A stretch of DNA of 40,656 nucleotides from a virus. Positions 1 through 40,656 of the stretch are shown here, piece after piece. The notes below the pieces were generated by a model. It saw only the letters and a program-made list of their open reading frames with translations. It was not told the DNA's origin and searched no databases. Location: positions 1-40,656 of IMG/VR virus record IMGVR_UViG_3300032462_000025, one strand, 5' to 3'. Positions within the stretch are counted from its first letter, which is position 1. Each line of letters begins with the position of its first letter. The translations under genes were made by a program, and so were the position numbers.

Positions 1-440
1 CAGTTTCTATTGCAAAAGGCGGAACTGGGCAAACAACTGCCGGCACTGCAATAAATGCATTGATGCCATCGCAGACTGCTAATGCAGGTAAGCTTTTAAC
101 AACTGACGGAACCACGTTGTCTTGGATACCGACATCAAGTGGTGTAACAACCTTAACCGGCGATGTTGCAGGCACAGGGTCGGGCACAATTCCGACAACG
201 TTAGCAACAGTAAATTTGTCGCCCGGCGTATATGGCGATGACCACCTTGTCCCGACAATCACAGTTAATGCTAAGGGGTTGGTCACACTAATCACAACAC
301 AGCACGTTGATACAACAGTTATAGATTTAGTATCCACTGCAGAAACATTTGTTGTTTCTACGAGACACCAATATATAGTGACTGGTGAACTTGAAATTGA
401 CGGCTTAATAGAAAATTATGGAGTTATAGCAATATTATGA
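1..440 (+). CDS. Tail-fibre or tail-associated structural protein, 3' part
   Basis: The reading frame is open from base 3, so the gene begins upstream of the window and only about 145 C-terminal residues are visible. It starts with the tail-fibre signature KGGTGQTTAGTAINAL and continues in Gly/Thr/Ser-rich low-complexity sequence with a TLTGDVAGTGSGTIPTTL block, both typical of host-recognition fibres and baseplate-attached fibres of T4-like phages. The end (LEIDGLIENYGVIAIL) looks like a natural fibre C-terminus. Its stop overlaps the next ATG (ATGA at 437-440), so the two were translated together. The exact fibre type cannot be told from this fragment. Confidence 0.75.
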   Translation, partial: VSIAKGGTGQTTAGTAINALMPSQTANAGKLLTTDGTTLSWIPTSSGVTTLTGDVAGTGSGTIPTTLATVNLSPGVYGDDHLVPTITVNAKGLVTLITTQHVDTTVIDLVSTAETFVVSTRHQYIVTGELEIDGLIENYGVIAIL

Positions 441-822
441 GCACACCAGCAAGAATCTTAATGGTAGAAGGCGTAACAGCATCTAGTTTGACAAGTGTCG
501 GTACATTAGCTGTATTAACTGTCACGCAGCAATTGCTGGTTCATCTGGTTCGACAACTGGCAATGCAAGTACAGTAACAACTAACGCCGACCTAACTTGC
601 CCAGTAACATCAACTGGTACTGCAATTGCAGCTGGCGGTGTTAATCTAACAACAATGGTAACAGGTATTCTTCTGGCCAACGGCGGTACTGGATTAGCTT
701 CATATGCAGTTGGTGATTTGCTATATGCAAACACAACAACATCGTTGGCTCAATTGGATGATATTGCAACTGGTAACGTATTGCGTTCGGTCAGCGTTAT
801 CGTAACATACCAGATCGCTTAA
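437..822 (+). pseudogene. Frameshifted tail-fibre gene
   Basis: An ATG at 437 overlaps the previous stop and opens a frame reading MSTPARILMVEGVTASSLTS, a tail-fibre pattern. That frame soon runs into unrelated sequence and a stop. From about 515-541 the fibre-like sequence continues in another frame, with LANGGTGLASYAVGDLLYAN and LAQLDDIATGNVLRS, to a stop at 820-822. A further one-base shift near 789 would extend it to 836. The two halves fit one fibre-like gene split by at least one indel. It may be genuine decay in a fast-evolving adhesin gene or an assembly error. Confidence 0.65.
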
Positions 823-837
823 TAGCATTTGATTAAT

Positions 838-861
838 AAAAGCCCCATCCGTGGGGCTTTT
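838..861 (+). terminator. Rho-independent terminator after tail-fibre region
   Basis: Perfect 10-bp stem AAAAGCCCCA / TGGGGCTTTT with a 4-base loop (TCCG), the 3' arm ending in TTTT. The A-rich 5' arm means it could work in both directions. It closes the tail-fibre operon before the next, probably late, unit. Confidence 0.9.
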
Positions 862-902
862 CCACGACTAAAATATGCCCACTTAAAAATATCCTAATTT
901 TA

Positions 903-910
903 AATAAATA
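903..910 (+). promoter_or_regulatory. Possible late promoter (AATAAATA)
   Basis: One mismatch from the (G/T)ATAAATA box seen elsewhere in the window, placed 20 bases before the ATG at 931, with a GAGG ribosome site (920-923) between. Weaker than the other late-promoter candidates. Confidence 0.4.
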
Positions 911-930
911 TACTTAACCGAGGACACAGA

Positions 931-1239
931 ATGTTTAAATCAATTGCAAGGATGGGTGTATCGTTTTCTACAATAATAAAAGAAGCATGTAGAGACAATG
1001 CCACGGGAAAATACTCACACTCCAGGATTATTGCTATGCTAGTTGCATTCGGGGCCACAGTGTTTATGTGGAAAATTGCATTTATGGGATCCATGTCTGT
1101 AGAAATGTTTGCACTGTATCTTGCTTATGGTACAGGTTACCAGACTGTGAATAAATTACTCGATAATAAAGATGATGCACGGATGACCCAGGCCCGAGCT
1201 TTAAATAAAGACGAGCCTCAAAAATCGTCAAAAGACTAA
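931..1239 (+). CDS. Small two-helix membrane protein, holin-like
   Basis: 102 residues with a charged N-terminal third (KEACRDNATGKYSHSR), then two hydrophobic stretches, about residues 33-53 (IIAMLVAFGATVFMWKIAFM) and 56-75 (VEMFALYLAYGTGYQTV), and a hydrophilic, lysine-rich tail. This layout fits a phage holin or other inner-membrane protein, and it follows the tail genes, where lysis genes often lie. No family motif proves lysis function. A GAGG ribosome site lies 7 bases before the ATG. It is followed directly by a strong sigma70-type promoter, so it probably ends its transcription unit. Confidence 0.6.
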   Translation: MFKSIARMGVSFSTIIKEACRDNATGKYSHSRIIAMLVAFGATVFMWKIAFMGSMSVEMFALYLAYGTGYQTVNKLLDNKDDARMTQARALNKDEPQKSSKD

Positions 1240-1240
1240 T

Positions 1241-1268
1241 TTGACTATTATTGAGAAGTTGCTATAAT
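1241..1268 (+). promoter_or_regulatory. Sigma70-type promoter giving a leaderless mRNA
   Basis: TTGACT (1241-1246), 16-bp spacer, perfect TATAAT (1263-1268). The expected transcription start, 7 bases after the -10 box, is base 1275, which is the A of the next ATG. No Shine-Dalgarno sequence could fit. Confidence 0.8.
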
Positions 1269-1274
1269 ATAGCA

Positions 1275-1808
1275 ATGAGCAGCATAGTCTTTTCCTTTGG
1301 AAGAATGAATCCCCCGACAAAGGGACACGAGAAACTTGTCTCTAAAGTTTTGGAAATTGCAAAAATTAAATCTGCTGACCACATGATATATCTATCGCAG
1401 ATACAAAAAGCTGGCACGGATCCACTAGAATGGAATTTTAAACGGCGTGTGTGCGAAGCTGCATTCAAGGGTGTAAATATGTCCTCTGAAATATCAATAA
1501 AAACACCATTCCAGGCACTAGAGTTATTATGTGAAAAATACGACGACATTTATTTTGTCGTTGGATCCGATAGAATAGCAAACTTCAGAGAAAGAATGAC
1601 TCCGTATGCTAAACAGTGGGGTTCTAAACTAAGTATTATTTCATCTGGCAGAAGAACATTACATGAATCAGATGTAAGTGGTGTATCTTCATCCAAAACT
1701 CGTTTATATGCAACTACGGGTTCGAAAGATAAATTCATGGAAAGCATGCCGTCTACTCTGAGTAAAGAAATCAAAAATCTCGTGTACAGGAATATTCGTA
1801 AAGTTTAA
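1275..1808 (+). CDS. Nucleotidyltransferase of the NMN/NaMN adenylyltransferase type
   Basis: 177-residue HxGH-superfamily nucleotidyltransferase. The N-terminus carries SFGRMNPPTKGH (residues 7-18), the ATP-binding (H/T)xGH loop after beta-1, and the C-terminal third carries VSSSKTR (137-143), matching the ISxTxxR ATP-phosphate motif. A Rossmann strand with VVGSDR lies between. Such enzymes join ATP to NMN or a similar nucleotide; in T-even and related phages they serve NAD+ salvage. Substrate specificity cannot be read from sequence, and cytidylyltransferases share the motifs. The longer frame from TTG 1251 overlaps the -10 box, so the ATG at 1275 is the start. A role in replacing NAD+ depleted by host defence is inference. 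Confidence 0.75.
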   Translation: MSSIVFSFGRMNPPTKGHEKLVSKVLEIAKIKSADHMIYLSQIQKAGTDPLEWNFKRRVCEAAFKGVNMSSEISIKTPFQALELLCEKYDDIYFVVGSDRIANFRERMTPYAKQWGSKLSIISSGRRTLHESDVSGVSSSKTRLYATTGSKDKFMESMPSTLSKEIKNLVYRNIRKV

Positions 1809-1872
1809 AGTGGAGCCACTAAAATCTGCCTTGCAATAATTGTCTAAATATGTTGCAATGCAGCATGCGTCA

Positions 1873-1880
1873 GATAAATA
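1873..1880 (+). promoter_or_regulatory. Late-type promoter box GATAAATA
   Basis: GATAAATA, one base from the T4 late-promoter consensus TATAAATA, in a short intergenic region. The expected start is about 1886, giving a leader of about 72 bases to the gene at 1958. Confidence 0.6.
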
Positions 1881-1957
1881 CATTGTGATGCAAACTGTGC
1901 TCATTGGGAGGCAGTTTTAACATGTGGCCAATTATGGCACTAACGGAGAAAATTAAA

Positions 1958-2317
1958 ATGGCAAAAACACAACAACAAGACTTTACAAAATCGGTAACTG
2001 AATATTTTTCAATGTTTCCAAAAACACAAGAAGAATTTAAAGCAGCATTTGAGAAATCAAAGACAGTTATACTTGCAGAAACAAAGAAAAGCACCGATAT
2101 GTGGGATACATATAAAAAGGCATCTTCTGGCGATGCAACTGCGAATGAAATAGCAGCAGCTAATAAAGCAGCAGCAGAATTAGGCGTAACAGCCAGATTC
2201 GCAACTCTTATGGCATTACCAGGCGGAGTATTCATGCTCCCGGCTCTTGCCAAGATTTCCAAAGAATATAACTTGGATCTTATCCCAGCAAGCGTAGCTA
2301 AAGAATTCAATATCTAA
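1958..2317 (+). CDS. Helical phasin-like protein with LPGG...LP tail
   Basis: 119 residues, almost entirely helical, rich in Lys, Glu and Ala. Residues about 10-50 (FTKSVTEYFSMFPKTQEEFK and on) resemble phasin-type amphipathic helices. The last 40 residues have a hydrophobic LPGGVFMLPALAKI segment followed by DLIPASVAKEF, reminiscent of the short LPGG...LP hydrophobic element in LETM1-type proteins. Function is unknown; a membrane- or particle-surface role is a guess. The start at 1958 is chosen because GGAG (1945-1948) precedes it by 9 bases; a longer frame from TTG 1904 has no better signal. Served by the late box at 1873. Confidence 0.6.
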   Translation: MAKTQQQDFTKSVTEYFSMFPKTQEEFKAAFEKSKTVILAETKKSTDMWDTYKKASSGDATANEIAAANKAAAELGVTARFATLMALPGGVFMLPALAKISKEYNLDLIPASVAKEFNI

Positions 2318-2375
2318 TATTGAGTGACATTAAGGGGCTTGTCCCCTTAATTCATTTATGTATTATCATTTTTCC

Positions 2376-2383
2376 GATAAATA
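2376..2383 (+). promoter_or_regulatory. Late promoter GATAAATA giving a leaderless mRNA
   Basis: GATAAATA followed by exactly 5 bases and then ATG (2389). In T4 the late start site lies 6 bases after this box, here the A of the ATG. The same N5-ATG arrangement recurs at 27330 (minus strand) and 27566. Confidence 0.75.
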
Positions 2384-2388
2384 CATAT

Positions 2389-3552
2389 ATGAAAATTTTA
2401 GAAATATTATTGCCGAAAGGCACAAGTGACAGAAGTCTGCCACCAGGCGATGCCCGTAAAATAGGTCTCTTGCAACAACGTATGGATTCTTACGTAGATA
2501 AAATCATGAGCCCGGCTACGAGCGCTGCTGGTAGAGAATTTCTAAAATCAAGACTCCGCGATGACTACCTTGAACTAAAGGGTAAACTTCCAAGATTTCA
2601 TGCAGTTGCAGAAGAAGTTTCAGAGAAATACGAAGTATATGATAAACGCACAGGGTACAAGGTAGCTGGGCCATACTCTAATATGAGGCGAGCATCACAC
2701 GCTGCCGACAAGAAAGACTTAGAGTACGGTGCAGTTAGATACGGATATAGGCCCACAAAATCCTTAACAGAATTGTTTCAAGGTGGCAACCAGTGGGAAT
2801 GGGAATACACTTCAGATAATGAAGTTATTGCAAAATTCCGAATCGACAAAATAGAATATCAGTTTTCCGGTCATGCACATTCTAATGATCCGACTTTTTG
2901 GGAAATGGAATTTCGTGTAAAGCCAGAAAGTTATACCAATCGTCGAGGTGCACCATATGGTGTTTTCGGAGTAACAGGAACAGGAAATTCGTCTACAGTA
3001 TTTTCCACCGTGGTTGATATTATGAAGAATTTTCTACACCATTATCCTAATGTTACTGGATTATCTTTTTCAGCAAATGAGCCCAGTAGAAAAAAATTGT
3101 ACAGACATATGATTTCCAGATTATTGCCGAAGTGGGATGCAGATGAACAGTCCGGGACATTTCTGATAACTAAACCAGTCAAGAATAAACAAATTTCAGA
3201 AGCAGTACATAAATTGCCAATTTCCCACAAAGATTTCGACTTAGTTAAAGAACTAATGATGAAGCCTATTCCTGCTGCCATTGCTCCTATCTACATTCAG
3301 GAGATTATAGAGGACGATGAATTTAATGACCAACTATTGTCATTAGAGGATTCGAATCCAGACATGGATGTCAGGCCACTTATTGTCGAATGGTTTAAGA
3401 GAGTTATGCCAGATCAAATGTACAGATTCACAGGTGATGAACCGGATTACAAGCAACAGATAGGGTTGCTATCACCAATACATGGATATGATCCGAGAAT
3501 GTATAGAGGGACTAATGACCCAATATCTGGTAATGCATTCGGAAGAAGATAA
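2389..3552 (+). CDS. Probable late virion-associated protein with GNAT-like middle domain
   Basis: 387 residues of unknown function. Three parts can be seen: an N-terminal peptide MKILEIL similar to those of the genes at 3552 and 27324; a KYEVYDKRTGYKVAGPYSN / DKKDLEYGAVRYGYRP block (about residues 77-125) that is common in phage structural proteins; and a middle region (about 133-250) with VFSTVVDIMKNFLHHYP and LSFSANEPSRKKLYRHM, resembling the acetyl-CoA-side helices of GNAT folds. The C-terminus is Pro/Asp/Arg-rich. The 69 bases upstream in frame contain the late promoter, so the ATG at 2389 is the start. It ends in TAATGA, overlapping the next gene by one base. Confidence 0.65.
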   Translation: MKILEILLPKGTSDRSLPPGDARKIGLLQQRMDSYVDKIMSPATSAAGREFLKSRLRDDYLELKGKLPRFHAVAEEVSEKYEVYDKRTGYKVAGPYSNMRRASHAADKKDLEYGAVRYGYRPTKSLTELFQGGNQWEWEYTSDNEVIAKFRIDKIEYQFSGHAHSNDPTFWEMEFRVKPESYTNRRGAPYGVFGVTGTGNSSTVFSTVVDIMKNFLHHYPNVTGLSFSANEPSRKKLYRHMISRLLPKWDADEQSGTFLITKPVKNKQISEAVHKLPISHKDFDLVKELMMKPIPAAIAPIYIQEIIEDDEFNDQLLSLEDSNPDMDVRPLIVEWFKRVMPDQMYRFTGDEPDYKQQIGLLSPIHGYDPRMYRGTNDPISGNAFGRR

Positions 3553-4013
3553 TGAAGATAAATGAAGTTATCACGCGAGGAATTGTCTCTGACCTGCCAC
3601 CGCTGCCTGGCACATCTCCAATAAAGCCAGGTCACGTCCGTCTTTACCATCAAACAAGCAGAGACATGATTGATCAAGTTGCAAGAGAAGGCATCCAACT
3701 ATCCAGAGCCAGGGGCATCGAAGGCCCGCGCGCTATATGGGCTGGTGAGGAGCCCTTTTACGGCTCCGCAACGAAAATACCCACAATCGAATTTCAGGTG
3801 CCTGAGAAAAACTGGGATGCACCGTTTGTTATCCAGGACGAAGTGCTGCCATCACAATTCATTGCAGTGCATCTACCGTGGCATGCTAGAGCTAGATATA
3901 TCCTGGACAACCCAAAGACTTTGTCTGGTGTATTAGCAGGTAAGTTTGACTATCTAATGGATGAGTCCGATTATGCCGACGCGATCAAATATGTAAAATT
4001 ACTGAAAGATTAA
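3552..4013 (+). CDS. ADP-ribosyltransferase-fold-like protein
   Basis: 153 residues. After a short leader (MKINEVITRG) comes LYHQTS (31-36), matching the LYHxTS opening of ADP-ribosyltransferase / RNA 2'-phosphotransferase-like folds, then IDQVAREGIQLS (I..I...GL pattern), AIWAGEEPFYG (61-71) in the position of the ART wall strand, and VLPSQFIAVHLPW as a later strand. In T4, Alt is an ART carried in the head and injected with DNA; the leader here also resembles a capsid-targeting peptide, so an injected effector is plausible but inferred. The catalytic Glu cannot be assigned with confidence. Translationally coupled to the gene before it. Confidence 0.55.
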   Translation: MKINEVITRGIVSDLPPLPGTSPIKPGHVRLYHQTSRDMIDQVAREGIQLSRARGIEGPRAIWAGEEPFYGSATKIPTIEFQVPEKNWDAPFVIQDEVLPSQFIAVHLPWHARARYILDNPKTLSGVLAGKFDYLMDESDYADAIKYVKLLKD

Positions 4014-4014
4014 A

Positions 4015-4572
4015 ATGACAAAAATATCTAAGAGTCCAGAACGTAACACATTTCAACGGGATTCTGCTATAAAGCATATATTAGAGAAGACAGGAACTAT
4101 TACAGATACTGTTACGGTTGCTATGCTCGAAATGTATACTAAAATGGATGCAGATGCGATGGTTCGAGAAGCATCTGCTGAATGGAAGATTGATAATATG
4201 GAGCATGATCTACGATCAACCGAGTGGATTGTGGAAAAAGTGAAAGCACAGACTAGCTATGCACAGAATCTATATGCCGCCATGTGCAACAGAGAATTTA
4301 CTAAAAATGAAGTTTGGCCCATACTTAAGGATCAACGGTGGTCCTGTTCTTGGCGAGGTGCTGGTGGCATAGTTGCAGACATGCGTGAAGAAGGCGACTA
4401 TATTGACTGGTATTGCTCCGGTATTCGTGAAGATGACGAATTGGTTGCCAGCGTCGATCCGGCTAGCGGAATTTCACGACAGTATGTGAATGAAGCTGTT
4501 GTCACCGATGAGATACGCGAAGATTTATTGAAACTAGGTTGGGTGGTCGTACCGGAACAGTCTGACGACTAG
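4015..4572 (+). CDS. Conserved phage protein of unknown function (WSCSWRGAGG type)
   Basis: 185 residues. The strongest block is YAQNLYAAMCNREFTKNEVW (about 82-101) followed by WSCSWRGAGGIVADMREEGD and YIDWYCSGI, a set I associate with uncharacterised proteins of T4-like and cyanophage genomes. Acidic, no signal peptide or membrane helix. It starts one base after the ART-like gene stop, so the two are co-translated. The C-terminal region (VTDEIREDLLKLGWVVVP) looks like a small alpha/beta tail. No function can be given. Confidence 0.7.
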   Translation: MTKISKSPERNTFQRDSAIKHILEKTGTITDTVTVAMLEMYTKMDADAMVREASAEWKIDNMEHDLRSTEWIVEKVKAQTSYAQNLYAAMCNREFTKNEVWPILKDQRWSCSWRGAGGIVADMREEGDYIDWYCSGIREDDELVASVDPASGISRQYVNEAVVTDEIREDLLKLGWVVVPEQSDD

Positions 4573-4594
4573 GTAAGTATTAACAGAGGTATAT

Positions 4595-4980
4595 ATGGCA
4601 TATTCAGATAAAGTTTTGGATCACTTTGAGAATCCACGCAACGTTGGCAGATTTGCCAAAGATGACCCCGACGTAGGAGTGGGACTTGTGGGAGCCCCGG
4701 CTTGCGGGGATGTTTTACAACTCAGTATCAAAGTCGATCCTATTACACAGATCATCACTGAAGCTCGTTTTAAAACATACGGATGTGGCAGCGCTCTTGC
4801 AGCAAGCAGCCTAGTCACCGAGATGGTCAAGGGGCTAACCCTTGATAAAGCCAGCAAAATTAAAAATAGTGAAATTGCAGAGGAGTTGGCTCTCCCGCCA
4901 GTAAAATCCATTGCTCTATACTAGCAGAAGATAGCCTAAAGGCTGCTATCGCTGATTACAAAAACAAAAATAATTTGTAA
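4595..4980 (+). CDS. iscU: Fe-S cluster scaffold IscU, interrupted by a one-base frameshift
   Basis: IscU is the scaffold on which Fe-S clusters are built. MAYSDKVLDHFENPRNVGRF, the PACGD loop (Cys and Asp ligands, about 36-40) and YGCGSA (second Cys) are all present. The open frame stops at 4924 after 109 residues, but one extra A in the A-run near 4904 restores IHCSILAEDSLKAAIADYK, including the third ligand Cys, and ends at TAA 4978-4980. The restored protein is 128 residues, the usual IscU length. As read, the product lacks the third Cys and should be inactive. Cause: assembly indel in a homopolymer, true mutation, or slippage. GAGG lies 5 bases before the ATG. Confidence 0.85.
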
Positions 4981-5017
4981 TCAGCTCCTGGTATAGGGTG
5001 TAAAGCCACTACATTAC

Positions 5018-5052
5018 CCCTGTTAAAGTTTATTTGATAAATAATAACAGGG
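5018..5052 (+). promoter_or_regulatory. Hairpin enclosing a late promoter and hiding a ribosome site
   Basis: CCCTGTTA (5018-5025) pairs with TAACAGGG (5045-5052); inside, TTATTT pairs with AAATAA. The loop side carries GATAAATA (5036-5043), and the 3' arm contains the GGGAG ribosome site for the ATG at 5064. Read-through RNA would hide the site; RNA started at the late box (about 5049) would not contain the 5' arm. T4 controls some late genes, such as lysozyme, this way. Confidence 0.6.
5036..5043 (+). promoter_or_regulatory. Late-type promoter box GATAAATA
   Basis: GATAAATA inside the palindrome at 5018-5052; expected start about 5049, just before the ribosome site (GGAG 5051-5054) and the ATG at 5064. 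Confidence 0.6.
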
Positions 5053-5063
5053 AGTAATATATA

Positions 5064-5179
5064 ATGAAATTTGTAATAAAGAACTCAGAAGAGCCGGCAC
5101 GTACCTGGAATCTCTGGGTTACACACTAACAGTGGTTTGGGAAAGCGACTTAGCCGAATTTATGGAAACATTAAAATGA
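5064..5179 (+). pseudogene. Remnant of a Vsr/PD-(D/E)XK-type homing endonuclease
   Basis: The ATG at 5064, with a good ribosome site, encodes only [15 protein letters not shown] and a few more residues before a stop. In another frame the same DNA reads [16 protein letters not shown] and then LAEFMETLK to a stop at 5177-5179. Short patches of the form YLxxxGYxxxxxWESD end Vsr-like and EDxHD homing nucleases. The piece looks like a 3' end left by an internal deletion or frameshift. Its stop overlaps the iscA ATG (ATGA), so iscA may be translated by coupling to it. The family call depends on a 25-residue patch. Confidence 0.5.
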
Positions 5180-5502
5180 CGACGTTGACGCTCTCAGAAG
5201 CCGCAGCACGGCATGTCAACCGTTACCTCACCAAACGTGGCAAGGGCCTGGGCGTGCGTCTGGGTGTCAAGACGACCGGCTGTTCCGGTCTGGCCTACAC
5301 ACTCGAATACGTCGACGAAATGTTAGGCGAGGATGTCGTGTTCGAAGAGCACGGCGTCAAGGTACTGGTAGATCCGAAAAGCATGGTCTATATCGACGGT
5401 ACGCAACTGGACTACATCCGCGAGGGATTGAACGAAGGATTTCGCTTCAACAACCCCAATGAACGCGACAAATGCGGTTGTGGTGAGTCGTTCCGGGTCT
5501 AA
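5176..5502 (+). CDS. iscA: A-type Fe-S carrier IscA
   Basis: IscA passes Fe-S clusters from IscU to target proteins. The 108-residue protein has the family pattern: [15 protein letters not shown] at the start, [10 protein letters not shown] with the first Cys (about 36), and the C-terminal CGCGESF with the other two Cys, giving the complete C-x(n)-C-G-C set. Unlike the frameshifted iscU it is intact. The ATG at 5176 gives the usual 107-108 residues; the longer frame from 5137 adds unrelated residues. Its codons are clearly GC-rich (ggc, ctg, gtc, cgt, acc), unlike the AT-rich flanks, pointing to recent capture from a betaproteobacterial-type host. Confidence 0.95.
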
Positions 5503-5540
5503 AAGCCTAATAAAAGTTGTATTTTCCTTCAACTGGATAA

Positions 5541-5672
5541 AATGAAGGAGAACATAATAAACTGCGCGCCGAATCCGAGAGTATTGCATTTGCTCTGGCC
5601 AAACAAGGGTCAGTGATATTTAATAAAGCTTCTGCACGATATGAATTAGTCGGATGTGAGCGAGGCATATAA
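5541..5672 (+). other. Possible small gene without a normal start
   Basis: A frame open from 5541 to TAA at 5670-5672 encodes HNKLRAESESIAFALAKQGS and then VIFNKASARYELVGCERGI, which looks like real protein, but it has no ATG, GTG or TTG. An ATG in a different frame at 5542 is followed by GAAGGAG, so a one-base shift after that ATG, or a CTG start at 5562 behind GGAG, could explain it. Otherwise 5503-5754 holds only the promoter at 5686. Confidence 0.35.
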
Positions 5673-5685
5673 CACTCCAGGCTAA

Positions 5686-5714
5686 TTGACTTTCGCAAAT
5701 CGAACTGCTATAAT
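5686..5714 (+). promoter_or_regulatory. Sigma70-type promoter for dsbA
   Basis: TTGACT (5686-5691), 17-bp spacer, TATAAT (5709-5714). Expected start about 5721, giving a 34-base leader with AGGAG (5746-5750) before the ATG at 5755. Confidence 0.85.
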
Positions 5715-5754
5715 AACAACATAGCTAAGTAAGTATCTAAAGCACAGGAGAGTT

Positions 5755-6003
5755 ATGAAATTATCACCAGAAAATGTCGCACGACTAAAAGGTCTTGTAA
5801 ATGACGGAGTTGCTGTATTGCAAGAATGCGAGGACCTGAAACAAGGTCTTAGCGAAACTGTTAAAGCAATTGCAGAAGAGTTGGAAGTTAAACCGGGCCA
5901 ACTAACCAAACTAATTCGGCTTGTTCAGAAAGGTAAGATGAACGATCATCGCGAAGACTTCGAAGAATTAGAAGAACTATTCAAAGCTGGTGGGTTAGGT
6001 TGA
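5755..6003 (+). CDS. dsbA: DsbA-like dsDNA-binding protein (late transcription)
   Basis: 82 residues, all helical and highly charged, matching T4 DsbA in size and layout (T4: 89 residues). The block LKQGLSETVKAIAEELEVKP (about 28-47), then LTKLIRLVQKGKMND and an acidic EDFEELEELF tail correspond to the T4 helix order. T4 DsbA binds double-stranded DNA and assists late-promoter transcription together with the sliding clamp, which is encoded about 4 kb downstream here. Own promoter at 5686 and AGGAG 4 bases before the ATG. Small helical proteins can match by chance; the position beside the polymerase supports the call. Confidence 0.75.
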   Translation: MKLSPENVARLKGLVNDGVAVLQECEDLKQGLSETVKAIAEELEVKPGQLTKLIRLVQKGKMNDHREDFEELEELFKAGGLG

Positions 6004-6023
6004 ATTATTTAAGGGGATAGAAA

Positions 6024-8966
6024 ATTTATATAGACGCATTTTACCGCAGAGGCGGTGACGCAGAAGTAATCAGGATAGTAGAAAGAATTAATGGTAAGAG
6101 GGTATACAAAGAGTATCCACCTGATTACCATTTCTTCATGAATGATCCTCGCGGGTCGCACAAATCTATCTATGGCGATGTGGTTAAGAAAGTACAACCA
6201 CGATCCTTTGCTGAGAAGACGAAATTAGTTAAGACATTATCACATAATGTCAAACGCTGGGAATCGGACATCGATCCTATCTTCAGATGTCTGGAACACA
6301 ATTATCTCCACGCCGAAGCACCTGCTCTTAACATAGCATTCTTCGACATTGAAACAAGCTTCGATAAAAAGACAGGATGGTCTCAGGCCGGTGACGCAGA
6401 CAACTATATTACATCCATATCTATACACTTACAATGGATAGACGAAATAATATGTCTCGCAATACCGCCGGAAACTCTTACATGGGATGAAGCACAGGTT
6501 ATTGCTGACGAGGTCGGCAATGTGGTGCTATTTGGCACAGAGGGAGAAATGCTAAATGCGTTCATGGATGTTATAGAGGATGCTGATGTGTTGAGTGGAT
6601 GGAACAGCGAAGCATACGATATCCCATATGTTGTTAACAGGATTAAGAAAGTCCTTGGTAAACAAGAGACAAGAAGACTTTGTTTATGGGAACAACAGCC
6701 GAAGGTACGGGAATTCGAACGTGGCGGCAAAACGCAGCCGACATACGATTTGATTGGCCGAGTCCACGTAGATTACATGCAAATCTATAAGAAATATAAC
6801 TACGAAGAACGCCACAGCTATGCACTTAATGCAATTGCTGAAATCGAGTTAGGAGATTCCAAACTGCAATATGATGGGACACTTGACGAACTTTACAATG
6901 ACGACTTTAAGAAATTTTTAGAGTACAACATTCAGGATACCCGACTACTAGACAAACTTGATAAGAAACTGCAATTCATTGACTTGGCAAATTCAATTGC
7001 TCATTCTAGTTGTGTATTAATTCAAACAACAATGGGTGCAGTAGCTGTAACCGATCAAAACATCTTAGTAGAAGCACATGGACGTGGAATGGTATGTCCC
7101 GATAAAAAGCATTCAGCTAAGGATGACTTAGCTACCCGAGCAGCCGGCGGCTGGGTTGCAACACCTAAGAAAGGATTTCATCGTTGGATTGCTTCAACTG
7201 ACATGAAATCACTCTATCCATCTGTTATCCGTACACTGAATATGAGTCCAGAGACTATCATTGGGCAAATTAGGTTGACACGGACAAATGAAGCTATAGA
7301 ATCGTGGGAAGCAAATGGCGCCAAATACACTTTTGCTAACTGGTGGAATGATAAATTCAATGTGTTAGAAATGGACGACTTCTATAACAAGGACATAGGC
7401 ACGAAGCTAATACTTGATATGGAGGATGGATCGGAGTTCGAAGTTACTGGTCGAGAACTTAGTGACTTAATATTCGAGAGTGGTCAGCCTTGGTGCATTA
7501 GTGCAAATGGTACTATTTTTAAAACAGACGTAGACGGGGTAATCCCGTCGCTGTTAACACGCTGGTACAATGAGCGTAAAGTGCTGCAAGGCATTATGAC
7601 GAACTACCAAGACTTGGAAGATAATGCTAAGATTGTGGGTACAGCAGTTCCAGCAGATTTGTTTGATTTAAGCGATATTAGCGATGCAGAACTAAAGGCC
7701 AATTCCTATGCAAATGCTGAGTCGTATAAGCCGAAAAAACTAAAGGAATTAGTAGAAGAAGGACACAAGAAGCGTGTAGTTCAGTACATGAACCAGCATA
7801 ACTTAACAGTTAAGGATGGTAAAGCGATACACAGAGACCAGAAGGACCTAAAACGCATTGTTGGATTCTGGGACAAGAGGCAGTTGGTTAAGAAAATTAA
7901 CCTGAACAGTGCTTATGGTGCGTTGTTGAATCCTGGCAGCAGGTTCTTCGATCAGAGATTAGGTCAATCGACAACCCTGTCAGGCAGGACGATTACTAAG
8001 CACATGGCAGCTAAGACTAATGAAATGATGACTGGCGAATATGACCACTATGGAAAGTCGATTGTTTACGGAGATACTGATTCGTGTTATTTCTCTGCAT
8101 ATCCGATCCTGCGAGATGAGATTGAACGTGGCGAAGTCGTGTGGACAAAAGAAAGTATCATCGATACATATAATTCACTGGCATCAGCTGTGTCTGCTAC
8201 ATTCCCAGGATTCCTGTTAGAGAAGATGAATGTACCTATTAAGAGATCAACTGGTGTAATTGCAAGCTCGCGAGAAACTGTATCTGTGTCTGGGATATGG
8301 ATGTCTAAGAAGCGTTATGCATGTTTAATGTATGACGAGGACGGGATTAGATTGGACTCGGCTACGAAGCCAGGTAAAGTGAAAGCTATGGGGCTGGACT
8401 TAAAAAGGGCAGACACTCCCAAGTTTATCCAGGAATTCTTATCAGAGATCTTGTTAGACACGTTGACCGATAAAGGTGAGAATATAGTTATCGAGAAGAT
8501 TCGTGTATTCAAAGAAAAGTTTGAAGACATGAAACCATGGGCACAAGGCACTCCTAAGGCTGTTAATAAACTAACCCATTATCGAGACAAGATAGAGGAT
8601 GCTGGATTCAAGAAGATGAAAGGCATTGAAGTTGGTAATCTTCATGTGCCCGGGCACGTTACAGCAAGTTTGGCATGGAATCAACTAAGAGAAATTCACA
8701 GAGATCATCATGCTATGCCGATTATCGACGGACAGAAAATCATTGTGTGTAAGTTGAAGGAGACATCCGAGAATGTGCTAACAAGTATTGCAATGCCGGT
8801 GGATGAAGTTCACCTGCCGGATTGGTTTACATCCCTGCCATTTGATACTGAGATGATGATGGCTGGTATTGTGGATAAAAAAATCGAAAATCTACTAGGT
8901 GTTCTCAAGTGGGACCTTAAGGCCGCCAGTAAGGAGCACGAGATGTTCAGCAGACTTTTTGGCTAA
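6024..8966 (+). CDS. 43: Family B DNA polymerase (T4 gp43-like), apparent ATT start
   Basis: Replicative polymerase with proofreading. The first ATG (6138) would lose conserved sequence: upstream in frame is YIDAFYRRGGDAEVIRI, aligning with the T4 gp43 N-terminus, back to a TAG at 6018. AGGGGA (6012-6017) sits 6 bases before ATT 6024, the best start, giving 980 residues. Numbered from ATT: Exo I FFDIET near 108, Exo II SGWNSEAYDIPYVVNR, motif A DMKSLYPSVI near 393, motif B KKINLNSAYGALLNP, motif C YGDTDSCY near 684. It ends in MFSRLFG, like the T4 clamp-binding tail (SLDFLFG). The final 72 bases overlap the convergent HNH gene. Confidence 0.95.
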   Translation: MYIDAFYRRGGDAEVIRIVERINGKRVYKEYPPDYHFFMNDPRGSHKSIYGDVVKKVQPRSFAEKTKLVKTLSHNVKRWESDIDPIFRCLEHNYLHAEAPALNIAFFDIETSFDKKTGWSQAGDADNYITSISIHLQWIDEIICLAIPPETLTWDEAQVIADEVGNVVLFGTEGEMLNAFMDVIEDADVLSGWNSEAYDIPYVVNRIKKVLGKQETRRLCLWEQQPKVREFERGGKTQPTYDLIGRVHVDYMQIYKKYNYEERHSYALNAIAEIELGDSKLQYDGTLDELYNDDFKKFLEYNIQDTRLLDKLDKKLQFIDLANSIAHSSCVLIQTTMGAVAVTDQNILVEAHGRGMVCPDKKHSAKDDLATRAAGGWVATPKKGFHRWIASTDMKSLYPSVIRTLNMSPETIIGQIRLTRTNEAIESWEANGAKYTFANWWNDKFNVLEMDDFYNKDIGTKLILDMEDGSEFEVTGRELSDLIFESGQPWCISANGTIFKTDVDGVIPSLLTRWYNERKVLQGIMTNYQDLEDNAKIVGTAVPADLFDLSDISDAELKANSYANAESYKPKKLKELVEEGHKKRVVQYMNQHNLTVKDGKAIHRDQKDLKRIVGFWDKRQLVKKINLNSAYGALLNPGSRFFDQRLGQSTTLSGRTITKHMAAKTNEMMTGEYDHYGKSIVYGDTDSCYFSAYPILRDEIERGEVVWTKESIIDTYNSLASAVSATFPGFLLEKMNVPIKRSTGVIASSRETVSVSGIWMSKKRYACLMYDEDGIRLDSATKPGKVKAMGLDLKRADTPKFIQEFLSEILLDTLTDKGENIVIEKIRVFKEKFEDMKPWAQGTPKAVNKLTHYRDKIEDAGFKKMKGIEVGNLHVPGHVTASLAWNQLREIHRDHHAMPIIDGQKIIVCKLKETSENVLTSIAMPVDEVHLPDWFTSLPFDTEMMMAGIVDKKIENLLGVLKWDLKAASKEHEMFSRLFG

Positions 8967-9713
8967 CTTTGTGTCCTTAATCTTTTGTTTGGTTTCCTCC
9001 GAAGTGATTTTTCCTTTATGTGCTTCCCGAATTTTTTGCTTTGTTTCCTCTGATGGTTTATTGCCCTTGTTAGCTTCACTTAATTTTCTCTTATGTTCTT
9101 CGGATTTAGGTTTTCCTTTTAAAGAATCACTACGAAGTTGCTTTAATTCCGATGCTTTTTCCGGCCCATACATTTCTTCATAGGTTTTTCCTTTATTTTT
9201 TCCAATTAAAGAATCGCTGATGCTTTTTCTAGTCATATCGGTAACAATTTTACCAGTTTGACCTTTACATATATTAAGTCTATGTTCATCAGTTAATTTT
9301 CTTCCAATTGCACTATCACTTATTTTCTTTCTAGTTTCATTTGATAACGATTTTCCCTGATTTGCGATACTCAGCTTCTGTTTAGTTTCGTCAGATCTCG
9401 GGATTCCTTTCCTTGCATCGGAGAGCTGCCTTTTAATCCATTTAAACATTTTATTATTACGAACCATACCCTTACTTCCGGCATTCATGCACATTGCTGA
9501 TAATGCATAGATTAGTGATTTGTTTCCGGGATGCATTTTAACAAGCAATTGATGGGCAAGAAAATGTTCTTCGTAGGTTAATATTACTAAATTTGTTGCA
9601 TCGTCGGTCCCTCCCATACATTTTGGAAGAATATGATGTTTCTCAGTATACTCCAGTCTTGTTTTACTTTTTGATTTTTCTATTAGATTTTTATAGATTT
9701 TTTCGTAGTTCAT
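8895..9713 (-). CDS. HNH homing endonuclease with NUMOD3 repeats
   Basis: 272-residue free-standing homing endonuclease. The N-terminal HNH fold is EKHHILPKCMGGTDDATNL (about 24-42) followed by LTYEEHFLAHQLL, the usual HH..N..H arrangement. From about residue 90 come repeated NUMOD3 DNA-binding modules of the form GKxxSEETKxKIxxAxKG, at least six copies. It would cut a related phage genome lacking the gene and spread by repair. It runs convergently into the DNA polymerase, and its last 24 codons are read from the strand opposite the polymerase C-terminus. GAGG lies 6 bases before its ATG and a late box at 9730-9737. More AT-rich than its neighbours. Confidence 0.9.
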   Translation of the reverse strand: MNYEKIYKNLIEKSKSKTRLEYTEKHHILPKCMGGTDDATNLVILTYEEHFLAHQLLVKMHPGNKSLIYALSAMCMNAGSKGMVRNNKMFKWIKRQLSDARKGIPRSDETKQKLSIANQGKSLSNETRKKISDSAIGRKLTDEHRLNICKGQTGKIVTDMTRKSISDSLIGKNKGKTYEEMYGPEKASELKQLRSDSLKGKPKSEEHKRKLSEANKGNKPSEETKQKIREAHKGKITSEETKQKIKDTKLAKKSAEHLVLLTGGLKVPLENT

Positions 9714-9729
9714 ATTATCCTCAATGATT

Positions 9730-9737
9730 TATTTATC
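9730..9737 (-). promoter_or_regulatory. Late-type promoter box for the HNH gene
   Basis: GATAAATA on the minus strand, with expected start about 9724, 11 bases before the ATG at 9713; the GAGG ribosome site lies between. Confidence 0.55.
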
Positions 9738-9866
9738 AATATACTAACTACACTTACATGAATGGTGATAAGTAATCTAACAAATAATTGACATTTTGCA
9801 GATTTTATATAGAAATTGAAACCTATGTCACTTAAAAGACATTGCGAGACTTTATTTGATTTCAGT

Positions 9867-9925
9867 AAGATGTGAACGGTTGACTTTCGTTACCTTTTCG
9901 CGTAAACTTATAAGATGAGAACGGT
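9867..9925 (+). repeat. Two 14-bp near-identical direct repeats before the clamp gene
   Basis: AAGATGTGAACGGT (9867-9880) and AAGATGAGAACGGT (9912-9925) match at 13 of 14 bases, 45 bp apart. TTGACT (9880-9885) abuts the first copy, with a weak TAAACT at the -10 distance. They lie in the untranslated gap before the clamp gene and could be operator sites for it; function unknown. Confidence 0.5.
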
Positions 9926-9954
9926 CACGTTACACAAATATTAAAGGAAAACAA

Positions 9955-10704
9955 ATGAACTTATTGGACAGCTTTAAAGACATTGTAAAACACACAAGCA
10001 GCTTGGGTTTTATAGATATTGTAAAAATCGTAGGAAGTGCTACAGACGCAAAATTGGAAGCAATTGATGCTGAAAAGACCGTTGTAGTATTTGGAAGTAT
10101 GTACCAACCAATCACAGGCATTGATACAACTGTCGGGTTGTCCAGGATTGCAGTGTTGAAGGGTTGTTTAGACTTCCCCGGATTCACTTCTGACAAGTCG
10201 TCACTTGATATAGTGACTGAACTCCGCGGAACTGCAACAGTGCCAACAGAGCTGTTGTTTAAGAGCGGTAGCGGGCACAGTGCTAACTATCGCTTTATGA
10301 GCGAAAGCATGGTAAATGATCAAGTTAAAGTTCCACCATTCAAGGGTGCCACGTGGAATGTAACTATCTCCCCAGAAAAGAAGCGTATTGCAGCTCTTTC
10401 GTACTTCCAGGGTGTATTAGGTGGATTTGAGAAACGTTTTGTCGTAAGTGTGGATGCTGGCACACTTAACTTTCACGTTGGCACGGGTCCGACAGATAGA
10501 ACAACAGTGCCATTCGCAGACAATGTTACAGGTACAATGAAACATCAGTGGTCGTGGCCACTAAGCCAGGTCCTTGGCATTTTGAAGTTGAGCGAAACAG
10601 CATCGACTACAACAATGTATTTCTCAGATATGGGTGCATTAAAGATTGATATTGACTCTGGTCTGGGGAAATACTCCTATATTCTCCCGGCCGGAAAGTC
10701 TTAA
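9955..10704 (+). CDS. 45: Sliding clamp, T4 gp45-like
   Basis: 249 residues, close to T4 gp45 (228). The gp45 topology can be followed: an N-terminal helix LLDSFKDIVKHTSSLG, strands with TVVVFGSMYQPITGI, the helix and strand SRIAVLKGCLDFPGF near 60-75, and repeated alternating hydrophobic strands ending in TTTMYFSDMGALKIDID. The clamp tethers the polymerase to DNA, and in T4 it also couples late transcription to replication. AAGGA lies 7 bases before the ATG. It stands just upstream of the TGT-like gene and about 1 kb after the polymerase, the insertion of the HNH gene apparently having separated them. Clamps diverge fast, so the call leans on context as well. Confidence 0.75.
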   Translation: MNLLDSFKDIVKHTSSLGFIDIVKIVGSATDAKLEAIDAEKTVVVFGSMYQPITGIDTTVGLSRIAVLKGCLDFPGFTSDKSSLDIVTELRGTATVPTELLFKSGSGHSANYRFMSESMVNDQVKVPPFKGATWNVTISPEKKRIAALSYFQGVLGGFEKRFVVSVDAGTLNFHVGTGPTDRTTVPFADNVTGTMKHQWSWPLSQVLGILKLSETASTTTMYFSDMGALKIDIDSGLGKYSYILPAGKS

Positions 10705-10739
10705 ATCCTAAATATGCACATACAAGAGAGCAAATAAGA

Positions 10740-12341
10740 ATGACAAAAAAGCAAGTTGATTTAGGGGCAAGACAGAAGGCAGGGAATTGGGCTGTATATC
10801 TGCCAGCAATTAGCGGATTCTATACAATTCAATTAGGCAAGATGGATGCAATTCCCGGATATGCAGGCAGACCATTGCCGGCCAAGTTCGAGAATGGGCA
10901 CGAGGGGTTAAACTTTTTGGATCCAGAGAAAGCATATTATTACTATCCCTATGGATTATTTAGTGCTGGGCATGCTCAATTAAAGTTAGATAAAGCTAAT
11001 GCAACTGATCCAATGGTGCAGACTCGTGACAGAAGTACATCTATGATTTTAGGTGACTCTGGCGGATTCCAGATTGCAACAGGTGTGTTGAAATTAGATT
11101 GGGCAACAATTAAGGGCCCAGAGGGTGATGCATTGCGTGAACAGATTTTGCGTTGGCTCGAGTATACAGCAGATTGGAGTATGACACTCGATGTTCCTGC
11201 GTTCGCAGCAGATACAAGATTTGCTAAAAAGACTGGATTGAAAAAGTTCGAGGATACCATTGACATCACGCTCCACAACTTAGAATATTTTGTTAAGAAC
11301 CGTAAGCCAGGTGCAACCAAGTTCTTGAACGTATTATCTGGTAGCACACCAGAGAACTCGAAGGTGTGGTTTGACGAAGTTATTAAGTACAGTATTCCTG
11401 CATGTGTAGAGGCCATGGGTCACAGCCCAGACAGGACGATAGAAGGCTACGCATTCGCCGGTATTAACATGAAGCACATGCCGTCTGTGTTGAATCGTTT
11501 GCTAGACTTGCGTGAGCTTGACGCACTGAAGGACAAGGACTGGATTCACTTCCTGGGCATCGGCAGATTGGACTGGGCATGCTATCTGACATCTATAATG
11601 CGTGAATTAAGAAAACACGATAATCCAAATATTGTTCTATCATTTGACGCGGCTAGTCCGTTTGTTGCAACTGCTTACGGATTAACGTATACTTACAATA
11701 GCTTCAATTCAAAGAGGTTAACATACTCGATGGATAGTGGTATAGATGATAAGAATTTGAAGGGTTCACAGATGGCAATGCCATGGCAAGGTCCAATCAT
11801 GGATAGACTTGTCACTGGCGACATGTGTGTATTGGGCCACGGCGATAAGAATAAGATGAAAAAAGAAGGCAGGACAAGCTGGGATTCGTTTACGTATGCT
11901 TTGTATATGGCGCACAACGTTTACAATCACATTGATGCTGTTCAGGAAATTAATAGATTAGCAGACGTTGAGCATGCCACACGTGATATTAAATATACTG
12001 ATTGGTCAAAGCAGAAAGGCAATTCAATCGCAAATGAAGTTAGTGAGTATGTGCCTAGTTCTATTTTATTCTTCGATGACTTTGTTGAAAAATTATTCGA
12101 CCCTGCCAACCCAGATCCTCGTGGTATGATTAAGGAATATGGAACATATTTGGAAAAAATTAGTTTTGGTGGCACTGGCAGTGAAGTTACTGTGAAGAAT
12201 GTTAGTAATTCGCTATTTGACTGGGATTCGATTAAAGTGACACAGATTGACCAGGACGAACTAGCTGATACTCGTAATGAGAAAAGTGAATTAAAAATGG
12301 TAGATTTGTTTAATTTGTTCAATGAAGAAGACAGTAACTGA
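10740..12341 (+). CDS. dpdA: TGT-like DNA 7-deazaguanine transglycosylase (DpdA family)
   Basis: 533 residues, related to tRNA-guanine transglycosylase. DSGGFQ (106-111) is the TGT substrate-binding motif; EGYAFAGINMKHMP matches the glycine-rich loop; HFLGIGRLDW followed by LSFDAASPF has the expected nucleophile Asp (D303). Phage DpdA proteins exchange guanine in DNA for a 7-deazaguanine, blocking restriction enzymes; QueE and a QueD-like protein in this window support DNA rather than tRNA as substrate. It lacks the Cys-rich zinc site at the usual TGT position. The C-terminus, MVDLFNLF (520-527), resembles a clamp-binding peptide, and the clamp gene is immediately upstream. The exact DpdA subtype is not determined. 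Confidence 0.8.
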   Translation: MTKKQVDLGARQKAGNWAVYLPAISGFYTIQLGKMDAIPGYAGRPLPAKFENGHEGLNFLDPEKAYYYYPYGLFSAGHAQLKLDKANATDPMVQTRDRSTSMILGDSGGFQIATGVLKLDWATIKGPEGDALREQILRWLEYTADWSMTLDVPAFAADTRFAKKTGLKKFEDTIDITLHNLEYFVKNRKPGATKFLNVLSGSTPENSKVWFDEVIKYSIPACVEAMGHSPDRTIEGYAFAGINMKHMPSVLNRLLDLRELDALKDKDWIHFLGIGRLDWACYLTSIMRELRKHDNPNIVLSFDAASPFVATAYGLTYTYNSFNSKRLTYSMDSGIDDKNLKGSQMAMPWQGPIMDRLVTGDMCVLGHGDKNKMKKEGRTSWDSFTYALYMAHNVYNHIDAVQEINRLADVEHATRDIKYTDWSKQKGNSIANEVSEYVPSSILFFDDFVEKLFDPANPDPRGMIKEYGTYLEKISFGGTGSEVTVKNVSNSLFDWDSIKVTQIDQDELADTRNEKSELKMVDLFNLFNEEDSN

Positions 12342-12543
12342 AGCTTCTATAAAGCTGGAAAGCCTACTTAAAATCCAAAGGGATTGTTGTAGTCCCCGGG
12401 ATAGCAGTTATGAGTATATGTATGGTATGTTAAATGGTATGATTTTATCTCATGCTGTTATGAACGATATAGAACCAAAATATGCAATGTCTGAGAGAAG
12501 AAGGAAAGCAAAAAATAACATAAGGCACAAAGGGAATAGATGA
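12322..12543 (+). CDS. Small phage protein, unknown
   Basis: 73 residues, overlapping the end of dpdA by 20 bases and the next gene by 4. An N-terminal helix ESLLKIQRDCC is followed by YEYMYGMLNGMILSHAVMND, a short helix pair seen in small phage proteins, and a basic tail (RRRKAKNNIRHKG). No membrane segment and no recognised fold. It has no clear Shine-Dalgarno sequence and may be translated by coupling to dpdA. Confidence 0.55.
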   Translation: MKKTVTEASIKLESLLKIQRDCCSPRDSSYEYMYGMLNGMILSHAVMNDIEPKYAMSERRRKAKNNIRHKGNR

Positions 12544-13370
12544 TACACAATTTATGTATATATCACGGCAACTGCGCAGACGGCTTTACATCTGCGTGGG
12601 TAGTAAGACAGGCATTAGGAGCATATACCGAGTTTCATGCTGGGTTCTTTAATAGTCCGACGCCGGAAGTTAAGGGCATGGATGTATATATTGTAGACTT
12701 TAGTTATCCAAGAGCCGTAATGGAGCAGATTGTTACTAGTGCAAACAAAGTAGTTCACATTGACCACCACGAAACTGCTATAAATGCTATGCAGGATTTT
12801 ACTGCGCCTAATTTATTAAAAGTATACAGTTACGAAAATACGGAAAGTGGCGCAATGCTCACTTGGAAGCATTTCTATCCAGAGAAAGATGTACCACAAC
12901 TAATTAAGCATGTAGATGACCGGGATCGCTGGAAATTCCTAATCCCGGGAACAAGAGAGTTTCAGGCTAATATGTTCAGCTATGAATATACATTCGAGAA
13001 TTGGGACATGTTGCTCTCTCAAGATGTGCAGGCCCAGATTCGGGACGGCGCAGCTATAGAAAGAAAAGACAGGCGCGATATCAAATTGTTGTCCTCTCTA
13101 GTTGTTCGCAGAATGAATATAGCAGGATTCAATGTGCCTGTTGCAAATGTATCGCCCTTTATGGGATCTGAGATGTGCAACAGATTGGCCAGGAATGAAC
13201 CATTCTCGGCGTATTATTACGATACACCAGACGGGCGTATGTTTGGACTACGCTCGTTGCAAGGCACCGTAAATGTTGCAAAAATTGCAGAATCTTACGG
13301 TGGTGGCGGGCATGAAAATGCATCGGGATTCCGAATGTCCTATGAAGATGCAAAAAAATTCGAAATATAA
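12540..13370 (+). CDS. DHH-family phosphoesterase
   Basis: 276 residues. HGNCADGFTSAW (9-20) carries the first metal-binding Asp, VYIVDFSYPR (D53) the second and VVHIDHHETA (DHH at 75-77) the family signature; a later HVDDRDRW supplies another acidic cluster. The C-terminal DHHA1-type end is YGGGGHENASGF, the substrate-binding GGGH. Members are Mn-dependent and cut short RNAs (nanoRNases), cyclic dinucleotides or pAp. The substrate here cannot be told; a role against cyclic-dinucleotide defence signals, beside Acb1, is possible but inferred. Overlaps both neighbours by one to four bases. Confidence 0.9.
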   Translation: MIHNLCIYHGNCADGFTSAWVVRQALGAYTEFHAGFFNSPTPEVKGMDVYIVDFSYPRAVMEQIVTSANKVVHIDHHETAINAMQDFTAPNLLKVYSYENTESGAMLTWKHFYPEKDVPQLIKHVDDRDRWKFLIPGTREFQANMFSYEYTFENWDMLLSQDVQAQIRDGAAIERKDRRDIKLLSSLVVRRMNIAGFNVPVANVSPFMGSEMCNRLARNEPFSAYYYDTPDGRMFGLRSLQGTVNVAKIAESYGGGGHENASGFRMSYEDAKKFEI

Positions 13371-13792
13371 TGACTAAGAAATATTCTGTAAATAAAAAGA
13401 TGCCGTCGAGGATGTTTCTTAAATCCATTGTCGGGGGCGGCAACACATCGATTACCTGCAACTGTGGAAGAACACATTATGCACCTCAGGCATTCGATTA
13501 TAGTAACGATACAGATAATTACGAAATTGCATTGGCAGAATGTCTATTAGAACACGATAAGGATCCGGACGGCGTCATAATAAATTATGAGGATGATTTT
13601 GTGTATTACAAAGAATTGGGTGGCCAACAATTTGTCGAAGATTGTCCATGTAACGGATTAAGACGGTACGAGGATTTTATTTGGGGAAATAGAAATTCAA
13701 TTCGCGAATACTATAAAGTTAGAGTAGAACAAGAGGCATGCTGGGCCGAGCAAGAGGTGGTCCTTAACAAATTAGCAGGAATACAAAAATGA
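13370..13792 (+). CDS. Putative zinc-binding phage protein
   Basis: 140 residues. VGGGNTSITCNCGRTHYAP (about 22-40) provides Cys-x-Cys and a His, and FVEDCPCNG near residue 88 another Cys pair, together a likely Cys3-4/His zinc site. The rest is acidic and helical (EYYKVRVEQEACWAEQEVV). I recognise this as a family shared by phages but know no function. It begins at the A of the preceding TAATGA overlap and ends over the next ATG, so it belongs to the 12322-16525 operon. Confidence 0.65.
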   Translation: MTKKYSVNKKMPSRMFLKSIVGGGNTSITCNCGRTHYAPQAFDYSNDTDNYEIALAECLLEHDKDPDGVIINYEDDFVYYKELGGQQFVEDCPCNGLRRYEDFIWGNRNSIREYYKVRVEQEACWAEQEVVLNKLAGIQK

Positions 13793-14073
13793 CTAAAAAA
13801 TTATATATGGTCGAGACACTTACAACATTTGTCCACAGGTATGCGGTCGAGGCCGAAAGCCTCGACCATGCCTACGATGAAGTAACAATGATGGACTCAG
13901 GATCGGACTCAGATTACTTTGAACCTATTATTTCGATGGCAGTAGTAACCGATATGGTCGTTGATGGTCGAGAAATTGATATGGACGAATTCAATAGAAT
14001 GCAAAAAGACAAAAATGCTAACTCACCGTGGATGGGAGAAAGACTAATACGGAGAATTAAGTATGTCAGCTGA
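13789..14073 (+). CDS. Small acidic phage protein, unknown
   Basis: 94 residues. An N-terminal strand-helix unit (FVHRYAVEAESLDHAYDEVT) is typical of many T4-like and cyanophage hypothetical proteins in which the helix holds an AE(S/D)xxHAxDEV pattern. The end (NANSPWMGERLIRRIKYV) is basic. No catalytic motif. Overlaps its neighbours by 4 and 11 bases. Confidence 0.65.
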   Translation: MTKKLYMVETLTTFVHRYAVEAESLDHAYDEVTMMDSGSDSDYFEPIISMAVVTDMVVDGREIDMDEFNRMQKDKNANSPWMGERLIRRIKYVS

Positions 14074-14515
14074 TTACCTGTTCGAGTCACAATATCCAGG
14101 CGGCACATATTCATCGTTGATTCCGTCGGTGGAGAGCAGAGAGGAATTATATGCATTTTTAGCAGGACTGGATATTCCAAATCTGGAGGATCCGGATGAA
14201 TATCATTGCACACTTATTTACTCAAAGAAAGAATGTCCCGATGTTGTAAAGGAAGATTTTGCATTACCATCCAGGGCAATTGCAACCGAATATAAAATTC
14301 TTGGAACAGACACAAAAGTTCTTGTTCTAGAAATTTATTGCCCTAATGCTGTGAGACTCCACGAACTCTTTATGAGGAAATACGGAGCCACGCATGACTA
14401 CGACGAATATATTCCACACATCACTATTGCAAAAGATTTCAAAGGTAAGATGCCTACAGAAATTCCAGAATTAGAAATAATCTTCAATGGGCAAACAGTA
14501 GAGGAACTAAGCTAA
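14063..14515 (+). CDS. acb1: Acb1-type anti-CBASS phosphodiesterase
   Basis: 150 residues, 2H-phosphoesterase fold. The two catalytic HxT motifs are HCT (48-50, in DEYHCTLIYSK) and HIT (119-121, in YDEYIPHITIAKDF). GGTYSSLIPS near the start and the C-terminal FNGQTVEELS correspond to the start and end of T4 Acb1 (gp57B, about 150 residues). T4 Acb1 hydrolyses the cyclic oligonucleotide signals of CBASS immunity, preventing abortive death of the host. All four catalytic residues are kept, so it should be active; which cyclic nucleotides it cuts is unknown. Start overlaps the previous gene by 11 bases. Confidence 0.85.
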   Translation: MSADYLFESQYPGGTYSSLIPSVESREELYAFLAGLDIPNLEDPDEYHCTLIYSKKECPDVVKEDFALPSRAIATEYKILGTDTKVLVLEIYCPNAVRLHELFMRKYGATHDYDEYIPHITIAKDFKGKMPTEIPELEIIFNGQTVEELS

Positions 14516-14763
14516 TGGCTAAGGAAGGAATACAACATAAGGACTTATTGGGGAATGAAATTACCGATGCTTCTAAATTAGCAGTATCCTGGAAGAATTC
14601 TTTATACATATGTTCCATTATAAAAATTCATCCAAAGATGATGCGATGTAAACCCCTTGTCAGAAGTACATGGATGGCCGATGGCATTCTTGTCTACCCA
14701 AATCAATGCGTAGTAGTTGATGGACCAGATGTCATGGCATATGTATTAAGGGGTGGGGCATGA
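14515..14763 (+). CDS. Small SH3-like phage protein
   Basis: 82 residues with a beta-rich pattern: DLLGNEITDASKLAVSWKN, then SLYICSIIKIHPKMMRCKPL and a C-terminal VDGPDVMAYVLRGG helix. It resembles the protein at 30349 in the order of elements (D.L...., gap, Y.v..i.K, and a final helix before the end), so the two may be distant paralogues. Function unknown; it is translated by overlap with acb1 and with the next gene. Confidence 0.6.
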   Translation: MAKEGIQHKDLLGNEITDASKLAVSWKNSLYICSIIKIHPKMMRCKPLVRSTWMADGILVYPNQCVVVDGPDVMAYVLRGGA

Positions 14764-15617
14764 AAGCATTATTAGCAGGTTACGGAGGAATTGGATCGAG
14801 TGTGTATTATCCAGAGTTAAAAGGTCTCGGGCATGATGTAGACATATACGATACTTTTGCACCAGAAGGGAAGAAAGTTCCAAAAATTAAAAAAGCATAT
14901 GACTTAGCAGTTATATGCACACCCAATTTCACACATGAAACCATCGCAAGAACACTTGCTGAAACGGGAACAAAAGAAATCTTCATTGAGAAGCCCGGAG
15001 TATCATCTGTTGCAAGTTGGAGTAAAATGTGCGATGACTTTCCAGATACAAATTTTCACCTTGTAAAAAATAATCTGTTCAGAGATAGTTACGGCAACAT
15101 AGTAGAAATGGTCAAGCGTAAAGATTTAATGGGCGTAGATATTACCTGGTATAGTAATAACAGGATCCCGAACCCAGGCAGTTGGTTTACAACACGGGAC
15201 AAATCATTCGGTGGAGTAGAATATGATCTGATGCCACATTTATATTGCTTTGCACTGATTATGTTTGGAGAGGACAAACTGGTATGGTCAGAATTCAGCC
15301 AACACGCATATAGACGCTGGGATTTAAAGAATATCCAAACCACATCATATGGGAAAGTCGATCCTAACGGTATATACGATGTGAACGACGTAGCAACTGC
15401 ACATGCAAGAATTGGAAGAATCTCACTAAAGATGTCTGCATCATGGAAAGAAGGATATGATAAACAATCGGTTACTCTGTTTTTCAAAGATGGCATGACA
15501 TACGAGTGGAACTTCGGATTATGTCCGGCTAATGCATATGGGAAAATGCTTCAATGCCAGTCTGACTCGAGATTTATAGATACAGAGATTCACAACTTCT
15601 TGGAAGGATTCGAATGA
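14760..15617 (+). CDS. Gfo/Idh/MocA-family NAD(P) oxidoreductase
   Basis: 285 residues. GYGGIGSS (8-15) is the Rossmann dinucleotide loop, AVICTPNFTHETIA the second strand and helix, and FIEKPGVSS the EKP signature of the Gfo/Idh/MocA family, whose Lys is catalytic. These enzymes oxidise or reduce sugars and cyclitols, often nucleotide-activated. The C-terminal half (FGGVEYDLMPHLYCF, then long beta strands) fits the family's substrate sheet, and the Asp/His region DLMPH matches the DxxxH active site. It overlaps the dehydrogenase that follows by 4 bases; the pair and the glycosyltransferase at 17409 probably share a sugar pathway (inference). Confidence 0.85.
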   Translation: MKALLAGYGGIGSSVYYPELKGLGHDVDIYDTFAPEGKKVPKIKKAYDLAVICTPNFTHETIARTLAETGTKEIFIEKPGVSSVASWSKMCDDFPDTNFHLVKNNLFRDSYGNIVEMVKRKDLMGVDITWYSNNRIPNPGSWFTTRDKSFGGVEYDLMPHLYCFALIMFGEDKLVWSEFSQHAYRRWDLKNIQTTSYGKVDPNGIYDVNDVATAHARIGRISLKMSASWKEGYDKQSVTLFFKDGMTYEWNFGLCPANAYGKMLQCQSDSRFIDTEIHNFLEGFE

Positions 15618-16525
15618 TTACACGAATGTTTTATACAAACGGCAAGCACGATATTGTAGAAGGCGAGTGGGACAAGCCTGAAATCACCGACGATGAAATC
15701 GAAGTAAAGGCTGTGTTGACAGGCGTATGCCGATCTGACGTAGATATGTTTGCAGGTCAGTTCCAGTTATTACCGAGAAATATTCAGGGACACGAAGGGC
15801 TGGGCGTAGTATCCAAAGCTGGCAAAAATATTAAGGGTGTAAAGGAGGGCGATATTGTTGCTACTAGAGGTGAGCCAGCATTCTCTGATTTTTATAATGC
15901 AAAAGATAAAACCTTTGTTAAAGTACCGGAGATAAATCCTAAATACATTATAGAACCCGTTGCATGTGGAGTCAATATATCTAAATCACTTTTCATACCA
16001 GAGTCCGGCACAGTCCTAATTTTGGGAACAGGATTCTTGTCTACTGTTGTTTATAGAATGCTAAGGATGATTAATCCTGAAGTCAGCAAATATGTTGTTG
16101 TCGGAAATGCTAATAAGGAATTCTGGCTAAAAGAGAAATGTGTGGAGTTGACAGACATAACAGGATTACGTAATAGGCAATTTAAGTACATAGTTGATTT
16201 ATCAGATAAACCTGAGTATCTATCATTGAACATCTACGCTGAACGTGCTATAATAGTTTTAGCAGCAGAAAAATATCCCGAGGCAAAGTTGTCATTCGGA
16301 CAATTCCTGTGGAAGGCTGTTAATATGGTTTTCCCCAGTCCGAGGAATGCAAGTTTTCATGATTCTATGAAGACTTCGGTACAGTTAATATCGGATGGGT
16401 ATTTAAATGTTGACAAGTTATGGACTAAGCCTTATGACAGAGAAACAGAAGTGCTAACAGCATTCAGAGACGGACTAGCAAAACCAGATGGATATTCCAG
16501 AGGATATATAGAATGGCGAAAATGA
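15614..16525 (+). CDS. Zinc-type alcohol/polyol dehydrogenase-like protein (MDR)
   Basis: 303 residues of the medium-chain dehydrogenase family. The catalytic zinc set is visible: GVCRSDVDMF (Cys near 38), GHEGLGVV (His and Glu near 60) and IEPVACGVNI (Glu near 115). The four-Cys structural-zinc lobe is absent, replaced by a short linker, which explains a length below the usual 340-370. The nucleotide loop is VLILGTGFLSTVV. The substrate is probably a sugar or polyol. It is co-translated with the Gfo/Idh gene upstream, and a homing endonuclease gene faces its 3' end 4 bases further on. Confidence 0.85.
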   Translation: MITRMFYTNGKHDIVEGEWDKPEITDDEIEVKAVLTGVCRSDVDMFAGQFQLLPRNIQGHEGLGVVSKAGKNIKGVKEGDIVATRGEPAFSDFYNAKDKTFVKVPEINPKYIIEPVACGVNISKSLFIPESGTVLILGTGFLSTVVYRMLRMINPEVSKYVVVGNANKEFWLKEKCVELTDITGLRNRQFKYIVDLSDKPEYLSLNIYAERAIIVLAAEKYPEAKLSFGQFLWKAVNMVFPSPRNASFHDSMKTSVQLISDGYLNVDKLWTKPYDRETEVLTAFRDGLAKPDGYSRGYIEWRK

Positions 16526-16529
16526 GAAT

Positions 16530-17351
16530 TTATACAGAGTTATAATCCTCGTATAATTCTTTTAAAGTTTTATCACATTTTACATTCTTTTTAGAATTAT
16601 CTATATGCCATAACATTCTAAGATTTGTCCAATGGCCTATAATCTTAGCAGGAACATTATTTTTAAAACCAGCGTCAACGGAATAAATATGATCTAGGCT
16701 GTATTTATACCGTGCTCTTTGCAAATTGTGTGGATTTATTTTATAAAAATGAGTGTGATAGTTTGTCGTAGTTATAGACTTAACATCGCGTCTATAATTT
16801 TCTAAATCAGCAATTTTATTTCGAGAAATCCAATCTCCCGTTAATTCTCTGCTCATTCTAATCTTGGAGATTACGCTGTGGTCTTTAGATACATTTTTTA
16901 CACCATATTTTTTCATTATTGAATTTTCTAATTTTATTTTAATTTTATCAGATTTCATCGGATGAGAAACACCAAACTTAGTAATACATGTGAGTTCTAC
17001 CGAACTTCGAAAATCCTGTGATTGTGATGCAAAGTCAGTTCCGTATCGTAATTTACTTGTTTCTATTGTTTTGGATTTATAATCCGGATTATTATTCCTG
17101 CATGTACCAGAACAATTCTTGCTATATCCGTATCGTAGTCCTAAAAATTTTAACGGCTTTTCTTTACAAACGGGGCACAGTATAGTATAATAAGAATCTA
17201 AGTAAATTGCATGATACGCTTGTTGGAATAATGACCATTTTTCTGGATATTCTAAATCTAAATTAATAATATAATTTTTTATAATAGTGTTTAAATCAGT
17301 TATTTTTCCTGGATATGATTTGATAATATTTTTAATTTCAGTATTTGTCAT
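16530..17351 (-). CDS. HNH-type homing endonuclease with zinc-finger and repeat module
   Basis: 273 residues. The N-terminal third has a CPVCK...C..C pattern (about 59-84), likely a zinc finger, followed by TKFGVSHPMKSDKIKIKLEN and MKKYGVKNVSKDHSVISKI, two copies of a (K/R)(F/Y)GVxxxxK module shared with the endonuclease at 35974. The C-terminus, YSLDHIYSVDAGF followed by HWTNLRMLWHIDN and NVKCDK, has the D-H, N-L-R and N-K residues of an HNH-type nuclease. It sits in reverse between the dehydrogenase and glycosyltransferase genes, probably a mobile intruder in one operon. Late promoter at 17377-17384. Confidence 0.8.
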   Translation of the reverse strand: MTNTEIKNIIKSYPGKITDLNTIIKNYIINLDLEYPEKWSLFQQAYHAIYLDSYYTILCPVCKEKPLKFLGLRYGYSKNCSGTCRNNNPDYKSKTIETSKLRYGTDFASQSQDFRSSVELTCITKFGVSHPMKSDKIKIKLENSIMKKYGVKNVSKDHSVISKIRMSRELTGDWISRNKIADLENYRRDVKSITTTNYHTHFYKINPHNLQRARYKYSLDHIYSVDAGFKNNVPAKIIGHWTNLRMLWHIDNSKKNVKCDKTLKELYEDYNSV

Positions 17352-17367
17352 GTTTAGTATGCAGTTT

Positions 17368-17384
17368 TATAAATAATATTTATA
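17368..17384. promoter_or_regulatory. Divergent pair of late promoters TATAAATA
   Basis: TATAAATA on the plus strand (17368-17375) and on the minus strand (17384-17377), one base apart. The plus box would start RNA near 17381 for the glycosyltransferase, the minus box near 17371 for the endonuclease. Both are exact T4 consensus. Confidence 0.6.
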
Positions 17385-17408
17385 CATTATGGGACGGAGG
17401 TACCTAGT

Positions 17409-18488
17409 TTGCGAAATATAATTATCTTTTCATTGGAGCCGTTAGAATCGAGATATACGTGTGAATGGCATACATATCTTCCAAAATTATTAAAGGACGC
17501 GGCGGGGGATGAATTTAATATAATACAAATAGATGGCGATACAAATAGTGGAACGCCGACGCACGGTGCATTTCTGGATTTCCTATCTACGAATCAATGG
17601 AAGAACGAACAGGCAAATAAATTCTTTAACTTAGTTAAAGATGGAATAATATTAAAGGGTGATAGAATATTATTTACCGACTTTTGGAATCCCACTATAT
17701 TAGAAATAAAATATGTAAATGATCTTATGTCTATGGACTGGGAGTTACATGCATTTGTTCATGCCGGGTCATATGACAGCCAGGACTTTTTAGGCAGGCT
17801 AATAAAGGACAAAAATTGGACTTATTCCACTGAACGTGCATTATTCCATGCAATTGATCACAATTGGTTTGCAACACAGTACCATGTAGATTTATTTGTT
17901 AAATCTATAGTAGGTCACGAAAATTACTTTAAACATGCATCGACTGGGAAAATTAGTCTGACTGGTTGGCCGATGGATTATCTCCCGGATACTTTATCTA
18001 AGTATGATATTTCACAGAAAGAAGATATCATTATATTTCCACACAGGATTGCACCAGAAAAGCAACCAGAAATATTCAGAGACCTAGCAACGTCTATGCC
18101 ACAATATAAATTTGTTGTGTGCCAAGATGATAAATTATCTAAACAAGAATATCATAAATTACTTGCTAAGTCTAAAGTAGTATGGTCTGCTAACTTACAA
18201 GAAACTTTAGGTATTAGTCCATTCGAAGGTGCATTAATGGGTGCGATACCGTTATTACCCTTCAGGTTAAGCTATTTCGAAATGTATGAACCGATTTTTC
18301 TCTACCCAACAGAATGGACAGAATCATTCGAGAATTACTTAGAAAATAAAGAAGATATTATGTACAAGATTGAATATCTGATGAAAAATTATGAAGAAAT
18401 AAGGGCGTCGGTTGACAATTTAGCAGATCATTTATTAGAGAAATATTTTACAGCCACAGAGCTAATTAACAAATTATTAAGGAAATAG
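17409..18488 (+). CDS. GT-B glycosyltransferase, TTG start
   Basis: 359 residues. Two Rossmann-like halves: the N-terminal one begins IIIFSLEPLESRYTCEWH, the C-terminal one begins DIIIFPHRIAPEKQPEIF (about 205) and contains NLQETLGISPFEGALMGAIP (about 265-284), the E...G...E.AL.GAIP pattern of nucleotide-sugar binding in GT1/GT4-like enzymes. It transfers a sugar to an unknown acceptor: modified DNA base, host envelope or phage protein. TTG 17409 is chosen because a strong GGAGG (17396-17400) lies 8 bases before it. The gene downstream starts within 2 bases of its stop, so they are co-expressed. Confidence 0.85.
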   Translation: MRNIIIFSLEPLESRYTCEWHTYLPKLLKDAAGDEFNIIQIDGDTNSGTPTHGAFLDFLSTNQWKNEQANKFFNLVKDGIILKGDRILFTDFWNPTILEIKYVNDLMSMDWELHAFVHAGSYDSQDFLGRLIKDKNWTYSTERALFHAIDHNWFATQYHVDLFVKSIVGHENYFKHASTGKISLTGWPMDYLPDTLSKYDISQKEDIIIFPHRIAPEKQPEIFRDLATSMPQYKFVVCQDDKLSKQEYHKLLAKSKVVWSANLQETLGISPFEGALMGAIPLLPFRLSYFEMYEPIFLYPTEWTESFENYLENKEDIMYKIEYLMKNYEEIRASVDNLADHLLEKYFTATELINKLLRK

Positions 18489-18489
18489 T

Positions 18490-19371
18490 ATGGATACATT
18501 CGTAAGAAAGGGACACGAGAGCGTAAAGTTTTTCGTAGGTCCGGAAATTGAGCAAACCCCAGCATTTTGTAAGAAGACATTGTTTGTAGTGGGGTTGCAG
18601 GACATTGCTGAAATTGAAACATTAGCGAGAGAACATAAGACGCCACATATTTTCCTCAGTGCAAATCGTTCATTCGATTCTGTAGAAATGAAAGGTGGTG
18701 TGTATGTTGTTGGCGACACACTTGCATCGGACTGGGCTGCCCAAATTCATGCATTGCTAGACATGGGATTTATGGTATCACTGGATTACCCTGCGCACAA
18801 ACACGTATACGTATTGCAAATTCTGAGTCCAGCTATTTGGCAATCTAGAAACTTTGTACCAGTACTTAGCGTTGCTATTCCATGCGTAAGCACATCTAGC
18901 ATTAACTTAACTGTTAAAATTGATGACTCGAATTTCGGAGAAACTAATCCAGGCGTGTGGTGCATGAACCACACCGAAGTTACAGATAGTAACCGATTCA
19001 CAGCATGGAGTGAGTATGGCGACGATGTAGTTATCGATACAACTACATCCTATGCCGAGGTCAACAAGCCACCAGTCAACTTAGCTGCCGCGAAAAAGGT
19101 GGTTGAAGAAATCAGGGAACCATTAGTAATTTCTGCAGATGTTAAGGAAGAAGGAATACCGGAAATTGTAAAACACTTTGAAGATGCAGAATTGAATCCA
19201 CAGGCAATAGGGATCGATACGGAATCAAAATCCAAACTAAAACCAGACCCAATTGAGGAAGCAGAACAAGCTAAAAAAACAGAAGTTGCAGCAACAGACG
19301 CATTGAGTGCATATACCCAAACTAAAGTCGAGGTTAAAGAGCCAGCTAAGAAGAAGGTAGTTAAGAAATGA
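18490..19371 (+). CDS. Conserved phage protein with charged C-terminal tail, unknown
   Basis: 293 residues. The first 190 form a folded-looking domain with HIFLSANRSFDS, MGFMVSLDYPAHKHV, IWQSRNFVPVLSVAIP and NPGVWCMNHTEVTDSNRFT; I associate this set with T4-like cyanophage proteins of unknown role. Residues about 200-293 are low-complexity, Lys/Glu/Ala-rich, ending in EPAKKKVVKK, probably disordered and able to bind nucleic acid. Placed between the glycosyltransferase and the QueD-like gene, overlapping the latter by 4 bases. Confidence 0.7.
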   Translation: MDTFVRKGHESVKFFVGPEIEQTPAFCKKTLFVVGLQDIAEIETLAREHKTPHIFLSANRSFDSVEMKGGVYVVGDTLASDWAAQIHALLDMGFMVSLDYPAHKHVYVLQILSPAIWQSRNFVPVLSVAIPCVSTSSINLTVKIDDSNFGETNPGVWCMNHTEVTDSNRFTAWSEYGDDVVIDTTTSYAEVNKPPVNLAAAKKVVEEIREPLVISADVKEEGIPEIVKHFEDAELNPQAIGIDTESKSKLKPDPIEEAEQAKKTEVAATDALSAYTQTKVEVKEPAKKKVVKK

Positions 19372-19727
19372 TAACAAAGACATTTATAAAAGTTAGAACA
19401 GAATTTGAAGGTTTTCATTTCTACCCAGGTGCAGCATCGATCGACGAGAAAATCAGATTTTTAGAAAATGAACATAGGCACATCTTTAAAGTGGGTGTAA
19501 AAATATCAGTGACCCACTTAGATCGGGAATTAGAATTTTTCCTAGTGAAGTGGGCATTGCAAGACTTTATTAAAGTCGGCAAAATGAATCATAAGAGTTG
19601 CGAAATGATATCTATGGATATTTTACAAAATCACCTAATTCCAAAATATGGTTCGAATAGATACTATGAAGTTATTGTGTCGGAAGACGGGGAATCAGAT
19701 GGTATAATAGAATTTATACCTGAATAA
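19368..19727 (+). CDS. QueD/PTPS-superfamily-like protein
   Basis: 119 residues following the 6-pyruvoyl-tetrahydropterin synthase layout: FEGFH (His 17), EHRHIF (His 36 and 38, in place of HGH), DRELEFFLVK as the strand-helix after it, SCEMISMDIL (78-87, in place of the (P)T.E...) and VIVSEDGE (103-109) as the final strand with acidic residue. The three zinc-ligand His are kept. The catalytic Cys before HxH is missing (LENEHRH), so activity as QueD is uncertain. QueD supplies the substrate of QueE's pathway (carboxy-tetrahydropterin), which fits queE and dpdA here. It could instead be a non-enzymatic relative. Confidence 0.6.
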   Translation: MITKTFIKVRTEFEGFHFYPGAASIDEKIRFLENEHRHIFKVGVKISVTHLDRELEFFLVKWALQDFIKVGKMNHKSCEMISMDILQNHLIPKYGSNRYYEVIVSEDGESDGIIEFIPE

Positions 19728-19910
19728 AGTTTATGTATTGTAATAGAACATTTATTATGCTTCTGTAATTTAGTGGTTCGGGCAGCATTTGTCCAGAATC
19801 GACATTTACAATCAGAATTTAACATTATCTCCCCATCATCGTGTATTTACCAATTGATTACATATCTAAAAAGTGTGATGGGCGCATCATTTCAGTCGAA
19901 GACGGAGAAA

Positions 19911-20138
19911 ATGGAGCTACCCTTACCTACACGCCCACCTGAGTTTGATAAGAAATATAAAATCATCATTAAACACAAACATACACTCGAATACCATAAA
20001 ATGCTCGAGTGGGTAGATAATAATAGTAATGGTGCAGTCGAAGTAAAACTTGGCGGCGAGTTAGTAATAACTGATGCATATTTTGCATTCGAAGACCCGG
20101 ATGATGCATTAGTTTTTAGGATTAAGTATGAAATATAA
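19911..20138 (+). CDS. Small phage protein with FxDxDDAxxFxI ending
   Basis: 75 residues if started at ATG 19911, which follows GGAG (19904-19907); a longer frame from GTG 19773 lacks a ribosome site. The end, YFAFEDPDDALVFRIKYE, resembles that of the protein at 23022 (WYFQDIADAMVFKIMW), and both have a Lys/His-rich first half, so they are probably paralogues. Function unknown. Overlaps the next gene by 11 bases. The 180 bases before it hold no other gene I can support. Confidence 0.55.
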   Translation: MELPLPTRPPEFDKKYKIIIKHKHTLEYHKMLEWVDNNSNGAVEVKLGGELVITDAYFAFEDPDDALVFRIKYEI

Positions 20139-20370
20139 CAAAGGGTTGTTTAACAATTCTACACAGAATTGGATCGAACAGTTTAATGGTCTGAGTATGC
20201 AAATTCCTGTAATGGATTTACACGAACACGTACGGGAACTAGAGGAAAAGGTAAAGGTGTTAGAAATGCAACAGGCTGCATTACTAGAATACCCCGCATT
20301 ATCTGAAGCTTACAAAGAATATAAACTAGTTGAAAAACTTGTATTAGGAGATAAAAATGGCAATAAATAA
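20128..20370 (+). CDS. Small coiled-coil phage protein
   Basis: 80 residues. From about 32 to 60 (HVRELEEKVKVLEMQQAALL) it forms heptads with Leu/Val at a and d positions, a short coiled coil. The N-terminus (TQNWIEQFNGLSMQIPVMD) may be a binding patch. No enzyme motif. Overlaps the genes on both sides. Confidence 0.6.
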   Translation: MKYNKGLFNNSTQNWIEQFNGLSMQIPVMDLHEHVRELEEKVKVLEMQQAALLEYPALSEAYKEYKLVEKLVLGDKNGNK

Positions 20371-20836
20371 TCCTAAATGGGCAACAATCGGGCCGATGCC
20401 TGCACAAAGCACAGTGACATTACCAGACGTAACGTCTGGTACAATTGGCATATCGAGTGCAGTTACGGCAGCTAATGGCGCCTGGTCGTCAAATTCTGGC
20501 GGACCAGCACATTGGGTTAGCGCGCCGCCTCCGACAAATATCATAACAATATATGACAGAGATGAAAAGCCTTGCGTGACATTAGAATTAGATGGTTCTG
20601 TTACCTGGGAAGATCCTACTAAAATAGATGAAGCTGCAGAAATGTTTAGCAAGACATTGACAATGTCAGCTGAAATAAAGAGTGGAATTACGAATGGTGT
20701 AAAGACAAAAATCAGAAATACAATATTCGAAGAAATCATACAAATAGCACAAAGGAAGGGATCTGTAACTGTTGACGACTTGACTTATATGTATGAATCA
20801 GCTAAAATAATGGATAAATTACAAGGGTCGATGTGA
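20357..20836 (+). CDS. Conserved phage protein, unknown
   Basis: 159 residues with AGGAG (20345-20349) before the ATG. The Gly/Ser/Pro-rich first 60 residues are followed by IITIYDRDEKPCVTLELDGS and TWEDPTKIDEAAEMFSKTL, then two helices KTKIRNTIFEEIIQIAQRKG and DDLTYMYESAKIMDKLQGS. The beta-hairpin plus helices layout is common in T4-like and related phages. No function known. Confidence 0.65.
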   Translation: MAINNPKWATIGPMPAQSTVTLPDVTSGTIGISSAVTAANGAWSSNSGGPAHWVSAPPPTNIITIYDRDEKPCVTLELDGSVTWEDPTKIDEAAEMFSKTLTMSAEIKSGITNGVKTKIRNTIFEEIIQIAQRKGSVTVDDLTYMYESAKIMDKLQGSM

Positions 20837-21027
20837 CATTATCAATACAAGAACTAAAGCAGATAGCAGAATCTTTAAAAGAATGCGATCCCGATGTCGA
20901 GTATTTTTCATTTGCCCCGTCACTGGAATACGCCAGAAGGCGGAAAGATGCAGCACTCAAATTATTAAAAAAAGAAATAAAGGAATTACAAAATGTTCGG
21001 GACGCTAACTATAATAACCCACAGTGA
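20833..21027 (+). CDS. Small helical phage protein, GTG start
   Basis: 64 residues, opening with GTG at 20833 that overlaps the previous TGA. Mostly one helix pair, IQELKQIAESLKECD and RRRKDAALKLLKKEIKELQN, strongly basic in the second half. Unknown function; reality rests on overlap and codon pattern. Confidence 0.5.
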   Translation: MTLSIQELKQIAESLKECDPDVEYFSFAPSLEYARRRKDAALKLLKKEIKELQNVRDANYNNPQ

Positions 21028-21084
21028 GTTCGTTTTTTGTGTTTAAGGTATGTGTAAAAATTATGAGAATACTTACGACAATTG

Positions 21085-21112
21085 TTGCTTAGTGTTTGTT
21101 ATGTGTTATATT
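21085..21112 (+). promoter_or_regulatory. Possible promoter before queE
   Basis: TTGCTT (21085-21090), 16-bp spacer, TATATT (21107-21112) in an AT-rich 145-base gap. Moderate match; it would give a leader of about 55 bases that includes the palindrome at 21130. Confidence 0.4.
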
Positions 21113-21129
21113 ATTAAAAAATGCTTTAT

Positions 21130-21149
21130 ACATAGATATTTATCTATGT
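21130..21149. promoter_or_regulatory. 20-bp palindrome ahead of queE
   Basis: ACATAGATATTTATCTATGT: two perfect 9-bp arms round TT, 22 bases before the queE start and just before its GGAG site. It could be an operator for a dimeric repressor or an RNA hairpin. No T-run follows, so it is not a terminator. Confidence 0.55.
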
Positions 21150-21171
21150 TTGGCACAAATGGAGAATTAAA

Positions 21172-23025
21172 TTGTTTGGAACTAATAAAATTATCGGTCA
21201 AAAATATTTCAAAGAGGCACCTGCGGACAGTCTCTTTGTAACAAGTATGTTCTTCACTTTGCAGGGCGAAGGGCCGTACGCCGGAATGCCTGCACTCTTC
21301 ATCCGTTTAACTAAATGTAATCTCGCATGTTCATTTTGTTTTGTACCATCGACACTTATAACAATGGGGGACAGCACTAAAAAACGTATAGACCAAGTTC
21401 GAATCGGTGATTCAGTTATGTCTTGGTCTGGTGATAAATTCGAGCCTAAAAATGTAACAAAGACATATAAATCCATTGCAGAAAATATTGTAAAGGTTTC
21501 TACTAATAGCTCACCTGTATGGTGTACACCAGAACATCCATTTTTAACATCGAATCGTGGATGGGTAAATGCAGAAAATTTATTACCAGGCGATAAGTTA
21601 GTCCATTGGGGAAATAAAGAACATAAAACACATTTTAATCCAATGTTTATTGAGAGTAACAGAGGAACAATGAGTGATGGAGAAAAAGATAAAGCAGCAA
21701 CGCGGTTGTCCAATCTTTGGAAAGATGATGATTTTAGGACTGCAAACATATCAAGAATGAAGGAGCACAATCCTATGTTTAATCCTGCAACCGCTCTTAA
21801 AGGATTCTTAACAAGAGTATCACAGATAAAATCTGGATTAGAAATAAAAATAGAAAATATTTGTAAAGATTTACCGATCACTTTCGTTGGAAATGGAGAT
21901 TTAGTTATTTCGTATAAAGTTCCAGATTTTCTCGTAAATGGTCAAAAGAAAGTTATAGAAGTTTGGGCCGATGATGCTTTATGGGTTAAAAAATCACCAA
22001 GAGGTAAAGAATGGATGGAAAAACGCAAGGCCATTTTTGCAAAAGAGGGATATGATACATTATTCCTCCCTCTTATCCAGGCAGAATTAAGAATGGACGA
22101 ACAATATAAAATTAGAGAAAAAGTAGCTGCATTTATTAATAATGGCAGAGTTGTGAAGTCTGTAGAATTTGTTAAAGATGGGAGAGGTTGGGCGAGACTA
22201 TATGGAACTAAATCTGCTGACAGAGAAGTTTATAATTTAGAAGTAGAAGACAATCATACATATCTTACTAATAATTGTGTAGTTCATAATTGTGATACTT
22301 TTTTCGATGACGGCGACTGGATGACATTCGAGGAAGTTGCTATTAAGGCTACAAATACAATTAGAAAATATTGGTTGGACCGTGATTTAGAAGTGCCCGA
22401 GTGGGTCGAATCAAAATCCAGACACTCCATTGGATCATTCCCGAAAGTAGTATTAGTAGTGACAGGCGGGGAACCACTATTGCAAAAAAATCTGATGGAC
22501 TTTTTCAATTATGGTAAACATAGAATAGATGGAGCTTTATTCGGTGAAATGCAAATTGAAAGTAATGGCACAGTTAATCAAAGTGTTCCAGAGTTTGTAA
22601 CATTGGTATGCAGTCCTAAATGTTCCGAGAAGAATGGCATTGCAACAAAATATCTTTCACCGACTGAGCTAATTCTCAAACGTGCAGATTGCCTAAAATT
22701 TGTAATGAGTTCAGATAAAGATAGTCCATATAACACAGTGCCACAGTGGGCACATGATTGGAGTAAACAAACAGGTAAATCTGTATATTGCAGTCCAATG
22801 AATATTTACAATACGTTCCCACAGAAGATTAAACTGTTGCATGCAGAAAAGGGTAACATTACGATGGATCAACGTTCTACAGTGGTGGAGGTTATTAGTT
22901 TTTGGGAACCAGACCTTCTTGACTTAGATGCCAATCAAAAAAATCACGAATATACTGCGAGGTATTGCATGGATCACGGATTTAAACTTAACTTGCAAAT
23001 GCACTTATATGCCAGCCTTGCATGA
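21172..23025 (+). CDS. queE: 7-carboxy-7-deazaguanine synthase QueE, interrupted by an intein
   Basis: QueE is the radical-SAM enzyme that makes the 7-deazaguanine ring from carboxy-tetrahydropterin. The extein gives 299 residues: FFTLQGEGPYAGMPALFIRL at the start, then the cluster motif C-NLA-C-SF-C (CxxxCxxC), later TGGEPLLQ (SAM-binding), and CLKFVMSS near the end. A 318-residue intein lies exactly before the third cluster Cys; after splicing the sequence reads NLACSF-CDTFF. Start is TTG 21172 with GGAG 7 bases upstream, confirmed by the QueE-like N-terminus. Together with dpdA it points to a 7-deazaguanine in phage DNA. No queC was seen, so 7-carboxy-7-deazaguanine could be the final base. 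Confidence 0.92.
   Translation: MFGTNKIIGQKYFKEAPADSLFVTSMFFTLQGEGPYAGMPALFIRLTKCNLACSFCFVPSTLITMGDSTKKRIDQVRIGDSVMSWSGDKFEPKNVTKTYKSIAENIVKVSTNSSPVWCTPEHPFLTSNRGWVNAENLLPGDKLVHWGNKEHKTHFNPMFIESNRGTMSDGEKDKAATRLSNLWKDDDFRTANISRMKEHNPMFNPATALKGFLTRVSQIKSGLEIKIENICKDLPITFVGNGDLVISYKVPDFLVNGQKKVIEVWADDALWVKKSPRGKEWMEKRKAIFAKEGYDTLFLPLIQAELRMDEQYKIREKVAAFINNGRVVKSVEFVKDGRGWARLYGTKSADREVYNLEVEDNHTYLTNNCVVHNCDTFFDDGDWMTFEEVAIKATNTIRKYWLDRDLEVPEWVESKSRHSIGSFPKVVLVVTGGEPLLQKNLMDFFNYGKHRIDGALFGEMQIESNGTVNQSVPEFVTLVCSPKCSEKNGIATKYLSPTELILKRADCLKFVMSSDKDSPYNTVPQWAHDWSKQTGKSVYCSPMNIYNTFPQKIKLLHAEKGNITMDQRSTVVEVISFWEPDLLDLDANQKNHEYTARYCMDHGFKLNLQMHLYASLA
21337..22290 (+). mobile_element. Intein with Vsr/PD-(D/E)XK-like nuclease domain
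   Basis: 318 residues within QueE. Splicing blocks: Cys1 in CFVPSTLI (block A), TPEH in CTPEHPFLT (block B), VYNLEVEDNHTYL (block F) and CVVHN followed by extein Cys (block G: penultimate His, terminal Asn, Cys+1). The middle lacks LAGLIDADG motifs; instead ISYKVPDFLVNGQKKVIEVW followed by KRKAIFAKEGYDTLFLPLIQAEL has the D...E-x-W and GY...L pattern of Vsr/EDxHD-type homing nucleases. All splicing residues are present, so it should splice. The nuclease lets it spread into intein-free queE genes. Confidence 0.88.
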
Positions 23026-23270
23026 AATTTGTAAATAAGAAAAAGGCATTGAAGTGGCATAAAGTTCACGTAGCTTGGCACGGACTTTTACATCTTAAAC
23101 TATGGTGCCAACGCCATGAAAGTAAGGGAAAGTTTTATTACACGAAAGAATATGATGTCGATGATCCAGATGAGAACGAATTGCTGATTAAATTAACTAA
23201 GATTACTTGGTACTTCCAAGACATTGCAGATGCAATGGTGTTCAAGATTATGTGGAATAGTAATGGATAA
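23022..23270 (+). CDS. Small phage protein, paralogue-like to 19911
   Basis: 82 residues, basic and His-rich at the start (KKKALKWHKVHVAWHGLLHL), then an acidic linker DVDDPDENE and the ending WYFQDIADAMVFKIMW, matching the ending of the 19911 protein. Overlaps the queE stop (ATGA). Function unknown. Confidence 0.6.
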   Translation: MKFVNKKKALKWHKVHVAWHGLLHLKLWCQRHESKGKFYYTKEYDVDDPDENELLIKLTKITWYFQDIADAMVFKIMWNSNG

Positions 23271-23490
23271 CTACACTTGGGACATCAATCCAGACGATAA
23301 AATGGCAATCATTATAAAGTGTAATGGTAAACAAGTTATGAGATTATTCATCGGGGAAGCTATGGAGTCAGCGGGCAGAAAGAATGTTATGAAACATATT
23401 TCCGACTGTGATAAAACGCCCTGGTTAACAAAATGGCACGAAGACATGATGGACGAAGAGGTAAGGATTTTAAAGGGAAATGACCTGTAG
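23263..23490 (+). CDS. Small phage protein, unknown
   Basis: 75 residues if begun at ATG 23263 (MDNYTWDINPDDKMAIIIKC); the frame is open further up but that part only shadows the previous gene. A small alpha/beta layout with KHISDCDKTPWLTKWHEDMM at the end. Ends about 50 bases before a terminator. Unknown function. Confidence 0.55.
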   Translation: MDNYTWDINPDDKMAIIIKCNGKQVMRLFIGEAMESAGRKNVMKHISDCDKTPWLTKWHEDMMDEEVRILKGNDL

Positions 23491-23537
23491 GATTATCCAT
23501 CTTGGATTTCCAAACCAGATTGTCATTCCAAAACAGG

Positions 23538-23566
23538 AAACCTGCACAGGTTTCGTGCAGGTTTTT
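23538..23566 (+). terminator. Rho-independent terminator
   Basis: Perfect 10-bp stem AAACCTGCAC / GTGCAGGTTT with a 7-base loop, running into TTTTT. It closes the queE transcription unit, and rules out the long start of the next frame. Confidence 0.9.
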
Positions 23567-23593
23567 CGCAGACACGTATACATGGAGGAAAAT

Positions 23594-24247
23594 ATGGGAG
23601 TAAGAATGGCATCAAAGAAAATAGTACCGTTTTCGTGGTATCCGTACACATGGGGGATGGCTGGAAAGACAAGGGAAGTTGCAAAAGCAGAATATGAATT
23701 AGCGGGATATGATCTCGATTCTAGGCTTTTGGAAATTAATAAAGATCAGCATGATTCGACAGAATATAATAGAAAAGAATTAGAATTACTAAGGAAGTAT
23801 GGAAAAATTTCTGATGACAAATATTTCTATGCACTTGCCGAACTTATAGAAGATACAACACAACGATCGTTAACTATACTAGACTTGGATTTTAAGACTG
23901 GTAAGATAACAGACTTGGAGCATTCAAAACAAACTGCTACACTCAAAGGTGAACCGTGGGTTACCGTCCTTAGTATGGATTTTGCAAAAAAGACCTCGCT
24001 AGAGGGTAGTTTCGAATTGGATTGGAACGAATTCTTTGTTAAAAAGTTGGAAGCCGAGGGCTATACTGCCCCGACGGCGGATCTAATTGTGAACCAGTGG
24101 TTCATGGAAGTCTGCCGTAATGTTGCTATGGAGGAATTCGATGGTACAGGTGATTTCGCAGCAGACTCGGAAGCCAATTTAGAAACTGTCAAGCGTTGGG
24201 GTGCGGAATCAGAAACTCTTATAAAAGGGAGAAAAGGATATAAATGA
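23594..24247 (+). CDS. Conserved phage protein (SWYPYTWGMAGKTRE type), unknown
   Basis: 217 residues. Start ATG 23594 has GGAGG (23584-23588) 5 bases before it. The N-terminal block PFSWYPYTWGMAGKTREVAK and AEYELAGYDLDSRLLEI is common among T4-like and proteobacterial myophages in proteins without a known role. The C-terminal half is acidic and helical (ADLIVNQWFMEVCRNVAME). No enzyme motif seen. It begins the transcription unit after the terminator and overlaps the next gene by 4 bases. Confidence 0.7.
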   Translation: MGVRMASKKIVPFSWYPYTWGMAGKTREVAKAEYELAGYDLDSRLLEINKDQHDSTEYNRKELELLRKYGKISDDKYFYALAELIEDTTQRSLTILDLDFKTGKITDLEHSKQTATLKGEPWVTVLSMDFAKKTSLEGSFELDWNEFFVKKLEAEGYTAPTADLIVNQWFMEVCRNVAMEEFDGTGDFAADSEANLETVKRWGAESETLIKGRKGYK

Positions 24248-24492
24248 TAGGCAATAGCTACTATGCAATGAAACGGCGGCTCGGCGGTATAAAATATACA
24301 TCCAGAGAAAAGCTGTGTTTCAAGTGGTATCCTACACCGGGCTGCGACGGCCACATCCATGCAAGGAGAGACAGCGTGTTTGAGCGGCATTACAACACGC
24401 CTAACACTAAGTCGAACCTTGTATATTGGCGAATGCACCCTAAAGAGTGGGATCAGATACGTGAAGGTACTCAAGGAAGAAAAATACTTTAA
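24244..24492 (+). CDS. Small basic phage protein, unknown
   Basis: 82 residues, strongly basic (MKRRLGGIKYTSREKLCFKW, then DGHIHARRDSVFERHY), suggesting nucleic-acid binding. No recognised fold. Co-translated with the previous gene (ATGA) and ending one base before the nuclease gene. Confidence 0.5.
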   Translation: MIGNSYYAMKRRLGGIKYTSREKLCFKWYPTPGCDGHIHARRDSVFERHYNTPNTKSNLVYWRMHPKEWDQIREGTQGRKIL

Positions 24493-24493
24493 T

Positions 24494-25528
24494 ATGCACA
24501 GATTCATTCACACAGACGGATACAATTTATTTCATCGCCAAATCAATATGTGCAACCCAAGCATGGGCTTAGATAGCCGTATCGGCATGGCTTTGCACAT
24601 GATACTTAGCAGTATGAAAAAAGAATACACAAGGTGGCTCGGTACCCATACAGTATTCTACATAGAGGGCCGCAGCTGGCGTAAGGATATCTATCCCGAC
24701 TATAAAGGTAACCGTAAAGTAGAATTTGCTAAACAATCAGCAAGGGAACAGGAGGATCATGGTATCCTTGTGGAAGCATTCGACGATCTTGTTACATATT
24801 TAGACACAAAGACCAATGTAACAGTATTACAGAATCCCAGAGCCGAAGCGGATGATATGATAGCCGTGTTCATTGAAGCACACCCGGATGACATTCATAT
24901 TTTGATTAGTTCCGACTCAGACTTCTTTCAATTGCTGAGATATCCTAATGTCACCCTCTATGATCCTGTCAAAGATATTCAGATAAAGCAAGATGGCGTC
25001 TACGACGATTACAATAACAAACTGGAATTCATACTAACGTCCGATGCTAAGATTAAAGCTGGGAAGAAAAATCCAAACTTTGTATGCGAGGACAAATGGT
25101 ACGAATATGCATTGTTCCTGAAATGTGTGCGCGGCGACAAAACTGATAATATCTTTAGTGCATATCCAGGTGTAAGGGAAAAGGGAACTAAAAAGCTAAT
25201 AGGTATCCGTGAAGCTTATGGTGATACAAATAAGGGCTATGCGTGGAACAACTTCATGTTACAGAAATGGATAGACCACCACGGTGTAGAAGTAAAAGTT
25301 AAAGATAAGTTTACCTTTAACAAGAAACTAATTGATCTGGATCAGATTCCCGATGATATAAAAATTGGATGTTTAGAAATTATAGCAACCGAGACTGATA
25401 GAGAAAATGTTTCGGCATTAGAGATAGGCATGGGATTTATGAAATTCTGTGGCAAATGGGATCTGAAGAGAATCGAGAGTAGTTCCTCAGCATTTATTTC
25501 AATGCTTAGATCAAAGTATAAGGAATAG
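24494..25528 (+). CDS. rnh: 5' nuclease / RNase H of the FEN family (T4 Rnh-like)
   Basis: 344 residues if started at ATG 24494 (MHRFIHTDGYNLFHRQI); T4 RNase H is about 305. Acidic metal-binding clusters: D8, AEADDMIAVFI (about 117-127), ISSDSDFFQLL (about 138-148), then the helix-hairpin-helix region CVRGDKTDNIFSAYPGV (about 214-230) that holds DNA. It removes RNA primers and flaps from lagging strands, and so belongs with the polymerase and clamp. The frame is open from 24359, but that part shadows the previous gene. Confidence 0.85.
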   Translation: MHRFIHTDGYNLFHRQINMCNPSMGLDSRIGMALHMILSSMKKEYTRWLGTHTVFYIEGRSWRKDIYPDYKGNRKVEFAKQSAREQEDHGILVEAFDDLVTYLDTKTNVTVLQNPRAEADDMIAVFIEAHPDDIHILISSDSDFFQLLRYPNVTLYDPVKDIQIKQDGVYDDYNNKLEFILTSDAKIKAGKKNPNFVCEDKWYEYALFLKCVRGDKTDNIFSAYPGVREKGTKKLIGIREAYGDTNKGYAWNNFMLQKWIDHHGVEVKVKDKFTFNKKLIDLDQIPDDIKIGCLEIIATETDRENVSALEIGMGFMKFCGKWDLKRIESSSSAFISMLRSKYKE

Positions 25529-25533
25529 GATTG

Positions 25534-26034
25534 ATGTCAATTAAATTAAAACCGATAACGGAAACTAGCTGGCTTGTCATTGGCGACACAGACGAAACAA
25601 GAATAGGACTATTAACGGAAATCAGAGAAAAATATGTGCTAATGGCACAAGGACAGAAGACACAATTCATTAATAGGAAGGAAGTAAATAAATTCTTCGA
25701 AGAGGATGTTTTTGAAAATTTGTTAACTGCTATACCTAATGCCGAGATTAAAAAGACATACTACATAAACAGTTTTCCTGTTGACTTCACCGAACCATTC
25801 GAAGTTATACTAAAGGGGAATTCATTGCCGTTGTTTAGTAAGAAACAGACAAGCGATGTGTATTATAGTGCAGGATATTATTGCTTAAACTTTCCTAAGA
25901 ACTGGATGCCTGCATATTGTCCTAAACTGTCGACACTGAAAACATATACGTATGCTGGCCCATTCAAGACAGAAATCGAAATGAGATCAAACCTTATTCG
26001 TATGCGTAAGGAAAAAAATAGAAGTAAAGCATGA
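25534..26034 (+). CDS. Conserved phage protein (LPLFxKxxxSDVYYxAGYY type), unknown
   Basis: 166 residues. The middle, INSFPVDFTEPFEVILKGNS, followed by LPLFSKKQTSDVYYSAGYYC and FPKNWMPAYCPKLSTLKTY, is a set I know from T4-like cyanophage proteins with no assigned role. Two Cys and a run of aromatic residues suggest a compact core. ATG 25534 follows AGGA; a TTG three bases earlier adds one residue. Ends over the next ATG. Confidence 0.7.
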   Translation: MSIKLKPITETSWLVIGDTDETRIGLLTEIREKYVLMAQGQKTQFINRKEVNKFFEEDVFENLLTAIPNAEIKKTYYINSFPVDFTEPFEVILKGNSLPLFSKKQTSDVYYSAGYYCLNFPKNWMPAYCPKLSTLKTYTYAGPFKTEIEMRSNLIRMRKEKNRSKA

Positions 26035-26327
26035 ATTACGGATGGATCGGCCATAAGAAAGATTTAAATTATAAATCCCACTTGTGGGGATTTATCAACA
26101 TGCCCGATATATATGCAGAATGTAATACTATTGTATTTTGTGGGGCAGCAGGCTCTCGGATCTATCTCAGACCGGGGTGGCACGACAATGATATGAAGTA
26201 TGCTATCAATGATAAGAATCGTCTCGGATATAAAGAAATTACCTATCAGAAATTCTTTATGACCTGGCCCGAACTAGTTAAGGATATGGAAATGCAAATT
26301 GTTGTAAAGAAATTAACACATGTATGA
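26031..26327 (+). CDS. Small phage protein, unknown
   Basis: 98 residues, rich in aromatic residues (GWIGHKKDLNYKSHLWGFIN, then SRIYLRPGWHDNDMKYAIN). No membrane segment. Overlaps both neighbours (4 and 8 bases), which is the main support that it is translated. Confidence 0.5.
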   Translation: MNYGWIGHKKDLNYKSHLWGFINMPDIYAECNTIVFCGAAGSRIYLRPGWHDNDMKYAINDKNRLGYKEITYQKFFMTWPELVKDMEMQIVVKKLTHV

Positions 26328-26517
26328 AATAAACAAACTGCGAACTCGACTTAAGAACATCAACAAGAATACAGTCGAGTATAGGATGACAGTAGCCGAA
26401 GCTAAAGCGTTAGTTGCCGAATTTGACACTTTAGAAAAGTTAGCAAATAAGCCTGCTGTGGAAGTTATTAAGATCTCAGAATCTGTTACAAAAATTCTCG
26501 ATGGTGGAACTTTTTAA
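26320..26517 (+). CDS. Small helical phage protein, unknown
   Basis: 65 residues. The helix KLRTRLKNINKNTVEYRMT and VAEAKALVAEFDTLEKLANK make up most of it, with regular hydrophobic spacing that may form a coiled coil. Ends the operon that began at 23594; the following gap contains a late promoter. Confidence 0.5.
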   Translation: MYEINKLRTRLKNINKNTVEYRMTVAEAKALVAEFDTLEKLANKPAVEVIKISESVTKILDGGTF

Positions 26518-26559
26518 ATATTAAGTGGATATAGAAAGCCAGTAAAAACTGTGTTTTTT

Positions 26560-26567
26560 GATAAATA
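26560..26567 (+). promoter_or_regulatory. Late-type promoter box GATAAATA
   Basis: GATAAATA in a 78-base gap; expected start about 26573, followed by GGAG (26584-26587) and ATG 26596. A late promoter with a normal leader. Confidence 0.65.
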
Positions 26568-26595
26568 TACGTACATATTTATTGGAGATATAGAA

Positions 26596-26889
26596 ATGTC
26601 AAGACCTAAACCAGTAATTTTACTCGAAAATGTAAATTCTAAAACCTATAAAGCAGAACAAGTGCTGGATGCCGATGCAATTTATGCAGTATTTCTCAAC
26701 GGTAAGCCTATCAATATTCGAACTATGAGTAACTTAGTTTCATATCCTGGACCAAAGTACAAGAAGGTCAGTTTTTCCAATTCTGGGCATGCATACAATT
26801 TAGCTGATCGTCTAAACAAGACGTTTAAAACAGTCGATTTCCAGGTGTTTAAATTGACTGCCGGGGCATTGTGTACTGAGGAAGATTAA
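26596..26889 (+). CDS. Conserved small late phage protein
   Basis: 97 residues, started at ATG 26596 behind GGAG. MSRPKPVILLENVNSKTYKA, EQVLDADAIYAVFLNGKPIN, and KVSFSNSGHAYNLADRLNK are closely packed motifs that I associate with a protein widespread in cyanophages and other T4-like phages. Its role is unknown, but the late promoter suggests a virion or assembly role. The longer frame from 26551 is excluded because it crosses the promoter. Confidence 0.7.
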   Translation: MSRPKPVILLENVNSKTYKAEQVLDADAIYAVFLNGKPINIRTMSNLVSYPGPKYKKVSFSNSGHAYNLADRLNKTFKTVDFQVFKLTAGALCTEED

Positions 26890-26934
26890 GTATTATACTT
26901 GCTAATACCTTTGTTCCACAGAATGTTTCCCTTC

Positions 26935-27324
26935 TTAACCCGCTGCCGATGGGTGTCTATCATTGGAATCTATATAATATTCCGGGTGTGCTCTGCCAAA
27001 TTTCCTAAGTATTTTTCCAGCAACGGCATTGGCTTCATTTTCAATGTCGCTACCGTCAGATCCGTCTAATTCTCGTCCATTGACAGATTGACTCCAGTGG
27101 ACTAGCTCGTGCGCGAGCGTTCTCATGATATCCATTGGGTGCCTGTCTTTTGAAACAACATTGATTCCGTTTTTGTCGAACTGACCAAAGGATGTACCAG
27201 CAGCTATAGTAGGCTGGTCGTTGATTATGTTTATTTCTGGAAGTTCGTCCAAATGAAGTTCGTGCTTGCATAATTGCAGCAAATCTGTTATCATGTGTTG
27301 TCCGACTACTTCGTTTAATCTCAT
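26935..27324 (-). CDS. HExxH zinc metallopeptidase, leaderless late gene
   Basis: 129 residues from ATG 27324. TLAHELVHWSQS gives HExxH (72-76), and IENEANAVAGKI offers the third metal ligand (Glu 95 or 97), the gluzincin-like layout of small phage peptidases. The protein starts MRLNEVV, like MKILEIL (2389) and MKINEVI (3552), a possible head-packaging leader. A minus-strand GATAAATA ends 5 bases before the ATG, placing the transcription start on the A. The upstream in-frame ATG at 27339 lies beyond the promoter. Substrate unknown. Confidence 0.8.
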   Translation of the reverse strand: MRLNEVVGQHMITDLLQLCKHELHLDELPEINIINDQPTIAAGTSFGQFDKNGINVVSKDRHPMDIMRTLAHELVHWSQSVNGRELDGSDGSDIENEANAVAGKILRKFGRAHPEYYIDSNDRHPSAAG

Positions 27325-27329
27325 ACAAC

Positions 27330-27337
27330 TATTTATC
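27330..27337 (-). promoter_or_regulatory. Late promoter GATAAATA giving a leaderless mRNA
   Basis: Minus-strand GATAAATA, then 5 bases, then the ATG at 27324. Expected start equals the first base of the codon. Confidence 0.75.
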
Positions 27338-27345
27338 ACCGAATA

Positions 27346-27570
27346 ATGAAAACTATCATAGAGCAGATATCCTTTTGGGGTGCCGTGCTTGCATCACTCC
27401 TTCTTGCTCTTAATGTCCCTATAAGTGGATGGGCTTACATATTATTCATTGCATCGAACATAGCAACATTAACGTTGATAAAGGATACAAATACACCTAA
27501 GGTAATATTCTATCAGATCTTATTCTTCACAGTTATTAATCTTATAGGCATAGGTAGATGGTTATTATAA
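27346..27570 (+). CDS. Small membrane protein with three helices
   Basis: 74 residues, nearly all hydrophobic: about 8-26 (ISFWGAVLASLLLALNVP), 28-45 (GWAYILFIASNIATLTLI) and 53-72 (IFYQILFFTVINLIGIGRW). The GWAYILF...S pattern after a short first helix resembles small PnuC/YgjV-like transporters cut to three helices, but that is a weak link. No ribosome site is clear. Divergent to the metallopeptidase gene, 21 bases apart. Confidence 0.6.
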   Translation: MKTIIEQISFWGAVLASLLLALNVPISGWAYILFIASNIATLTLIKDTNTPKVIFYQILFFTVINLIGIGRWLL

Positions 27571-27573
27571 ATA
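27566..27573 (+). promoter_or_regulatory. Late promoter TATAAATA giving a leaderless mRNA
   Basis: Exact T4 consensus TATAAATA followed by 5 bases and ATG 27579, the same geometry as at 2376 and 27330. Confidence 0.65.
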
Positions 27574-27578
27574 TAGAT

Positions 27579-27923
27579 ATGACACCACTAAAGTCAGCTG
27601 TTTTTAACGAAATACGTAAAGCACATGAAGAAATGGCTGGACTTACCGATGAGCAACTACATAGTGAATTGTTCCATACGCAAGATAGTTTGAGATTGTC
27701 ACTTGCTGGATTTATTATAATCAGAAAAATATTCACTGCCTATAGTTTCGAGTTACCAGAAACAATAAAGTCACGCCATCGGATGGGAATGGCAAAAATG
27801 GAGTATCCATATTTCTTTACAAAGACAAGACTTATTCTATTCTCAGAAATGGATGCTATGGTTGTAAAGTTGTCGGGTGGCATCGAGGGATTTTTGGAAA
27901 ATTGCTACCAGTTTGACAAATAA
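27579..27923 (+). CDS. Helical phage protein, unknown
   Basis: 114 residues from ATG 27579, chosen because the TATAAATA box ends 5 bases before it; an ATG at 27558 in frame would add seven residues. Content: MTPLKSAVFNEIRKAHEEMA, LTDEQLHSELFHTQDSLRLS and a more hydrophobic second half, helix-rich. No recognised family. A sigma70-type promoter for the next gene overlaps its stop. Confidence 0.5.
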   Translation: MTPLKSAVFNEIRKAHEEMAGLTDEQLHSELFHTQDSLRLSLAGFIIIRKIFTAYSFELPETIKSRHRMGMAKMEYPYFFTKTRLILFSEMDAMVVKLSGGIEGFLENCYQFDK

Positions 27924-27940
27924 GACACAGACTGTACAAT
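27913..27940 (+). promoter_or_regulatory. Sigma70-type promoter, near-leaderless
   Basis: TTGACA (27913-27918), 16-bp spacer, TACAAT (27935-27940), then 5 bases and ATG 27946. The expected start falls on or next to the ATG. Confidence 0.65.
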
Positions 27941-27945
27941 TTATT

Positions 27946-28398
27946 ATGAACGAACAAGATTCACTCGACAGATTATATGAGGAACTTACTCTGGATCGTA
28001 GAGTAGTTCGTGCCGAGGCACCGCCATATTATGGAATTACGGAATCACCGTACAGATGGTGGCATGGTGGATTGTGTAAGACTGGTTCAGATATAAGATA
28101 TTATAATAATGATAATAAATTACATCGAACATATGGACCGGCTTACATAAGTAAGAATTATAATTTGGAAATTTGGTACCTGAATGGAGAAGTTCACCGA
28201 GATTACAGGGAAGGGCCGGCGGTATCACATAAAACAATATTTCAGTGGTATGAACACGGTTTACGACACAGGTTGGACGGCCCGGCAGTTATCGAAGGGG
28301 CTGGCCCAAAACAATATTGGATAGGTGGACAAAGATTACCACCAAAAGAATATAAAAAAGAAATACAAAGACGTCAGCGTCGAGGATTGATAAAATGA
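27946..28398 (+). CDS. MORN-like repeat protein
   Basis: 150 residues. From about 55 come repeats of the kind (N/D)(N/G)xxHRxxGPAxI: NNDNKLHRTYGPAYI, LNGEVHRDYREGPAV, EHGLRHRLDGPAVI, and a partial YWIGGQRLPPKEY. Such MORN-like HRxDGPA repeats are common in phage and eukaryotic-virus proteins and may fold as a beta sheet binding lipid or protein. The first 50 residues are acidic. No catalytic motif. Start set by the promoter at 27913. Overlaps the next gene by 4 bases. Confidence 0.7.
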   Translation: MNEQDSLDRLYEELTLDRRVVRAEAPPYYGITESPYRWWHGGLCKTGSDIRYYNNDNKLHRTYGPAYISKNYNLEIWYLNGEVHRDYREGPAVSHKTIFQWYEHGLRHRLDGPAVIEGAGPKQYWIGGQRLPPKEYKKEIQRRQRRGLIK

Positions 28399-29168
28399 AA
28401 ATTAAATTATGGTCAGATTTGCATTTGGAATTTCGAGAAAATAAATTTGACCATCTATGGTCCGATAAAAGTTCCGATGAATTAGATACAACATTGTTGC
28501 TTGCGGGCGACATTGGTGTGGGCATGGGCGGAACTGAATTTGTAACAGAAATGTGTAAGCACTTCAAGCATGTTCTGAGAATTTGTGGCAACCATGAATT
28601 TTACGATCACGACCATGATTCGATTATTGCAGGATGGACCGAGTTCGAGGAGACTGGCCCCGATAACTTCCACTTTCTTAATAACGACTGGAGAGAACTC
28701 GACGGTGTTAGATTCCTTGGTGGAACAATGTGGACCGGAATGAATAATGGCGATTACAGGGCCATCTCTGATGCTGAAAGAGGCATGAATGACTATGCTT
28801 GTATCAAGCACAAGGGCATGAGCATAAATCCACGATTCACTATTATGCAACATAATAAATTCATGGATGCACTGAATGAAAAATTAGCAGAACCATTTGA
28901 TGGCCCTACTGTTGTTATGTCACATCATAGCCCCGGTAACTTCTTAAAACGCAAACAGCGTCAACCATATGGTGTGGACCATGCATATTTTGCTGACCTG
29001 GAAGAGTTAATCGGTAACCATACAGAGATTAAACTCTGGGTACATGGACATACACACGAGAATTGGGATTATATGATTAATGAAACTCGTGTGGTGTGCA
29101 ATCCGTATGGTTATCATGGTTATGCTACCAATAAAGGATTCGATAGGGATATTATACTGGAAGTATAA
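28395..29168 (+). CDS. Calcineurin-like metallophosphoesterase
   Basis: 257 residues with all five family blocks in order: WSDLHLEF (D8, H10), AGDIG (about 38-42), GNHEFYDH (about 65-72), VVMSHHSPG (about 176-184) and WVHGHTHENW (about 215-224). The binuclear metal site should be complete. Relatives cut phosphomonoesters, cyclic nucleotides or Ap4A-type dinucleotides; the target here is unknown. It ends its operon, followed by a fresh promoter. Confidence 0.92.
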   Translation: MKIKLWSDLHLEFRENKFDHLWSDKSSDELDTTLLLAGDIGVGMGGTEFVTEMCKHFKHVLRICGNHEFYDHDHDSIIAGWTEFEETGPDNFHFLNNDWRELDGVRFLGGTMWTGMNNGDYRAISDAERGMNDYACIKHKGMSINPRFTIMQHNKFMDALNEKLAEPFDGPTVVMSHHSPGNFLKRKQRQPYGVDHAYFADLEELIGNHTEIKLWVHGHTHENWDYMINETRVVCNPYGYHGYATNKGFDRDIILEV

Positions 29169-29172
29169 CCAG

Positions 29173-29201
29173 TTGCTAAAATTGTAGTAGTTTGCTATAA
29201 T
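29173..29201 (+). promoter_or_regulatory. Sigma70-type promoter
   Basis: TTGCTA (29173-29178), 17-bp spacer, TATAAT (29196-29201), start about 29208, ahead of the ATG at 29232. It begins the small-gene/rtcB operon. Confidence 0.75.
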
Positions 29202-29231
29202 TAGTTAATTTTATAACTCTGGAATACAAAT

Positions 29232-29471
29232 ATGATGGCAAAAATTTATCTAAGTAAAACCAACCTCCTTGCGTTGCTGTCAAAATTGGACAGGAAAGCT
29301 GCTGGAGATAGCACTGCTTGCAGTATCGTCAAATACCGACAACCATCGAATGAATACAAGCAAACTATGGGTTCTATTACGGTGGTTGCAGTCGATGACG
29401 AATCATACTATAATGGCATAGGACGTTCGCGTGGAATCATGCATCCGGCCGATGAAGCTAATCTAAAATGA
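29232..29471 (+). CDS. Small phage protein ending in MHPADE
   Basis: 79 residues. MAKIYLSKTNLLALLSKLDR, then a GDSTACSIVKY core and a C-terminal HPADEAN. I know this pattern from T4-like and related phages as an uncharacterised family. Start could be the first or second of two ATGs (29232 or 29235). First gene after the promoter at 29173. Confidence 0.65.
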   Translation: MMAKIYLSKTNLLALLSKLDRKAAGDSTACSIVKYRQPSNEYKQTMGSITVVAVDDESYYNGIGRSRGIMHPADEANLK

Positions 29472-29623
29472 AAAACGCAGTCGAATACAAGGGCATCTGG
29501 CTTGCACGGAATAGCGAGTCATATGAAATGTGGGAAAAGAAAGACTTTGCTAAATTGGATAAGCATATGAAGGAACTTGATGTAAAAGAAAAAGAACTTC
29601 AGAAGAGGTATAAGTCGGCATGA
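29468..29623 (+). CDS. Small charged helical protein
   Basis: 51 residues: MKNAVEYKGIWLARNSESYE, then a lysine/glutamate-rich helix KLDKHMKELDVKEKELQKRY. Overlaps the stop before it and the start after it by 4 bases each, which supports translation. Function unknown. Confidence 0.6.
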   Translation: MKNAVEYKGIWLARNSESYEMWEKKDFAKLDKHMKELDVKEKELQKRYKSA

Positions 29624-29847
29624 ATTGGCAGGACGGTGTTAGACTAGCATGCAGGGAACCAACAATTATTAAAGCACTGTCCTATATTGCAGTTTGGGAA
29701 TGCGAACGAGTAATTCCACAGGCACATAGATATCTTAATAAAGAGATTCCGTGTGGATCGGATGGTCAAGGATGGGACACTTGCTTTGAATTTTTGATAA
29801 AAGAAGTAATGGAACAATACACAGTAAAAAGGTTAAAAGGATTATGA
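29620..29847 (+). CDS. Conserved small phage protein (AVWECERV type)
   Basis: 75 residues: WQDGVRLACREPTIIKALSY, IAVWECERVIPQA and WDTCFEFLIKEVMEQY. These helices, with the conserved W, C and E, mark a family found in T4-like phages with no known role. Overlaps neighbours by 4 bases on both sides. Confidence 0.65.
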   Translation: MNWQDGVRLACREPTIIKALSYIAVWECERVIPQAHRYLNKEIPCGSDGQGWDTCFEFLIKEVMEQYTVKRLKGL

Positions 29848-30365
29848 TTACAATTAAAGAATTTTTGGAAAGTATTGACTACAAGATGTCCACAAGCGAC
29901 GATTATCTGTGGCTATGCTACGGTGAAAATGCGCGTGGTATGGATTATTGGAACAATGAACACGGCGACAACGGTGTCAGCATCAGTTGTATCTTTGATA
30001 CACAAACACAAGTGATCTACGAAATGCAAGCATGGGATGGCCCAAACGAACGAGAATATCGCTGGATCAATCCCGACTACAAGAATATACACCTTGCAGA
30101 AGCAATTAACAGAAACATCGATCCCGACGTATCATACGATGATAAGAAATTTATCGACATTGATTTGGAAGATGATATGTTGGAAAAGATGACTGCAATC
30201 TTTAAGGGCGAGGATTACGACACAAGAGTTAAGATTGAACTGACTTTGGGCGATAAGGAAATGTTTCAACTGATGACACTTGCTCATGAAGCTGATATGA
30301 CTTTGAATCAGTTTGTTGAAAAAATCCTTCGAGAAATAATCGAACGACATGACGGAAACGTGTGA
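29844..30365 (+). CDS. Phage protein with ribbon-helix-helix-like C-terminus
   Basis: 173 residues. The N-terminal two thirds are acidic and rich in aromatic residues (YLWLCYGENARGMDYWNNEH, VIYEMQAWDGPNEREYRW). Residues about 135-170 contain FQLMTLAHEADMTLNQFVEK and ILREIIERH, a two-helix element typical of ribbon-helix-helix proteins and phage relatives. It could bind DNA or protein; role unknown. Overlaps the next gene by 17 bases. Confidence 0.65.
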   Translation: MITIKEFLESIDYKMSTSDDYLWLCYGENARGMDYWNNEHGDNGVSISCIFDTQTQVIYEMQAWDGPNEREYRWINPDYKNIHLAEAINRNIDPDVSYDDKKFIDIDLEDDMLEKMTAIFKGEDYDTRVKIELTLGDKEMFQLMTLAHEADMTLNQFVEKILREIIERHDGNV

Positions 30366-30585
30366 TGCCCTGAATAGGCCACTGGTTTCAGGAGACTTCG
30401 TCTTCTATTACAGTAATGTATATCGAGTGAAGGCATTATTGAAAAATGGCCATTATGTTCGAATCATTCTCTTGCATCCATCAAAGACAACTCGTCCCCA
30501 AAACAAATTTAGTAGGGAGATGTGTTTGATTCCGAGAGAAGATGCAGTAGCATGGATGCTAAGAGAAGGCATAACATTGGAGTAA
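30349..30585 (+). CDS. Small SH3-like phage protein
   Basis: 78 residues with DALNRPLVSGDFVFYYSNVY, RVKALLKNGHYVRIILL and a C-terminal helix EDAVAWMLREG. The pattern of element order recalls the 14515 protein and KOW/SH3-like folds. Function unknown. It precedes rtcB by 3 bases. Confidence 0.55.
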   Translation: MTETCDALNRPLVSGDFVFYYSNVYRVKALLKNGHYVRIILLHPSKTTRPQNKFSREMCLIPREDAVAWMLREGITLE

Positions 30586-30588
30586 GAA

Positions 30589-31782
30589 ATGGAAATCGAA
30601 AATGTAAAAATGTGGATAGGAGATATGGAAGTTGAACAAGCTGCTCTCGAGCAGATCATGAACATCTCCCAATTGCCTATCCTTGCTGGTCATATGGCTA
30701 TCATGCCAGACGTCCACATGGGTAAGGGTGCGACAGTAGGATCTGTTATCCCAACCCGTAATGCTATTATTCCAGCTGCTGTCGGTGTAGATATAGGTTG
30801 TGGAATTTGTGCAGTTATGACCAACCTCACCGCAAGCGATTTACCAGAATCATTGCTGTCTCTACGTAATCAAATTGAACGCGATGTTCCTGTTGGCTTT
30901 AACGAGCACAAGGCGGGTATCCCATCAGTTTCCGGCCCGTATGCCGATGTTCTACGTAAGAATTTACGCAAGACAATGGACCGCTGGGATACACTTACAA
31001 TGAAGGCAATCCTGGGTCGGGCTGATGAAAAGAAGATCGCCCGACAGATTGGAACATTGGGAGGTGGAAATCACTTTATCGAAATCTGTCTCGACCTGGA
31101 AGATCGAGTGTGGGTAATGCTGCACTCAGGTTCTCGCGGCATTGGAAATCAGATCGGAACTGTAGCAATTGAAGTTGCTAAAAAGCAAGCTGCGAAGCGT
31201 GGATGGGGTCTGCCTGATAAGGACCTGGCATGGTTGGATGAAGGTACACCCGAATTCGATTCCTACATTGAAGCTATGCATTGGGCACAAGATTACGCTC
31301 GCTTCAATCGCGACACAATATTGAACTTGGTACTTGCAGTGTTAAAGCACAAGTTTCCACAGATGATTACATTGGGCGAAGTAGTTAACTGCCATCACAA
31401 TTTCACATCGTTGGAGGAGCACAACAATGAGGAAATTTGGGTAACTCGAAAAGGTGCTGTATCTGCACGACTTGGTCAGCTGGGAATTATCCCTGGTTCG
31501 ATGGGAACCAAAAGCTATATTGTTTCCGGCAAAGGAAATGCTGATTCGTATCATTCGTGTTCGCATGGCGCTGGCCGATGTATGAGCAGAAATCAAGCAA
31601 AGAAGCTATTTACTTCACTCGACTTGGAAGCACAAACTTCCGGTGTGGAATGCCGTAAGGATGCAGATGTTATCGATGAGATTCCAGGTGCATACAAAAA
31701 TATTGACCAAGTTATGGCAGCACAGACTGATCTTGTGGAAATTGTAGAAACATTAAAGCAAGTTCTATGTGTAAAAGGATGA
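30589..31782 (+). CDS. rtcB: RNA ligase RtcB
   Basis: 397 residues, full length for the family. RtcB joins 2',3'-cyclic phosphate and 5'-OH RNA ends using GTP and Mn2+. Motifs: MPDVHMGKGATVGSVIPT (39-56), VGVDIGCGIC with the metal Cys at 71, GTLGGGNHFIEI, MLHSGSRGIGNQIG, NCHHNFTSLEEH, SMGTKSYIVSG and the C-terminal SHGAGRCMSRNQA, which carries the guanylylated His. A phage copy most likely repairs host or phage tRNA cut by anticodon nucleases of bacterial defence (inference). No archease partner was seen. Its codons are richer in GC than the nearby small genes. Confidence 0.97.
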   Translation: MEIENVKMWIGDMEVEQAALEQIMNISQLPILAGHMAIMPDVHMGKGATVGSVIPTRNAIIPAAVGVDIGCGICAVMTNLTASDLPESLLSLRNQIERDVPVGFNEHKAGIPSVSGPYADVLRKNLRKTMDRWDTLTMKAILGRADEKKIARQIGTLGGGNHFIEICLDLEDRVWVMLHSGSRGIGNQIGTVAIEVAKKQAAKRGWGLPDKDLAWLDEGTPEFDSYIEAMHWAQDYARFNRDTILNLVLAVLKHKFPQMITLGEVVNCHHNFTSLEEHNNEEIWVTRKGAVSARLGQLGIIPGSMGTKSYIVSGKGNADSYHSCSHGAGRCMSRNQAKKLFTSLDLEAQTSGVECRKDADVIDEIPGAYKNIDQVMAAQTDLVEIVETLKQVLCVKG

Positions 31783-31783
31783 C

Positions 31784-32002
31784 ATGGTCAAGTTCGCCGA
31801 TACACTTTGGCTTTTTACGCAGGAAGAATTTGATCAGTTACCCCTCTGGACCACGCTAATATCTATAAACGGAAATACCCACACAAAGGGTATTGATAAC
31901 TTCGACTATGATACCAGATACGGGTGTATAGCATACGGTGTTCGCGATCCAAATAATCATCCACTTGCAGAATTATTTTTAACATTTAGACTAAGGAATT
32001 AG
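31784..32002 (+). CDS. Small phage protein, unknown
   Basis: 72 residues, beta-rich: FADTLWLFTQEEFDQLPLWT, LISINGNTHTKGIDNF and RYGCIAYGVRD. Begins right after the rtcB stop (TGAC-ATG), so it is translated from the same RNA. No known family. Confidence 0.55.
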   Translation: MVKFADTLWLFTQEEFDQLPLWTTLISINGNTHTKGIDNFDYDTRYGCIAYGVRDPNNHPLAELFLTFRLRN

Positions 32003-32003
32003 T

Positions 32004-32315
32004 ATGAGACTATATACAATTAAACATAAAGCATCAGGGCAGTTCGCAAGAGGAATCAGCTGGTGCCAGGCCCATTTGAAGAAGGATAGGAAGTGGTTTA
32101 TCGAACACGAATCTGTACCGTATTACATGGAGTCCCCGAATTTGAATCTTTACATCGAAATGCTAATAACTAGGAAATTACACAACCAATTAGCGGATTA
32201 TGATCTTATTTCCTATGACACCAGGGAGCCGAAACAACTGAATGGTGGTCTCACGTTAGATACGATCAGAAACAGATTAGAAGCTAAGGCAATCATTGCA
32301 GCATTAAGAGCATGA
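32004..32315 (+). CDS. Small phage protein, unknown
   Basis: 103 residues. Starts MRLYTIKHKASGQFARGISW with aromatic and basic residues, and ends in a helix DTIRNRLEAKAIIAALRA. One base after the previous stop. No recognised motif. Confidence 0.55.
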   Translation: MRLYTIKHKASGQFARGISWCQAHLKKDRKWFIEHESVPYYMESPNLNLYIEMLITRKLHNQLADYDLISYDTREPKQLNGGLTLDTIRNRLEAKAIIAALRA

Positions 32316-32524
32316 CCGAAGCCGATACATTCCTGGTTCTCTCTCGGACACCATTCGATCAAGTTCACAAGGTCGTATTGAACATGCCGCCTGCTGTTAG
32401 AAATAAAATATGGATGACCGAAGCCGACACAAACAAATTTTTAGAACCATATAATTGGACACATGACGAATGGATGGTGGAATACAATAGATTAACTAAA
32501 TTAGGGCTTGATTACAGAGTATGA
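32312..32524 (+). CDS. Small phage protein (RTPFDxVHK type)
   Basis: 70 residues: LSRTPFDQVHKVVLNMPPAV, then MTEADTNKFLEPYNWTHDEW and YNRLTKLGL. The sequence pattern is familiar from uncharacterised T4-like phage proteins. Overlaps both neighbours by 4 bases. Confidence 0.55.
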   Translation: MTEADTFLVLSRTPFDQVHKVVLNMPPAVRNKIWMTEADTNKFLEPYNWTHDEWMVEYNRLTKLGLDYRV

Positions 32525-32919
32525 ATAATTCACTTAAATTTGTGTGGGCTTACATGATCGAAAATGGTAAGCTAACCGATGGCCGATGGTCATACTACGG
32601 ATCCGATTGGGAAAGTATTCACGAGTATGATTGGCAGAAAGCACAGGGTGCCTATGAAAGATTCAAATTCACAGTTAAAACTATAGGAGTGGATTGGGAG
32701 AAAACTTCACCACCCACAAGTGATATGAATTCAGGATTTACAGATACATTTCACGCCTCGGAAACTATAGAAACATTGATAGGCGATATTACCTTAAAAA
32801 ATGGATCTACCTACAAGGTTGGTGTGAAACATGCAGAGGAAAGATTTTCTTCTTATGCTAAGACATTAACTAAACTGATCGACGATAATCAACGGGTAAA
32901 AGATATACTCGGAGAATAA
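32521..32919 (+). CDS. Phage protein, unknown
   Basis: 132 residues. N-terminal aromatic region FVWAYMIENGKLTDGRWSYY, middle with FTDTFHASETIETLIGDITL and a final helix AKTLTKLIDDNQRVKDILG. Nothing suggests an enzyme. The overlap with the 32312 gene and the immediate start of the next gene put it in the rtcB operon. Confidence 0.5.
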   Translation: MNNSLKFVWAYMIENGKLTDGRWSYYGSDWESIHEYDWQKAQGAYERFKFTVKTIGVDWEKTSPPTSDMNSGFTDTFHASETIETLIGDITLKNGSTYKVGVKHAEERFSSYAKTLTKLIDDNQRVKDILGE

Positions 32920-32920
32920 T

Positions 32921-33232
32921 GTGTGGAAAAAAGGTAAAGAGGAAGGCAGTTATTCCAGAATCGTCTTTCTGAATACATTCCTGTTCGACTGTTACATTCT
33001 GAAATTCCCAATCGGGTGCAGTGTAATGCGGCACAAGGATACAAAGATCCGAACGCATAAACAATACAGATTAAATGTTGTATTAAAGAAATCATCCAAT
33101 GATGTATATGTCGAAGGGCCAACCAAAAAATGGTGGAGGTTCGAATTTTTCCGCCCTGACACATATTTCCACGGACTACGCCCCATAACTGATACCATGT
33201 ATATGCTGTCAGTGGGTTACAGACTAAAATAG
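32921..33232 (+). CDS. Fe(II)/2-oxoglutarate oxygenase-like protein, GTG start
   Basis: 103 residues starting with GTG. The short double-stranded beta-helix pattern shows FLFDCYILKFPIGCSVMRHK-D with HxD at 38-40, RLNVVLKK, FEFFRPDTYFHGL with a distal His at 84, and MLSVGYRL with a possible 2OG-binding Arg at 101. These are the Fe(II)-binding triad and Arg of the P4H-like family, in a minimal protein. Phage relatives are common but uncharacterised; they might hydroxylate protein or nucleobase. As the protein is short it may be a degenerate member. Last gene of the rtcB operon, followed by a terminator-like hairpin. Confidence 0.6.
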   Translation: MWKKGKEEGSYSRIVFLNTFLFDCYILKFPIGCSVMRHKDTKIRTHKQYRLNVVLKKSSNDVYVEGPTKKWWRFEFFRPDTYFHGLRPITDTMYMLSVGYRLK

Positions 33233-33334
33233 CCATTTGCATATTTTCCCTACAACATATATAATACATATGTGGATCTGAGCGTTCGTTAAGGTCGTAT
33301 GCCAAAAATTACACAATAACAGGTATTGTATCTG

Positions 33335-33364
33335 TTGACACATAAAAAGGTTGCACGCTATAAT
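33335..33364 (+). promoter_or_regulatory. Sigma70-type promoter inside an inverted repeat
   Basis: TTGACA (33335-33340), 18-bp spacer, TATAAT (33359-33364); start about 33371. The -10 box lies in the loop of the hairpin at 33344-33380. Confidence 0.75.
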
Positions 33365-33380
33365 GGTGTACAACCTTTTT
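33344..33380. terminator. Terminator-like hairpin overlapping a promoter
   Basis: AAAAAGGTTG (33344-33353) pairs with CAACCTTTTT (33371-33380), with inner CAC/GTG pairs and the TATAAT in the loop. It can end the upstream operon in RNA (U-run after the stem) and in DNA form could be an operator over the promoter. Confidence 0.6.
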
Positions 33381-33393
33381 AATTGGTACAAAA

Positions 33394-33558
33394 ATGAACA
33401 ATCTAAATATGCAATCTAAGATAAAATGGGTACAGCTCCGCACAGGTTGTTCTAATGATGAGGCTAAAAAATTTCTTGAGTCGGCTGGTTGGAAAGTGCA
33501 GTTAGCTATTGATGCTCGTCGTGATTATTACAAAAGACTAAGTGATGTTAAATTATGA
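33394..33558 (+). CDS. Small UBA-like domain protein
   Basis: 54 residues. VQLRTGCSNDEAKKFLESAG and WKVQLAID follow the UBA-like three-helix pattern (T-x-C....A...L...GW....A). Phage proteins of this type exist but their partner is unknown. First gene after the promoter at 33335; no Shine-Dalgarno sequence is visible. Overlaps the next ATG by 4 bases. Confidence 0.6.
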   Translation: MNNLNMQSKIKWVQLRTGCSNDEAKKFLESAGWKVQLAIDARRDYYKRLSDVKL

Positions 33559-33719
33559 ACTATGAAGATCCAAAGGATGAAAAAATCTTTGAATTGAAGC
33601 AGGAAATCATTCGCCTTCGCGGACAGATAACTTATCTTCAAGAAGAACTTGCAAGTGCAGAAGATGACATAATGCATCTTAAAGAAGAACTTGGTCGCAC
33701 TAACAATATAGTGATATGA
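33555..33719 (+). CDS. Small coiled-coil protein
   Basis: 54 residues, one long helix with heptad leucine/isoleucine spacing (IFELKQEIIRLRGQITYLQE, then ELASAEDDIMHLKEEL). Probably forms a homodimeric or heteromeric coiled coil. It overlaps the UBA-like gene (ATGA) and ends a base before the next. Confidence 0.6.
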   Translation: MNYEDPKDEKIFELKQEIIRLRGQITYLQEELASAEDDIMHLKEELGRTNNIVI

Positions 33720-33720
33720 T

Positions 33721-33921
33721 ATGAATGAGCAAATTGAAGATCTCAAGATTAAATTAATCATTAAATTTTACGACGGCATCTCAGAGGGTATTGCAATGTA
33801 TGCACACTGGAAAGACGGCGTACAATACGTAGGAACAACAGGAAAAACACTCAAGCAAGCCCATGCAGACATAGCTACAGAACGTGAACGAGCAATTAAA
33901 AGGGAGAACAATGAATCATAA
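33721..33921 (+). CDS. Small phage protein, unknown
   Basis: 66 residues: MNEQIEDLKIKLIIKFYDGI, then SEGIAMYAHWKDGVQYVGTT and a basic helix ATERERAIKRENN. The YVGTTGKTLKQA stretch looks like a small beta-hairpin and helix unit. Overlaps the next gene by 11 bases. Function unknown. Confidence 0.5.
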   Translation: MNEQIEDLKIKLIIKFYDGISEGIAMYAHWKDGVQYVGTTGKTLKQAHADIATERERAIKRENNES

Positions 33922-34165
33922 CGGATATATGGTGTTTTGGTGGCAACTTTTCGGAGGAGCTAAATCTCTACACTTTGAAATGAATAATATGAAGGGCGCT
34001 CTGGATTTCATGAAGGAACTTCGAGCAGATCCATCATATGAATATATCACCATGGTATCTAAGAATCCAGACATGGTCGGTAAATCTGGCGTAAATGACG
34101 TGCTCCCAGAAGACTACTCCTGGAGCATGGAACACAGGATCGGTGCAGCCGGGAGGCACGGATAA
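33911..34165 (+). CDS. Small phage protein (TMVSKNPDMVGKxGV type)
   Basis: 84 residues from ATG 33911 behind GGGAG; the longer frame from 33884 lies inside the previous gene. FEMNNMKGALDFMKELRADP, ITMVSKNPDMVGKSGVNDVL and EDYSWSMEHRI form a pattern shared with phages of several proteobacteria: a small alpha/beta protein with a conserved NPDxVGKxGV loop. Role unknown. Confidence 0.6.
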   Translation: MNHNGYMVFWWQLFGGAKSLHFEMNNMKGALDFMKELRADPSYEYITMVSKNPDMVGKSGVNDVLPEDYSWSMEHRIGAAGRHG

Positions 34166-34334
34166 TGTCTAAAAAGATAAGTGTTCATGAACAAGTGGAT
34201 GTGCTCACAGATGCACGAGATGTTATGCTGTTGTAGGTAGCGTCAGTATGCCATCGGAATGTAAGAAATTGTTGGATATGGATGAAGTATCAAGAATATT
34301 GAGGGGAAATGGAAATGGAACCGATCGTAATTAA
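34165..34334 (+). pseudogene. Two tiny overlapping frames, perhaps one broken gene
   Basis: ATG 34165 gives 23 residues (MSKKISVHEQVDVLTDARDV...) to TAG 34234; a second ATG at 34248 gives 28 residues (MPSECKKLLDMDEVSRILRG...) to TAA 34332. Both look like helices and a shift between them would make one protein of about 55 residues. Could be two real micro-genes or a broken one. Confidence 0.35.
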
Positions 34335-34554
34335 TAAAAACTCGTGGATGAATAAGAAAGATAAGGAACAAGTGCAGAAGGCATTGTCGGCTGCCATAAC
34401 TGCACTCGACGATTGGACTAACGTGTTTGCTTCTGAATTCTGCGATGAAGCAAGAGTAGAAGAAGCAAAAAACCGTTTGATCGAGCATGGCACTGTATAT
34501 TACATTGCAACAATAGTGGAACAATGTAGAGAAGCAAGGAAATTAATCAAATGA
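34315..34554 (+). CDS. Small helical phage protein
   Basis: 79 residues from ATG 34315, 8 bases after GAGGGG; ATG 34309 is too close to that site. Helices KDKEQVQKALSAAITALDDW, FASEFCDEARVEEAKNRLI and TIVEQCREARKLIK. No recognised family. Overlaps the macro-domain gene by 4 bases. Confidence 0.55.
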   Translation: MEPIVINKNSWMNKKDKEQVQKALSAAITALDDWTNVFASEFCDEARVEEAKNRLIEHGTVYYIATIVEQCREARKLIK

Positions 34555-35003
34555 AAATCGTAACTAAGATTGGTAACTTGATGGATGTAACCGAGGGACA
34601 CATTGTCCACGGCTGCAATGCGCAGGGTGTAATGGGGTCAGGTGTTGCACTTGCAGTGAAAAACAAATATCCTGCTGTTTACAACGACTACAGAGTGCAG
34701 TATTCCAGACCCGAAGGACTAGAACTAGGTGTTTCATATCCTGTTGCGGTATCTACTGATCTTGTCATTTGGAATGCAATTACGCAAGAGGGATTCGGGC
34801 AATCCACACGTAATTGCAGTTACGACGCAATACAAACCTGCTTCGAACAAATCAATTGGCAATTAACTCAAACACCCAGCGACTACTGTGAATTACATAT
34901 TCCGTTTATAGGCGCTGGACTCGGCGGAGGTCGATGGAATATAATTAGTGCAATTATTGAGGAGACAGTAACCGTACCAGTTACATTGTGGGTCCTGGCA
35001 TGA
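34551..35003 (+). CDS. Macro-domain protein (ADP-ribose related)
   Basis: 150 residues. GHIVHGCNAQGVMGSGVALA (16-35) is the macro-domain loop with the Asn (23) that contacts ADP-ribose; HIPFIGAGLGGGRWNII (about 116-132) is the second, glycine-rich loop. Its size is that of the Poa1p/TARG1-like group, which remove ADP-ribose from proteins or nucleic acid or hydrolyse ADP-ribose-1''-phosphate. In a phage it could undo ADP-ribosylation by host toxins such as DarT, or clear ADP-ribose-1''-phosphate from RNA repair (inference). Confidence 0.88.
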   Translation: MKIVTKIGNLMDVTEGHIVHGCNAQGVMGSGVALAVKNKYPAVYNDYRVQYSRPEGLELGVSYPVAVSTDLVIWNAITQEGFGQSTRNCSYDAIQTCFEQINWQLTQTPSDYCELHIPFIGAGLGGGRWNIISAIIEETVTVPVTLWVLA

Positions 35004-35233
35004 TAAACCTCCGAGAATTGAAATCACGCAAGGCAAAGTTTGGATTTGATTACGGTCAATTGAGCATCCAGGATGTGATAAACCTTGCAGAGTTCTTAAA
35101 TTTGATGTATACTACATACACGCCAGCAGACTATATGATCGAAGAGGGTGGTTATAATCGGCCAGCAGTGAAGATTTACACAGATAACGAAGAAACTGCA
35201 AAATGGATTCGTTTAAACGCACATATTACTTAA
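35000..35233 (+). CDS. Small phage protein, unknown
   Basis: 77 residues from ATG 35000, overlapping the macro-domain stop (ATGA). INLRELKSRKAKFGFDYGQL, then SIQDVINLAEFLNLMYTTYT; the end PAVKIYTDNEETAKWIRL resembles a small alpha/beta tail. No function can be assigned. Confidence 0.55.
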   Translation: MINLRELKSRKAKFGFDYGQLSIQDVINLAEFLNLMYTTYTPADYMIEEGGYNRPAVKIYTDNEETAKWIRLNAHIT

Positions 35234-35247
35234 TTGTGTAGTCCCAG

Positions 35248-35276
35248 TTGCCCATAGCAGGCATGTGTAATATAAT
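35248..35276 (+). promoter_or_regulatory. Sigma70-type promoter
   Basis: TTGCCC (35248-35253), 17-bp spacer, TATAAT (35271-35276). Start about 35283. It begins the WGR-like gene unit. Confidence 0.55.
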
Positions 35277-35407
35277 TAGGGTAACAGTAACACCGGCAGC
35301 GGATCTGGCAATGGAATAGAGCACAATTACGAATGTAGAATTTATCTTTCGGATTGGCCTAGTTTGGAACAGCAATTAACAATTAGCAAATTGAAGGGAA
35401 CTGTATG
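35262..35407 (+). pseudogene. Possible broken small gene
   Basis: ATG 35262 encodes MCNIIRVTVTPAADLAME to a TAG; in another frame the same region reads HNYECRIYLSDWPSLEQQLT and ISKLKGTV, ending over the next ATG (GTATGA). The two fit a single small protein of about 45 residues split by a one-base shift. The ATG overlaps the promoter, so it may be an older start. Confidence 0.35.
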
Positions 35408-35737
35408 AGTCAAGAATTTAAATTCATCGGTTGGAATACCGAAGGTACCTCAGATAAAATTTGGGGTTACTTCCTTCGACCTACACCACAGGAGAATATT
35501 CGTCCCTGGTCCGGCCACGGTCATAACTGCTGCGTCTTCTGGGGTCGCCGCGGCGGCAAAGCCATGCAATTTAAGGCGGATGTTACGGGCTATGAGTTAG
35601 ACGGGCTCGTAGCCAGTAAACTTAACAAGGGTTATGAGAAAATCAATGATGACAAGCTAATGAAGATTTGGCCTAACTTTATCGAAGAAGCCGAAGCCAA
35701 ACTCATGTGGGATGTCTTGGCTGGACGTATTAAATGA
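35405..35737 (+). CDS. WGR-like domain protein
   Basis: 110 residues. CCVFWGRRGGKAMQFKADVT followed by LVASKLNKGYEKI matches the WGR pattern (WGR.G..........A..f..K...GY), a small domain that binds nucleic acid in PARP-type proteins and in bacterial regulators. The first 40 residues (WNTEGTSDKIWGYFLRPTPQ) are a conserved-looking strand region. Role in the phage unknown. AAGGGAA lies 6 bases before the ATG. Overlaps the next gene by 4 bases. Confidence 0.6.
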   Translation: MSQEFKFIGWNTEGTSDKIWGYFLRPTPQENIRPWSGHGHNCCVFWGRRGGKAMQFKADVTGYELDGLVASKLNKGYEKINDDKLMKIWPNFIEEAEAKLMWDVLAGRIK

Positions 35738-35889
35738 GCAATGATCTTTTTAATATTCGGTTTGGTACTTACCATCTCAAAATAACCAGAGATAAATGGT
35801 GGCCTGTGATACATTACAATTCCTTTCACAAAAGTAATCCAACCAACAAACGGTTTGTAATTTACTGTTGGTTCGGAAAACACTTATAA
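35734..35889 (+). CDS. Small phage protein (FNIRFGxxHLxITRD type)
   Basis: 51 residues: LFNIRFGTYHLKITRDKWWP and RFVIYCWFG. A familiar beta-rich small protein of T4-like and other large phages with no assigned role. Overlaps the WGR-like gene stop (ATGA) and lies before the homing endonuclease. Confidence 0.65.
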   Translation: MSNDLFNIRFGTYHLKITRDKWWPVIHYNSFHKSNPTNKRFVIYCWFGKHL

Positions 35890-35945
35890 GCGCAAATCAC
35901 TTCCGTAGTCCCAGATCTGTAATATTACCCGTCATCGGTAATTCC

Positions 35946-35964
35946 GATAAATATATTATAAATA
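35946..35964 (+). promoter_or_regulatory. Two overlapping late-promoter boxes
   Basis: GATAAATA (35946-35953) and TATAAATA (35957-35964), just before GGAG (35966-35969) and ATG 35974. The second would start RNA at about 35970, almost leaderless; the first, at about 35959, includes the ribosome site. Confidence 0.55.
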
Positions 35965-35973
35965 TGGAGAACT

Positions 35974-37515
35974 ATGGAATTTTTAGAAATAATAAAAAAG
36001 GCAAATTCTGATTATGCATCATTGAAAAAATTTATGTGTAATAAAGATTTAATGGAGAAATTGAATCAGCAGACCTCGTATCTATCGGCAGGAATAACAA
36101 AGCAAAAATTCTGGCATATACTAAATGACATAAATGAAAATAAAGTATGTGAATGCAGTAATCCAGTAAAATGGAATATAAAAAATAATTCATATAGAAC
36201 ATTCTGTTCGTCCAAATGTGCTCATAATAACGATGCAACAAAAGAGAAAACAGAAAATACATGCATGATAAGATTCGGCAAAAAATCTTATCTATCTACT
36301 GATATAGCAAAAATAAATTATGCAACATCTATGCTCGAAAAATTTGGAGTAGATAATCCATTCAAATCTAAAACATTACAAGATAAAATACATGCTGATA
36401 TATTATCAGAGTATGGTGTTACTTCTATGTCTAAGTTGGATAGCATTAAGTGTAAAATAACAGAGACACATCGTAATAAGTACGGACGAGATAGACAATG
36501 TCAGCTGCATATACCTGACGAAATATGCAAATTAAAAAACGACAGAAATTACCTAGCAAATCTTTATGATTCTGGTAAATCTATATACGATATAGCAGAA
36601 ATATTAAATGTTGGACATTCGCAATTATGTATTAAATTTCAGGATTTAGGCATCGAACTTAAAGAATCATCTGGCCAATTAGAAATATACAAATTCATTG
36701 GAGAAATCTACAACGGCCCTATATTATTCAACGATAGAAAAATATTAGATGGAAAAGAAATAGACATATATCTACCTGAATTTAAAATCGGAATAGAATA
36801 TGATGGATTATACTGGCACTGTGAGGCGTCTCGAGGCAAGATGGACTATCATGCAGAAAAAGATAAATTTGCAAAGTCCGTCGGCATAAAGCTATTCCAT
36901 ATAACAGATGTCGAATGGCATACTAAGAAAGATATATGTAAATCTCGATTATCGTCTTTTCTTAAATTAAATACTAGAATTTTTGCAAGAAAGACTCGTC
37001 TTAAGGTATTAGATGGGAAAACTGCAAGGATATTCTTTAATGCAAATCATATACAGGGGTTTGCTTCTGCAACGTTATATATAGGTCTCGAAATGGATGA
37101 CAAAATAATAGCATGCATGAGTGTAGGGAAATCGAGATTCAATGCGTGTCAGTTTGAATTAATACGATATTGCAGCATCCTTAATACAAATGTGATTGGC
37201 GGTGCCTCTAAATTATTCAAATATGCATGTAGTGTGCTTGATATAAATGAAATAGTATCCTTTTGTGATCTTAGATGGGGAACAGGTAACTTATATTCCG
37301 TTCTCGGATTTGCTCACCAACGCGATAATGCCCAATCATATAGTTATACACATAACTATAGCACATTAGAAAATCGCAATAACTATCAAAAACATAAACT
37401 AAGTAAAATTTTACCAATTTATGACCAAACCTTGTCCGAATGGGAAAATATGAAGAACAACGGTTACGATAGATACTGGAATTCAGGAAATGCAGTTTAT
37501 GTGTGGAAAAGATAA
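35974..37515 (+). CDS. Vsr-type (PD-(D/E)XK) homing endonuclease with GNAT-like C-terminus
   Basis: 513 residues. Zinc-finger-like start: CECSNPVKW...FCSSKCAH (about 55-90). Then the (K/R)(F/Y)GV repeats also found in the 16530 endonuclease (LEKFGVDNPFKSKTLQDKIH). Nuclease core about 263-310: DIYLPEFKIGIEYDGLYWH, then KDKFAKSVGIKLFHITDVEW, a Vsr-like D...E-x-D...H arrangement. The C-terminal 180 residues (FFNANHIQGFASATLYIGLE, FELIRYCSILNTNVIGGASK, LFKYACSVL) are a GNAT-like domain common in phage homing endonucleases. AT-rich, with its own late promoters. Inserted between small genes and moxR. Confidence 0.85.
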   Translation: MEFLEIIKKANSDYASLKKFMCNKDLMEKLNQQTSYLSAGITKQKFWHILNDINENKVCECSNPVKWNIKNNSYRTFCSSKCAHNNDATKEKTENTCMIRFGKKSYLSTDIAKINYATSMLEKFGVDNPFKSKTLQDKIHADILSEYGVTSMSKLDSIKCKITETHRNKYGRDRQCQLHIPDEICKLKNDRNYLANLYDSGKSIYDIAEILNVGHSQLCIKFQDLGIELKESSGQLEIYKFIGEIYNGPILFNDRKILDGKEIDIYLPEFKIGIEYDGLYWHCEASRGKMDYHAEKDKFAKSVGIKLFHITDVEWHTKKDICKSRLSSFLKLNTRIFARKTRLKVLDGKTARIFFNANHIQGFASATLYIGLEMDDKIIACMSVGKSRFNACQFELIRYCSILNTNVIGGASKLFKYACSVLDINEIVSFCDLRWGTGNLYSVLGFAHQRDNAQSYSYTHNYSTLENRNNYQKHKLSKILPIYDQTLSEWENMKNNGYDRYWNSGNAVYVWKR

Positions 37516-37521
37516 CATCAG

Positions 37522-37550
37522 TTGACAAGACCAGGCATCTATTGCATAAT
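37522..37550 (+). promoter_or_regulatory. Sigma70-type promoter for the MoxR gene
   Basis: TTGACA (37522-37527), 17-bp spacer, CATAAT (37545-37550); start about 37557. Followed by a GGAG site (37577-37580) and ATG 37591. Confidence 0.75.
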
Positions 37551-37590
37551 ACATACATAGCAACTTTTAACTAACTGGAGAACACACTAC

Positions 37591-38799
37591 ATGGCTACTA
37601 CTGAAATGACACGCTCTGAACGACCACGCGACGTACGGACTTTGCTCCTGCGATGCATGAAAGTTGGACGCCCTGCGATGATATGGGGGCCACCGGGTAT
37701 TGGTAAGTCTGACCTGATCGCCGAAATTGGCGATGAGCAAGGTCGTCCAGTTATCGACATGCGTTTGCTGTTGCTGGAACCTACCGACATTAAAGGTATT
37801 CCGTATTACGATCCGGCCACCAAAACGATGAAGTGGGCACAGCCTTCCGATCTGCCACAGAACATTAAGGATCGCGATATTAAGGCGGCAAAGTCTGCCT
37901 TGGCTCTTGCCAAGCAAGGAACTGACAGTTATGCAATCGAAGAAGCACAAGAAAAAGTTGATCTGCTTGCCCTCGCAGTTAAGTTCAGCAATGCTATCTT
38001 GTTCTTGGACGAGATCAATGCTGCTCCTCCGAGTGTGCAAGCTGCTGCGTATCAGCTGATCCTGAATCGTCGAGTTGGCGAATACCATCTGCCACCCGGC
38101 GTGTCGATCTGTTGCGCTGGTAACCGTGAAAGCGACAAGGGTGTTACTTTCCGCATGCCGAGTCCTCTGGCTAATCGTTTGGTTCACATCGAGATGTCTT
38201 CCAACTTCGACGACTGGCAAAAGTGGGCCATTGGCTCCCGTGTACACGCTGACGTGGTTGGTTTCTTGTCGCACCACAAGCAACACCTGTTCAACTTTAA
38301 CTCCAAGTCTCCGGACAAGGCATTTGCGACTCCACGTTCGTGGGTGTTCGTTGGACAGTTGATCAGCGATGAACTGCCGGAGTCGATGAACACTGCACTG
38401 GTGGCTGGTACTGTTGGGTCTGGGCTTGCAAGCGAGTTCGCTGCACACCGCAAGATTGCAGCTCGCATGCCTAAGCCAGAAGACGTGCTGACCGGCAAGG
38501 AAAAAGTCTTGAACGTTAAGGACCTGAGCGCCATGTATTCGCTGACCATCTCGATGTGTTACACACTGAAAGAATGGACTGATCGGGTCAAGGTCAAGGA
38601 AGAGAACTTTAGCATGGAAGACTGGCATAAATGCGTTGATCACTTCTTCGTATTCATGATGGACAACTTTCAGACTGAAATGATTGTGCTTGGAGCTAAA
38701 ACTGCGCTCCGGGATTATAATCTTCCAATCAATCATAGATTGTTGAAGGCGTTTAAGACCTTCCATGAGAAATATGGAAAATATATTTTGGAAGACTGA
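37591..38799 (+). CDS. MoxR-family AAA+ ATPase
   Basis: 402 residues. Walker A GPPGIGKS (33-40), Walker B AILFLDEIN (134-142), sensor region CCAGNRESDKGVTFRMP and the arginine-finger stretch PSPLANRLVH mark a MoxR-type AAA+ ATPase. A helical insertion of about 40 residues (91-131) lies between the Walker motifs. MoxR ATPases act as chaperones with VWA or metallopeptidase-like partners; such a partner starts at 40015. Codon use is richer in GC and in CTG than the AT-rich neighbours, which produces a long false frame on the other strand. GGAG lies 10 bases before the start; a terminator follows at 38838. Confidence 0.9.
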   Translation: MATTEMTRSERPRDVRTLLLRCMKVGRPAMIWGPPGIGKSDLIAEIGDEQGRPVIDMRLLLLEPTDIKGIPYYDPATKTMKWAQPSDLPQNIKDRDIKAAKSALALAKQGTDSYAIEEAQEKVDLLALAVKFSNAILFLDEINAAPPSVQAAAYQLILNRRVGEYHLPPGVSICCAGNRESDKGVTFRMPSPLANRLVHIEMSSNFDDWQKWAIGSRVHADVVGFLSHHKQHLFNFNSKSPDKAFATPRSWVFVGQLISDELPESMNTALVAGTVGSGLASEFAAHRKIAARMPKPEDVLTGKEKVLNVKDLSAMYSLTISMCYTLKEWTDRVKVKEENFSMEDWHKCVDHFFVFMMDNFQTEMIVLGAKTALRDYNLPINHRLLKAFKTFHEKYGKYILED

Positions 38800-38837
38800 A
38801 ATTCCATCCAACTAATATCATATTTTACATGGTATCT

Positions 38838-38865
38838 ACAAAAGGCGTTTTTAAGCGCCTTTTGT
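38838..38865 (+). terminator. Rho-independent terminator after the MoxR gene
   Basis: ACAAAAGGCG / CGCCTTTTGT perfect 10-bp stem with an 8-base loop; the 3' arm holds TTTT. It is symmetric enough to work on both strands. Confidence 0.8.
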
Positions 38866-38931
38866 CATTATATTAGCTCATGTTTTCCATTTCGATTATG
38901 ACACTATTATAATCGTGAGCATCTAAATCCA

Positions 38932-38960
38932 TTGACACCTCACTTAAGATCCTATATAAT
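38932..38960 (+). promoter_or_regulatory. Sigma70-type promoter giving a leaderless mRNA
   Basis: TTGACA (38932-38937), 17-bp spacer, TATAAT (38955-38960), then 6 bases and ATG 38967, the expected start base. Confidence 0.8.
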
Positions 38961-38966
38961 ATAATT

Positions 38967-39107
38967 ATGGATCATGCAGAATATAAGAAACGATTACGGC
39001 TTCTGCGCAGCATATTAAATGATGCATTAGAACGTGGTGATTACCATCTCGAAATGGATACAAAAGAGTTAATTGAAAAACTTATGGATAAATTTGAAAA
39101 GGAGTAA
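38967..39107 (+). CDS. Small helical protein, leaderless start
   Basis: 46 residues: MDHAEYKKRLRLLRSILNDA, LERGDYHLEMDTKELIEKLM and a charged end. Two helices, no known family. The strong promoter places the transcript start on its ATG. Its last codons carry GGAG for the next gene, which starts directly after the TAA. Too short for usual gene finders. Confidence 0.65.
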   Translation: MDHAEYKKRLRLLRSILNDALERGDYHLEMDTKELIEKLMDKFEKE

Positions 39108-39410
39108 ATGGTGAAAGTTATTGCCGATATGTCTTCTTCGATAAAATTGGTCGAAGTCTCCGATTATGAATTTGCACAGTTGCTGGGATACGATAGCATA
39201 TACTCAAAAGGATTCGATAAAGATAAAATTAAGGTAGGGTTTATAATAGATATTTGCGCGTTTTCAAAAATAAGCGAATACGTAAGAAACCTGAATACAA
39301 AACAATTAGACGACATTAACGGAAGACTCATCGACGCTCAGATTCAGATAAAAAAAGCAATCACATTTGCTGAAGAATTGAAAGTATTTGATATTTTGAA
39401 AGATGCTTGA
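39108..39410 (+). CDS. Phage protein, unknown
   Basis: 100 residues (ATG 39108; a GTG one codon later is better spaced from GGAG at 39101-39104). SSSIKLVEVSDYEFAQLLGY, then VGFIIDICAFSKISEYVRNL and a final helix IQIKKAITFAEELKVFDIL. No enzyme motif. Overlaps the next gene by one base. Confidence 0.55.
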   Translation: MVKVIADMSSSIKLVEVSDYEFAQLLGYDSIYSKGFDKDKIKVGFIIDICAFSKISEYVRNLNTKQLDDINGRLIDAQIQIKKAITFAEELKVFDILKDA

Positions 39411-39649
39411 TGCCTAACTATACATTAAAAACTTTCAGAAATACCAAATTGATCGAGAGATTTGATCATCGGCAGCCATTTAAGATGCAACGGATACTAA
39501 ATCATCCAAAGAACCATCGAGATATATCTGGCCCGTTTGGAGAAGCTGTTGATAATGCTAATAGATTTGAAATCTACGATTCCATGAACGAACGTGTATT
39601 TGACGGTAATATCACTGATGTACTTAACTTTGTTGGAAAATTAAAATGA
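39410..39649 (+). CDS. Small basic phage protein, unknown
   Basis: 79 residues from ATG 39410, which overlaps the previous TGA. MPNYTLKTFRNTKLIERFDH, QRILNHPKNHRDISGPF and a final ITDVLNFVGKLK. Basic and His-rich. No recognised family; co-translated with the genes around it. Confidence 0.5.
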   Translation: MPNYTLKTFRNTKLIERFDHRQPFKMQRILNHPKNHRDISGPFGEAVDNANRFEIYDSMNERVFDGNITDVLNFVGKLK

Positions 39650-39801
39650 AAATAAAACAATATCATTTGATAACAACCAAGTCACATGTTGACTTGGATC
39701 GTATAGTCAATGAGTATTTAGATGATGGTTGGGAACTGTATGGAGGACCCATAATGTCTGGTGGATATGCTCAGGCGGTGGTGCGACTTGACACAGCCTG
39801 A
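39646..39801 (+). CDS. DUF1737-like small protein
   Basis: 51 residues. KQYHLITTKSHVDLDRIVNE, YLDDGWELYGGPIMSGGYAQ and AVVRL follow the DUF1737/DUF4177 pattern (Y...T.......V...l..GWel.G.p.......Q.vv). Function of that family is unknown. Overlaps the previous stop (ATGA). Confidence 0.75.
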   Translation: MKIKQYHLITTKSHVDLDRIVNEYLDDGWELYGGPIMSGGYAQAVVRLDTA

Positions 39802-39956
39802 CGAAGACTATACATATGCCGTTCTAAAATACGGTAAATGTTGCAGTGAAGGCAGATGATCACTCATGTCCATATAAAGAAGAAATCTTCGACGACTATC
39901 AGTCAATGTGCAATTGCTGCTAAACCTACGCAGAAAATTGTGCAGACGACATCTGA
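39788..39956 (+). pseudogene. Decayed Cys-rich small protein
   Basis: A TTG at 39788 opens TQPDEDYTYAVLKYGKCCSE to TGA 39857. One base shifted, the same DNA continues DDHSCPYKEEIFDDYQSMCN-CC, meets TAA (39921-39923), then TYAENCADDI to TGA 39954-39956. The composite CNCC-x-T-Y-AEN-CADDI matches a CxCCxxCxxxCAxDI ending I know from small phage zinc proteins, with one Cys changed to Tyr (TAC for TGC). A shift, a stop and a lost Cys together point to a real pseudogene. Confidence 0.5.
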
Positions 39957-39962
39957 CACCAA

Positions 39963-39991
39963 TTGACTAATAAAAGCACAAGCATTATAAT
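39963..39991 (+). promoter_or_regulatory. Sigma70-type promoter for the peptidase gene
   Basis: TTGACT (39963-39968), 17-bp spacer, TATAAT (39986-39991); start about 39998, then AAAGGAAA and ATG 40015. Confidence 0.85.
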
Positions 39992-40014
39992 TACAGCATA
40001 TAAAAGGAAATCAC

Positions 40015-40656
40015 ATGGCAAAAAATAGTTTCGAAGAAGTAATTGAACAGCTTACAAGGGCGCGAATTACATTGCTGCTGCAACAGCCATTCTGGGGTAC
40101 ATTGTCTACACGCCTCATTTTGAAGGATGCAACTGATGATGGCGACTGGTGTAAAACTGCTGCTACAGATGGTCGTTATTTCTACTTTAACCGTGACTTC
40201 ATTTCCACGCTGAACAAGCAGGAAACTGTATTCTTGGTTGCACATGAAGTCGAGCATTGCGTCTATGACCACATGACGCGTCGTGGAAGCCGGAAAGCTA
40301 AAATGTGGAATGCTGCCGCTGACTTTGTTATCAACTACGAATTACACGAGCATGGTATTGGTAAGCTGCCAGATCCAAAGACATCCGGTGTGCAGGCTTG
40401 CTTTGATTCAAAATACAAAGGCATGTTCACCGAAGAAGTGTATGAACTGCTGATGCAAGATCCTAACGCCAACTATCCAGAATTTGATATTCACTTGGAG
40501 CCTGGTGATGGTAGGGGCGTGCCGATGACCGAAGAGGAACGCCGCGTTCTTTCAGATGAGATTCGTGCTGCGGTTATGCAAGCTGCGAAAGCCGCTGGTG
40601 CTACTAATACCCCGCTGGGTGTACGTCGCATGATTACCGACCTGACCGAGCCACAA
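40015..40656 (+). CDS. VWA/DUF2201-type HExxH peptidase-like protein, 5' part
   Basis: 214 residues visible; the gene runs off the window. FLVAHEVEHCVYDHMTRR carries HExxH (77-81) followed by a further His, as in the putative metallopeptidase domain (DUF2201 N-terminal) that precedes a VWA domain in partners of MoxR ATPases. Also typical are WNAAADFVINYELHEH and the Asp/Gly-rich stretch before EEERRVLSDEI. With the MoxR gene at 37591 it would form a two-part chaperone/peptidase-like complex. The VWA part should lie beyond 40656. Its codon use is like that of the MoxR gene. Confidence 0.85.
   Translation, partial: MAKNSFEEVIEQLTRARITLLLQQPFWGTLSTRLILKDATDDGDWCKTAATDGRYFYFNRDFISTLNKQETVFLVAHEVEHCVYDHMTRRGSRKAKMWNAAADFVINYELHEHGIGKLPDPKTSGVQACFDSKYKGMFTEEVYELLMQDPNANYPEFDIHLEPGDGRGVPMTEEERRVLSDEIRAAVMQAAKAAGATNTPLGVRRMITDLTEPQ

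Follow-up and report, generated by a model that had tools for sequence, protein, structure and literature searches.

In phage T4, the clamp-binding motifs of the polymerase, the ligase, gp33 and gp55 occupy one hydrophobic patch of the sliding clamp gp45 (PMC7892883). A phage DNA modifier, T4 alpha-glucosyltransferase, also binds gp45, and its share of the modification is set mainly by expression rather than by clamp binding (PMC13216743). Dnmt1, which modifies DNA, is directed to freshly replicated DNA by binding to the clamp PCNA (PMC9690074). DpdA of phage 9g has been shown experimentally to put 7-deazaguanine in DNA, and the DNA of phage nt-1 contains dPreQ0 (PMC6884629). An earlier note on the DNA studied here proposed that a DpdA-like enzyme may ride on the sliding clamp, and its author knew of no description of such a mechanism for DpdA; in line with the latter, we found no report, in mainly open-access literature, that connects DpdA or 7-deazaguanine with a clamp.

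We analysed a window of 40,656 bases, the whole stretch of one IMG/VR virus record, which is a giant-phage fragment and kin to the Pseudomonas jumbo phage PA5oct. The window carries, in this order and on one strand, the genes for a family-B DNA polymerase (T4 gp43-like, 942 aa; 6138..8966, + strand; phrog_262 at E=2.9e-184 and Pfam DNA_pol_B), a sliding clamp of PCNA/gp45-type fold (249 aa; 9955..10704, + strand) and a TGT-like (DpdA-like) guanine transglycosylase (533 aa; 10740..12341, + strand). An HNH homing endonuclease gene with NUMOD3 motifs (8895-9713, - strand) lies between the polymerase and clamp genes, and its 3′ end extends into the last part of the polymerase gene, which runs the other way. 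As the earlier note had stated, the TGT-like gene directly follows the clamp gene, with a gap of 35 bp on the same strand. PA5oct has the identical polymerase, clamp and TGT order; compared with the window proteins, its clamp EST35_0314 has an identity of 47% and its TGT EST35_0316 one of 49.5%. Of the 84 loci with a clamp gene, every one has it next to the TGT gene.

Sequence-profile searches gave no PDB match for either the TGT-like protein or the clamp, and Pfam and PHROG profiles left the former unnamed and matched the latter only to phrog_12062, a family of unknown function. Structure prediction was therefore used. The AlphaFold model of the window TGT, built with 35 sequences, reached a mean pLDDT of 86.9 and a pTM of 0.87, and all 37 Foldseek matches in the PDB at E<=0.001 were tRNA-guanine transglycosylases (best 1.7e-6), which bears out the assignment made in the earlier note. 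The TM-score by target length was ~0.47, indicating a distant relative. Across the alignment of 35 sequences, D106, S107, G108, G109 and Q111 of the DSGGFQ catalytic motif (aa 106-111; 11055..11072, + strand), D151 and D303 were invariant. D303 lies within SFDAASPF (aa 301-308; 11640..11663, + strand) and is the putative nucleophile by analogy with tRNA TGT; the positions of D106, D151 and D303 presumably fit the catalytic sites of tRNA TGT, with roles assigned by the same analogy. The window protein is thus predicted, from model and alignment, to have the TGT fold together with the catalytic aspartates. At least 594 IMG/VR stretches encode a member of its family, and the members that were scanned gave no Pfam match and, except for one marginal hit, no PHROG match.

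The clamp fold was taken from the orthologue in a related locus (L017), which is 49% identical to the window clamp. The clamp part of that model has the two-domain fold of PCNA and matched PCNAs from 1.7e-10 (yeast PCNA), so that the identification as a clamp, also proposed from the letters alone, is upheld by fold. The gene is annotated as a clamp in PAC2 and Phosso, and profile matches and synteny in related loci agree with this assignment. A profile comparison with T4 gp45 detected no relation at the sequence level.

In the AlphaFold model, the folded TIM-barrel enzyme covers aa 1-478 and is followed by an acidic tail of 55 residues (aa 479-533; 12174..12338, + strand), predicted to be disordered with a pLDDT <50 throughout. 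The earlier note had read the end of the protein as MVDLFNLF and likened it to the clamp-binding tails of phage polymerases. However, MVDLFNLF (aa 520-527; 12297..12320, + strand) is not terminal, as NEEDSN follows it and the sequence before the stop reads ...KMVDLFNLFNEEDSN. Neither the closest relatives (L008, L009, L010 and L012) nor PA5oct has a corresponding stretch, and we therefore rejected MVDLFNLF as a conserved clamp element. The stretch that corresponds among homologues is NSLFDWD (aa 490-496; 12207..12227, + strand), 30 residues upstream of MVDLFNLF, which aligns with FNSLFDV of PA5oct and with the FxxLF[DE] of other homologues, its -3 residue being S and not F. In a preset comparison of close, clamp-neighbouring homologues, the tail was kept as NSLFDWD and not as MVDLFNLF. 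The idea of a polymerase-like clamp-binding tail on the TGT accordingly has good comparative support in NSLFDWD, as a putative motif, and fails for the one originally named.

To compare tails across the family, we used the tails of 80 IMG/VR homologues, and motif counts were made over 77 distinct tails. The tails share a short island, F-x-x-L-F-[DE], amid variable acidic sequence; the anchor residues were F in 76%, L in 82% and F in 100% (by construction, since the anchoring pattern demands this last F), and most flanking positions were variable. The pattern F..[LIMF]F[DEGSTQN] occurred within the last 75 aa of 51 of the 77 distinct TGT tails and 57 of the 76 distinct polymerases, compared with 17/732 other genes and 0/78 clamps of the same loci. 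A looser version was present in 64/77 real tails against 6.3/77 shuffled ones, and nine of the 77 tails had no recognisable motif. Among the predicted genes of the window that have an assigned family, only those of the polymerase and the TGT carry such a motif within the final 30 residues. The TGT motif usually sits ~25-36 residues before the C-terminus. In a subgroup of seven loci (L057-L059, L061, L070, L073 and L078), the internal motif is degraded (TPDFMEFEE) and the protein instead terminates in VADLFG or VDALFG, as would befit a short linear motif that can be transplanted. The TGT of Phosso still ends in EGLF, with its gene ~170 kb away from the clamp gene.

Similar ends were observed on other proteins of these loci. 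A small DNA methyltransferase (phrog_799) is encoded directly after the polymerase in four loci (L061:4576-5160, L078:3926-4501, and also L058 and L070); it ends in a clamp-like manner (FDTLFDL, FDDLFE, FNILFE), which makes it, beside the TGT, another type of DNA modifier that carries such a tail. Two proteins of ~194 aa with unnamed function end in FQNLFAYDN (L028:10558-11142) and FDNLFEPA (L071:9791-10372), and are candidate clamp clients.

The likeness to the polymerase was then considered within single genomes. As the earlier note had reported, T4 gp43 ends in KASLDFLFG and the window polymerase in EMFSRLFG; the tail MFSRLFG (8943..8963, + strand) conforms to the (hydrophobic)-x-x-L-F-G pattern of clamp binding in phages. 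The polymerase of Vibrio phage 2.275.O ends in NNTDLFDW and its TGT in NNNDLFGW, and polymerase/TGT motif pairs from single genomes include NTDLFDW/NNDLFGW, MQQFFEF/MNEFFEF and FSAMFG/FNAMFDV. The residue before the central F was identical in the two proteins at 56 of 62 loci (shuffles: mean 41.4, maximum 51). This covariation reflects just 2-3 independent switches on the tree, too few for significance; it thus agrees with the likeness of the two tails but is not conclusive, and we rejected it as a stand-alone proof. The motifs of T4 gp43, gp33, gp55 and ligase resemble that of the TGT in being short hydrophobic motifs on a linker (PMC7892883), and SLDFLFG of gp43 fits the TGT motif pattern, although the TGT motif is usually not terminal.

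We further studied whether the experimentally characterised DpdA lineage carries a comparable tail. No relation between the window TGT and DpdA1, the type of phage 9g, was detectable in profile-profile comparison (probability 0.2%), and 9g DpdA matches phrog_887, whereas the window TGT matches no PHROG. The 9g dpdA gene adjoins a beta-type clamp gene, which is followed by the polymerase gene. A further 10 phages have a 9g-like dpdA, clamp and polymerase arrangement, and the C-terminus of all 11 DpdAs is LF or close to it (QELF, MELF, QGLF, QRLF, QPGLF, LQDLFDE). Among 80 IMG/VR loci, 56 of the 61 distinct DpdA1 tails ended in L[FY], mostly as QELF, against 1/461 other genes. A beta-type clamp was recognised in 74 of the 80 loci, at no more than 700 bp downstream in 70 of them; in the remaining six loci the contig stops shortly after the dpdA gene. 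The last residues of DpdA1 have the consensus [VI]-Q-E-L-F, and Q-x(1,2)-L-[FY] was found near the end in 46/61. By sequence, this tail resembles the bacterial beta-clamp motif, whose consensus is QL(S/D)LF (PMC9690074), with the Q often one position later. In Streptococcus phage Dp-1, the phage's own DnaN is encoded 0.6 kb downstream of dpdA, and DpdA ends in QRRLF. In eight 9g-type loci (L090, L092-L096, L099 and L100), the N-terminus of the polymerase has a conserved D-[AS]-x-G-x-F-W, for example DALGLFWED, which is possibly the polymerase's own beta-clamp motif.

DpdA1 (9g, Queuovirinae and others) is therefore like the window protein in being a predicted transglycosylase encoded beside a clamp and a family-B polymerase and having a clamp-like C-terminal motif. 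The two differ in size (~310 aa versus 533) and in pairing a beta-type clamp with QELF versus a PCNA-type clamp with FxxLF.

DpdAs encoded away from a clamp gene were inspected for comparison. No such tail was found in Typha or in both Megan proteins, and DpdA2 of KVP40, CZ01 and pf16 has no conserved clamp motif. An internal LSAFFGG in KVP40 DpdA2 was considered as a clamp motif and rejected, as it is deleted in CZ01 and unconserved in pf16. The exception is phi3ST:2, where a beta-clamp gene lies ~2.5 kb away and DpdA is tailless. DpdA2 of nt-1/KVP40 type resembles the window TGT in being a large TGT-like protein with a DSGG motif, and the clamp-TGT model of L017 matches nt-1 DpdA2 (R9TGF0) by fold (E=3.4e-8). 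Unlike the window TGT, DpdA2 has no clamp gene in the surrounding 18 kb examined; the two show no significant sequence match, and neither is among the other's tblastn matches listed (30 of 70 for the second search).

The surroundings of the TGT genes were also searched for 7-deazaguanine (preQ0) pathway genes. One lies within ~6 kb in 44 of 85 TGT loci, and FolE in 40. In the window, a QueE-like radical SAM gene (7-carboxy-7-deazaguanine synthase; 21172..23025, + strand; phrog_2076; PA5oct QueE 1.4e-19) is interrupted by an intein, whose Hint and Intein_splicing domains span roughly aa 56-373. A homologue of PA5oct EST35_0317, glycosyltransferase family 4 per the PAC2 annotation, is encoded at 17409..18488 (+ strand; phmmer 4e-86). 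It is frequent beside the TGT gene (66/85 loci), and a further step of glycosylation on the modified base is conceivable. No measurement of 7-deazaguanine in the DNA of PA5oct-type phages was found in the literature.

For binding, we made use of a natural in-frame clamp-TGT read-through in L017, which was modelled as one AlphaFold chain with the intervening stop read as glycine. In this model, obtained from a shallow alignment with a monomeric clamp and without a positive control, the tail had a pLDDT of 34-42 and was not docked on the clamp, an outcome that leans weakly against binding.

Based on the above results, we consider it likely that the window TGT is a DpdA-type DNA guanine transglycosylase which a tether keeps on the sliding clamp of its own phage and which acts on new DNA. 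The flexible acidic tail would link the TIM-barrel to NSLFDWD (FxxLF[DE] in homologues), which would mimic the clamp-binding C-terminal motif of the polymerase encoded upstream. The tail would grip the clamp ring left on the new duplex behind the fork, and the tethered enzyme would exchange guanine for a 7-deazaguanine in fresh phage DNA ahead of attack by host restriction enzymes. Since the TGT tail shares the motif of the polymerase and an unrelated DpdA has a putative tail for a different kind of clamp, a coupling of base exchange to replication is probable. We infer physical binding, DNA and not tRNA as the substrate, replication coupling and protection from restriction; the substrate follows from the clamp tail and the nearby preQ0 genes, and physical binding is the least supported of these steps.

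Other readings of the tail were weighed against the same observations. MVDLFNLF itself might be the clamp-binding element of the window TGT, given that it fits M-x-x-L-F-N within the disordered tail, comes marginally closer than NSLFDWD to the strict position pattern, and has an M that some polymerases share at this place (MQQFFEF). We find this doubtful, however, as it is not C-terminal, neither PA5oct nor any close relative has it, and shuffling yields a comparably loose match in ~6.3 of 77 tails (~8%); it may be a lineage-specific second copy, or else a chance match. The conserved motif could also serve something other than the clamp, by packing on the enzyme (autoinhibition or dimerisation) or by binding some other replisome protein, for example the polymerase or the clamp loader, as the undocked tail of the L017 model might suggest. 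Yet the tail is of low confidence on the enzyme alone too, the TGT motif matches both the C-terminal motif of the same-genome polymerase and SLDFLFG of T4, and the DpdA1 tail resembles the beta-clamp consensus, with the motif found in none of 78 neighbouring clamps, so that such a role appears rather improbable.

Inherited linkage or coincidence would attribute adjacency and tails to the clustering of replication genes and the commonness of hydrophobic C-termini, and gene order within each lineage is indeed shared by descent. Nevertheless, the motif is rare in other genes of the same loci (17/732 and 1/461), persists in Phosso without adjacency, is relocated in one subgroup and recurs in two unrelated lineages, which makes this explanation very improbable. 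Finally, the tail might bind the clamp merely for placement at replication foci or for control of enzyme level, with the modification independent of the fork and its amount barely altered by tethering. In T4, alpha-glucosyltransferase binds gp45 and beta-glucosyltransferase does not, and expression mainly sets their shares (PMC13216743); likewise, DpdA2 of nt-1/KVP40 type has no conserved tail motif and nt-1 DNA still has dPreQ0 (PMC6884629). On the other side, two unrelated DpdA lineages independently retain the clamp tail and the clamp adjacency, suggesting a benefit worth keeping, and we give this reading a small but appreciable chance.

Taking clamp-coupled base exchange as the preferred reading, we lean towards the view that clamp tethering is a general and repeatedly evolved principle of phage hypermodification, used by at least two unrelated DpdA lineages and some phage DNA methyltransferases. 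If it is general, base exchange would follow the replication fork and close the window of restriction sensitivity. A clamp tail would be a simple answer to how DpdA targets replicated phage DNA and not host DNA or tRNA, it predicts DNA as the substrate for a large, unannotated family of jumbo-phage TGT-like proteins, and such tails offer a way to find further clamp clients. Compared with known systems, T4 alpha-glucosyltransferase glycosylates hydroxymethylcytosine, whereas the TGT-like enzyme would perform base exchange, and Dnmt1 serves eukaryotic maintenance methylation, again not base exchange. Clamp-bound DNA modification is therefore known in kind; what would be new is base exchange by a transglycosylase, in two unrelated lineages and with two kinds of clamp motif.

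Follow-up and report, generated by a model that had tools for sequence, protein, structure and literature searches.

The window, a stretch of 40,656 nt from a phage akin to PA5oct and Paride, two jumbo phages of Pseudomonas, is best read as carrying a 7-deazaguanine DNA hypermodification module without a canonical QueC, an explanation to which, taken as a whole, we assign a probability of about 0.5. The gene identities, the folds, an intein and the linkage of the genes stand on sequence or predicted structure, and the gene set very likely swaps guanine in the phage DNA for a modified base. A first-pass annotation had named a dpdA, a queE and a QueD-like gene together; all three were correctly placed and lie on the + strand. 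The set is larger than that annotation had it, and also comprises an intein, a glycosyltransferase (GT), two oxidoreductases and a conserved gene at 18490–19371. A DNA polymerase gene precedes the set, and an exonuclease gene comes after it. Among 117 dereplicated loci, DpdA is present in 105, the GT in 98, the T-fold (QueD-like) protein in 93 and QueE, the gene furthest from the seeds in this count, in 73. These counts, together with gene orders that are alike across the loci, rule out chance as the origin of the grouping.

The proposed route starts with FolE and QueD, which relatives encode elsewhere or the host supplies; these would feed QueE, which would yield 7-carboxy-7-deazaguanine (CDG) once its intein has spliced out and its iron-sulphur motif is completed. 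The T-fold protein may act on CDG in the place of QueC, or assist at that step, and the divergent DpdA would exchange guanine in the phage DNA for the resulting base. Once the base is in place, a GT4 glycosyltransferase would add a sugar to it with the help of variable sugar-tailoring enzymes, here GFO/IDH- and alcohol-dehydrogenase (ADH)-like; the bulky hypermodified guanine so formed would shield the DNA from nucleases. The probability given above covers this whole route, the glycosylated 7-deazaguanine included. One chemical point counts against it: if the T-fold protein is a CDG decarboxylase, plain 7-deazaguanine would lack an evident hydroxyl to carry an O-linked sugar. Should the base be decarboxylated first, the sugar could be C-linked. 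A thymidylate-synthase-family gene in PA5oct likewise counts against the route.

The DpdA-like transglycosylase and QueE

The gene at 10740–12341 (+ strand) encodes a 533-residue protein, assigned to a divergent subfamily of DpdA-like DNA-guanine transglycosylases, that carries the motifs DSGGFQ and LSFDAASPF. The HMM search proposed in the first-pass annotation matched no DpdA or TGT family: the protein itself gives no match in Pfam, PHROGs or NCBIfam at E ≤ 0.1, no TGT family is among the family matches of a 54-row DpdA alignment, and PF01702 was found at E ≤ 1 in none of eight records, with all 14 controls positive. The predicted structure is nevertheless that of a TGT. The best 27 rows of a Foldseek search of the PDB with the AlphaFold (AF2) model (pLDDT 88.6) are all TGT-family (E from 1.3e-5), and VIA superimposes the model on Thermotoga maritima TGT with a Z of 18.8 and an rmsd of 4.5 over 303 aligned residues, 50 of the 50 rows among the matches listed being TGT-family. 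In a viral structure library, the 464-residue DpdA2 of Vibrio phage nt-1 ranks eighth (E 2.3e-9). Rank 6 is taken by a protein of Achromobacter phage Motura named tRNA guanine transglycosylase.

D106 (DSGGFQ) and D303 (SFDAASPF), the presumed catalytic pair by analogy with TGT, are invariant in all 54 rows of the alignment, and both motif patterns occur in 148 of 153 ORFs. The CxCxxC zinc motif of tRNA-TGTs, which reads CDCYTC in E. coli Tgt, is found in none of the 153 relatives (ORFs over 440 residues, dereplication not applied). Profile alignment with hhalign detects no link to the DpdAs of CAjan, 9g, Dp-1 or nt-1, and local links to ACP17 gp123 (P 9e-6) and to phiST (P 6.5e-5). The protein shares with nt-1 DpdA2 the TGT fold, DSGG, an Asp motif of the SYD/GYD kind and the lack of CxCxxC, and DpdA2 sits beside FolE and a PTPS-like gene, an arrangement similar in kind to that seen here; by contrast, nt-1 has a full QueC and neither T-fold protein nor GT, and the two sequence profiles have no significant link (P 0.14). 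Judged by its predicted fold, the 10740 protein is a transglycosylase, and its target is in all probability DNA. Its DpdA/TGT-like identity is upheld by the fold and by structural kinship to DpdA2, and grouping with tRNA-acting TGTs was not seen, given the absence of PF01702 and CxCxxC and the rank of DpdA2.

The queE gene (21172–23025, + strand; 617 residues) matches phrog_2076 (E 3.4e-41) in two separate stretches because an in-frame intein interrupts it, and NCBIfam QueE models are matched piecewise, under their cut-offs (56.6 vs 260.1 bits). The intein spans 318 residues, from C56 to N373 (21337–22290, + strand), and matches PF14890 (39.8 bits, cut-off 35.8) and TIGR01443 (24.4 bits, cut-off 15.6). 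Its hallmarks are the N-terminal C56, a TPEH block (TxxH) and a terminal HN^C with C374 at +1. It is inserted immediately ahead of the third cysteine in the radical SAM motif CxxxCxxC, which reads CNLACSF^C in the spliced protein. The same site is empty in one related locus (L001) and holds a related intein in another (L002). From these sequence features the QueE is real, as first annotated, with radical SAM cysteines that would be complete after splicing.

The T-fold protein and the QueC step

The 119-residue PTPS/T-fold-like protein encoded at 19368–19727 (+ strand; phrog_17812) resembles E. coli QueD weakly (4ntm, E 0.29) and aligns by hhalign with a set of 18 phage QueDs with a local P of 6.8e-5 and a global P of 0.0019. 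H17, H36, H38 and E106 are present in all 33 family members, and the histidines, presumably zinc-binding, align with those of E. coli QueD in the E 0.29 alignment. A Cys within the 12 residues before H36 is absent from all 33, and a DH dipeptide occurs in two; both the Cys before HGH and the Asp-His pattern, which we assume to be catalytic in QueD, are present in all 18 phage QueDs. PF01242 has no match in the window protein and matches two of the 33 members weakly (best E 0.084). Since Cys and Asp-His are missing and the relatives encode a true QueD elsewhere, the T-fold protein is probably not QueD, and its initial reading as the QueD of the pathway is not sustained.

No match to QueC (PF06508) was found in the window or in the complete genomes of PA5oct and Paride, which agrees with the first-pass remark that no queC is visible; the set probably works without one. 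Strong QueC matches (E 6e-54 or better) are confined, among the phages compared, to four QueC phages, none of which has the T-fold gene. The T-fold gene is present in all 12 phages chosen for it, and phages that have it retain FolE, QueD and QueE, with no strong QueC. At E ≤ 1, weak QueC-like matches turn up in 5 of 20 records and exceed the cut-off in two, a 241-residue frame in G010 that matches both ends of the QueC model (28.7 bits) and a match to part of the model in D479 (32.8 bits); to judge from sequence, they count against our explanation. On balance, the modified base seems likely to be made without QueC.

The closest parallels share parts of this layout. PA5oct and Paride (Arenbergviridae, Wroclawvirus) share the syntenic structural gene, the DpdA (49.5% identity), the GT, the T-fold protein and QueE. 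Unlike in the window, their QueE is of the other cysteine-spacing type without intein, and their DpdA and GT genes adjoin, with no GFO/ADH or homing-endonuclease genes between them. Acidovorax phage ACP17 has a cluster of the same neighbours (QueD, FolE, protein X, DpdA-like, GT, T-fold, QueE), and its complete genome, like the window, has no PF06508 match, but its DpdA is of another type, linked only locally as given above, and its GT is 35% identical. Cellulophaga phage phiST likewise has the T-fold gene near FolE, QueE and QueD and no PF06508 match; it differs in a short DpdA-like protein with DNGAGDHD and in having no GT.

The glycosyltransferase and its neighbours

The protein encoded at 17409–18488 (+ strand) is, by its predicted structure (AF2 model, pLDDT 91.8), a GT4-type glycosyltransferase of GT-B fold. 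Its best Foldseek match is BshA (E 1.3e-9), and VIA gives a Z of 24.0 and an rmsd of 3.0 over 305 against 3mbo. The EX7E glutamates, E265 and E273, are conserved in 45 of 45 members, 25 of which match PF00534 at E ≤ 1 (best 4e-4); the match of the window protein (E 0.18, 11.8 bits) lies below the cut-off of 26.4.

DpdA of this subfamily is present in all 56 GT-seeded viral loci whose upstream flank reaches 5.6 kb or more (39/39 dereplicated), and a GT in 46 of 47 DpdA-seeded viral loci with at least 6 kb downstream, the GT belonging to this subfamily in 27 and to a divergent one in 19. T-fold-seeded loci (n = 80) contain a DpdA in 76 cases and a GT in 58. The GT also stands beside DpdA-like proteins of other type (DSGGLQ, SYDSTTHT) in ACP17, X1 and BUCT-ZZ01. 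Six bacterial genomes combine DpdA, a YhhQ-like gene and a GT with EX7E intact; a pattern search finds DSGG in five of these DpdAs and the nucleophile motif in only two. The GT occurs in 6 of the 12 phages chosen for the T-fold gene and in none of the four QueC phages, and it was not found in 18 of 18 T-fold loci with phiST- or D479-type DpdA, only four of which have 5.6 kb on both sides; the sugar is therefore not part of the core. One locus (L068) has DpdA and neither GT nor T-fold gene. The GT belongs to the modification set, so the final base need not be free CDG or a nitrile or amine form, as the first-pass annotation had supposed; its modification set with DpdA holds, and its account of the product is incomplete, having overlooked the GT. 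Gene linkage suggests that the GT may glycosylate the inserted base.

Directly upstream of the module, a conserved gene (9955–10704, + strand) provides a syntenic anchor in 100 of the 117 loci; it is homologous to PA5oct gp170, annotated as a structural protein (ESI-MS/MS). A GFO/IDH/MocA-type NAD-binding oxidoreductase gene (14760–15617, + strand; PF01408, 32.5 bits, cut-off 24) overlaps that of an ADH-like oxidoreductase matched in its N-terminal domain (15614–16525, + strand; PF08240, 40.8 bits, cut-off 23.5). Both are candidate sugar-tailoring enzymes. Homologs of the pair are found in 23 of the 117 loci, so the sugar genes vary. Within 60 nt of the GT lie an SDR epimerase gene in 16 of the 26 loci having SDR and a DegT aminotransferase gene in 13 of the 16 having DegT. 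A free-standing gene resembling homing endonucleases separates ADH from GT (16530–17351, − strand; phrog_3339, E 2.7e-12; PF24308, 46 bits) and is by these matches a mobile passenger; in L001 and L002, ADH and GT overlap and leave no space for it. Protein X (18490–19371, + strand) is present in 93 of the 117 loci and has no match in Pfam, PHROGs or NCBIfam; its homolog adjoins the DpdA-like gene of ACP17.

Alternative explanations and implications

Possibly, no sugar is added: DpdA would insert CDG, or else 7-deazaguanine should the T-fold protein act as a decarboxylase of CDG, and the GT would serve another target, for instance a different base or a surface glycan. Consistent with this, phiST and MA9V-3 have the T-fold and a DpdA-like protein and not this GT, as do 18 T-fold-seeded contigs without it; moreover, a CDG decarboxylase, DpdL, is said to have been predicted by Cui et al. 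in 2023, and dCDG and dDG are reportedly known phage bases. This account is opposed by the near-complete linkage of the GT to this DpdA, by its presence in 10 of the 11 T-fold loci whose DpdA is ACP17-type, and by bacterial genomes in which the GT–DpdA pair neighbours a YhhQ-like gene.

It is unlikely that a host QueC converts CDG and that DpdA inserts preQ0 or preQ1, queC being outsourced; in that arrangement a sugar could still be attached afterwards. In its favour, queuosine is made by hosts such as Pseudomonas, and the YhhQ-like gene in six of six bacterial GT/DpdA loci points to preQ0-type base salvage in those bacteria; on the other side, the T-fold phages keep FolE, QueD and QueE but no strong QueC, and QueC phages have no T-fold gene.

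That the transglycosylase and GT modify tRNA, giving phage-encoded counterparts of mannosyl-Q and galactosyl-Q (glycosylated queuosine), is improbable, although the DpdA model has the TGT fold, GT4-type enzymes glycosylate queuosine in animals, and the GT motif FPHRxxPEKQP may resemble GTDC1/QTMAN. The missing CxCxxC and PF01702 speak against it, as does kinship to DpdA2 of nt-1, whose DNA contains dPreQ0, dADG and dG+ (PMC6884629). The position between DNA polymerase and exonuclease genes does so too. Least probable is a T4-like GT acting on 5-hydroxymethyl-cytosine or -uracil in DNA independently of DpdA: phage DNA GTs classically glycosylate hydroxymethyl bases, PF00303 occurs in 9 of 18 records (including PA5oct, Paride and Phosso), and PhiXhv-15, which has PF00303, carries a distant GT homolog beside genes annotated as glucosamine-6-phosphate synthase-like and deacetylase, but no PF00303 match was found in ACP17, X1 or BUCT-ZZ01, whose genomes are complete and carry the GT, and the thymidylate-synthase-family gene of PA5oct (gp233) matches thymidylate synthase PHROGs.

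T4-type glucosylation likewise puts a sugar on a DNA base after replication; the acceptor there is hydroxymethylcytosine, whereas the acceptor proposed here is a 7-deazaguanine. Deazaguanine in place of guanine was predicted earlier for some jumbo phages, and the review passages on this mention no glycosyltransferase (PMC13282480). If the glycosylated 7-deazaguanine is correct, guanine would join cytosine and thymine as a sugar-coated phage base, reached by base exchange rather than a hydroxymethyl handle, and the product would be a DNA counterpart of glycosylated queuosine in tRNA. We suggest, tentatively, a widespread phage and bacterial pathway in which DpdA base exchange is followed by a dedicated GT4 with interchangeable sugar-tailoring enzymes, including a version on bacterial chromosomes that has a transporter for the precursor. 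The T-fold–GT combination would then be a marker from which to predict DNA chemistry in several hundred viral contigs (at least 567 to at least 590 matching stretches per scan), and the bacterial island would offer a test case for self-marking. The module raises a testable question, namely what takes over from QueC where the phage pathway seems to end at CDG, and would suggest one DNA-shielding route for jumbo phages that lack a nucleus, Callisto and MIJ3 among them.

The DpdA protein and its likely substrate

The predicted DNA-guanine transglycosylase of the window, DpdA (10740-12341, + strand), is a 533-residue protein that matched nothing in Pfam, PHROGs or NCBIfam at E ≤ 0.1, and a nine-row DpdA profile found no meaningful match among PDB sequences. 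Because the family libraries and the PDB sequence search are blind to DpdA, its assignment as a TGT rests on predicted structure and motifs. The structure model, built from a 54-row alignment (pLDDT 88.6), returned TGT-family chains in all of rows 1-27 of a Foldseek search of the PDB, and superimposes to the TGT of T. maritima with a VIA Z of 18.8 and an rmsd of 4.5 over 303 residues. Two Asp residues are invariant (54/54 aligned sequences).

A comparison of the model with predicted viral structures placed a 464-residue protein of Vibrio phage nt-1 at rank 8 (E 2.3e-9); ranks 1-7 are unnamed or uncharacterized, save rank 6, a tRNA guanine transglycosylase by name. The nt-1 gene that matches this length is the named DpdA2 (YP_008125322; PMC6884629), and the DNA of nt-1 contains 7-deazaguanines (PMC6884629, section 11). 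This kinship and the missing zinc motif (CxCxxC in 0 of 153 DpdA ORFs longer than 440 residues) both lower the probability that tRNA is the target. We infer that the substrate is DNA and take the window protein as a putative new DpdA subfamily. The first-pass annotation was right to see a 7-deazaguanine set of DpdA, QueE and a QueD-like gene here.

Judged by protein similarity and gene order, the place of the window, an IMG/VR virus record of 40,656 bases, is near two jumbo phages of Pseudomonas, PA5oct and Paride (287 kb, Arenbergviridae). The PA5oct/Paride counterparts of DpdA share 49.5% identity with it, and the order structural gene, DpdA, glycosyltransferase, T-fold gene, QueE is common to all. 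A megablast search of 50,697 phage records with the 12.3-kb region found no match. A phage-type DHH phosphoesterase (12540-13370; phrog_4771, E 9e-90) is present in L002 and partly in L001 as well, the two closest relatives by DpdA. The module also holds an Acb1-type anti-CBASS protein (14063-14515; PF23474, 63.6 bits, cut-off 27) that had no BLAST match in twelve loci including L001 and L002. An RtcB RNA ligase lies at 30589-31782 (PF01139, 431 bits).

A glycosyltransferase linked to DpdA

The 359-residue glycosyltransferase (GT; 17409-18488, + strand) yields a GT-B fold model (pLDDT 91.8) whose top matches are GT4 enzymes, among them BshA (3mbo; Foldseek E 1.3e-9; VIA Z 24.0, rmsd 3.0 over 305), and its EX7E motif is found in 45 of 45 sequences. 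Profiles of GT and of the conserved module protein X (18490-19371) gave noise only against PDB sequences. GT may resemble GTDC1/QTMAN; the absence of a QTMAN entry among the Foldseek and VIA matches listed for GT is no evidence either way.

Locus scans used the best 80 loci each of at least 583, at least 590 and at least 567 matching stretches. Among the best 80 seeded with GT, DpdA was found in all 56 with enough upstream DNA (39/39 after dereplication), and was still visible in 11 of the 24 set aside for having less than 5.6 kb upstream. Conversely, the best 80 seeded with DpdA contained a GT in 46 of the 47 with enough downstream DNA, 27 from the same subfamily and 19 divergent, once 33 with less than 6 kb downstream were set aside; profiles of the two GT subfamilies are related at P 8e-21. 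The best 80 seeded with the T-fold gene comprised a window-type DpdA plus GT in 44, an ACP17-type DpdA plus GT in 10, a phiST- or D479-type DpdA without GT in 18, and GT with no DpdA found in 4. A window-type DpdA lacked GT in 3 loci and an ACP17-type DpdA in 1, and in these four the T-fold gene lies close to the right end of the available sequence. By this gene association the partner of GT is DpdA, and the DpdA-tied GT, absent from the first-pass annotation, is the key element of the set.

The surroundings were surveyed in 117 loci dereplicated from 172. DpdA (105/117) and GT (98/117) are favored in these counts, since the loci were retrieved by one or the other; the upstream structural gene was found in 100, DNA polymerase in 98, X and the T-fold gene in 93 each, and QueE in 73. 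Further genes, each named from one representative, were FolE (64 loci), a phosphoribosyltransferase (61; L118:2691-3200, PF00156 43.8 bits), a cysteine-dioxygenase-like protein (41), HIT (28), SDR epimerase (26), ADH (23), GFO/IDH (23), a UDP-glucose/GDP-mannose-dehydrogenase-like protein (18) and DegT aminotransferase (16). Within 60 nt of GT were 16 of the 26 SDR genes, 13 of the 16 DegT genes and 5 of the 18 dehydrogenase-like genes. Because interchangeable sugar-type genes occupy one spot next to GT, they seem to serve in sugar tailoring. Guanine freed in the DpdA base exchange could be recycled by the phosphoribosyltransferase.

That GT acts instead on a hydroxymethyl base has become less probable: PF00303, the dCMP/dUMP hydroxymethylase family, is present in 9 of 18 records, but a search of the complete ACP17, X1 and BUCT-ZZ01 genomes gave no match to it. 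It is quite possible that the end product is an unsugared base, as the T-fold/DpdA core exists without GT. The alternatives do not all exclude one another, since a sugar may also be added to a base supplied by the host. We favor a DpdA-based DNA modification, itself of a known kind, to which a sugar step would be added here. A literature search at the level of titles and the beginnings of abstracts found no report of glycosylated 7-deazaguanine in DNA, and the GT link may have been noticed before.

The T-fold protein, QueE and the QueC step

The first-pass annotation had placed a QueD-like gene in the set; the gene is present (19368-19727, + strand), and a QueD function is probably wrong. Three histidines and one Glu are retained in 33/33 relatives of this T-fold protein, but Cys is absent from the 12 residues preceding HxH in 33/33 and the Asp-His dipeptide occurs in only 2/33, whereas both features are present in 18/18 compared phage QueDs and invariant in four aligned QueDs. 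In an hhalign comparison the T-fold set matched the 18 QueDs in part, at the C-terminal end (P 6.8e-5 local, 0.0019 global). A reading of FLENEHRH as a PTPS-III-like ExxHGH motif was dropped, as the aligned sequences do not conserve the upstream Glu. A true QueD scored over the cut-off elsewhere in 17 of 20 records, and PA5oct carries two PTPS genes close to FolE; a first set of eight mostly short records had FolE in 3 and PTPS matches in 3. FolE, true QueD and QueC were not found in the window, as may be expected of a fragment. The T-fold protein shares 74% identity with its counterparts at L059:9246-9602 and L105:9198-9566 but only about 40% with those of the closest DpdA relatives, L001 and L002, pointing to a possible replacement of the gene by recombination.

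All 12 named phages selected for the T-fold gene carry it, and none of four QueC phages does; the latter have a strong QueC (E 6e-54 or better). Of the 12 T-fold phages, 10 gave no QueC match at E ≤ 1, X1 scored 16.2 bits, and D479 reached 32.8 bits over part of the model. Because the T-fold gene and a strong QueC exclude each other in the named phages, the T-fold protein is suggested to work at the QueC step, and we consider it probable (about 0.7) that the modified base is made without QueC. The T-fold protein is a candidate for DpdL, which is reportedly a predicted decarboxylase of 7-carboxy-7-deazaguanine. Weak QueC-like matches occur in 4 of 15 uncultivated records, two over the cut-off; these may be divergent QueC or PP-loop enzymes of another kind. 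One jumbo-size record, G010, which also holds DpdA, GT and the T-fold gene (L112), has a 241-residue frame in which each end of the QueC model finds a weak match (28.7 bits in sum; L192 and L196, 275.4-276.0 kb). Weak matches of this kind aside, no strong QueC match was found alongside the T-fold gene.

A PP-loop ATPase (PF01171, E 2e-37) is found in PA5oct (L021, 277 kb) and Paride (L022, 149 kb). As a QueC stand-in it was rejected, since it sits at a distance from the cluster and the search of six further records did not find it. It perhaps corresponds to the gene reported as TilS in the related phage MIJ3 (PMC6892783), and is possibly an amidating enzyme with a carboxylated base as substrate. 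The PAPS-reductase-type PP-loop protein that adjoins FolE in the Xanthomonas phage X1 cluster (PF01507; L187:5338-5871) could be a local QueC stand-in. The portions of the literature consulted contain no statement on restriction resistance of PA5oct-type DNA.

QueE (21172-23025, + strand) is interrupted in frame by a 318-residue intein (21337-22290) that precisely separates CNLACSF from the third cysteine of the cluster, so that protein splicing should be a prerequisite of QueE activity. The site is empty in L001 and holds a related intein in L002; inteins occur in 2 of 109 QueE ORFs of the collected loci, and no literature on QueE with an intein was found. By cysteine motif, the long-spacing GCDS type accounts for 101 of these 109, five are plain CxxxCxxC and three are other, a class that includes the window and L002, where the intein splits the motif. 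With homing-endonuclease-type genes at 8895-9713, 16530-17351, 35974-37515 and 40015-40656 (phrog_655, phrog_3339, PF24308 and phrog_1314) in addition to the intein, the mobile-element load of these 40 kb is heavy.

Related sets in other phages and in bacteria

GT is present in 6 of the 12 T-fold phages. ACP17 encodes QueD, FolE, X, a DpdA-like gene, GT, the T-fold gene and QueE inside 6 kb, and X1 has in a row GT, an annotated queuine tRNA-ribosyltransferase gene, the T-fold gene and QueE. BUCT-ZZ01 carries QueE, xanthine-guanine phosphoribosyltransferase, QueD, FolE, a DpdA-like gene, the T-fold gene and a distant GT (E 5e-16). Directly upstream of its DpdA-like gene lies another protein of apparent GT4 type, judged by sequence (L217:5364-6707). 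The motifs DSGGLQ and SYDSTTHT are common to the DpdA-like proteins of all three. In Phosso, GT adjoins the T-fold gene with FolE and QueE nearby, and DpdA is located elsewhere. In Xanthomonas phage PhiXhv-15 (L229:4750-7984), a distant GT homolog stands beside an annotated L-glutamine-D-fructose-6-phosphate aminotransferase and a GlcNAc-malate deacetylase, perhaps a further base-glycosylation cluster.

A GT scan of the genome collection retrieved 10 loci, nine with DpdA; the remaining one is a 4.6-kb contig. Of the nine, three are contigs assembled from metagenomes that carry a phage-type set, and six are bacterial, from Devosia, Azospirillum, Methylobacterium, an unnamed Rhizobiales, Pelagibacterium and Aurantimonas, presumably all alphaproteobacteria. 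All six have DpdA, the EX7E motif and a YhhQ-like gene adjoining GT or the T-fold gene, the latter being present in two; a pattern search of their DpdAs found DSGG in five and the nucleophile motif in two. The one YhhQ-like protein scanned scored 26.3 bits, under the cut-off of 27.2, against PF02592, a family that includes YhhQ, and BLAST matched the remaining five to the scanned protein. The preQ0 transporter is YhhQ (PMC6884629, section 8), and GT therefore accompanies 7-deazaguanine genes outside phages too. The combination of DpdA, a YhhQ-like gene, GT and sometimes the T-fold gene in these bacteria (L243-L248) is possibly an undescribed bacterial 7-deazaguanine island.
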